From Flavobacteriaceae bacterium (GTDB lineage Bacteria; Bacteroidota; Bacteroidia; Flavobacteriales; Flavobacteriaceae), in contig JABAZA010000058.1 in the NCBI GenBank assembly GCA_018608725.1, forward strand, positions 1 through 36,185: DNA of 36,185 nt, read 5' to 3'. Position numbers and translations under genes: made by a program. The notes under the pieces were generated by a model. The model had not been told where the DNA came from. It was given only the letters and a program-made list of their open reading frames with translations, and ran no database searches. Of this stretch, positions 1 to 36,185 are shown piece by piece; position 1 is the first letter of the stretch; each line of letters opens with the position of its first letter.

Positions 1-97
1 GTAGTAAGACTTCTTGATCTTCGTCATCTCCCAAAAACAATCCTGGCTCTGTATCTCGCAGAATTGTAAGCTTATTGTAGTCTCCTATGTGTATCAT
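1..97 (-). CDS. CvfB-like S1 RNA-binding protein, N-terminal fragment
   Basis: This is the 5' end of a gene that runs off the left edge; 32 codons are visible. The reading begins MIHIGDYNKLTILRDTEPG and continues with LFLGDDEDQEVLL. This matches the start of flavobacterial CvfB/YitL-type proteins (tandem S1 RNA-binding domains with a C-terminal winged helix). CvfB proteins bind RNA and affect expression of other genes in Firmicutes; the role in Bacteroidota is not settled. The ATG at 97-95 lies only four bases after a perfect Bacteroidota -7 box (TACCTTTG on the minus strand, 102-109), so the mRNA is probably leaderless. In other flavobacteria this gene often sits beside menaquinone genes, as it does here. 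The family call rests on a short stretch only. Confidence 0.7.
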   Translation of the reverse strand, partial: MIHIGDYNKLTILRDTEPGLFLGDDEDQEVLL

Positions 98-101
98 GAC
101 G

Positions 102-109
102 CAAAGGTA
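102..109 (-). promoter_or_regulatory. -7 promoter element of the cvfB-like gene
   Basis: On the minus strand the bases read TACCTTTG, an exact match to the Bacteroidota -7 consensus TAnnTTTG. The ATG follows after four bases, so transcription would start at or next to the start codon. I found no -33 TTG at the usual spacing. Confidence 0.5.
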
Positions 110-177
110 CGGATAATAGAGAGAGAATTAAAAAAGCATGACAACAAATTGTGCTCTCGTAGAATGTGTATAAGGGG

Positions 178-519
178 CTATTTATACACCGATTCTTTTC
201 CAAAATAAAGGACTAATAAGTAATAAAATACCGCGCGGTATTTGTGACGGTTTGAGCGACCGTACTGTTCGATCACAGCCTGAATTCCTTGATCTAAATT
301 GTCTTCAGGAAAAAGTCCTAATTTTTTAATTAGAAATTTATCTCTAATAGTCTTCTGTTCAGCCTCACTACTCCCCGACAGCGTACTAGAATCAGAATTA
401 TAAATCGATGGACCACAACCAATTGTCACTTTGGTAAGTAATTCCATATTTGGATTTAAATTACATTTTTCCTTTAAATCACTGGCATACTTTACAATAA
501 GTTTTTCCCTTTCGTTCAT
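178..519 (-). CDS. DUF2853 family protein
   Basis: This 113-residue soluble protein has no signal peptide or membrane segment. It matches the DUF2853 family over its whole length. Recognisable blocks are KYASDLKEKCNLNPNMELLTK near the N-terminus, VTIGCGPSIYN (about residues 31-41), KFLIKKLGL (about 61-69), and the C-terminal GIQAVIEQYGRSNRHKYRAV then YYLL. The family is small, common in Bacteroidota and Alphaproteobacteria, and has no established function. It lies between menD and the cvfB-like gene on the same strand, about 100 bases downstream of menD, so it may be read from the men transcript. The ATG at 519-517 gives the family's usual N-terminus. Confidence 0.85.
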   Translation of the reverse strand: MNEREKLIVKYASDLKEKCNLNPNMELLTKVTIGCGPSIYNSDSSTLSGSSEAEQKTIRDKFLIKKLGLFPEDNLDQGIQAVIEQYGRSNRHKYRAVFYYLLVLYFGKESVYK

Positions 520-620
520 AATAGAGGTATATTAAATTTGATTCCGTAAGATGCAATAAACACCTTTCAAAAATTAAGACACAACTATCACAACAAAGTC
601 ACATTAAAAAATTATAAAAG

Positions 621-2300
621 TTATTTGATGAAATCAAAATACGAAAGGAGAATTCGATCATTTTCAGAAGAAGGTGTAAACACTTCTAATAGTTTTGGAT
701 GTGAACTTTGATTGTAAAAACAATCTAATGCCAAATCTAATTCCTCAACAGTGTTTGCAGACACATACTCAAAACCATGGAGGTTTGAGATTGGTTCGGC
801 AGTAAGAGTGTGATTGGTTTCAACAAACGTGCTGAAATTTTTAGAGTCTTTATTGCCTGGTAAAATTCTAAAAATACCGCCACCCCTATTATTGATGATG
901 ATGATTCGAAAATTTGAAGGAATGTAATTATTCCAAAGGGCGTTGTTATCGTAGAAAAAACTTAAGTCTCCAGTAATAAAAACTGTTGGTTGGTTTGAAA
1001 TTCGAGCCGCACCAATGGCTGTACTGGTAGATCCATCAATACCACTCGTACCGCGATTACAAAAAACGGTTAGGGTTGGATTGAGTTCAAACAACTGCAA
1101 ATAGCGAATCGTAGAACTGTTACCCGATTGCAACATATAATTATTAGGAATCTGTTTCAAAACACGGTCAAAAGCCTTAAAATCGCTAAAAGGTATTGAC
1201 TTTAAATACTTCTTATGTTTTTGGAGTCGGCGTATTTTGACACGATTCCATGTTTCAAAATAAGTGCTCACTGAAAATGAATCCACAGAAGCATTTAGTT
1301 GTTCAAAAAAGGTATTAACTGAACATTTAAAATGTTTAGTCAAACAAAAAAAGGTGTCATTGGCTTGGATCTCATCTACATGCCAATGCGTTTTAGGGGG
1401 ATTGGTTCGTAGAAATGTTTTGATTTTTTTAGACACAATCATCCCCCCAAAAGTGAGTAATAAATCAGGTTGTAATGCCTCAAAATCGGTTGCATCTAAA
1501 GGCGTGATTAATTGATCAATACTTGCAAAAAAATTCGGATGGTGTAAATTGGATGTTGTTTCTGTAAGTACAATCACAGAGGGATCCTCTGCTATCAATT
1601 TTAAATACATTTCTTGAACACAATTAGGAGGGTTCACTCCTACTAAAATCATTTTTCGCTTGGAAGAATGCCATTTTTTAATGGTTGGTTTAGAAAGGGA
1701 AAAAGGCTTCTTATTTGTTTGAATTTTAATTGGTTTTACTTCAGATATAAGCTCCTCAGTAGTTTCATATAAGGGCTCCGAAAAAGGTACGTTTATATGC
1801 ACAGGTCCACACTCAGATTTTGCAAGCTGAAGTGCTTTATCTATTCGTGAATTATTGTTTTTGACTGTTTTTAAAAAGGGCTTTTTAAAATGATCTTTTA
1901 GATTTGCTTCAAACAGAATATGGGAACCAAAAATATGAGGTTGTGTAATCGTTTGGCCATCTCCAATATTGATAAGATGCTCTGGGCGGTCTGCTGAAAT
2001 CACAACAAGTGGAACTCGACTGTAAAACGCTTCGGTAATCGATGGATAATAATTGACAAGGGCACTTCCAGAAGTACAAACCAAGGCAACAGGCTGTTGC
2101 AGTTGTTGAGCCATTCCTAAGGCAAAAAACCCTGCAGAACGTTCATCAACAATACTGTAACACTCAAAGAACTCGTGATTTGTAAATCCGATTGTCAAGG
2201 GTGCATTTCGACTCCCCGGAGAAATCACAATATGCTGGATATTATGGTATTCACAGAGTTGAACAATCGCTTGCGCTAAAGGCTGTTTGGACTTTATCAT
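621..2300 (-). CDS. menD: 2-succinyl-5-enolpyruvyl-6-hydroxy-3-cyclohexene-1-carboxylate synthase
   Basis: MenD is the thiamine-diphosphate enzyme that joins 2-oxoglutarate (with loss of CO2) to isochorismate in menaquinone synthesis, in the cytoplasm. The 559-residue length is normal. The N-terminal pyrimidine-binding domain shows ISPGSRNAPLTIGF (about residues 26-39) and the DERSAGFFALGMAQ segment with the conserved ThDP-activating acidic residue. The C-terminal domain carries the ThDP/Mg motif GDLSFFYDNNALWNN followed by IIIINNRGGG. It lies 67 bases downstream of menF on the same strand, and the enzyme uses the MenF product. The ATG at 2300 fits the family N-terminus (MIKSKQPLAQAIV). Confidence 0.95.
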   Translation of the reverse strand: MIKSKQPLAQAIVQLCEYHNIQHIVISPGSRNAPLTIGFTNHEFFECYSIVDERSAGFFALGMAQQLQQPVALVCTSGSALVNYYPSITEAFYSRVPLVVISADRPEHLINIGDGQTITQPHIFGSHILFEANLKDHFKKPFLKTVKNNNSRIDKALQLAKSECGPVHINVPFSEPLYETTEELISEVKPIKIQTNKKPFSLSKPTIKKWHSSKRKMILVGVNPPNCVQEMYLKLIAEDPSVIVLTETTSNLHHPNFFASIDQLITPLDATDFEALQPDLLLTFGGMIVSKKIKTFLRTNPPKTHWHVDEIQANDTFFCLTKHFKCSVNTFFEQLNASVDSFSVSTYFETWNRVKIRRLQKHKKYLKSIPFSDFKAFDRVLKQIPNNYMLQSGNSSTIRYLQLFELNPTLTVFCNRGTSGIDGSTSTAIGAARISNQPTVFITGDLSFFYDNNALWNNYIPSNFRIIIINNRGGGIFRILPGNKDSKNFSTFVETNHTLTAEPISNLHGFEYVSANTVEELDLALDCFYNQSSHPKLLEVFTPSSENDRILLSYFDFIK

Positions 2301-2367
2301 TGACTGACAAAGTTATTTAATTTTTAGGGTTTAAATTGAAATGAAATAATAAATATTTCCTAAAGGT

Positions 2368-3480
2368 TTAGAGCACCTTTTTTATCGTTTGAATCTTGTT
2401 TTCAGTCTCCATACATTCGATCTGGGGATCAGAGTTTTTTGTAATTCCTCCTCCACTGTAAAGAATTGCTAGAGTATCTTTTAACTGCATGCAACGTAAA
2501 TTTACGGCGAGTTGCGTAGCCTTACGAACTGTTTGATAAGCTCTGTTTTCAATATTTCTTTTTGAGTTTCTAAGAGTTGATTTTTTAGGGATGTTTAATT
2601 CTCCAAAAAAACCGGCATAAAACTCTCGATTATAGGATTCATTTGATTTGATAAATTCTAACGCTTTTGTTCGAGGTGTACCACATACTGCTGGTGTTGG
2701 ATGAATCGCTCGTAAGAGTTGTTTTAAACTCTGATTTGTTGATTTTAAACGGCCCGTGACATGTGTTTGAAGATGCAACAACTGACCCGCTTTGAGAGTG
2801 TGTGGTCCAGAGGTTTTAATAGGCTCTAAATAATCCGATAAAACTTCGACTAAATAATCTGTTACAAACGCATGTTCATCTAAATTCTTTGAATCCCATT
2901 CAACTTTTTCTGAGGATTTTAAAATTTGAGTTCCTGCAACTGCCATTGTAGATACAGCCTTTCCTTCAAGTGTTAAAAGATTTTCTGGGGAGGCTCCAAG
3001 CCAAAAACCTGTTTGAGGATGAAACCAACAATAGGTAAACGCTGTGGGATAGTTTTGTACTAATTTTTTAAAAATATCAAGTGGGTTTGAGTGTTCTAAA
3101 TTACATTTGAATTGCCTAGAAAGCACAACCTTTTCTAATTCTGAAGTATTGATTTCATCGATCGCTTTGGACACTAGATTTAAGTGATCATTTTTAGATT
3201 TAACTGATTGCGGATCACTTGATTGATCAAAAACTTCAAAATCTTGTTGTTCTAATTGAATGACCGTCGAAGACTCAAAAGGAATGTAGTAACTATCATT
3301 TTCAGAGTCAAAGGGTGCAAATACAAATCCGCTTTCAGAATAATCACTTATTATATGAGTATCTGTATTGATTTGAATGTATGCTGTAATAGGTTGACTC
3401 TCTGGTTTAGAAAAAAGAACAAAGGGTCGTTTTGATTGAATCGCTGTATTGATTTGGTTAAAAAAATCAGTCGAAGTCAT
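2368..3480 (-). CDS. menF: Isochorismate synthase
   Basis: This 370-residue protein belongs to the chorismate-binding family and converts chorismate to isochorismate, the first step towards menaquinone. The chorismate-binding core is visible as VSTMAVAGTQ (about residues 183-192), LDEHAFVTDYLVEVL (about 208-222), HPTPAVCGTPRTKALEFI (about 279-296) and FYAGFFGE. The C-terminal part has LRCMQLKDTLAILYSGGGI and DPQIECMETENK, where the conserved Mg-ligand glutamates sit. Its gene starts three bases after the menI stop and precedes menD, so translational coupling is likely. Salicylate- and siderophore-type isochorismate synthases share the fold; the menD neighbour makes the menaquinone role nearly certain. 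The N-terminal 100 residues are poorly conserved, as usual in Bacteroidota. Confidence 0.93.
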   Translation of the reverse strand: MTSTDFFNQINTAIQSKRPFVLFSKPESQPITAYIQINTDTHIISDYSESGFVFAPFDSENDSYYIPFESSTVIQLEQQDFEVFDQSSDPQSVKSKNDHLNLVSKAIDEINTSELEKVVLSRQFKCNLEHSNPLDIFKKLVQNYPTAFTYCWFHPQTGFWLGASPENLLTLEGKAVSTMAVAGTQILKSSEKVEWDSKNLDEHAFVTDYLVEVLSDYLEPIKTSGPHTLKAGQLLHLQTHVTGRLKSTNQSLKQLLRAIHPTPAVCGTPRTKALEFIKSNESYNREFYAGFFGELNIPKKSTLRNSKRNIENRAYQTVRKATQLAVNLRCMQLKDTLAILYSGGGITKNSDPQIECMETENKIQTIKKVL

Positions 3481-3483
3481 CTG

Positions 3484-3909
3484 TTAGCGTTCTTTAGGAA
3501 GTGATACCGTTGTCAGTTTACAAGAAGATACTAATTGATTGTCCCCATCTGTAACTTCAATATTAAAAATCTGCATGGTTCTTCCTCTGTGAATAAAGGT
3601 GGCTTTGGCATAGACAAAGCCTTCTTTTACGCTTTTAATGTGGTTGGCAGAAATATCAATGCCTCTGACAAAATAGTTTTTAGTATCTAAAAAAATATGT
3701 GCTGCAAAACTTCCAACGGTTTCAGCGAGTGCCGCTGTGGCGCCTCCATGCAATACTCCGTCGGGTTGATATACGCGTTTATCGACAGGCATTTTAGCAA
3801 TTACAAAGTCTTCTCCTGCATCGACAAATTCAATGTTTAGGGTTTCCATTAAGGTGTCTTTACAAGCTGCGGTTGCGGCTTGAATAATCTGGTCTTTTGT
3901 TGGACTCAT
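3484..3909 (-). CDS. menI: Hotdog thioesterase, probable DHNA-CoA hydrolase
   Basis: This 141-residue PaaI/YdiI-type hotdog thioesterase probably releases 1,4-dihydroxy-2-naphthoate from its CoA thioester in menaquinone synthesis. The active-site helix reads GVLHGGATAALAETVGSFAA (residues 51-70). Glu63 falls at the position of the catalytic Glu63 of E. coli YdiI/MenI, with the conserved His54-Gly-Gly before it. The strand FVRGIDISANHIKSVKEG and the C-terminal QLVSSCKLTTV also match YdiI. It is the first gene of a menI-menF-menD unit, which supports MenI over a phenylacetyl-CoA (PaaI) role; substrate choice cannot be proved from sequence. A good promoter lies directly upstream (3928-3957). Confidence 0.85.
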   Translation of the reverse strand: MSPTKDQIIQAATAACKDTLMETLNIEFVDAGEDFVIAKMPVDKRVYQPDGVLHGGATAALAETVGSFAAHIFLDTKNYFVRGIDISANHIKSVKEGFVYAKATFIHRGRTMQIFNIEVTDGDNQLVSSCKLTTVSLPKER

Positions 3910-3927
3910 TTAAGTATGATTTGTGTG

Positions 3928-3957
3928 TAAAGTTACAAAAACCAAAGCCGAAGTCAA
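3928..3957 (-). promoter_or_regulatory. Promoter of the menI-menF-menD operon
   Basis: On the minus strand a TTG (-33, at 3955-3957) is followed after 19 bases by TAACTTTA (-7, 3928-3935). This fits the Bacteroidota pattern TTG-N19-TAnnTTTG with one mismatch at the last base. The -7 box ends 18 bases before the menI ATG. Confidence 0.5.
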
Positions 3958-3982
3958 TGTCTAAACTGCGTTAAAAAAGTGC

Positions 3983-4011
3983 AAAAAAAAAGGCTGTCTT
4001 TTCAGACAGCC
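3983..4011 (-). terminator. Rho-independent terminator of the proteorhodopsin gene
   Basis: GGCTGTCT (3992-3999) pairs perfectly with AGACAGCC (4004-4011) around a four-base loop. On the minus strand the 8-bp GC-rich stem is followed by a run of nine U (3983-3991). It ends proteorhodopsin transcription and insulates the men operon. Confidence 0.9.
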
Positions 4012-4041
4012 CTAATTTAATATCTACTTGTAATTCAATTC

Positions 4042-4767
4042 TTAAGCTGTTTTCTTAACTGCTAAGCTATAAATCACTAAACCGAATCCGATTTTGTTGA
4101 TTGCATCAGCAATGTTGTATAAAACATCCATGTCTAACCCAAGGTTAGCAAAAGAAGAATACCACTGTCCATCAGCTGTACCTACTAGGTAACCTAATGG
4201 ATAAATGATCCATCCAACAAGTACAAACCAGCAAAGGATTTTGTGAGCTGCTAGTACATCACCACCAGCTTCTTTAGCAAGTTTTGCTGCTCCACCTAAC
4301 CATATTTCGTAAACGATAGCAAAGTAAGCTACTGCAGAGAAAAAGCCCCAAAGTGCTGCACTACCTGGGTAAACTGCTTCACCTAAGTAACCTGTTACTA
4401 ACATAATTACTGAAAGTACAATCATTTTTGTAAGCAATGATTTTTTAGCTCCAGCCACTTTAAGTATTAGGTAAAACTCAACACACATTAATGGCACTGT
4501 TAGAATCCAATCTACATAACGGAAGAATGTTGGAGACTCCATGTTTGAAGCCCAATAATCTCTCATGTAGAAATAATGTACAGCTGCAATAAATGTAATT
4601 AAACCAGAAACTAAAACAGAAGTTCTCCATTTTTTGTCAAATTGATTTAATGATAAAAAGAAAAAGGCAGAAGCTGCCATCATTGCCATACATCCTACAA
4701 AGAATGTAAAACCTACATAATCAGTAGGATCCATTTTGGCTACTAAAGGTAAAAATAAGTTTGTCAT
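4042..4767 (-). CDS. Proteorhodopsin, light-driven proton pump
   Basis: This 241-residue, seven-helix inner-membrane protein binds retinal and pumps protons out of the cell in light. Helix C reads FRYVDWILTVPLMCVEFYL. Asp86 is the proton acceptor (Asp97 in the SAR86 green proteorhodopsin), Thr90 matches Thr101 and Glu97 is the donor (Glu108), so the motif is DTE, typical of H+ pumps rather than NDQ sodium or NTQ chloride pumps. Met94 occupies tuning position 105, the usual green-absorbing flavobacterial residue. His64 matches the His75 partner of the acceptor. The Schiff-base lysine is Lys225 in DAINKIGFG. The gene diverges from blh and ends in a strong terminator, so it appears monocistronic. 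Confidence 0.97.
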   Translation of the reverse strand: MTNLFLPLVAKMDPTDYVGFTFFVGCMAMMAASAFFFLSLNQFDKKWRTSVLVSGLITFIAAVHYFYMRDYWASNMESPTFFRYVDWILTVPLMCVEFYLILKVAGAKKSLLTKMIVLSVIMLVTGYLGEAVYPGSAALWGFFSAVAYFAIVYEIWLGGAAKLAKEAGGDVLAAHKILCWFVLVGWIIYPLGYLVGTADGQWYSSFANLGLDMDVLYNIADAINKIGFGLVIYSLAVKKTA

Positions 4768-4789
4768 TTTTAAAAGTTTTTGTTAGTTA

Positions 4790-4820
4790 TTGTTTAAACA
4801 AATATATAAAAATTTAAACT
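4790..4820. promoter_or_regulatory. Palindrome and promoter elements between proteorhodopsin and blh
   Basis: The 109-base divergent intergenic region holds a perfect 12-bp palindrome, TTGTTTAAACAA (4790-4801). On the minus strand TATATTTG (4799-4806) is an exact -7 box for proteorhodopsin and overlaps the palindrome. TGTTTA (4791-4796) and TAAACT (4815-4820) have the same 18-base spacing as the element upstream of the TetR operon at 31716-31745. For blh, a weak -7 candidate TAGATTTA lies at 4859-4866, with a TTTG at 4842-4845 that is closer than usual. A regulator site is inferred. Confidence 0.45.
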
Positions 4821-4876
4821 AATTGTTGAGCATTTCGTAAGTTTGTGTGTTAGAATAATAGATTTAACACTATTTT

Positions 4877-5773
4877 ATGAATAATATTTTCAATTTCTCA
4901 ATCGTTGCTAGCTTCTTAGGTTTGTGGATAACTACACATGTACCAGAGAGTTTTGAACTTATATTAGGCTTTGTCTTAATTTTTACATTTGGAATGGTTC
5001 ATGGATCAAACGATTTATTGATTGTTAATAAAATTTTAAACAATTCTAAACATTACTCCAAATTCACACTGCTAACGGCTTATCTATTGATAGTATCGAT
5101 TGCAGTCTTATTTTTTTATTGGATGCCTTCCCTAGCAATGATTTTATTCATTCTTTTTAGTGCCTACCACTTTGGAGAACAGCATTGGGAGCATCTTTTT
5201 TCAAAAACTAATTCTATACTTAAACCTATATTCTATTTTTCCTACGGAATGCTAATCTTGTTTTTGTTGTTTATTTTTAACGATACAGAGGTAAAATTGA
5301 TCGTATCTGAAATTACAGGCTATGAGGTCACAAATTTATACAGTAAAATCATTCTCGCCATTTTGGGTAGCTTTATAGGAGTTATATTGGCAATTGATTT
5401 TTTCACAAAACGCCTCCCTTTAGAAGTTATTTTAAAAGAGTTATTTACTTTGGCCGTTTTGGCGATAATTTTTTCATCTTCATCTTTGATATGGGGGTTT
5501 AGTATTTATTTTATTCTTTGGCATAGCATTCCCTCCTTAATAGAACAAATTACATTTATATATGGTGATGTAAAAACCGATTCTACTTTAAAATACTGTA
5601 AAGCAGCGTTGCCTTACTGGATTATTTCATTAGTTGGAATGGTTATCTTATATGCAATTTTCAGTAGTGAGAAACAGTTCTATTCTTTGTTTTTTGCTTT
5701 TATTGCTGCGGTCACATTTCCTCATGCCTTTGTAATGCTAAATATGTTTTCCAAAAAAAAAGCACAACCCTGA
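4877..5773 (+). CDS. blh: Beta-carotene 15,15'-dioxygenase, Brp/Blh family
   Basis: Blh is an integral membrane enzyme that splits beta-carotene into two molecules of retinal, the proteorhodopsin chromophore. The 298-residue protein is very hydrophobic with many transmembrane segments. The family's iron-binding histidine motifs are visible: FGMVHGSNDLL (His42), SAYHFGEQHWEH (His98, His103, His106) and FILWHSIPSL (His216). A FPHAFVMLNMF segment lies near the C-terminus. It is transcribed divergently from the proteorhodopsin gene, the standard pairing in marine flavobacteria. The last codons and the stop lie inside the stem-loop of the downstream terminator. Confidence 0.95.
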   Translation: MNNIFNFSIVASFLGLWITTHVPESFELILGFVLIFTFGMVHGSNDLLIVNKILNNSKHYSKFTLLTAYLLIVSIAVLFFYWMPSLAMILFILFSAYHFGEQHWEHLFSKTNSILKPIFYFSYGMLILFLLFIFNDTEVKLIVSEITGYEVTNLYSKIILAILGSFIGVILAIDFFTKRLPLEVILKELFTLAVLAIIFSSSSLIWGFSIYFILWHSIPSLIEQITFIYGDVKTDSTLKYCKAALPYWIISLVGMVILYAIFSSEKQFYSLFFAFIAAVTFPHAFVMLNMFSKKKAQP

Positions 5774-5788
5774 ATTGATTGTGCTTTT
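5758..5788. terminator. Bidirectional terminator shared by blh and dnaK
   Basis: AAAAGCACAA (5758-5767) pairs perfectly with TTGTGCTTTT (5779-5788) around an 11-base loop. The loop contains the blh stop codon (5771-5773). A-rich and T-rich flanks give a U-run on both strands, so it can end the convergent blh and dnaK transcripts. The left arm encodes the last Lys-Lys-Lys-Ala-Gln residues of Blh. Confidence 0.8.
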
Positions 5789-5810
5789 CTTTATCAAATA
5801 AAAACTACGT

Positions 5811-7703
5811 TTATTTCACTTCTTCGAAATCTACGTCTTCAACGTTGTCTTCTTGAGATGCTTCAGCATCTGAAGGAGCCGCTTGAGCGTCTTGAGCGCC
5901 TTCTTGGGCTTTGTACATTTCTTCGCTAGCAGCTTTCCATGCTTCATTGATTTTTTCTAAAGCAGGGTCAATAATTGCGATGTCTTTAGATTCGTAGGCA
6001 GCTTTCAATTCTTCTAAAGCAGCTTCAATTGGTTGTTTTTTATCATCTGATAATTTATCACCAAATTCTTTAAGCTGATTTTCTGTTTGAAAAATCATAG
6101 CATCTGCTGCGTTCAGCTTATCTGCTGTTTCTTTAGCTTTCGCATCTGATTCTGCATTTGCTTCTGCATCTTGTTTCATCTTTTCGATTTCTTCTTCAGT
6201 TAAACCAGAAGACGCTTCAATACGAATATCTTGGGATTTATTGGTCGCTTTATCAGTAGCTGAAACCTTAATGATCCCATTGGCATCAATATCAAATGTG
6301 ACTTCAATTTGTGGCGTTCCGCGCTGTGCAGGTGGAAGTCCATCTAAATGAAAACGTCCAATCGTTTTATTATCTGCTGCCATGGCACGCTCTCCTTGAA
6401 GGACATGAATTTCAACAGATGGCTGATTGTCTGCTGCCGTTGAGAATACTTGAGATTTTTTAGTTGGAATGGTTGTATTAGACTCAATTAATTTGGTCAT
6501 AACATTCCCCATTGTTTCAATTCCTAAAGATAATGGTGTAACGTCTAATAATAAAACATCTTTCACATCACCAGTTAAAACCCCACCTTGAATTGCAGCA
6601 CCTACCGCTACAACCTCATCAGGGTTCACTCCTTTATTAGGTTTCTTTCCAAAGAATTTTTCTACCGCTTCTTGAACTGCAGGAATTCGAGTTGAACCCC
6701 CTACTAAAATAATTTCATCAATGTCACTTGTTGATAAACCTGCTGCTTTTAAAGCGGTTTGACAAGGTGCAATTGTTCTTTTTACTAGATCGTCAATAAG
6801 TTGTTCGAATTTTGCTTTTGACAGTGAACGTACCAAGTGTTTTGGGCCGCTTGCAGTGGCTGTTACATAAGGTAAATTGATTTCTGTTTGTGCAGAAGAT
6901 GACAATTCTATTTTAGCTTTCTCTGCAGCTTCTTTTAAACGTTGAAGCGCCATAGGGTCTTCACGTAAATCTAAATTTTCTTCCGCTTTAAATTCTTCTG
7001 CTAACCAGTTGATGATCTTTTCATCAACATCATCTCCTCCTAAATGTGTGTCACCATCAGTTGCAAGTACTTCAAATACGCCATCTCCTAATTCTAATAC
7101 AGAAACATCATGCGTTCCTCCACCAAAATCAAAAACAACAATTGTTTGATCTTTTCCTTTTTTATCCATTCCGTATGCCAATGCAGCCGCTGTAGGCTCA
7201 TTGATAATACGTCTTACTTTTAAGCCTGCAATCTCACCCGCTTCTTTAGTCGCTTGGCGTTGAGCATCGTTAAAATAAGCTGGGACTGTAATCACCGCTT
7301 CTGAAACTTCTTGATCCAAAAACTCTTCAGCAGTTTTTTTCATTTTTTGAAGCACCATTGCCGATAATTCTTGAGGCGTATATAAACGACCATCAATATC
7401 AACTCGAGGTGTATCATTGTCTCCTTTTACAACTTTATAAGGTACACGACCTACTTCTTGTTTAGATTCTGAGAATTTATTCCCCATAAAACGTTTAATT
7501 GAATAAACAGTTTTGGTTGGATTGGTGACCGCTTGACGTTTTGCAGGGTCTCCTACTTTAATTTCGCCACCATCCACAAAAGCGATGACAGACGGCGTTG
7601 TACGTCGCCCTTCGGCATTTGTAATGACAACAGGCTCATTTCCTTCCATTACGGAAACACAAGAGTTTGTAGTTCCTAAATCGATTCCAATAATCTTACT
7701 CAT
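5811..7703 (-). CDS. dnaK: Chaperone DnaK (Hsp70)
   Basis: DnaK is the ATP-dependent Hsp70 that binds unfolded proteins with DnaJ and GrpE in the cytoplasm. All landmarks are present in 630 residues. The phosphate-1 loop is [12 protein letters not shown] (residues 5-16), followed by [14 protein letters not shown] and the phosphate-2 segment [13 protein letters not shown]. Next come [13 protein letters not shown], the interdomain linker [13 protein letters not shown], the beta-sandwich substrate domain, a helical lid, and the acidic tail ending [11 protein letters not shown]. No dnaJ or grpE is adjacent. There is no CIRCE element; instead a CTGACA-TGTCAG palindrome and a sigma-54-like element lie upstream (7751-7791). 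Confidence 0.98.
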
Positions 7704-7750
7704 AATTTATATAATTTAATTTTTTGTTTTAATATTACGCAATCATTAAG

Positions 7751-7791
7751 TCAATCATTGTGCCAATACAACAAGACTGACACGATGTCAG
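7751..7791 (-). promoter_or_regulatory. dnaK promoter region: sigma-54-like element plus palindrome
   Basis: On the minus strand TGGCACAATGATTGA (7751-7765) resembles the sigma-54 consensus TGGCAC-N5-TTGCA, with a perfect -24 half but GA instead of GC at -12. Twelve bases further upstream is a 15-bp palindrome, CTGACA-TCG-TGTCAG (7777-7791). The order (palindrome, promoter, about 40-base leader, ATG) suggests a stress-response control region. The link to heat shock is inferred from the gene, not shown. Confidence 0.5.
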
Positions 7792-7829
7792 ATTTTAAAA
7801 CTTAAAAATATATGCTCTAATTAAGACTT

Positions 7830-7845
7830 TGGTACAGCCTTTGCA
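7830..7845 (+). promoter_or_regulatory. Sigma-54 type -24/-12 promoter of the small lipoprotein gene
   Basis: TGGTACAGCCTTTGCA matches the sigma-54 consensus TGGCAC-N5-TTGCA with one mismatch. The -24 GG and -12 GC are separated by exactly ten bases. Transcription would start near 7856, about 20 bases before the ATG at 7876. Confidence 0.6.
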
Positions 7846-7875
7846 CTTGAACAAGTAATCTTAAATAAATACATC

Positions 7876-8358
7876 ATGAAAAAATTAGTATCATTATTAT
7901 CAGCTCTATTAGTTATGTCTTGTGTCATCGAAGAAGGAATTGACGGCAGGGATGGCAGAGATGGAGGACTGATTGTATCTAGTGCATTTGAAATTGTAGT
8001 GGATTTTAATGCTCAAAATAACTATCAGATTATAGAACCCTATGGATTTGACGTTTTTGAATATGACGTTACTTTAGTTTATGTTTTATGGGAAATAGAT
8101 AATGGACAAGAGGTTTGGAGATTATTACCACAAAGCACTATTTTTGGCGGAGGCGCAACACTTTCCTATAATTTTGATTTTACGCGATACGATGTTAAAC
8201 TATTTTTAGAAGGGACTGCCGATTTTGATGCTCTTGATTCTGTTTGGACTCAAAATGTTGTTTTCAGGGTTGTAGTAGTTCCAGCAGATAACCTAAGTAG
8301 TTTTAACAATCCTGAAATGACTGATTTCGATCTTTCTAACATACAACAGCGTTATTAA
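7876..8358 (+). CDS. Small lipoprotein with a collagen-like Gly-X-Y stretch
   Basis: This 160-residue exported protein has an N-terminal lipoprotein signal (MKKLVSLLSALLVMSC, acylated Cys16). A short Gly-X-Y run follows directly (GIDGRDGRDGG, residues 21-31), then a beta-rich domain containing IVSSAFEIVVDFNAQNNY, LVYVLWEI and VVFRVVVVPADN. The family is common in Flavobacteriaceae, has no known function, and is sometimes carried under a misleading enzyme name in databases. No catalytic motif is visible. It stands alone between a sigma-54-type promoter and a terminator, and is divergent from dnaK, which hints at an envelope-stress role. That role is inferred from position only. Confidence 0.8.
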   Translation: MKKLVSLLSALLVMSCVIEEGIDGRDGRDGGLIVSSAFEIVVDFNAQNNYQIIEPYGFDVFEYDVTLVYVLWEIDNGQEVWRLLPQSTIFGGGATLSYNFDFTRYDVKLFLEGTADFDALDSVWTQNVVFRVVVVPADNLSSFNNPEMTDFDLSNIQQRY

Positions 8359-8384
8359 CCCCGTAACCTTATATTTTTTACAAT

Positions 8385-8427
8385 AAGCATCTTAAAAAAA
8401 CAATGCGTTTTTAGTATGCTTTTTTTT
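8385..8427 (+). terminator. Terminator after the small lipoprotein gene
   Basis: AAGCAT (8385-8390) pairs with ATGCTT (8416-8421), and the inner TTAAAAA and TTTTTA segments extend the stem with a bulge. A T-run follows (8420-8427). The hairpin is imperfect but well placed 26 bases after the stop. Confidence 0.65.
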
Positions 8428-8511
8428 ATTCTATTTCGAGTTGTTGCACAAATAACGGAACTTATATACTTATTTAGTACTTTTACACTCTATCATAAAT
8501 TATAACCAATT

Positions 8512-9330
8512 ATGTCAGCATCAAAAAAAGAATACAAAAGAGTGACTGTCAAATCGTTAGTCGAAATGAAGTCCTTGGGTGAAAAAATATCCATGCTTAC
8601 AGCCTATGATTATACCATGGCTAAAATTGTAGATGGCGCAGGTATTGATGTTATTTTGGTAGGCGATTCTGCCAGTAATGTAATGGCAGGTCATGAAACT
8701 ACGCTTCCAATTACATTGGATCAAATGATTTACCACGCGTCTTCTGTAGTGCGTGCAATCGAACGTGCACTGGTCGTGGTTGACTTACCTTTTGGAACTT
8801 ATCAAAGTGATCCAAAAGAAGCCTTACGCTCTGCAATTCGGATCATGAAAGAAAGTGGTGGACATGCCGTAAAACTAGAAGGTGGTAAAGAAATTAAAGA
8901 CTCTATTAAAAAAATATTGAATGCCGGAATCCCTGTAATGGGACACTTAGGACTTACCCCACAATCCATCTATAAATTTGGAACGTACACGGTAAGAGCT
9001 AAAGAAGAGGAAGAAGCTTTACGTTTAATTGAAGATGCCAAACTTTTGGAACGCCTCGGATGTTTTGCTTTGGTTCTTGAAAAAATTCCAGCTGCTTTGG
9101 CAAAACAAGTTGCCGAGAGTATCAGCATCCCAGTGATTGGAATTGGAGCTGGTGGAGGTGTTGATGGACAAGTCTTAGTATTGCATGATATGCTTGGAAT
9201 GACACAAGAATTTCATCCACGATTTTTACGTCGCTATATGAATCTACACGAAGAAATGACCACAGCTATTTCTCAATACGTGGACGATGTAAAATCTTCT
9301 GAATTTCCTAATAAAAATGAACAGTATTAA
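8512..9330 (+). CDS. panB: 3-methyl-2-oxobutanoate hydroxymethyltransferase
   Basis: PanB transfers a hydroxymethyl group from methylenetetrahydrofolate to 2-oxoisovalerate, giving ketopantoate for pantothenate and CoA. The 272-residue TIM barrel is full length. Conserved segments are [36 protein letters not shown] (Mg- and substrate-binding Asp), [35 protein letters not shown] (catalytic Glu region), [21 protein letters not shown] and FHPRFLRRY. It heads a three-gene unit; the next gene begins six bases after its stop. The link between pantothenate synthesis and the two following genes is only positional. A possible -7 box (TACTTTTA, 8478-8485) lies upstream. Confidence 0.97.
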
Positions 9331-9335
9331 TATAG

Positions 9336-10040
9336 ATGAGTAAGATTGTTTCAAATATTGACAACCTTCAAATTCTACATGAAGACAATCATTTAATTAT
9401 TATCAATAAACGTTCTGGAGATCTTGTTCAAGGCGATAAAACTGGGGACACCCCACTCAGTGATCTTGTAAAAGGCTACATAAAAAAGAAGTATGACAAA
9501 CCAGGTGCTGTATATTTGGGAGTCACACATCGATTGGATCGTCCCACTACTGGAATTGTTGTGTTTGCAAAAACTTCCAAAGCTTTATCGAGAATGAATG
9601 CATTGTTTTTAAACAAAAAAATTGATAAAACCTACTGGGCAATTGTCAAAAACAAGCCTGCAAAATCAAAAGACACACTGATTCATTGGCTTAAAAAGAA
9701 CCCAAAAAACAATAAATCAAAAGCATACACAAAAGAAGTGGATCAAAGTAAAGAAGCGGTTCTACATTTCGATGTAATTCACAGCTTAGATCGCTACCAC
9801 CTTCTGGAAATAAACCTTGAAACTGGCAGACACCACCAAATAAGAAGTCAACTATCTACCATAGGAAGTCCTATTAAAGGCGATTTAAAATATGGATTTG
9901 ACCGAAGTAACTCGGATGGAAGTATCCACTTGCATGCACGAAATATTTCATTTATTCACCCTGTAAATAAGCAATTGATAAACGTTAGTGCGCCCCCTCC
10001 AAACGAAGTTTTATGGAAAGAATGCATTAAACATGTTTAG
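9336..10040 (+). CDS. RluA-family RNA pseudouridine synthase
   Basis: This 234-residue enzyme isomerises uridine to pseudouridine in structured RNA. The catalytic motif THRLDRPTTGIVVFAKTSKA carries the essential Asp68. The second conserved block, LLEINLETGRHHQIRSQLSTIG followed by GDLKYG, is also typical of RluA/RluC/RluD. No S4 domain is present at the N-terminus, so it resembles the short, single-domain RluA type. The position it modifies in rRNA or tRNA cannot be told from sequence. It sits tightly between panB and an aldehyde dehydrogenase (gaps of five and three bases), which implies one transcript. Confidence 0.93.
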   Translation: MSKIVSNIDNLQILHEDNHLIIINKRSGDLVQGDKTGDTPLSDLVKGYIKKKYDKPGAVYLGVTHRLDRPTTGIVVFAKTSKALSRMNALFLNKKIDKTYWAIVKNKPAKSKDTLIHWLKKNPKNNKSKAYTKEVDQSKEAVLHFDVIHSLDRYHLLEINLETGRHHQIRSQLSTIGSPIKGDLKYGFDRSNSDGSIHLHARNISFIHPVNKQLINVSAPPPNEVLWKECIKHV

Positions 10041-10043
10041 ACT

Positions 10044-11420
10044 ATGGAAGCAAAGTTAATTTTAGAAACTCAGAAACAGTATTTTCTAACTCGTGCAACT
10101 CGTGATGTGAATGCACTTAAGAATTTACTCGTTAAACTACGCAAAGAAATTATTTCCAGAGAAGAGGCTATTTACGAAGCGCTTTACAAGGATTTTAAAA
10201 AATCTAAATTTGAAGCCTATTTAAGTGAAGTTGGTATTATCATTTCAGAAATTGACGCTACTTTAAAACATATTGACTCTTGGTCGAAGCCGAAAAGAGT
10301 AAGAGCATCAGGACTCAACTTTCCTTCTAAAGACTATATTTATAGTGAGCCTTATGGGACTGTACTGATTATTGCACCATGGAACTACCCGTTTCAGTTG
10401 GCGGTTGCTCCTCTTATTGCTGCCATTGCTGCAGGCAATACGGTTGTTCTAAAACCGAGTGAACACACAAGCCATACCTCGCAGTTATTAGAAGACCTTC
10501 TAAGCACTGTGTTTACCCCTGAACATGTTAAGGTTGTTCAAGGTGGGGTACCAGAAACGACTTTACTTTTAAAGGAACGCTGGGATTACATTTTTTTCAC
10601 TGGAAGTGTCGCGGTTGGAAAAATTGTAGCCAAAGCAGCAGCCCCGTTTTTAACGCCAGTAACTCTCGAATTAGGTGGAAAAAACCCTTGTATCATTGAC
10701 GCTACCATGCATACGCAATTAGTTGCAAAACGATTGGTATGGGGTAAATTTGTCAATGCAGGTCAAACTTGTATTGCACCTGATTATTTATTGGTACATA
10801 ACTCGATAAAAACACAATTAATTCATGATTTAAAGTCTGAAATCACAAAAGCTTACGGCACAAACCCGCAAACATCTGAAGACTATCCTCGAATCGTTAA
10901 TTCCGCCCACTTATCAAGGTTGATTGCTATGCTTAAGGACTCTGAAGTTATTTTTGGTGGCACATACGATGCCTCAGATTCCTACCTCGCTCCTACACTA
11001 ATTAACGAACCTTCAATGGATTCGGAAGTGATGAAAGGTGAAATATTTGGTCCTATCCTGCCTATTTTGAGTTATGAAACTGAAAATGACATCCAATCCA
11101 TCTTAAGCCATTATGACAAACCTCTTGGGTTTTATGTCTTTTCATCTGACTCCTCTTTCTACAAAAAAATGATTGAAACCTATAGCTTTGGTGGAGGTAC
11201 AATAAACGATACAATGATTCATTTTGGAAACTCTAAATTACCCTTTGGAGGGGTCGGAGAAAGTGGTATTGGAACCTATCACGGAAAGCTTGGATTTGAT
11301 ACATTTTCACACAAAAAAGGGATTGTTATTAAAGCAAATTGGCTAGACATTCCGCTGCGTTATGCCCCTTACACAAACAAACTTAAAAATCTGAAACGAC
11401 TCTTTAAATTCTTCAGCTAA
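10044..11420 (+). CDS. NAD(P)-dependent aldehyde dehydrogenase, class 3-like
   Basis: This 458-residue enzyme oxidises aldehydes to acids. It is shorter than the usual 500-residue ALDH and matches the class 3 / AlkH / coniferyl-aldehyde group. Visible landmarks are IIAPWNYPFQLAVAPLIAAI (residues 109-128, substrate and cofactor channel), VVLKPSEHT, FFTGSVAVGKIVAKAA (NAD-binding turn), LELGGKNPCI with general-base Glu209, and FVNAGQTCIAPDY with catalytic Cys243. The C-terminal LPFGGVGESGIGTYHGKLGFDTFSH is also typical. There is no membrane anchor. Natural substrates may be medium or long-chain aldehydes, but this is inferred from the family. It is the last gene of the panB unit. Confidence 0.92.
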   Translation: MEAKLILETQKQYFLTRATRDVNALKNLLVKLRKEIISREEAIYEALYKDFKKSKFEAYLSEVGIIISEIDATLKHIDSWSKPKRVRASGLNFPSKDYIYSEPYGTVLIIAPWNYPFQLAVAPLIAAIAAGNTVVLKPSEHTSHTSQLLEDLLSTVFTPEHVKVVQGGVPETTLLLKERWDYIFFTGSVAVGKIVAKAAAPFLTPVTLELGGKNPCIIDATMHTQLVAKRLVWGKFVNAGQTCIAPDYLLVHNSIKTQLIHDLKSEITKAYGTNPQTSEDYPRIVNSAHLSRLIAMLKDSEVIFGGTYDASDSYLAPTLINEPSMDSEVMKGEIFGPILPILSYETENDIQSILSHYDKPLGFYVFSSDSSFYKKMIETYSFGGGTINDTMIHFGNSKLPFGGVGESGIGTYHGKLGFDTFSHKKGIVIKANWLDIPLRYAPYTNKLKNLKRLFKFFS

Positions 11421-11469
11421 AAGGCATTAAATCAACATATTTATCGCCATAGTTTTTTCTTATAGTTAA

Positions 11470-11508
11470 TTTATAAAAACTTGATAACCATATATTTAAG
11501 TTTATAAA
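11470..11508. terminator. Possible hairpin between the aldehyde dehydrogenase and comM genes
   Basis: TTTATAAAAACTT (11470-11482) can pair with AAGTTTATAAA (11498-11508), with a two-base bulge, between two convergent genes. The stem is AT-rich and lacks a clear U-run, so a terminator role is uncertain. Confidence 0.3.
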
Positions 11509-11536
11509 TCAAATCTTTAGTTTAATATATAAGATA

Positions 11537-13074
11537 TTACCCCAACCACCCTTCACGATCTAAGCTTCTATACTGAATAGCCTCACTAATATGGGAACTT
11601 TCTATTGAAATTTTGTCTTCTAAATCGGCAATTGTTCTGGCTACTTTTAGGATACGATCGTAGGCACGGGCTGATAAATTTAAACGTTCCATTGCGGTTT
11701 TCAAAAGCTGCATCGATGAGGCATCGAGTTTGCAGTATTTTCTAATTTGTTTGGTATTCATTTGTGCGTTGTAATGCACAACCTCCGAATCTTCAAAGCG
11801 TTTGGTTTGAACTGCGCGTGCTTTGGTAACCCGTTTTCTAATATTCACAGAAGACTCTCCTTTACGCTCGTCCGATAATTTTTCAAAAGGAACAGGTGTC
11901 ACCTCAATATGAATATCAATACGATCCAATAATGGTCCCGAAATTTTACCCAAATAACGCTGCATCTCTGTTGCAGAAGACATCATTGGTGCATTTGGAT
12001 CATTGAAATATCCACTTGGACTGGGATTCATACTGGCTACCAACATAAAACTACTGGGATAAGTGACTGTAAACTTAGCACGTGAAATTGTAACCTCTCT
12101 ATCTTCTAAAGGCTGTCGCATCACTTCTAAGACTTCCCGTTTAAACTCGGGCAATTCATCTAAAAACAATACGCCATTATGAGACAATGAAATCTCTCCT
12201 GGTTGCGGATAACTCCCCCCCCTACGAGCGCAACGTTTGATATGGTGTGATGTGGAGATCGAAATGGGCGTTGTGCAATCAACCCTTTTTGAGCACCAAT
12301 ACGTCCGACTACCGAGTGTATTTTGGTGGTTTCCAAAGCTTCATGTAAAGTCATCGGAGGTAATATGGAAGGTAAGCGTTTAGCGAGCATGGTTTTTCCA
12401 GCTCCTGGCGGACCAATTAAGATGATATTATGCCCTCCCGAAGCAGCAATTTCCATACAACGTTTGATGCTCTCCTGGCCTTTGACATCTGAAAAATCAA
12501 ATTCGGGATGATCTAGGCTTTTTTGAAACTCAGCACGGGTATCCACAATGGTTTGTTCTAAGGGGGTGTTGTTATCAAAACAATCGATTACTTCGGAGAT
12601 GTGCTCTACTCCATACACCTTTAAACCACTCACAATGGCGGCTTCTTTGGCGTTTTCTTTCGGCAAGATAAATCCCTCAAAACCTTCTTCTAAGGCTTTA
12701 ATTGCAATGGGCAGTGCGCCTTTAATGGATTGCACCGTTCCATCCAAGGAAAGCTCTCCCATGATGATATAGCGTTCGATATGCATCTCTTTGATTTGAT
12801 TGGAAGCGGCCAGAATTCCCATTGCTAAGGGCAAGTCATAGGCAGAGCCTTCTTTGCGCATATCGGCAGGCGACATATTAATAATAAGTTTTTTACCGGG
12901 AATTTTATAACCATTATTTTGAAGGGCTGCTGCAATCCGAAAATTACTTTCTTTAATGGCGTTATCTGGTAATCCGACCAAATGGTAACCGATGCCATAA
13001 TCGACATTTACTTCGATTGTGATGGTGTGTGCTTCCACACCAAAAACGGCACTTCCGTAGATTTTTTTGAGCAT
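11537..13074 (-). pseudogene. comM: YifB/ComM family AAA ATPase, frameshifted
   Basis: ComM/YifB proteins are about 510 residues with an N-terminal S5-like domain and a Mg-chelatase-like AAA+ core. ComM is a hexameric branch-migration helicase that helps integrate DNA in natural transformation. Here the N-terminal part (13074 to about 12215) carries Walker A, LIGPPGAGKTMLAKRLPSIL, and reads to [17 protein letters not shown]. The rest (to 11537) continues in another frame with [24 protein letters not shown] (Walker B) and the arginine-finger region. The break lies in eight G on the minus strand (12215-12222). Nine would restore one 512-residue protein. Possible causes are a true mutation, phase variation, slippage or a sequencing error. 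Both halves are otherwise intact, so the change is recent or artefactual. Confidence 0.88.
12215..12222 (-). repeat. G8 homopolymer at the comM frameshift
   Basis: Eight C on the plus strand (G on the minus) encode part of the conserved VGGGS motif. The family needs GGG GGG GGN here, so one base is missing. This is a notably long G/C run in an AT-rich genome and a classic slippage site. Confidence 0.85.
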
Positions 13075-13203
13075 ATTAGTAAATTTGAGAATTTAAATCT
13101 ACTAAATATTACGGAATAATAAAACAAGAAACAGGTTTTAAGTTGTGTTAGAATATACACTCCAACAAACAAAAAACCTTTATTTCTGAGAAGAATTTGG
13201 ATG

Positions 13204-14121
13204 TTAAAACTTCAATTTCTCATGTTTATCCCACAGACCCCAGTAGGCACCAACATCCCCTTCGGCACCAACTTTCCAAGACTCATCAAAAGAGGAGAAA
13301 TAGAAATTAGGAATGTCATTTTCTTTTGTCCATCGCATGGTGTCAATAAAGTATTTCATTGCAGCTTTTTTGCTCGCAATTGCACCTCTCAAGCCCCCAC
13401 CTTGACTTGGCCAGCCTGTTTCTGTAATGATAATAGGTTTGCCTTGTGCTGAATCTACGACTTCTCCATACATAGCTTGCATGTGACCTAATGAATAGTC
13501 TATAGGACACCCTTCCCAATAAGGATATAAATTGGCTAATATAATATCTGAGTGCTCTACAATAATTGGATGACGAGAAAACTCATAGTAAGCATCTACA
13601 TATCCTATTGGAATATTTAGTCCTGCTAAGGCTTCTTTTACACGTTTCATATAACCTATCAATTCTTCTAAGGTTAAATCGTCGCGGTACAAAACTTCAT
13701 TACCTACAGCAGCTACATCTACATGTCCTGCTTTTGCTAATGCAATTAGACCTTCAATTTCTTTTTCGTTCTCTTCTTTATCATCACCAAGCCATGCTCC
13801 GACTAATGTTCTTAAACCATGCTTTTTGGCTGCTACAGGCACGAATTCATTGCCTTCTGTACATGAAAATGAACGAATAGCACCTACATAAGGTTTTAAA
13901 ATCTTAACACGACGCTCAACTTGAGCCATACTAATATCATCTCCAGGCTTTTGACCATCTTCGTACATACTAAAACAAATACCGTGTAAACCATCTTGTA
14001 TGGTTTTACGCCATAAGTTTTTTAGATCTTCTAACGTGTCTTGAGATACATCTATTCCTTTAGTAGAAATCTGACTGTAATCTTTTTTAGGTTTGTAATA
14101 AGATTCTTCTCTAAATGACAT
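13204..14121 (-). CDS. Cytoplasmic GH17 beta-1,3-glucanase/glucosidase
   Basis: This 305-residue GH17 enzyme acts on beta-1,3-glucan chains. It has no signal peptide, so it should work in the cytoplasm on imported laminarin oligosaccharides. The acid/base Glu142 lies in VAAVGNEVLYR and the nucleophile Glu234 in IIITETGWPSQGG. RSFSCTEGNEF, VGAWLGDD, YVDAYYEF and FYFSSFDESWK are further family blocks. It is a close paralogue of the C-terminal domain of the upstream MFS fusion (same blocks in the same order), implying tandem duplication. It is the last gene of the downstream laminarin unit, 18 bases after the fusion gene. Exo- or endo-action and chain-length preference cannot be read from the sequence. 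Confidence 0.9.
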   Translation of the reverse strand: MSFREESYYKPKKDYSQISTKGIDVSQDTLEDLKNLWRKTIQDGLHGICFSMYEDGQKPGDDISMAQVERRVKILKPYVGAIRSFSCTEGNEFVPVAAKKHGLRTLVGAWLGDDKEENEKEIEGLIALAKAGHVDVAAVGNEVLYRDDLTLEELIGYMKRVKEALAGLNIPIGYVDAYYEFSRHPIIVEHSDIILANLYPYWEGCPIDYSLGHMQAMYGEVVDSAQGKPIIITETGWPSQGGGLRGAIASKKAAMKYFIDTMRWTKENDIPNFYFSSFDESWKVGAEGDVGAYWGLWDKHEKLKF

Positions 14122-14139
14122 AATCTTGAGTTTTTATTG

Positions 14140-16482
14140 TTATTGAAATTTTAATTGCTCGTTTTTATCCCAAAGACCCCAATGTGCGCCAACATCGCCT
14201 TCGTGATGCACCTTACACGATTCATCAAATGAGGAGAAATAAAACATTGGTACTTTATTTTGTTGTGCCCAATTGACTGTATTTATAAAGTATTTCATCG
14301 CATTATTTTCTGAAGGGTATGCAGCATTCGTAGGGTTGCCTTGACTTGGCCAACCTGTTTCTGTAATTATAACAGGCTTCCCGTCAGATACTTTTTGTAT
14401 AACCGCATACATTTGCTTTAAATACGTTGCCGATTGATCAATGCTACAACCTTCCCAAAATGGGTAACAGTTTACTAACAAAACATCGCATACTTCAATA
14501 AGCTTCGGACGTTCTACAAATTGGTAATAGGCATCCACGTATCCCACAGGAATTCCAGGCAATGCTTTTTTTACTCTATTAATGTATGCAATCAGATTTT
14601 CCTCGCTGAGTTCTCCACGCATTAAGGTTTCATTTCCAACAACTGCAATATCTACTAAACCAGATTTTACGAGCTTTATCAGTGCTATAATCTCTTTTTC
14701 GTTTTGATTTTTATCATCACCAATCCAAGCACCAACCATCGTTTTTAATCCTTTTGCTTTAGCAATTTTAGGCGTATGTTGGTTGCCCTCTGTACATGAG
14801 AAAGATCGTACCCACTTGGTATAAGGTGCAATGACCTCCATCCGTTTACTGATTTGAGACTGAGATAATTGATCTCCAATATTTTGCCCTTCTAAATACG
14901 GACTAAAACACAACCCGTGAAGACCATTACTCAATGTGTTTGAAAAAAGGGTTTTAATTTCTGCATCTGATTTGGAGGTGAAATCAGTATCGGTATCTAA
15001 ACCTACATTAAGACCTAGATTAGAAAATTCGAGAAGTTTATTTTCTTTGTAATATGTGTTTAACTTTTTAGGTTGTGCTTTACGGTTATCTAATGCTGTT
15101 CGGATTTCATTAGCGCGTTCTTCATCGATACTATAATCTTTCATGATATACATCGCGAAAAGTGTACCTACCATTGGGAAAAAACAAAAGAAAGCGTGTA
15201 ATCCGTTAACTGCTTCTTGCTGATCTAGGGTTGATAAATCTGAATTAAAACCAACAAGCCATATGATTACACCACTTAAGGCTCCAGCGATTGCATAACC
15301 AACTTTTACCATCCACCAATAAATTGCTCCAAAGGTTCCTTCTCTTCGTTTGCCTGTATTTAATTCATCTATATCAATAACATCGGCTGTCATAGACATC
15401 ATAATCGTGAACAGGCTTCCAATACCAAAAGAAAAGAAAGGGAGGGCTATGATATACATCCAAGGTTTTCCAGGGATGAATAAAAAATAGAGCATTATAT
15501 AACCAATAATTGAAATCCCCTGACAAGCCATAAACGCTTTCTTCTTCCCTATTTTTTTTGATAACCAAGAAACAATAGGGATTACAATAAATGTAGTTCC
15601 TAACGCTCCTAGACACCCAAATAATGAGACCCATATTCCCGATGCTCCTGCATCTCCATTAAATAATTTATATACAATCACAAAAAAGGTGAGTGAAGCA
15701 ACGGTATTAAAAGCATTAAAAATTAAAAACGTAGCACCGCAAAGCTTCCTAAATTCTTTAATTTTAAAAGCTTCTACAAAACTGATGTATATTTTTTTTA
15801 GACTATTGCCAATATTTGACCAGTTTAAAGGTTCGTAATCTTTATCAAGAGTTGATTCTCCTTTAATAAATAAAGCTGGGACAATAGCACAAAACGCACA
15901 AGGAATAGCAACCCATATTGCTAATTCTCTAACGGCCACTTCCGCAGATGGAAACCACTCAGGATCATACATGATTATCCAAAATAATGGTGCAATTACC
16001 CATGCCCACTGCCCTATCCATTGGGCAATAGCCATAATATTTGTACGCTCATGAAAATCATCGCTCATTTCATAGCCCATGGCAACATAAGGAACACTAA
16101 AAAAAGTGAGGCCCAAATAAAAAATGATAGACCACAAAAAGAAATACCAAAAATTAAATTGTAATGAATTTTCTTTAAATAACTGCCACATAAAAATGTA
16201 AGCAATTCCCATAATAATTCCACCTATTAATACATACTGTCGTCGTCGTCCCCATTTTGATTTAGTATTGTCGGAAACAAAACCCATGATTGGATCTGAT
16301 ATAGCATCAAATAATCTAGGAAACAGATATATCATTCCCCACATTAGTCCAGAAAACTTTAAATCTTCTACTAAGACAACCATAAATATTCCTAAAATGG
16401 CTGGAAACATTTGATTGGCAAGCATGCCTATACCAAAGGCAACTTTTTGCCCGAAAGGAACTTTTTTAGAATTAATAGACAT
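14140..16482 (-). CDS. MFS sugar transporter fused to a C-terminal GH17 domain
   Basis: One unbroken 780-residue frame joins two functions. Residues 1-450 are a GPH/MelB-type sugar:cation symporter with about 12 membrane helices; the signature DPIMGFVSDNTKSKWGRRRQ spans 63-82. After a linker (about 450-515), residues 516-780 form a GH17 domain with acid/base Glu618 (VVGNETLMR) and nucleophile Glu708 (IITETGWPSQG), so it looks catalytically complete. MFS C-termini lie in the cytoplasm, so the enzyme should hydrolyse beta-1,3-glucan oligosaccharides as they enter. The gene lies between a GH30 gene and a free GH17 gene. The fusion is not a frameshift product. Coupled import and cleavage is inferred. 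Confidence 0.92.
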   Translation of the reverse strand: MSINSKKVPFGQKVAFGIGMLANQMFPAILGIFMVVLVEDLKFSGLMWGMIYLFPRLFDAISDPIMGFVSDNTKSKWGRRRQYVLIGGIIMGIAYIFMWQLFKENSLQFNFWYFFLWSIIFYLGLTFFSVPYVAMGYEMSDDFHERTNIMAIAQWIGQWAWVIAPLFWIIMYDPEWFPSAEVAVRELAIWVAIPCAFCAIVPALFIKGESTLDKDYEPLNWSNIGNSLKKIYISFVEAFKIKEFRKLCGATFLIFNAFNTVASLTFFVIVYKLFNGDAGASGIWVSLFGCLGALGTTFIVIPIVSWLSKKIGKKKAFMACQGISIIGYIMLYFLFIPGKPWMYIIALPFFSFGIGSLFTIMMSMTADVIDIDELNTGKRREGTFGAIYWWMVKVGYAIAGALSGVIIWLVGFNSDLSTLDQQEAVNGLHAFFCFFPMVGTLFAMYIMKDYSIDEERANEIRTALDNRKAQPKKLNTYYKENKLLEFSNLGLNVGLDTDTDFTSKSDAEIKTLFSNTLSNGLHGLCFSPYLEGQNIGDQLSQSQISKRMEVIAPYTKWVRSFSCTEGNQHTPKIAKAKGLKTMVGAWIGDDKNQNEKEIIALIKLVKSGLVDIAVVGNETLMRGELSEENLIAYINRVKKALPGIPVGYVDAYYQFVERPKLIEVCDVLLVNCYPFWEGCSIDQSATYLKQMYAVIQKVSDGKPVIITETGWPSQGNPTNAAYPSENNAMKYFINTVNWAQQNKVPMFYFSSFDESCKVHHEGDVGAHWGLWDKNEQLKFQ

Positions 16483-16532
16483 AGTGGTTTGGTTTTAGTT
16501 TGTTAGAGATGTGTTTTAGTTTGTTTGTGTGT

Positions 16533-18008
16533 TTATGGTAATAATATAGTTTGTAGTGTTTGTGGTTGAATTGTTATTGACTTTGAAGTTTCTACTAAAG
16601 AGAGTTCAAAAGATTTTAATGTTTCTCCTTCGTTAAAGACCACAACTGCGATTGAACCGTCAGGGTTTTGTGCAGCAGTAACTTGTAACTCTTTATCCGA
16701 ATTATCTAACCCAATTACTTTAGCGCCAGGACGAATGTATTTGCTGAAATGTGCCATTGTATAATATAAGGGAGTAAAATAGACTTCGTCGGCATCGGGA
16801 TCAACGATGATTGGAGCTACACACCAGTTTTCAAACCAGTTTGGTCCCCCTTGTCTATCAAGTACCATATTCCAATCGACCCAACCGTCAACCCAGTTAT
16901 TTAAGCAGCCAATAATATCTCTTGCATATCTATTAACGGGGGCATATTTTGGGTGCAAATATTTCTTAGCGGGTTCTCTCCAGTCGTAACCCCAATCTGT
17001 TGCTTCTTTAGACCAATACCATTTGTCATCTTGCCATTTTGGGATTTCTGAATCTATACAACCTTCTGTTTCTATGAGGTATTTGTTAGGGGCTTTGGCA
17101 TGTGCGTATTGCAAGGCTTTTGGGAAAAAATCATAGGTGCTTTCATACCAATGTATTGCAGTTCCGGCAAAGTATTTAGAGGAAGCTTCGTCTTTATACA
17201 TATCATCGACCCATTCTTTTAAACCATCTCTGTTTTGATCGTAGCCTAAGATTTTAATATCTGCTTTTCCTTCGGCTTCCAATTTTGGACCTAAATAGTT
17301 TTGAACAAAATCTGTTTCTTCTTCTGGGGAGAAATGCATACTTTCCCAGTTGTTACCATTTCCATGTGGCTCATTTACGGGTGTTAAGCCCCAAATATCA
17401 ATGCCTTCAGCTTTATAAGAATCTAAATATTTAGAGAAAAACAAGGCAAAGGAGTCGTAATATTCTGGAAGTAGTTTTCCTCCTACATAGTTGTTATTGT
17501 CTTTCATCCAAGGTGGAGCGGTCCATGGAGAGGCAATAATTTTAAATCCATCTTCAGAAATAGCCATGGCTTCTTTTATCATTGGAATTAAATCGTCTTG
17601 ATCTTCTTTGATACTGAAATGTTCAAGCTCAAGATCATCGGCTATTGGCGCGTATGTATAATTATTTAATGAAAAATCACAAGAACTTATATGTGTACGA
17701 GTCAATGAATAGTTTGCTCCTTTTTCACTAAAATAAGCCTCAAGTATTTTGGTTCTATTTTTTTTACTTAAACGATTTAGTAAATAGGCCGAAGATTCCG
17801 TAAATGACCCCCCAAAACCAGTGATAGTTTGGAATGTTATTTCAGGATTAAGTTGAATTTTAGAAGGATTTTCAGAAATTTCAAATTCTGAGACTTTAGT
17901 CAATTTATTCCCGTTTACAGAAGTTTCATAAACAGTAACTTCCAAGGGTTTTTTGGACGTGCAAGCTGTGAGCATTACAGATAAAATTAAAAAATGATAC
18001 GTTTTCAA
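16533..18008 (-). CDS. GH30 beta-glucanase lipoprotein, probable laminarin beta-1,6 debranching enzyme
   Basis: GH30 enzymes of this type cut beta-1,6-linked glucose; in laminarin they remove side branches. The acid/base is in GLTPVNEPHGNGNNW and the likely nucleophile in YLIETEGC; FQTITGFGGSFTESSAYLL opens the catalytic barrel and a small beta-domain closes the protein. I chose the TTG at 18008-18006, giving 491 residues and a compact lipoprotein signal (MKTYHFLILSVMLTAC, Cys16). A TTG at 18059 would add 17 hydrophilic residues and overlap the upstream gene by 32 bases, spoiling the signal. No suitable ATG exists. The start lies 19 bases after the stop of the GH17 lipoprotein gene, in the same unit. 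Surface or periplasmic location follows from the lipobox. Confidence 0.88.
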   Translation of the reverse strand: MKTYHFLILSVMLTACTSKKPLEVTVYETSVNGNKLTKVSEFEISENPSKIQLNPEITFQTITGFGGSFTESSAYLLNRLSKKNRTKILEAYFSEKGANYSLTRTHISSCDFSLNNYTYAPIADDLELEHFSIKEDQDDLIPMIKEAMAISEDGFKIIASPWTAPPWMKDNNNYVGGKLLPEYYDSFALFFSKYLDSYKAEGIDIWGLTPVNEPHGNGNNWESMHFSPEEETDFVQNYLGPKLEAEGKADIKILGYDQNRDGLKEWVDDMYKDEASSKYFAGTAIHWYESTYDFFPKALQYAHAKAPNKYLIETEGCIDSEIPKWQDDKWYWSKEATDWGYDWREPAKKYLHPKYAPVNRYARDIIGCLNNWVDGWVDWNMVLDRQGGPNWFENWCVAPIIVDPDADEVYFTPLYYTMAHFSKYIRPGAKVIGLDNSDKELQVTAAQNPDGSIAVVVFNEGETLKSFELSLVETSKSITIQPQTLQTILLP

Positions 18009-18027
18009 GTTATTTGATTTAGGTGGT

Positions 18028-19308
18028 TTATAGTTTATTTTTTGTTGGGGGTAATTCAACTTCTAGTAATAATGCTTCTTTATTGCCATTATAGGTTTTC
18101 GTAATAGGATTGCCTCCACGGGTTAATCCATCAAAAACACCTTGATCTACCAAGTCCCAAAGGGCATATTTTGCTTTACCATCTACTGTAAATAACCCAA
18201 AATAGTTTTCAGATCCTCCCTTATTATGAGCATCTTTCCATGGTTCATCAAAAGCTTCAAAATAAAAGCATGACATATTATTTTCATTCGTCCATTGACG
18301 GATGTTATTATAATAAATGGATTCTTTATACTCATCGGTTGCTTTTGATCCTTTGGCACCATAAAATCCATTAGAAGCACTTGCCCATCCAGTTTCCCCA
18401 ACATGAATTGGCTTGTATATTCCTAAACTTTTAATATAACGCGCTACACTATCGACTTGAGAAATGGCGTATGTATTGGCGCGATTCATAGCAATATCAA
18501 TTCGTTTTAAACTAGAAAGTTCTGTTTCATTTCCAAAAACGCCCCAAAAAACGGGGTTATAGTGGGTGTCATGCATGGGATAGGTATGAACAGATAAATA
18601 ATCCACAGCTTTGATTAATTTTGTAAGGTCTTCCACATGGTATTGAGGATCTCCCCCGCCCCAAGAAGCAAAATTATCCGAACTGGTAATCCAAAGATCT
18701 TTTGATAAATCTCCTTTTTCTTTTAAGGATTGTAAATGTGTAACCCATTTTAAAATCACATTGGGTTGTACATAATAAGAAGTAGCCCATTTTACCATGG
18801 ATTCATTTCCTACAGCAATGACTTTTACAATCTCAGGATATTCTTGTGCTAAAGAAACCGCACGATCAATTTCTGCTGCATTGTTTTCGCTTTCTATGTT
18901 GTGGTCTACTGGTTTATCTGTCCAGGCATTTTTACAATCAATCCAAGCCCCTAACATCAAATACATTTCAAAAGTGGAGTCTTCATTTTTTAGTTCGCGG
19001 ATTGCTTTTAAAATGTTAGATGTATGCGCTAATTGAACATTATAAGTTCGTAATATTCGGATATTCATCGCGTGAAGAATTTTCATATCTTCTTTAAGCT
19101 CTCCTATTGTAGGTTGAAAATCTCTTGATGATTTTCGATACCCACCATAAGAGATGGCTAAATAGTTTGAATTTCCTAATATATCTTTAGCAGTCACTTC
19201 TTTTTGTCTTTGATCGTTTGGTATGCGTTCTTTTTGTTTGTTTTCTTTACAGGACATTACAAGAAAAACAAGCAGTATTAAATTTAATATGTATGTTGTT
19301 TTTCTCAT
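18028..19308 (-). CDS. GH17-like beta-1,3-glucanase lipoprotein
   Basis: This 426-residue lipoprotein (signal MRKTTYILNLILLVFLVMSC, Cys20) carries a divergent GH17 domain. The acid/base Glu169 is in VIAVGNESMVKW and the nucleophile Glu305 in PIHVGETGWASASNG. ISYGGYRKSS, ILRTYNVQLAHTSNIL, YLMLGAWIDCKNAW and CFYFEAFDEPWK are the other family blocks. It differs clearly from the two cytoplasmic GH17 domains of this locus, so it is not a product of the same recent duplication. It should act outside the inner membrane on laminarin or its oligosaccharides, and may be an endoglucanase or a transglycosylase. It lies 15 bases after the GH149-like gene and just before the GH30 gene. Confidence 0.88.
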   Translation of the reverse strand: MRKTTYILNLILLVFLVMSCKENKQKERIPNDQRQKEVTAKDILGNSNYLAISYGGYRKSSRDFQPTIGELKEDMKILHAMNIRILRTYNVQLAHTSNILKAIRELKNEDSTFEMYLMLGAWIDCKNAWTDKPVDHNIESENNAAEIDRAVSLAQEYPEIVKVIAVGNESMVKWATSYYVQPNVILKWVTHLQSLKEKGDLSKDLWITSSDNFASWGGGDPQYHVEDLTKLIKAVDYLSVHTYPMHDTHYNPVFWGVFGNETELSSLKRIDIAMNRANTYAISQVDSVARYIKSLGIYKPIHVGETGWASASNGFYGAKGSKATDEYKESIYYNNIRQWTNENNMSCFYFEAFDEPWKDAHNKGGSENYFGLFTVDGKAKYALWDLVDQGVFDGLTRGGNPITKTYNGNKEALLLEVELPPTKNKL

Positions 19309-19323
19309 AATCTCCTATCGACA

Positions 19324-22300
19324 TTATTTTAGTCGTTCTTTTTTAATTTGCACATTTATTTGAACAACTTCACCATTACGATTAAATACTTTATTACTTA
19401 TTTCTGTGTCTAAGTTTAAGCTGTTAAACGTTTTTGTGGCTCCATTACTAAAATCAACCGTTAAACTGTCTTGATCAGCAATCGTATATATAACAGGGAC
19501 TTGACAATAGGTGAAACACAAAGAGTCCTTAGAAATCAAAATGCTATCTTTATTCTTAGGGATTGCGATGTAATGAAATATGTTACTTTCTTGTAAAAAT
19601 TCATCTTTTCGCAATAAACGTGGATTAAATCCGAGTTTTCCATCGGAAACCTCTACGCCTAATTCACCAAAACGAGATAAAACATCTTCTTTTACTTGTC
19701 CCGTCATTCCGGGTTGTTGGGCGCCTTTTCCTGCAGGTGTATGTGAATAAGCATCGGTTGGGAATGCGCCATACAGTTTTGGTGATTTATGTACACCAAT
19801 TCCTGCATTAATTTCATAATAATGATCTAACAAACTCCCTATTGTAACTGCATCTGTTTCAGAATCGATGGCTGAATTACAAGTTTCCAACACTGCCAAT
19901 TGCAATTTTGAAACCATATGCCAATAAATAGACCCTAAACCTTCATAACCATAAAATGTTCCTGAACGTCCTGTAAAAGCTTTATGATTAAAGACTTCTT
20001 CAAAAATTTGAAGAACTTTTGGAGTTTCTGATTTAGCAAGTGCTTCATAAGAAGTTCCTGCAAGTTCTAATAGAGCTGCTTTTAAATCATTAGCATTTTT
20101 AAAGTTTCCGTTGAAATGGTGATCTCCATTAACGTCTTTCTCTAAAATCCGCACATTTCCATCGGAAACGAGTTGTTCCAATAATTTAGAGGATGCTACA
20201 GCAGACTCTGAAATTGTATTACGCTCAATAAACCCTTTTAATTCTTTGTTCGGATATAGTAAATAACTGTACTGATCGGGACGGAACAGTTTACTGGCTT
20301 TCATTGCATCTAAAACAGATAAGGATTGTTTAGAAGATAAATATTGTGAGCTTAATACCGCAACCTGCCCTTCTAACATTTCATCTAAATATGAAATTGA
20401 AACGCTGTTATTTTCATTGATGGTCATCAAATTATAGGCGTGATATAAGTTATCTTCTCGCTTATTTACTTCAATTGAGTGCTCTAAATACTGGAGACTT
20501 AGGTCAATAAATGATTTTATATCTTCAATAGCAATTTCATTTTTTCTTCCTGAAAAAGCGGCTTTATAAATTTGATCTCTATAATTACTTCCTGCGGTTC
20601 CTAAGGCATCTAAGATGTTTTTTCTGTCTGTATCATTGATACGCTCAGAAAGCAACTGTTGATTATCTTTAAATGTTGTATGAATGGCATTGAAGAATGT
20701 AACAAGCTCTTTGGAAACTTCTACGGTTTCTAAATCGGATTGTACTACAACTGTGTCAAAGAATTTTAGGAAACGTCGTAAATAATACAAGGTAACCATA
20801 GACACTCCACTTCCTACTAAGGCGTTGTTAGCATCGTTCCATTCTGGACGTTGTGTATTCATCCAAATTCCACCTTCTGGAATAAAGTTTGAAAGTTTAG
20901 CTAAAGTCGTGGCTAATATTTTTTCAATGAAATTAACTTTTACAATGAATCTATTTTCATCGCGAAGTAAAGCACCATCCGCTCCCAGTTCTACGCGTTG
21001 TTCTCTAATTTTATGATCTAATGCTTCATCAAATTCAATGGTGTCTTTTGGATTTTCAAGCAGAGCGTCATAACTCTTAATTTTATAAGGAACATTGGCA
21101 TAAACAAATAAATCTTTATCAAATAGAGTTGCTAATTTTCCTGGCTGATGGCTTTCAATAAACTCTAAAAATTTGAGTAAATAAATCACTTGGTGATCGC
21201 CCCAATATCCAATGTATGACCAAGGATCGTCTGGCTCAATAGTTTCCCAATCGAACCCCCCTTTGGTAACTCGGTATGGGTTGTAACCATCAAAAGTAGT
21301 TGCGTTCAAAAACTTATGAATCATACTTTCAATAAACGCTGGATAAGAATGCGCTAAGGCTTCCCAGTTTTGGAAAATATCACGCCAATTTCCTTCGTAA
21401 TCTAATATTTTTGAACCGTCTATTTCACTTTTGGTGTTGATAGAGAATTTATTCCAAGGACGACTTGGATCTCCATGACGACGGCTAAATTTTAAGGGCA
21501 TATATTCAAAACATAAGCGTCTAAAATTCGTATCATCAACTTCGTTAGCGAGTGATTGTAGAACTGAAAGTGAAAATTTTTCTGGAAGTTTCTCGATAAC
21601 TGTTTCAGTGGTTCTTGAAACTTTTTTATTGGCTTTTAAAAGATAATTTTGGAAATCCCATTTTTCAATCTGATAATTATCATCAAAAATCCCACCTCTC
21701 ATAATATTAAATAAGGTATTTGAAAAATGACGTATATCTCTAAATTTATCTGCTGAAAGCTGTAATCCATCAGAAGCTGCATTTAAATCAATTAATCGTG
21801 AAGTTCCTTTCTCAATTTTTTGGTTGATCAGTTCCCATAAACCATCATTGGCTTTAATTTGATTAATTAGTTTTGCAATTGATGAATGGTTTTTATTCAC
21901 TTCTGCGACAAGCATCCATTCTTTGTTCTCTAGCGAAGATAATACGATTTGTGAATTCACAAAATAAGCACCTTTTTCGGCTTTAACATCTGTTTCTTCT
22001 GAAATAGGGTGTAGTTTTCTAAAGTTATCGAGCTGTAATGACGATAATAAATATTTAGAATTTTCTAAACCTATAGACCAAACGATGTTAGCTTTTAAAG
22101 CTTCACTAGGCTCCGCTTTATCTACAATGATCGCACTTAAAGCATAAATTCCTAAACCAGAACTTTTTTCTAACTCACTGCGTTTATATGCATCTACTAA
22201 ATTACTACTTGCATTCTGTAAATCACTTCCAACTCCGTAAGGCAATATGTTTTGGATTCCATCCAATACATTAATTTCAACCTTAGATGTTGAAGTATTG

Positions 22301-22797
22301 ATAAGTTTCGATTTTTTTATAAATCCAAATGTATTTGTAGAATTCCATTGGTACTGAAAGGTCAACTCTAAATCGTGATTAATTTCTTCAAATAAGACTT
22401 TGTTGCCATACTCATTTTTGTATAAGTTTCGAGTAGTTCTGTACGTTCCAGCAAAACGATCAGAAAAAGGTTCCCATAAATGAACTTGATCATTTTTGAC
22501 GACTTGAAAAATAGATTTACTTCCTGTGATTTCGGCGGCTTCCGTAATTTTATCATCTGTATAATACGGAAACAAAGCGAATTCAGAGTTTTTTCTTCCA
22601 GCTGTTAGGCCTCCATTACTTGAAATAAACATCCAGTGATTAGAATCACTAACGATGCTCATAAAAAATGGTCTCATTTTATCACTATTAGAAATCTTGT
22701 AATAAACTTCGTTGTTGATATTTACTAAGGTTCCTTTTATATCCGCTCCTTGATTTACGTCTTTATCTTTGCCTGAAAAAATAGCTTTTTTTGTCAT
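19324..22797 (-). CDS. GH149-like beta-1,3-glucan phosphorylase
   Basis: This 1157-residue protein without a signal peptide resembles the GH149 beta-1,3-oligoglucan phosphorylases, which use phosphate to release glucose 1-phosphate and save ATP. The length and the GH94-like plan fit: an N-terminal beta-sandwich (GTYRTTRNLYKNEYGN, LTFQYQWNSTNTFGF), then an (alpha/alpha)6 barrel (RHGDPSRPWNKFSI, NWRDIFQNWEALAHSYP, DPWSYIGYWGDHQVIYLLKF) with the motif QRPEWNDANNALVGSG. Asp655 of that motif is the best candidate for the general acid by analogy with GH94. It opens the downstream laminarin unit. A possible -7 box (TATTTTTG, minus, 22906-22913) lies upstream. The family call is from recognised motifs, not a search. 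Confidence 0.85.
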   Translation of the reverse strand: MTKKAIFSGKDKDVNQGADIKGTLVNINNEVYYKISNSDKMRPFFMSIVSDSNHWMFISSNGGLTAGRKNSEFALFPYYTDDKITEAAEITGSKSIFQVVKNDQVHLWEPFSDRFAGTYRTTRNLYKNEYGNKVLFEEINHDLELTFQYQWNSTNTFGFIKKSKLINTSTSKVEINVLDGIQNILPYGVGSDLQNASSNLVDAYKRSELEKSSGLGIYALSAIIVDKAEPSEALKANIVWSIGLENSKYLLSSLQLDNFRKLHPISEETDVKAEKGAYFVNSQIVLSSLENKEWMLVAEVNKNHSSIAKLINQIKANDGLWELINQKIEKGTSRLIDLNAASDGLQLSADKFRDIRHFSNTLFNIMRGGIFDDNYQIEKWDFQNYLLKANKKVSRTTETVIEKLPEKFSLSVLQSLANEVDDTNFRRLCFEYMPLKFSRRHGDPSRPWNKFSINTKSEIDGSKILDYEGNWRDIFQNWEALAHSYPAFIESMIHKFLNATTFDGYNPYRVTKGGFDWETIEPDDPWSYIGYWGDHQVIYLLKFLEFIESHQPGKLATLFDKDLFVYANVPYKIKSYDALLENPKDTIEFDEALDHKIREQRVELGADGALLRDENRFIVKVNFIEKILATTLAKLSNFIPEGGIWMNTQRPEWNDANNALVGSGVSMVTLYYLRRFLKFFDTVVVQSDLETVEVSKELVTFFNAIHTTFKDNQQLLSERINDTDRKNILDALGTAGSNYRDQIYKAAFSGRKNEIAIEDIKSFIDLSLQYLEHSIEVNKREDNLYHAYNLMTINENNSVSISYLDEMLEGQVAVLSSQYLSSKQSLSVLDAMKASKLFRPDQYSYLLYPNKELKGFIERNTISESAVASSKLLEQLVSDGNVRILEKDVNGDHHFNGNFKNANDLKAALLELAGTSYEALAKSETPKVLQIFEEVFNHKAFTGRSGTFYGYEGLGSIYWHMVSKLQLAVLETCNSAIDSETDAVTIGSLLDHYYEINAGIGVHKSPKLYGAFPTDAYSHTPAGKGAQQPGMTGQVKEDVLSRFGELGVEVSDGKLGFNPRLLRKDEFLQESNIFHYIAIPKNKDSILISKDSLCFTYCQVPVIYTIADQDSLTVDFSNGATKTFNSLNLDTEISNKVFNRNGEVVQINVQIKKERLK

Positions 22798-23056
22798 TTA
22801 ATTTTTTGTAATGAAACCTCATATGATCGTACAATGAGATTTTTAATTCTATAATATTGTTTAACTGCTTAGATTTGTTTGTTTTTAAAAAATAATTTGT
22901 GATTTCAAAAATAAAAAAGGCATATTATAATTTGCTTTAACAAGCACTTTTTTTTCTGTTATAATTCATTTATTTTAATAAACTAAAATTATAGCGATTC
23001 TTTTAAGGATATGATAGTTTCATCGAGAAATGATGTACTATTAAAAATAAAAAAAA
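22798..23056. other. Intergenic region upstream of the GH149-like gene
   Basis: This AT-rich stretch separates the two laminarin transcription units. On the minus strand it holds an exact -7 box, TATTTTTG (22906-22913), without a well-spaced -33 TTG (the nearest TTG is at 22941-22943). CTCAT and ATGAG form a short inverted repeat between about 22808 and 22830. I see no gene or RNA structure in it. Confidence 0.4.
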
Positions 23057-23086
23057 ATAAGGCTAGAGTTTTACCTCTAGCCTTAT
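23050..23086 (-). terminator. Terminator between the two laminarin transcription units
   Basis: ATAAGGCTAGAG (23057-23068) pairs perfectly with CTCTAGCCTTAT (23075-23086) around a six-base loop. On the minus strand the 12-bp stem is followed by a long U-rich run. It starts eight bases after the stop of the PKD lipoprotein gene, so it ends the upstream unit. Confidence 0.93.
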
Positions 23087-23093
23087 AAATAAA

Positions 23094-25004
23094 TTATTGA
23101 AACGTTATATTATCAAAATAGATCACATTGTCAGCTGATCTTCCACCTAAATCGAAATCAGGGAATACAACAATTTGATCAATGTTTGTAGAACCATCTA
23201 ATCCGTTTCCAATACGACTGGTAAAATCAAACGTCAACTCTTCCCATGCATTAACTACTGTATTGGGAACTTTTATCTCTATTTGTGCCCCTCCAGAAGG
23301 GTTTACTAATTTAACCCCCACGTCACTAATTACAGTTTTGTAAACCATAACTTTTATGATCGCATTTGAAGCCGAAAGATCCCAAGTAATTCCCATTTCT
23401 CCATGTGCAGTTTCAGTACCAGCCCAAGGGTTACCAGTTTGAAGTGCTGTGATTTTAGCTACAGTCGCAGAGTTATTAATTCCTGATGCATTTGGATTTG
23501 CTACAAATTCTAGTGGTGGGTTTGAATCATTCTCAAAAACATTCCAAGTCCAATTTGCTCCATGTCCAGATGTTTCAAAATCAATAGGTAGCGTAAGGTT
23601 ATAAGAACCTGTGCCGCCACCGCCGCCACCGCCGCCACCGCTATTGCCGTTGCCGTATAGTCTTAAATCATCAAAATAATAGGTATCTGTACTCGTTGTA
23701 TTTAAATCAAAGAAAAGAACAATCTTGTTAAATTTATTACTGTCCGCAGCTGTAAAAGGGAATGTTAATTCTTCCCATCCACTCGTAACGGAAGTCGTTA
23801 AAAATTGTTCAGTATTGTTACCAGCATTTCCAATTTCTTCTAACTTTAATCTCACCTCAGTATTTGGTCTTGCAGACCATACTTTAATTTTAAAACCTGT
23901 ATTTGCATTAAAATCTAGTTTTGCATCTAAATCGTATTGATTGTTATCCCAAGGGTTGTTATTACCTCTTACCACTTGACCAACTTTACACGAAGTGTTT
24001 ACAGCATTGTCAAAATCTGGATTATCTACCCATGAAAAACCTGCTCCATCAGAAATAAAATCTGCAGATGGGTCTGTTTGAAAGGTCATATTAACGTTTG
24101 CAGCACTGTAAGATTCCGTTGTTTCAGGAGTACATGCGCCGCCACCGCCGCCGCCGCCGTTGCCGTTGCCTTCGCCATAAAGCATTAGATCGTCTATATA
24201 ATATGTTTGTTCAGTTGAAGTACCTAATTCAAAGAACACTACAATTTTATCAAATTTGTTAGAATCTGCGCTTTCAAAATCAAAGCTAATCTCTTCCCAT
24301 GCTCCAGCACTTTCTGCCGACGTGGTAGCTGAAACTTCTTTAAAAATACTTGAATCGGTCTTATCTTCTAATTTTAATAATACAGCTGTACTTGCAGTTG
24401 GAGACCATACTTTTAGTTTAAAGCCTGTATTTGAATTAAAATCTAACTTCGCATCTAAATCAAGTTGATTGTTTGCATACTGTGCTGCACTCGTTCTATC
24501 GATCTGTCCGACTTTACAAGATGTATTGACATCATTTTCAAAATCTGGGTTGTCGATCCAAGAAAAACCTGCACCATCTGAAGTTATATCAGCAGTTGGG
24601 TCTGACAAAAATGTCATATTAAAGTCAGAAGCAGATAAAGACTCTGCTGTTTCAGCATCACAAGTTCCTACGACTTCAGCAACATTAATTGTGATTTCAT
24701 CTGTGAAGATATCGAATGCTCCTGCAACGTTTGATGATCTTAACACTACTAAGTATGTTCCGTTTTCATAAACGTTTACTGGGTTGATAAGATTTGAAGT
24801 ACTTTCATCTCCAAAATCCCAATCATACATAGAGGCATTTATTGATGTATTAATAAAGGTTACTGTTCCTGTGCTCGCATTAATCGTGTGCGTAAAACCA
24901 GCTGTAAGTTGTGGTAACACCGCTTCATCGTCGTCACAACCCATAAAACTGATTGCTAAGATAAGTAGTGATACTTTTTTTAATGTTTTAATTAAATTTT
25001 TCAT
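23094..25004 (-). CDS. PKD-domain lipoprotein with three carbohydrate-binding-like modules
   Basis: This 636-residue surface lipoprotein (signal ending AISFMGC, Cys23) has no catalytic motif and is probably a surface glycan-binding protein for laminarin. A PKD domain spans about 32-109 (YDWDFGDESTSNLINP). Modules A (about 114-277) and B (about 291-451) are close copies of each other, each with SDGAGFSW[IV]DNPDF, NTSCKVGQ, LDAKLDFN and a final YY[IF]DDL. Module C (about 468-636) is a more distant jelly-roll-like domain ending VIYFDNITF. Glycine-rich linkers (279-289 and 452-466) join them, encoded by GGN repeats. It follows the GH16 gene by 22 bases and ends the upstream unit. Binding to beta-1,3-glucan is inferred from context. 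Confidence 0.85.
   Translation of the reverse strand: MKNLIKTLKKVSLLILAISFMGCDDDEAVLPQLTAGFTHTINASTGTVTFINTSINASMYDWDFGDESTSNLINPVNVYENGTYLVVLRSSNVAGAFDIFTDEITINVAEVVGTCDAETAESLSASDFNMTFLSDPTADITSDGAGFSWIDNPDFENDVNTSCKVGQIDRTSAAQYANNQLDLDAKLDFNSNTGFKLKVWSPTASTAVLLKLEDKTDSSIFKEVSATTSAESAGAWEEISFDFESADSNKFDKIVVFFELGTSTEQTYYIDDLMLYGEGNGNGGGGGGGACTPETTESYSAANVNMTFQTDPSADFISDGAGFSWVDNPDFDNAVNTSCKVGQVVRGNNNPWDNNQYDLDAKLDFNANTGFKIKVWSARPNTEVRLKLEEIGNAGNNTEQFLTTSVTSGWEELTFPFTAADSNKFNKIVLFFDLNTTSTDTYYFDDLRLYGNGNSGGGGGGGGGTGSYNLTLPIDFETSGHGANWTWNVFENDSNPPLEFVANPNASGINNSATVAKITALQTGNPWAGTETAHGEMGITWDLSASNAIIKVMVYKTVISDVGVKLVNPSGGAQIEIKVPNTVVNAWEELTFDFTSRIGNGLDGSTNIDQIVVFPDFDLGGRSADNVIYFDNITFQ
23623..23655 (-). 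repeat. GGN trinucleotide repeat coding the second glycine linker
   Basis: A run of GCC/ACC triplets on the plus strand (GGC/GGT on the minus) codes nine Gly after GNGNS. It is strikingly GC-rich for this genome and prone to slippage in steps of one residue. Confidence 0.8.
24135..24175 (-). repeat. GGN trinucleotide repeat coding the first glycine linker
   Basis: A second GCC-rich run codes GEGNGNGGGGGGG between modules A and B of the PKD lipoprotein. Its make-up matches the repeat near 23623, so both linkers probably arose with the module duplication. Confidence 0.8.
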
Positions 25005-25026
25005 TGTCTGTTATATTAGTTATTTT

Positions 25027-25962
25027 CTATTGTTCATATACTCTTACGTAATCTACTAGCATGTTTTGTGGAAACGTCTCTCCACTCACAGGACTACCAG
25101 GGAAGTTCCCTCCAACGGCCAAATTGATGATGATATAAAACGGTTTATTGAAAACCCAATCTCCCGTCACATCAGTCGGTTCTATTGCTTCTGTGTCATC
25201 AGTTGCTGGAACGCCATCGTTTAATGTATAAATAGCATCTTCTGGAGTGACTTCAATATCTGAAGGTGTAATTTGATTGTATAATACATCATCAATGTAA
25301 TAGTTGATATATTCTGGACCCCACTCGATTCCAAATACATGGAATCCGGCATCATAACGTTCATTTCCTAAGTCATAACTTTTAGTCACTTGTCCTTGAG
25401 GATCTGTTTCACCAGAATAGCCTGGTCCGTGAATAGAACCACTTACCTTTGTAGGTTCTTGTCTTCGGTATTCCATAATATCAATCTCACCACATTGAGG
25501 CCATCCGTCAACATCATAATTATCTCCTAAGAGCCAAAATGCAGGCCAAAGTCCAGATCCACCAGGAACTTTTATACGGGCTTCAAAACGTCCGTAGGCT
25601 TGAGAAAATTTTCCTTTAGTAAGTAGCTTAGCGGATGTGTATGAAGATCCGTTATAATTCTCTTGAATAGCAGAAATTACTAACAATCCATTTTGAACGG
25701 TTACATTTTCTGGACGGTCGGTGTAATATTGCAATTCGTTGTTGCCCCATCCATTGACACCTGTTCCTATATCATAGTTCCAGATTTCAGAATTCGGAGC
25801 GCCTTCTACATCAAATTCATCTGACATAACCAAATTTGTATAAGTCGCAACCGTTTGAGTTTCTTCGTTAGAACAATTTGTAAGCGTTAGAACTAATGCA
25901 AAAACAAAGGTCTTCAGCACTGCTGTTTGAACCCGCATTTTATGTTTATTTATATTATTCAT
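25027..25962 (-). CDS. GH16 endo-beta-1,3-glucanase (laminarinase) lipoprotein
   Basis: This GH16 enzyme cuts internal beta-1,3 bonds of laminarin at the cell surface. The catalytic signature GEIDIMEY supplies nucleophile Glu159, Asp161 and acid/base Glu164 in the laminarinase arrangement ExDxxE. SDEFDVEG, ELQYYTDRPENV, GRFEARIKVPGGSGLWPAFW, VFGIEWGPEYINYYIDDVLY and FYIIINLAVGGNFPG are standard GH16 blocks, and the C-terminal DYVRVYEQ closes the jelly roll. There is no extra binding module. The lipoprotein signal ends LTLTNC (Cys30 from the ATG at 25962). A second in-frame ATG eight codons later (25938) would give a more usual signal (Cys22) and is equally possible. It lies between the two glycan-binding lipoprotein genes. 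Confidence 0.95.
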   Translation of the reverse strand: MNNINKHKMRVQTAVLKTFVFALVLTLTNCSNEETQTVATYTNLVMSDEFDVEGAPNSEIWNYDIGTGVNGWGNNELQYYTDRPENVTVQNGLLVISAIQENYNGSSYTSAKLLTKGKFSQAYGRFEARIKVPGGSGLWPAFWLLGDNYDVDGWPQCGEIDIMEYRRQEPTKVSGSIHGPGYSGETDPQGQVTKSYDLGNERYDAGFHVFGIEWGPEYINYYIDDVLYNQITPSDIEVTPEDAIYTLNDGVPATDDTEAIEPTDVTGDWVFNKPFYIIINLAVGGNFPGSPVSGETFPQNMLVDYVRVYEQ

Positions 25963-25991
25963 GTTTTATTGTTTTGTTGTTTTAAATTGAT

Positions 25992-27404
25992 CTAGTTTCC
26001 TCTATAAAAATAAATATTATCTACATACAGTTCTGTTAACGAAGAACCGTTTATGTTTTCCATAATAAGAAGTCCCATATTATCTTTAACATTTAGAGTT
26101 ATATCAAATTCTAATGTATTCCAAACACCTGGTTCAAAATCAGTTCCATTAAAAAATATTTGTTGGAATGTATCATCACCACCACCATCAACTTGATCTG
26201 CTCCAAAATCTCTTACTGTAATTAAAAAATCAAGGTTTGAAGGTTCTTCAGGAATATAAACATTGAGATGAACCTTAGAAAATTCAGTAGCATCAATTGT
26301 TGGATTTGCAAATTGAATTCCTACAAAATTAAAATTCGTGTAGTGAATCATATTGTTACCACTGACTACAAAATCACTAGATAAAGTTGTTTGCCATGGC
26401 TCCCAATAGCCGTTAAAAAAGTCAACAGGAACATTTGTATAGCTATCACTAAAAAGCGAGATTACATCACTAGAGTTTCTTGTTGGAGTGGGTGCAACAT
26501 CGAATCCACCGACAGCACTTACGGTCATTGAACCCTGTGCTTCTACGCCTCCTAAACTGGCTGTGATAACCGCTGTACCATCACTAACACTAACAACACC
26601 AAATTGATCAACGAATGCTAAACTAGGATCTGAAGATGTAAAGTCAAAATAACTTGGTGCTACATTAACTGTTTTGTTAAGCCCAGAACCCAAATTAAAC
26701 GTTTGTGTAAGGCCTGTTATTTCTAAATCAATTCCTGCAAAGGCATCTTGTACAAGATCTTGACCATTTAAAATAGCAGGTCTTGGTTGACCAATGGTTC
26801 CGAGTCTTTCAAATTTTAATTCGTCAATCCAAAAGGTGTAACCTAAACCGCCTGTGTTTTGAGTTCCTGCCGAATACCAAAACATTCCTCTTTCATCAAA
26901 AAGTTTTGAAGGGTCTGGAATTGGAATCACATATTTTACCCAGTTTGTGCTCAAACTTACATTGGTATCGTTTACTTGATATTGGTTTAACCCAAAGTCT
27001 TGTCCAAATCCAATTTCTCCAATCACAACCCCTTGAGATGCTTTTGCCCAAAAAGTAAGTGCATCGAATTCTGTAAGATCACGACCTGAGCCTTCGACTC
27101 TAAAAATACCCCCAGCATAACTTCCATCTGGATCATTTGCATTTGGCACATCAAATCTCATGGAAGCCTGGCTTTCATAGCCTTCATTTTCATCAACTGA
27201 CCACGCTGTTGCTTTAGAACCTAAATACGGAAAGTAAAAATCACTTCCAAGTCCTATGGGTGAATCAGTGAAGATTTCGCCTGTTTTGGATAGGGTAGCA
27301 AATTCGGCTTCATCAGAAATATCTCTTTCACAACTCATGGTGATTACAAAAAGTAAACCTGTGAGGAGTGTGATTCTTGAATACATAAATTTTATATTTT
27401 TCAT
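25992..27404 (-). CDS. Surface glycan-binding lipoprotein with a Big_2-like domain
   Basis: This 470-residue lipoprotein (signal ending VITMSC, Cys25) has no catalytic motif. An N-terminal jelly-roll-like module (about 30-205) holds GGIFRVEGSGRDLTEFDALTF then WAKAS and ends TFWIDELKFERLG. A bacterial Ig-like (Big_2) domain follows (about 220-300: FDFTSSDPSLAFVDQFGVVSV then DGTAVITASL). A C-terminal binding-like module (about 315-470) has GNNMIHYTNFNFVGIQF, LDFLITVRDFG and ends LTELYVDNIYFYRG. The plan (binding module, Ig spacer, binding module on a lipid anchor) fits a SusE/SusF-like protein. It lies 12 bases after the GH-barrel gene and before GH16, so a laminarin-binding role is likely but inferred. 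Confidence 0.8.
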   Translation of the reverse strand: MKNIKFMYSRITLLTGLLFVITMSCERDISDEAEFATLSKTGEIFTDSPIGLGSDFYFPYLGSKATAWSVDENEGYESQASMRFDVPNANDPDGSYAGGIFRVEGSGRDLTEFDALTFWAKASQGVVIGEIGFGQDFGLNQYQVNDTNVSLSTNWVKYVIPIPDPSKLFDERGMFWYSAGTQNTGGLGYTFWIDELKFERLGTIGQPRPAILNGQDLVQDAFAGIDLEITGLTQTFNLGSGLNKTVNVAPSYFDFTSSDPSLAFVDQFGVVSVSDGTAVITASLGGVEAQGSMTVSAVGGFDVAPTPTRNSSDVISLFSDSYTNVPVDFFNGYWEPWQTTLSSDFVVSGNNMIHYTNFNFVGIQFANPTIDATEFSKVHLNVYIPEEPSNLDFLITVRDFGADQVDGGGDDTFQQIFFNGTDFEPGVWNTLEFDITLNVKDNMGLLIMENINGSSLTELYVDNIYFYRGN

Positions 27405-27416
27405 TTTTACAGTGTT

Positions 27417-30400
27417 TTATTTTCCTATATTAATATGAATGTATGTTCTAATTTCCCATTCGCTTCCATTAGGAAATCCTACAGAACTGATAGGCGGTAC
27501 TGCTGGATAGGTATTTGGAGGAATGAACATTGGGGAGTAACGTGGCGAGTATTCGTTTAGTGAACGCCATGTTCCACGTACTCCAACTTGTGTATTTGGA
27601 AGGATAAACCAATCTGGTTTTCCTAAGGTTGTTGATAAATCTAACATTAACTGTACAGGATATGTTAGGTTAAAATCACGGTGATAATCAAAAGGTCCCC
27701 AATCGTTAAATTTAAGAGTGTGGGTTAGTTTTAATTTGTTATAGATGAATCGAATATCTCCACCAAATCGTTCTATTAAACGATCATCACTACCGTTTGC
27801 TTGTGCGTTACCGGCATAAAAATTAGCGATAAATCCAAGGTCTGGATTTAGTTTAGAAACAATTCGTGAATGAGCTTCCCATAAATCTTGAGCAGGAGCT
27901 GCATTTGGGAATGCAAAAGAAGTACGATTCGCTAAGAAACCAACTGCTGCATCTTGAGCTGTTGGGTGATGACGAAATACAAAACCAAGGTTGAATGCAA
28001 ATTTTGCATCTTCAGCGCGGTCGTTATCCCACTCATACATCCATGTTCCTGGAGTTGGATCGTATGTTAATAAGAGTTCTCCAGCTGTAGTTTCTCTGTT
28101 GGCTCTAACTGCAAATGGATCATCTTGAACGTTTCTTAGACGTCCAGGTCCTCCATCTAAATCGTTGGGCATTGCAGCAACAATTGGTTTTTGCCATAAG
28201 AAATTAGGAGCAATTTGAAAATCTCCAAAGGTATATGCAAACCCAGAAAGGAAGTTGTTTTGGTTACCGCTTCCAGAATCTTTTAATCTCCATCCAGTAA
28301 ATGTTTGTGTTTGATCGGATCCACCATTAGCAACTAAGCCCATGCTTGCCCCTTGTGCATACCACATAAAAGCTCCTTTTTGATAGGTTAACTTGGCTTT
28401 TGCTCCCCAGTTGTCTTTTTCATTAATTTCATCTGTATAGATTACATAATTATCCGTAGTTCCTTCAGCGATTTGAAATTCACGACCGTTTAAAGGTTGT
28501 CCACCCCAGATACCACCAACATCAAAAATAAAGTTGCCAAATTTTCTTGTGGCATGTAACGTAACTCTACGTGTTTTTGGAAGTGGAATTGCAATTGAAG
28601 TTACTGCACTCCCAACATCATCAATATCTTCGTGGTAAACGGTTGTTAGATCCCAGTTGCCAAATCTTTTACCGTACTTTAAAATTACGGCTGGATTCGC
28701 TCCCCACCAAAGTTGAGGACCAAAGGCCACTTTTAAACCATTTAAAGCTCCTTTAGCATCAAATTCAATTCCTGAAATTTCACCGTTATACAAATCTAAA
28801 TTTGGCCCATAATTGGCTTCTCTATATAAGTTAAAGAAATCTCCTTCATAGGCCCAGTGATAGTGTCCTGTTCTATAAAAACCTCTTAAATTAAAGTCTT
28901 TAGCATTCCAGTCAAATTCAGCGTTATAAATTCTTACTCTGTTTGGGTCTGTAATAGTTACATTACCATCATCTGTATTTACATCAAATGAGCGTCCCGG
29001 GTTTTCATAAAATATTTCATCAATTGGATTTTCAGCAACATTACCAAGAATATTGAAATTTACATTGGCACGCATATTAGAAGCAGGGTTTCCTTCTACT
29101 CCAATAAAATACGATTGCATGTGGTCAAAGCCGAGTTCATTTGGATAAGCATTCGAATTAGGGTCTTCATTGTCGGGAGTTGTAATAAGTGTTCCGCCCG
29201 TATTGAAGGTTGTAGACTCAATTCTCAAATTGCTTAGTTTTAATTTTTCATTGCCTCCCAAAGCTGCTTTATCTCCTCTTGCACGAAGCACCGCATCCAT
29301 TAATTCGATGTTGTCAAAATGAGTTTCAACAAAATCCGGAGTCACGCCGGCTTCGTAAGGGTTTAATTGGTGTGCTATTTTTAAAGCATAATAAGATGCT
29401 CGTGGATATAAAGTGTATAGACCTCTTGAATTTGTTGGACCTTTTGCACAAACTCCAAACCATTCCTCATTCATGTTATTTTCTCCTGGAGCGTAATCAA
29501 GTTGATAACCACCATTTGACCATGAGGCATTGTTGTCATGAACTTCTAAATTTTTAGTTTGTCCAAATTTCCACCAACCATCACTAAACTGGAATGTGAA
29601 ACCACCAATTGCATTTTCTGATTTTCCTAAACCAGCTGCATTCTGATAAATATCTTTCCAATTTGAAACCATGTAATAGGCCTGCATTTTTTGGTCTTCG
29701 GCATTATCAAGCGCATTAAATGAATCTGAACCAAATTCAGTTAACATGATTGGCATGTCTAATTTTTCTTTAACAGTCTCAAATGCGTCTGTAAAAGAAG
29801 CACCACGATACATATTCGTTCCAAAAATATCAACATCCTTACATTCTTCAGCAATGATATCTATAAATAAAACATCCCCATTACAGATTGCTACAGGATG
29901 AGACGAATCGATACTTTTCATTTTAATTGATGCATCATTCATCAATTTATACATAGGTCTTCCACGCTCTTCTCCAACGAAATCTCTTTTTTCTTCTTCG
30001 TCTGGAAAATCTTCTGTTTCTGCACCTGCCCAAAACAGTCCGTAATTATTTTCATTTCCTAATAGAAACATTAATAAACCAGGAGTGTCCTTATAATCTT
30101 CGGCCAATTTGGTGACTTCAGATAGTAATAGCTCTTGTGTTGCTTCATCGCTATAATCTGTTACTGGTACCCATGCACCATTTATAGTAAGTCCATAACG
30201 ACCAAAAGAGTGGTTTAACATGGTATAAATACCATAGTTTTCATAAATGTATTGGATCCATTTTGGTTGTGCTCCTGTATATTGTCTTATGACATTAACA
30301 CCCATATTTTTCAATAACCCCATTTCTGCATCTAATGCTGCTTTGATTACATCATCAGACTGGTTCCATAAACTGTAGGAGTAATTTGTGCCAATTGGGA

Positions 30401-30554
30401 AATAGTCCCAGTTCATTCCGTTGATCATGAAGTCTTCTCCATTCACTACTAATTTCATCCCATTTTCATTATTAACAACCTTTACCTTGTCTGCCTGAGC
30501 AAAAGCGGTTGTTGTAATTAAAAAAAGAATTAATCTTACCAAAGTGTTTTTCAT
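27417..30554 (-). CDS. Clan GH-A glycoside hydrolase fused to an outer-membrane beta-barrel-like domain
   Basis: This 1045-residue protein has a Sec signal (cleavage after TTTAFA, residue 19). Residues 24 to about 400 form a (beta/alpha)8 hydrolase like the GH2 C-domain or GH72. Glu168 in LMFLLGNENNYG is the likely acid/base and Glu273 in PIMLTEFGSDSF the likely nucleophile; IFGTNMYRGASFTDAF between them resembles GH72 glucanosyltransferases. From about 425 to the end the sequence is porin-like: amphipathic aromatic strands (FNLRGFYRTGHYHWAYEGDF, LKVAFGPQLWW, FIFDVGGIWGG, AFMWYAQGASMGLV) ending EIRTYIHINIGK. No TonB plug or TonB box is visible. It opens the laminarin locus. Action on beta-1,3-glucan is inferred from neighbours; a hydrolase or a transglycosylase are both possible. 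Confidence 0.8.
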   Translation of the reverse strand: MKNTLVRLILFLITTTAFAQADKVKVVNNENGMKLVVNGEDFMINGMNWDYFPIGTNYSYSLWNQSDDVIKAALDAEMGLLKNMGVNVIRQYTGAQPKWIQYIYENYGIYTMLNHSFGRYGLTINGAWVPVTDYSDEATQELLLSEVTKLAEDYKDTPGLLMFLLGNENNYGLFWAGAETEDFPDEEEKRDFVGEERGRPMYKLMNDASIKMKSIDSSHPVAICNGDVLFIDIIAEECKDVDIFGTNMYRGASFTDAFETVKEKLDMPIMLTEFGSDSFNALDNAEDQKMQAYYMVSNWKDIYQNAAGLGKSENAIGGFTFQFSDGWWKFGQTKNLEVHDNNASWSNGGYQLDYAPGENNMNEEWFGVCAKGPTNSRGLYTLYPRASYYALKIAHQLNPYEAGVTPDFVETHFDNIELMDAVLRARGDKAALGGNEKLKLSNLRIESTTFNTGGTLITTPDNEDPNSNAYPNELGFDHMQSYFIGVEGNPASNMRANVNFNILGNVAENPIDEIFYENPGRSFDVNTDDGNVTITDPNRVRIYNAEFDWNAKDFNLRGFYRTGHYHWAYEGDFFNLYREANYGPNLDLYNGEISGIEFDAKGALNGLKVAFGPQLWWGANPAVILKYGKRFGNWDLTTVYHEDIDDVGSAVTSIAIPLPKTRRVTLHATRKFGNFIFDVGGIWGGQPLNGREFQIAEGTTDNYVIYTDEINEKDNWGAKAKLTYQKGAFMWYAQGASMGLVANGGSDQTQTFTGWRLKDSGSGNQNNFLSGFAYTFGDFQIAPNFLWQKPIVAAMPNDLDGGPGRLRNVQDDPFAVRANRETTAGELLLTYDPTPGTWMYEWDNDRAEDAKFAFNLGFVFRHHPTAQDAAVGFLANRTSFAFPNAAPAQDLWEAHSRIVSKLNPDLGFIANFYAGNAQANGSDDRLIERFGGDIRFIYNKLKLTHTLKFNDWGPFDYHRDFNLTYPVQLMLDLSTTLGKPDWFILPNTQVGVRGTWRSLNEYSPRYSPMFIPPNTYPAVPPISSVGFPNGSEWEIRTYIHINIGK

Positions 30555-30602
30555 AATTTGATTTTAAAAATTATTGTTTTTAGATTTTGTTTATAGTTTT
30601 GA

Positions 30603-30633
30603 TAAATATACTCACTTAGCAATGTATAAGTGA
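30603..30633 (-). promoter_or_regulatory. Candidate promoter and operator of the upstream laminarin unit
   Basis: On the minus strand TATATTTA (30603-30610) is a one-mismatch -7 box, 48 bases before the ATG of the GH-barrel gene. Immediately upstream is a 22-bp inverted repeat with perfect 7-bp arms, TCACTTA-N8-TAAGTGA (30612-30633), where a regulator would cover the -33 region. No clear -33 TTG is present, which suits an activated promoter. Confidence 0.4.
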
Positions 30634-31031
30634 TAATAAAAAGCACTACAAAAAACATACAAAATAAAAAAACCTAGAAATTTTGATCTATTTATCAAAA
30701 AAAGATAAATATAATAGATAAATCAATGGTTTAAAAAAATTCGATAGCCGCATAAAAACTGATGAAGCATTCGATAATGTAGTGGTAATGTATTGTTAAT
30801 TCCATGACAAAAAGCACCTAATTCACATGTGTATAGTTTAAAAAATGTTTTTTTACCATAAATCAACCATTTTATGTTGGGGTGTCACTACAAGCATATT
30901 TGTATTGTTGAAATAAAATTCATTAATATCAACTACAAAAGTATTTTACTTTTTACAAAAATACAATGCGTCTGGATTTTTCTTAACATTTTTGTAGTAC
31001 TGAAAACGTAATTAATAAAAAAATTAGATTG

Positions 31032-31039
31032 TATCTTTG
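31032..31039 (+). promoter_or_regulatory. -7 promoter element of the aquaporin gene
   Basis: TATCTTTG is an exact -7 box. The ATG at 31052 is 12 bases downstream, so the leader would be only a few bases long. This element also shows that the TTG at 31037 cannot be the start codon, because it lies inside the promoter. Confidence 0.55.
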
Positions 31040-31051
31040 AAAAAAAAAAGA

Positions 31052-31711
31052 ATGAAAAATTATATCGCTGAAACTATAGGGACCTTTAGTATGATATTTT
31101 GTGGTTGTGGCGCCATGGTGATCAATGATTTTACTGGAGGTACAATCACCCACCCAGGAGTAGCAATCACTTGGGGTCTTATTGTAATGGCTATGATTTA
31201 TGCCTTTGGTGATATTTCAGGAGCGCATTTTAATCCTGCGGTTACAATAGGCTTTGCCGTAGCTAAAAAATTCAGTTGGCAGGAAGTCCCTAAGTATATT
31301 GTTTCTCAATTTATAGGAGCCATTACTGCATCCTTGTTATTACTTTATTTGTTTCCTGAAAGCGATTTAGGAGCAACACTTCCAACCATTGAACCGTTAA
31401 AAGTTTTTATAATAGAATTGCTGCTTAGCTTTTTCTTAATGGTTGTAATAATTAATGTCTCTACGGGGAGTAAAGAAATTGGACCTATTGCTGGAATTGC
31501 TGTTGGGAGTGTTATTCTTTTAGAAGCGATGTTTGCTGGACCTCTTACAAAAGCTTCAATGAATCCTATTCGTTCTTTGGCTCCTGCCCTTGCTTCAGGG
31601 AATTTCACACACTTGTGGGTGTATCTTACGGCCCCTTTTGTTGGAATGTTTCTTGCCGTTTACAGCTGTAAACTCGTAAAAAGCGAGAATTGTTGCGATG
31701 ATAAATGTTAA
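31052..31711 (+). CDS. Aquaporin / MIP family channel with a variant second NPA motif
   Basis: This 219-residue channel has six membrane helices and the two MIP half-helices. The first motif is canonical (SGAHFNPAVT, NPA at 61-63). The second reads KASMNPIRSLAPAL, so NPA is NPI (171-173) with the selectivity-filter Arg174 kept. The C-terminus is cysteine-rich (SENCCDDKC; Cys214, 215, 219). It could carry water, glycerol or a small neutral metalloid; the sequence does not settle this. The start is the ATG at 31052; an in-frame TTG at 31037 lies inside the -7 box. The last codons overlap the repeat that begins the TetR-operon control region, and no terminator separates the two. Confidence 0.9.
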   Translation: MKNYIAETIGTFSMIFCGCGAMVINDFTGGTITHPGVAITWGLIVMAMIYAFGDISGAHFNPAVTIGFAVAKKFSWQEVPKYIVSQFIGAITASLLLLYLFPESDLGATLPTIEPLKVFIIELLLSFFLMVVIINVSTGSKEIGPIAGIAVGSVILLEAMFAGPLTKASMNPIRSLAPALASGNFTHLWVYLTAPFVGMFLAVYSCKLVKSENCCDDKC

Positions 31712-31758
31712 TATTTGTTTAATTATATATTTCATTAATTAAACAAGATGTATTTTTA
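31701..31758 (+). promoter_or_regulatory. Promoter/operator of the TetR-photolyase operon
   Basis: A 32-bp inverted repeat with perfect 11-bp arms, TTGTTTAATTA (31715-31725) and TAATTAAACAA (31736-31746), lies just upstream of a -7 box candidate, TATTTTTA (31751-31758). The tetR ATG is at 31779. The first 24 bases (31701-31724) recur exactly at 36129-36152, and similarity continues without gaps through the second arm to the -7 box. The 5' part overlaps the last aquaporin codons. A DNA-binding regulator, possibly the TetR-like product itself, is inferred. Confidence 0.65.
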
Positions 31759-31778
31759 CAACATAATACAAAAAAATT

Positions 31779-32435
31779 ATGTCCAAAAAAAATACACCTT
31801 CACAAAATTCCCTTGTAAACCTATATATGGAGTATGTTTTAGAGCACAATCATGCCCCAAAATCTGTTTATGCATTTGCAAAATCTAACGGCTTTAAAGA
31901 AGCTGAATTTTATAAGTTTTTTACAAACTTTGAAACCCTAGAATCTAAAATATTTAGTTTGTTTTTTACGAACACCAAAGAAACATTAGAGTCTAGCAAG
32001 GACTATCCTACCTACGATTCTAGAAATCAATTATTAAGTTTTTACTTTACCTTTTTTGAAAACTTAACCGCCAACAGAAGTTATGTTGTTTATGCCTTGA
32101 ATGAAAGCTGTAACAAACTTGAAAACTTAAAAAAGCTAAAGGAGTTACGTTCTAAATTCCTGGACTATATTGATGAATTGGATATTGAAGTCCTTCAAAT
32201 CAAAAACAAACAAATAGAACAAATAAAAGATAGTATTGTTCAGGAATCTTACTGGGTACAACTCATGATTACTTTAAAATTCTGGCTCGATGACACATCG
32301 ACTTCCTTTGAAAAAACAGATATTTTTATTGAAAAATCAATCAACGCCAGTTTTGATTTGATCTCTATTTCTCCGCTTAAAAGCGTTGTGGATCTAGGAA
32401 AGTTTTTATTCAAGGAAAAAATTAGCATGAATTAA
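31779..32435 (+). CDS. TetR/AcrR-like transcriptional regulator
   Basis: This 218-residue protein has a TetR-like plan. The N-terminal third holds a weak helix-turn-helix (LVNLYMEYVLEHNHAPKSVYA and FAKSNGFKEAEFYKFFTNFETLES, about residues 11-55), where FYKFFTNFETL takes the place of the usual TLYYHFKNKEEL. The rest is a helical ligand or dimer domain of a type seen in Bacteroidota. It is the first gene of an operon; the ABC1 kinase gene starts one base after its stop. A perfect inverted repeat lies in its promoter, so autoregulation is likely. The ligand is unknown. The HTH is divergent, so the DNA-binding role is probable rather than certain. Confidence 0.72.
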   Translation: MSKKNTPSQNSLVNLYMEYVLEHNHAPKSVYAFAKSNGFKEAEFYKFFTNFETLESKIFSLFFTNTKETLESSKDYPTYDSRNQLLSFYFTFFENLTANRSYVVYALNESCNKLENLKKLKELRSKFLDYIDELDIEVLQIKNKQIEQIKDSIVQESYWVQLMITLKFWLDDTSTSFEKTDIFIEKSINASFDLISISPLKSVVDLGKFLFKEKISMN

Positions 32436-32436
32436 T

Positions 32437-33747
32437 ATGAAGTCAATTGACAGAATCCCAACTTCAAAAATTGAACGTGCTGGAAAACTCGTTTCAACGG
32501 GTGCCAAGGTTGGTGTAAACTACCTCAAATATTACGGTGAAAAAATCACAAAAACAAAAGAAGAAGCAAAAGACAATCTTAACAAAAATAATGCTGAAGA
32601 TATTTATTCAGGGTTAAAACAACTTAAGGGAAGTGCTTTAAAAGTAGCACAAATGCTCAGTATGGAGAAAAGCATTTTACCGCAAGCTTATGTTGACAAA
32701 TTTTCTTTAGCACAATTTTCAGTCCCTCCCTTATCTTCCCCACTAGTGATTAAGACTTTTAAAAAATATTTTGGGCAACATCCAAATTTGATTTTTGATG
32801 AATTTGATTCAGAATCTATGAATGCAGCAAGTATTGGGCAGGTTCACAAAGCAGAGAAAGATGGCAAGCAATTGGCCGTTAAAATTCAATATCCCGGGGT
32901 CGCAAATAGTATCAAATCGGATTTGGCTCTAGTGAAACCTATTGCTGTAAAAATGTTCAACATTAAAGGAAAAGATTCAGATAAATATTTTCAGGAAGTG
33001 GAAGATAAATTGGTTGAGGAAACCAATTATAAGCTTGAGATTTCTCAAAGTAAAAAAATAGCAGACGACTGTGTTCACATTCCTAATTTGTTATTTCCTG
33101 AATATTATGAAGATTACTCTTCAGACCGTATTATTACTATGGATTTCATGAAAGGTGAGCATTTATCTGAATTCACAAAACACAATACAGATAAAGCGAA
33201 GTCTAACCAACTTGGACAGGCGCTTTGGGATTTTTATATGTTTCAAATACACAAGCTCAGAAAGGTACATGCCGATCCTCATCCTGGAAATTTTCTTATA
33301 AATGAAAATGCGCAACTTATTGCACTCGATTTTGGCTGTATGAAATCTATTCCAGAGGAGTTTTACATTCCATATTTTGAATTATCAGATAAAAAAATCA
33401 TTGACAACCCGGTGTTGTTTAAAGAGAAGTTGTATGAATTAGAAATTTTAACCCCAACAGATACTCCCGAGGAATTAGAATTTTTTACAGCAATGTTTCA
33501 TGAACTACTGAGCGTATTTACATTGCCATTTCATGATTCTATATTTGATTTTTCTAATCCTGATTTTTTTAATAAAATTGGAGACTTAGCACAACGGTAC
33601 AGCAAAAGTACTGAACTCCGAAAGTTTAACGGCAACCGTGGTTCCAAGCATTTCATATACATCAATAGAACGTTTTTTGGACTGTACAATCTAATGTTTG
33701 ATTTGAAAGCGTCAGATGTGAAAATTAACCAATTTAAAAACTACTAA
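32437..33747 (+). CDS. ABC1/UbiB/ADCK family atypical kinase
   Basis: This 436-residue protein belongs to the UbiB/COQ8 atypical kinase family, whose members support quinone and lipid metabolism through ATPase activity. The family KxGQ motif appears as LKGSALKVAQMLSMEKS, with Ala in place of Gly. The Ala-rich nucleotide loop is MNAASIGQVHKAE, followed by LAVKIQYPGV with the conserved Lys. The catalytic loop is VHADPHPGNFLI and the metal-binding segment LIALDFGCMK. No C-terminal membrane anchor is evident, unlike E. coli UbiB. The host makes menaquinone, so a ubiquinone role is unlikely. It sits directly between the regulator and flavin reductase genes with almost no gaps. Confidence 0.9.
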   Translation: MKSIDRIPTSKIERAGKLVSTGAKVGVNYLKYYGEKITKTKEEAKDNLNKNNAEDIYSGLKQLKGSALKVAQMLSMEKSILPQAYVDKFSLAQFSVPPLSSPLVIKTFKKYFGQHPNLIFDEFDSESMNAASIGQVHKAEKDGKQLAVKIQYPGVANSIKSDLALVKPIAVKMFNIKGKDSDKYFQEVEDKLVEETNYKLEISQSKKIADDCVHIPNLLFPEYYEDYSSDRIITMDFMKGEHLSEFTKHNTDKAKSNQLGQALWDFYMFQIHKLRKVHADPHPGNFLINENAQLIALDFGCMKSIPEEFYIPYFELSDKKIIDNPVLFKEKLYELEILTPTDTPEELEFFTAMFHELLSVFTLPFHDSIFDFSNPDFFNKIGDLAQRYSKSTELRKFNGNRGSKHFIYINRTFFGLYNLMFDLKASDVKINQFKNY

Positions 33748-34368
33748 ATGCTACACTTAAAACGGCAAGATTTTGATGATTTAGATCATGTTTACAGAAT
33801 AAATATGATGAATAGTTGTTCCGGTTTTAAATCGGCAAATCTGATCGGAACCAAATCAAATGATGGCACTCCAAACGTTGCGGTGTTTAGTTCGGTTACC
33901 CATTTAGGCTCCAATCCCCCATTATTAGGAATTGTGTTTAGACCTGTTTCAGATGTGCCAAGAAATACCTATGAAAATATCATAGAGACAGGACAGTTTA
34001 CTGTGAATCACATCCATCTAGATATTATTGAGCAAGCACACCATACCTCTGCTAAATATGATAAAAGTATTTCGGAATTTGACATTACAAAACTAGAAGA
34101 AGAGTACAAAAACGATTGGCATGCACCGTTTGTAAAAGGAGCACCAATTCAAATGGCACTTACTTATTGTGAAGAATATTTAATTAAAGCCAATAATACA
34201 ATTCAATTGATTGCTGAAATCAAAGATTTATACATTCAAAACGATATTGTGGAGGAGGATGGGTTTGTAAATCTAGCCAAAGCTAACATCGTCGCCATAA
34301 ATGGATTAGATGGCTATGCCTTACCTTCTTTAAAACAACGTATTGAATACCAACGTCCAAAAAAATAA
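33748..34368 (+). CDS. Flavin reductase-like FMN-binding protein
   Basis: This 206-residue protein matches the flavin reductase-like (FMN-binding split barrel) family. Characteristic segments are [63 protein letters not shown] and [15 protein letters not shown]. Such proteins bind FMN or FAD and pass electrons from NAD(P)H to flavin or to partner enzymes. The ATG directly follows the ABC1 kinase stop. The downstream photolyase needs reduced FAD, so a role in supplying electrons or reduced flavin is an attractive inference, but the same fold occurs in many unrelated reductases. Confidence 0.88.
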
Positions 34369-34382
34369 AAGTTGAATTCCTA

Positions 34383-34523
34383 TTGAAAAAATCTGATCTC
34401 CCTTCCAAAGTTTGTGTTCAATGTTTAAGACCATTTACATGGCGAAAAAAATGGGAAAAAAATTGGGAATCAGTGAAATATTGCAGTAAAAAATGTAGCA
34501 GTCAACGAAAAAAAACAGCTTAG
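34383..34523 (+). CDS. DUF2256 small zinc-ribbon-like protein
   Basis: This 46-residue protein matches DUF2256. It has two Cys pairs typical of a zinc-binding knuckle (VCVQC at 10-14 and YCSKKC at 33-38) around the conserved [18 protein letters not shown]. The rest is basic (QRKKTA at the end). The start is a TTG at 34383; no ATG or GTG fits, and the reading begins MKKSDLPSK as in relatives. The gene lies 14 bases after the flavin reductase stop and 63 before the photolyase. DUF2256 genes commonly neighbour photolyase/cryptochrome genes, so a functional link is likely; the function is unknown. RNA or nucleic-acid binding would fit the charge but is a guess. Confidence 0.88.
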
Positions 34524-34586
34524 TTTAGTTCGGAGATATTCAAAATAATATTTCAATTACTACAACTTCAAACTAAATTATTTTAA

Positions 34587-36119
34587 ATGAAAACACTTCG
34601 TCTTATACTAGGAGATCAACTAAATATTCAACATTCGTGGTATGCGTCTGTTTCTGAATCAAACGTCTATTGTATGTTTGAAATGCGTCAAGAAACAGAT
34701 TATGTAAAACACCACATTCAAAAGGTGGTGGGATTTTTTGCGGCCATGCGCGATTTCTCAGAACAATTAAAGTCCAGGGGGCACAAGGTTATATATTTAA
34801 CTTTAGAGGATTCAAACAACAATCAAAACCTAGAAGACAATCTCAAAAACATCATTGCTTCTCATGAGATAGAATCGTTTGAGTACCAATCACCAGATGA
34901 ATATCGATTGGATGCGCAGCTCAAATCCATTTGTAATACGCTTTCAATTTCGTTTAAAGAATTTGACTCTGAACATTTCTACACTAAACGTAATGAATTA
35001 GCGCTTTTTTACGAAGGGAAAAAACAGTTTTTAATGGAACGGTTTTATAGATATATGCGCAAAAAACATCACATTTTAATGAATGGCGAACAGCCTGAGG
35101 GTGGCGAATGGAATTATGACAAAAGCAATCGTAATAAATGGAAGGGTTCCCCTGAAGTTCCACCATTTTTGGACTTTAAAAACCCTGTAAGTAACATACT
35201 TAATACAATAAACACGAGTGGCATTGAAACTATAGGACGATTTGATTTCACTACATTTTCATATCCGATAAACAGAGAACAATCCTTACAGCAACTTGAT
35301 TATTTTAATCAAAATTTATTGATCCATTTTGGAGATTATCAAGACGCATTGCATAACAACGAAGTGTATCTATTTCACTCACGTCTATCGTTTGCCATGA
35401 ACCTAAAGCTAATCAGTCCCAAAGAGATTGTGGATGCTGTTATGGCACATTACCGAACAAATGATAACGAAATATCAATTTCTCAAGTCGAAGGATTTAT
35501 CAGACAAGTCATTGGTTGGCGCGAATATATGCGGGGCATGTACTGGGCACAAATGCCCGAATACAAATCATTGAATACTCTTGATAATCACCACAAAATT
35601 CCAGATTTCTTTTGGACAGGCGATACAAAAATGAATTGTTTGAGCAAAACAATAAATAATTCATTGGACAACGCCTATGCACATCACATTCAGCGTTTAA
35701 TGATTACTGGTAATTACTTGTTATTAACCCAAACCAACCCAGATGAAGTTGACGATTGGTATTTAGGAATATATATTGATGCTTTGGAGTGGGTGCAACT
35801 TCCAAACACACGAGGTATGAGTCAATTTGCGGATGGCGGACTGATCGCAACAAAACCCTATGTTTCATCTGGAAGTTATATCAATAAAATGAGTAATTAT
35901 TGCAGTGACTGTAAATACAACGTCAAAGATCGTTTAGGAGAAAATGCCTGTCCTTTTAATAGTTTATATTGGAATTTTTTGGATGATAAACGAACTCAAT
36001 TGGCTAATAACTTCCGAATGAAAATGATGTATTCAGTATTAAATAAATTCTCAAATGATGAACTAATTGCCATGAAACTAAGAGCTTCCCAGATCATCGA
36101 AACCCCCGAGAGGTTTTAA
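34587..36119 (+). CDS. FeS-BCP type (6-4) photolyase / CryPro
   Basis: This 510-residue protein belongs to the iron-sulfur bacterial cryptochrome/photolyase group (PF04244 type), whose best-known members are Agrobacterium PhrB and Rhodobacter CryB. PhrB repairs (6-4) photoproducts with light and binds FAD, a ribolumazine antenna and a [4Fe-4S] cluster. The four cluster cysteines are Cys351 (MNCLSK), Cys439 and Cys442 (NYCSDCKYN) and Cys455 (ENACPFNSLYW), the same pattern and almost the same numbering as PhrB. The N-terminal domain starts LRLILGDQLN; FAD-domain blocks are QVEGFIRQVIGWREYMRGMYW, HIQRLMITGNYLLL and GMSQFADGGLIATKPY. It is the last gene of the TetR operon. Repair versus signalling cannot be told apart here. 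Confidence 0.95.
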   Translation: MKTLRLILGDQLNIQHSWYASVSESNVYCMFEMRQETDYVKHHIQKVVGFFAAMRDFSEQLKSRGHKVIYLTLEDSNNNQNLEDNLKNIIASHEIESFEYQSPDEYRLDAQLKSICNTLSISFKEFDSEHFYTKRNELALFYEGKKQFLMERFYRYMRKKHHILMNGEQPEGGEWNYDKSNRNKWKGSPEVPPFLDFKNPVSNILNTINTSGIETIGRFDFTTFSYPINREQSLQQLDYFNQNLLIHFGDYQDALHNNEVYLFHSRLSFAMNLKLISPKEIVDAVMAHYRTNDNEISISQVEGFIRQVIGWREYMRGMYWAQMPEYKSLNTLDNHHKIPDFFWTGDTKMNCLSKTINNSLDNAYAHHIQRLMITGNYLLLTQTNPDEVDDWYLGIYIDALEWVQLPNTRGMSQFADGGLIATKPYVSSGSYINKMSNYCSDCKYNVKDRLGENACPFNSLYWNFLDDKRTQLANNFRMKMMYSVLNKFSNDELIAMKLRASQIIETPERF

Positions 36120-36128
36120 TTACACATT

Positions 36129-36185
36129 ATAAATGTTAATATTTGTTTAATTGTTATTTTAAATGAATAAACATTGTGTATGTTT
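36129..36185 (+). promoter_or_regulatory. Second copy of the TetR-operon control element at the right edge
   Basis: The first 24 bases are identical to 31701-31724. TGTTTA (36144-36149) and TAAACA (36168-36173) keep the 18-base spacing of the first copy. TATGTTT begins at 36179, exactly where the -7 box lies in the first copy, and the window ends one base short of a full TAnnTTTG. A co-regulated gene probably begins just beyond the edge. Confidence 0.6.

Follow-up and report, generated by a model that had tools for sequence, protein, structure and literature searches.

In Bacteroidota, the uptake of laminarin, a major marine carbon store, is generally ascribed to SusC/SusD. The closest described systems are laminarin loci of marine members of this phylum. 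Formosa PULs are induced by laminarin, and laminarin PUL 2 of Formosa sp. Hel1_33_131 has the same GH16-GH17-GH30-MFS order as the locus described here; the available part of that report leaves the equivalent of our fusion gene unnamed and mentions no barrel (PMC6246565). The laminarin loci of Muricauda have the same neighbourhood, with a GH2-labelled gene, GH16, and GH149 upstream of GH17, GH30, MFS, and GH17; there the first gene is called a "GH2 beta-glycosidase", again with no barrel mentioned in the accessible portion of the paper (PMC13188888).

We analyzed a 36,185-nt stretch of DNA from a Flavobacteriaceae bacterium (the window), in which the first gene of a laminarin locus encodes an enzyme fused to an outer-membrane β-barrel. 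The same gene neighbourhood is found in L002, a MAG locus labelled as Formosa, and from gene order, as given in the available parts of both papers, we equate the Muricauda and Formosa genes with the fusion gene of the window; in Formosa PUL 2 this places it two genes before FORMB_24690 (GH16). The conserved "GH2"-labelled gene of well-studied laminarin loci appears to encode an outer-membrane pore with an inner-side enzyme. A search of titles and abstract openings, with subscription journals and preprints mostly outside its reach, returned no published fusion of a glycoside hydrolase with an outer-membrane barrel. Our tentative reading, to which we would give not quite even chances, is that the fusion is a port by which β-1,3-glucan enters across the outer membrane, with the enzyme placed where the glucan leaves the pore for the periplasm.

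The laminarin locus and the fusion gene

The GH149, GH16, GH30, and GH17 content of the locus fits laminarin (Table 1). Two GH17 domains score above the Pfam cut-off and one below it. The GH16 lipoprotein is likely a surface endo-glucanase and the GH30 protein likely a β-1,6-glucosidase, the latter judged in part from the activity of FbGH30 in the available text of PMC6246565; by its position relative to that system, the GH17 lipoprotein may be the counterpart of FbGH17A. The MFS-GH17 protein is a second transporter-enzyme fusion in the same locus. A terminator-like hairpin separates the outer-membrane and surface block from the inner block, and promoter patterns (sigma-70-like sites, TANNTTTG) were no more frequent than in shuffled sequences.

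Table 1. Coordinates of the fusion gene, its domains and loops, and the other features of the laminarin locus in the window
Feature	Position	Strand	Basis or remark
Enzyme-barrel fusion gene	27417..30554	minus	1045 aa, ATG start; ORF and translation, AlphaFold2 model, full-length relatives
Type I signal peptide, residues 1-19	30498..30554	minus	Cleavage between AFA and Q; read by eye
Clan GH-A (β/α)8 catalytic domain, residues 21-430	29265..30494	minus	Pfam GH2_C, model, Foldseek and VIA matches
Predicted acid/base E168	30051..30053	minus	After β4 (160-165 in model), preceded by N167; invariant 78/78
Predicted nucleophile E273	29736..29738	minus	End of β7 (strand 269-274 in model); invariant 78/78
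Predicted 24-strand outer-membrane β-barrel, no plug, residues 438-1045	27420..29243	minus	Barrel-only model, strand and loop analysis, Foldseek and VIA
Outer loop L3, residues 563-591	28782..28868	minus	15/29 positions invariant, 10 aromatic or His
Outer loop L4, residues 614-620 (QLWWGAN)	28695..28715	minus	6/7 positions invariant
Outer loop L11, residues 953-963	27666..27698	minus	6/11 invariant
Inner turn T8 (longest), residues 832-852	27999..28061	minus	10/21 invariant
Partner lipoprotein ("BigCBM")	25992..27404	minus	Big-like region and C-terminal module common to other proteins
GH16 lipoprotein	25027..25962	minus	Pfam, lipobox tail
PKD + CBM_4_9 lipoprotein, surface-type tail	23094..25004	minus	Pfam, lipobox tail
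Terminator-like hairpin, 12 pairs then T8	23057..23086	minus	Pattern match; no more such sites in the region than in shuffled sequence
GH149 β-1,3-glucan phosphorylase	19324..22797	minus	NCBIfam NF058639, 1808.6 bits vs cut-off 1150
GH17 lipoprotein	18028..19308	minus	Pfam below cut-off; non-acidic tail in its family
GH30	16533..18059	minus	Pfam 264.7 bits; NCBIfam 1,6-glucanase match under its cut-off
Inner-membrane sugar transporter-GH17 fusion	14140..16482	minus	Pfam MFS_2 + GH17; known fusion (PMC6246565, available part)
GH17, no signal peptide	13204..14121	minus	Pfam; signal peptide judged by eye

The preliminary description of this DNA had placed the open reading frame of the fusion exactly; it lies on the minus strand. 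For comparison we used an alignment of 78 rows (A1), comprising the window and 77 of 80 loci, with the broken or partial L019, L024, and L043 omitted. Q20, the first residue after the signal peptide, is invariant in this alignment. No lipobox was seen by eye in the window protein, and a lenient lipobox pattern matched 6 of the 80 ORFs of the fusion gene, none of them with an acidic tail. The full-chain AlphaFold2 model (mean pLDDT 75, pTM 0.53) contains a (β/α)8 domain with helices up to residue 428, followed by long antiparallel strands from 438 to 1042. Structure prediction thus returned the expected combination of a TIM barrel and an outer-membrane barrel fold, supporting the central proposal of the preliminary description, that the laminarin locus starts with an enzyme joined to an outer-membrane barrel lacking a plug. 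Searched as a single chain against PDB sequences, the protein had no relative at E ≤ 1.

The catalytic domain has the features by which clan GH-A is defined, as for BuGH158: a (β/α)8 fold, Asn-Glu after β4, and Glu after β7. N167, E168, and E273 are invariant, and this invariance, the signal peptide, and the model bear out the earlier suggestion of a secreted GH-A TIM barrel with E168 and E273 as its catalytic pair. The sole Pfam match in the window protein was the GH2 TIM-barrel domain PF02836 (residues 70-286), at 24.1 bits against a gathering score of 21 and hence a valid hit to that domain; no GH2 N-terminal domain was found at E ≤ 0.1, and in the model the mature chain enters the TIM barrel almost at once. 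The top Foldseek matches were GH158 (BuGH158, 6pal; GH158(Pro), 9oro, 2.9e-13) and GH157 (9g5g, 9g4n) structures, which VIA scored at Z 26-27, level with GH2 and GH5 enzymes, with 12-20% identity in the alignments. For GH158, a profile match to 9oro covers residues 192-276 only (E = 0.024; structural Z 26.7), and for GH157 the match is structural only (Z 27.2, 16% identity). Both families have the GH-A catalytic pair in common with the fusion, whereas the C-terminal Ig-like domain of BuGH158 was not seen in the fusion-protein model. GH72-like features, which had raised the idea of a transglycosylase, proved weak: PF03198 was not found in the window protein at E ≤ 0.1, and the best relative scanned reached 23.4 bits against a gathering score of 25.9, which places the protein outside GH72. 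From the locus and the fold, we infer that the enzyme domain is a β-1,3-glucanase or transglycosylase.

The barrel and the side of the membrane that holds the enzyme

The model of the barrel part alone (pLDDT 72, pTM 0.72) has 24 main strands by our own count, instead of the 14-18 originally anticipated. All 50 of the Foldseek matches listed were outer-membrane barrels, with TM-scores of only 0.24-0.43. VIA ranked the PapC and FimD ushers best (Z 13-14), and further structural matches were MtrB and the TonB receptors BtuB, ZnuD, and PfeA, all at about 7-12% identity. Both models and the Foldseek matches speak against a soluble β-sandwich in place of a barrel. Together, the modelling suggests that the C-terminal 600 residues form a closed, plug-less, 24-strand barrel.

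Sequence families placed the barrel in no known class. Its part of the window protein matched no Pfam family at E ≤ 1, no plug family was found in the fusion protein by Pfam, and a barrel profile searched against the PDB returned only an antibody chain (E 0.68). The barrels of the PapC and FimD ushers have 24 strands; the likeness to them is structural only, with no usher among the seven Pfam families matched by any of the 78 members at E ≤ 1. SusC and other TonB-dependent receptors have 22-strand barrels with a plug, and the fusion, having no plug family, 24 strands in the model, and no TIGR04056 match on contig C17, falls outside that group. Classical autotransporters have a pore-spanning helix between the passenger and a 12-strand barrel; the 24 strands and the absence of a helix at residues 429-437 in the model set the fusion apart from these as well.

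Long and short connections alternate between the strands. Those from odd to even strands average 22.9 residues and those from even to odd strands 4.9 (Mann-Whitney p = 1.1e-4), with 670 indel cells in the former and 2 in the latter. Short turns of outer-membrane barrels are periplasmic, and both barrel ends sit on the short-turn side. The enzyme is separated from strand 1 by a linker of 9 residues in the window protein (9-12 in A1). Because strand 1 starts on the short-turn side, an enzyme 9-12 residues away would be at the periplasmic pore mouth; it would instead be on the cell exterior if strand 1 did not cross the membrane. The core of strand 1 (residues 442-449) is amphipathic, scoring 5.05 against 4.11 for the 90th percentile of comparable enzyme stretches, and over its full length the strand has no clear faces. 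We conclude that the enzyme domain probably lies on the periplasmic side of the outer membrane. The preliminary description had imagined a surface enzyme cutting at the pore mouth; judged from the alternation of loops and turns, strand 1 begins on the other side, and the enzyme would be located there with it. The long, conserved inner turn T8 is a candidate contact with the enzyme domain.

Surface display would require the chain to thread back through the lumen as in an autotransporter, or strand 1 to lie outside the membrane, so that glucan is cut at the outer mouth. The wide barrel could accommodate a threaded segment, the linker, fully extended, could just span the membrane, some outer loops are conserved, and of the five barrel-less relatives, three are lipoproteins with a possible surface location. 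We nevertheless consider this arrangement unlikely, given the position and amphipathic core of strand 1 and a full-chain model with no helix between residues 428 and 438. The barrel-less relatives also end at about the start of strand 1, so that the enzyme all but includes the short linker, and two of these relatives (G461 and G119) have type I signal peptides with no lipobox seen by eye, as expected for a periplasmic enzyme.

Conservation, distribution, and the partner lipoprotein

Barrel and enzyme are conserved to a similar degree (mean column entropy 0.82 and 0.75, respectively). Within the barrel, pore-facing positions have an entropy of 0.60 and lipid-facing positions 1.00 (strand-flip permutation p = 0.0008), with faces assigned by hydrophobicity from the same alignment that was used for conservation; in 7 of the 24 strands, the first four included, the lipid face is the more conserved. 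By sequence, the barrel looks functional, its pore-facing side being on average the better conserved.

Barrels were found in 29 of 296 genomes sampled from the phylum, and a barrel profile search found them in 35 of 395, with the enzyme confirmed in the four of these that were new to the set. In both samples the barrel occurs only in the fusion gene, its broken copies, or remnants, and no instance was seen of a general porin recruited elsewhere. Culturable carriers of the gene include Kordia algicida (L071) and a Flavobacterium strain. In a tree that kept only every fourth locus among the fused rows of L002-L081, the barrel was apparently lost more than once; one of the five label changes is that of L019, labelled "solo" from a broken frame only and not counted as barrel-less. 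G119 was counted as barrel-less, with a 64-residue barrel remnant that runs over and past the stop of the enzyme. In G235 the fusion gene is broken and the partner lipoprotein absent.

This partner lies directly downstream of the fusion gene in 78 of 79 loci. Its Big-like match is below the Pfam cut-off, and the tail after the lipobox cysteine is acidic and surface-type (ERDISDEAEF). Full-length partners, read by eye as matches spanning about residues 24-468, were present in 28 of the 296 genomes, all 28 of them among the 29 that bear a barrel; they were absent from all five genomes with a close enzyme relative but no intact barrel, a comparison that left out distant enzyme relatives (G077, G139, G240, G267, G372, G473, and others). 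About 9.6 kb separate the full-length partner from the fusion gene in G144, and the barrel-less G126 has a distant partner relative (residues 57-386, 38%). The partner may work with the barrel, and their co-occurrence could also reflect a shared locus and not contact.

These patterns bear on the proposal that the barrel is just an anchor, tethering to the outer membrane a glucanase that is either periplasmic or surface-located. An anchor seems useful, since three of the five barrel-less relatives are lipid-anchored, and the barrel was seemingly lost more than once. We find this improbable because conservation is about equal in barrel and enzyme; the pore-facing bias, the near-invariance of some outer loops, and the absence of a full-length downstream lipoprotein where there is no barrel weigh against it too.

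The statement that the locus has no SusC holds for the locus and fails for the genome. All 15 TIGR04056 matches in the genome are on contigs other than that of the window, and two SusC/SusD pairs lie outside the locus, one of which resembles pairs found just upstream of the fusion gene in some relatives. SusC shares the locus with the fusion gene in 17 of the 64 loci having at least 7 kb upstream; the barrel is thus no simple SusCD replacement, and such a role is unsupported as a rule. Three barrel-bearing genomes (G308, G066, and G255) had no SusC over the cut-off and no SusD by two families. The earlier idea of an outer-membrane entry route gains from these three genomes, from the conserved pore lining, and from a lipoprotein that tracks the barrel.

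Proposed working and comparison with known systems

For the barrel to serve as an entry port, glucan would have to be conducted through it, as we infer. Surface lipoproteins (the partner, GH16, and PKD-CBM) would bind laminarin and cut it coarsely, and oligoglucans would pass in through the barrel, steered by the conserved aromatic outer loops. As these leave the pore, the enzyme domain would cut or transglycosylate them and so maintain a steep inward gradient; it might also cap the wide pore to limit leakage. The GH17, GH30, and MFS-GH17 proteins and the GH149 phosphorylase would complete the breakdown. A stronger version, possible but doubtful in our estimation, is a self-contained glucan importer independent of TonB and SusCD, in which the periplasmic hydrolase pulls glucan through the plug-less 24-strand pore by cutting it. 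If so, the locus would have one transporter-enzyme fusion per membrane, and both enzymes would lie on the inner face.

The enzyme domain could instead be mainly a gate that blocks a leaky pore and opens on glucan binding, with catalysis secondary. No plug domain was found in the wide barrel, one long conserved inner turn could touch the enzyme, and the enzyme sits N-terminally, where TonB receptors have their plug. The full conservation of the catalytic residues in the alignment, as for an active enzyme, makes this quite improbable. Least credible, and in our view very improbable, is that the barrel serves specifically to export or assemble the neighbouring surface lipoprotein and does not import sugar: the strict co-occurrence and the usher matches would fit, but those matches have only 7-12% identity and no usher family behind them, an inner-side glucanase has no obvious role in export, and similar GH16 and PKD-CBM genes also occur in L148, whose enzyme is barrel-less.

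If the entry-port reading is true, there is a second and possibly passive way for glucan to be taken up, and annotation by the catalytic domain alone hid a transporter. PapC, FimD, MtrB, BtuB, ZnuD, and PfeA resemble the fusion at the level of barrel structure, and no plug or usher family was found in the barrel part of the fusion. SusC/SusD systems and utilisomes likewise bring together, at the outer membrane, a barrel, surface lipoproteins, and an enzyme that degrades glycans; by comparison with the available account (PMC7618045), the fusion has no plug or SusD, and its enzyme is covalently joined and probably on the inner side. The MFS-GH17B fusion, as described in the accessible part of PMC6246565, also unites a transporter and a glucanase in one chain, but it sits in the inner membrane with its enzyme C-terminal, whereas the fusion of the window has an outer-membrane barrel with its enzyme N-terminal.

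Fold of the fusion protein

The preliminary description had placed an enzyme-barrel fusion gene at the laminarin locus; its coordinates were exact, the gene lies on the minus strand (see table), and the fusion is confirmed by sequence, Pfam, an AlphaFold2 model and Foldseek/VIA matches. The 1045-residue product begins with a sequence resembling a type I signal peptide without a lipobox. Its sole Pfam domain is a GH2 TIM barrel spanning residues 70-286 (24.1 bits against a gathering score of 21), while NCBIfam gave no match close to cut-offs and phmmer no PDB relatives at E <= 1. A similarity search identified at least 587 stretches encoding a relative, and 80 loci were retained. N167, E168 and E273 were invariant in all 78 rows of an alignment of the window protein with 77 of these 80 loci.

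AlphaFold2 on this alignment (full chain, mean pLDDT 75, pTM 0.53) predicted an N-terminal (beta/alpha)8 domain with E168 directly past beta4 and E273 at the end of beta7, then helices up to residue 428 and long strands from 438 to 1042. Foldseek ranked GH158 (9oro, 2.9e-13; BuGH158 6pal, 1.0e-11), GH157 (9g5g, 2.2e-12) and GH2 beta-glucuronidases highest for the enzyme and TonB-receptor barrels (8p97, 6.9e-10) for the second half of the chain. VIA-align tied GH157, GH2, GH158 and a GH5 mannanase at Z 26-27. Because the matched GH157/GH158 entries bear laminarinase names or laminari-oligosaccharide ligands, it is reasonable to infer that the enzyme domain would act on beta-1,3-glucan.

The barrel alone (residues 430-1045, barrel-only alignment) was modeled with pTM 0.72 and, by our count, 24 main strands with additional hairpins within loops. 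The expected TIM barrel plus beta-barrel was therefore predicted, but with 24 strands rather than 14-18. The highest VIA scores were for the ushers PapC and FimD (Z 13-14), followed by MtrB (12.6). TM-scores in Foldseek ran from 0.24 to 0.43 against TonB receptors, AlgE and porins, so the similarity is to the barrel fold in general rather than to any close relative. At E <= 1 the 78 barrels together matched seven families, none of them a plug, usher or porin family.

Orientation and conservation

Connections from odd to even strands averaged 22.9 residues and those from even to odd 4.9, mostly exactly 2 (p = 1.1e-4); across the alignment they held 670 and 2 indel cells, respectively. In known outer-membrane proteins, connections that are long and variable face outwards. 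The short, indel-poor side holds both barrel ends, which would therefore be periplasmic, an assignment that holds only if strand 1 spans the membrane. Taken over its whole length, strand 1 shows no distinct faces, but residues 442-449 at its core score as strongly amphipathic (5.05; 90th percentile of best-of-ten enzyme windows, 4.11). Threading of the enzyme to the outside through the barrel is unlikely, since the linker to strand 1 has 9-12 residues, with no helix in the model, and barrel-less relatives terminate at about the start of strand 1 (e.g., ...ARRDKGALESER vs ...ARGDKAALGGNEKLKLS). Connection parity and the short linker thus argue against the surface enzyme proposed earlier, and the periplasmic mouth of the barrel is its most likely location.

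Conservation suggests a functional barrel. Mean column entropy was 0.75 in the enzyme and 0.82 in the barrel. Pore-facing strand positions were more conserved than lipid-facing ones (0.60 vs 1.00; strand-flip p = 0.0008), as seen individually in 17 of the 24 strands, the first four not among them. Outer loops L3 (563-591), L4 (614-620) and L11 (953-963) are near-invariant and rich in aromatic residues, and a long inner turn (832-852) is likewise conserved. Only some outer loops are special, because the class as a whole was not unusually conserved (0.87 vs 0.81 for strands). The interpretation in the preliminary description is half upheld: the fusion protein is probably an entry port, but its enzyme is probably on the inner side rather than at the outer surface.

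Partner lipoprotein, locus and distribution

An ORF follows the fusion in 79 of 80 loci and is the partner lipoprotein in 78; the exception is L019, whose fusion is frame-broken. This contig, filed under Rhodobacteraceae, has this flavobacterial locus with the same aquaporin neighbour and a fusion gene 86-89% identical, and is probably misbinned. The full-length partner occurred in 28 of 296 genomes, all within the 29 barrel-bearing ones, and in none of five genomes (G461, G119, G242, G104, G123) with a close enzyme relative (52-63% identity) lacking an intact barrel. Downstream genes included GH16 (75 of 80 loci), GH149 (55), GH17 (52), GH30 (39) and MFS (21), counts in which many loci end early at contig ends or fetched length.

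Lipoboxes were found in 70/81 partner, 27/37 PKD-CBM, 55/84 GH16 and 44/57 GH17 ORFs, and an acidic tail followed in 64/70, 26/27, 37/55 and 2/44 of these, respectively. Acidic tails are surface-export signals in Bacteroidota. GH17, predicted to be periplasmic in Muricauda, provides an internal contrast.

Features of the window and of related loci
Feature	Position	Strand	Remark
Fusion gene	27417-30554	-	
Partner lipoprotein	25992-27404	-	
Terminator-like hairpin	23086-23057	-	Strong; 12 pairs + T8; between surface/outer-membrane block and GH149-GH17-GH30-MFS-GH17 block
MFS sugar transporter-GH17 fusion	14140-16482	-	
Mg-chelatase/ComM-like gene	11537-13074	-	Appears split in two, with overlapping frames; frameshift or misassembly possible
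Rhodopsin-like gene	4042-4767	-	Adjoins next gene (by eye)
Blh-type-looking carotene-cleaving membrane protein gene	4877-5773	+	By eye
Upstream ORF	L008:6884-9703		Reg_prop/Y_Y_Y/LuxR-type sensor-regulator
Barrel remnant	G119 C314:3444-3635 (L157)		64 residues

With the MFS-GH17 gene, the locus holds two transporter-enzyme fusions, one per membrane. In 45 of 80 loci, L008 among them, the fusion is immediately preceded by an ORF of 900-1060 aa on the same strand. No such ORF occupies this site in the window, but a similar gene lies 5' of SusC on contig C97.

In a phylum sample of 296 genomes, 37 matched the fusion protein and 29 the barrel. Of 395 genomes searched with a profile, 35 had the barrel, and only within the fusion gene, including broken (G235), remnant (G119) and split (G204, across contig ends) copies; four genomes new to this sample have the complete fusion. 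In G119, whose enzyme has no barrel, the remnant straddles the enzyme's stop codon and continues past it, making the loss of the barrel visible. On the catalytic-domain tree the fused label takes five changes, one being frame-broken L019, and four are forced by well-supported branches. The barrel-less G461 falls among fused proteins, as do G104, G123 and G119, which group together. Early gain of the barrel followed by losses fits this pattern, though G242 forms a long branch at the base. Shorter proteins distantly related to the enzyme domain (335-354 aa frames; L124, L152, L154) are likewise found next to GH149, GH17 and MFS genes, and that of L124 has GH72 similarity below threshold.

Comparison with described loci and SusC/SusD

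Formosa laminarin PULs, induced by laminarin, include the same locus with the MFS-GH17 fusion (PMC6246565), and the Muricauda locus carries, in its upstream part, a gene named GH2 beta-glycosidase (PMC13188888). GH2 genes or laminarin PUL variants are mentioned, with no barrel fusion named in the passages on them, in two other papers (PMC11345257, PMC6298971). A search of titles and abstract beginnings found no glycoside hydrolase-outer-membrane barrel fusion. The gene and locus are thus already known; the fusion architecture, its orientation and its partner appear to be undescribed in the literature searched.

The absence of SusC noted in the preliminary description is true of the window locus, which has no SusD either, but the same genome has two SusC/SusD pairs. 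The C97 pair is up to 65% (SusC) and 72% (SusD) identical to pairs that in relatives closely precede the fusion, with one or two genes in between; SusC lies within 17 of 64 loci with at least 7 kb upstream. Six of 32 fused genomes scanned had no PF07980 match. Three of these (G308, G066, G255) also had neither SusC over the cut-off nor PF14322; G051 (barely above cut-off) and G144 each had one SusC without SusD, and G204 had two SusC and a PF14322 match. All six gave additional TIGR04056 matches of partial length that probably represent other TonB receptors. The cassette in G066 and G255 comprises the fusion, partner, ROK regulator, GH16 and MFS. Since fused genomes exist without SusC over the cut-off and without SusD matches, a glucan route independent of SusC/SusD is plausible; where SusC/SusD are also present, the barrel is an addition to them.
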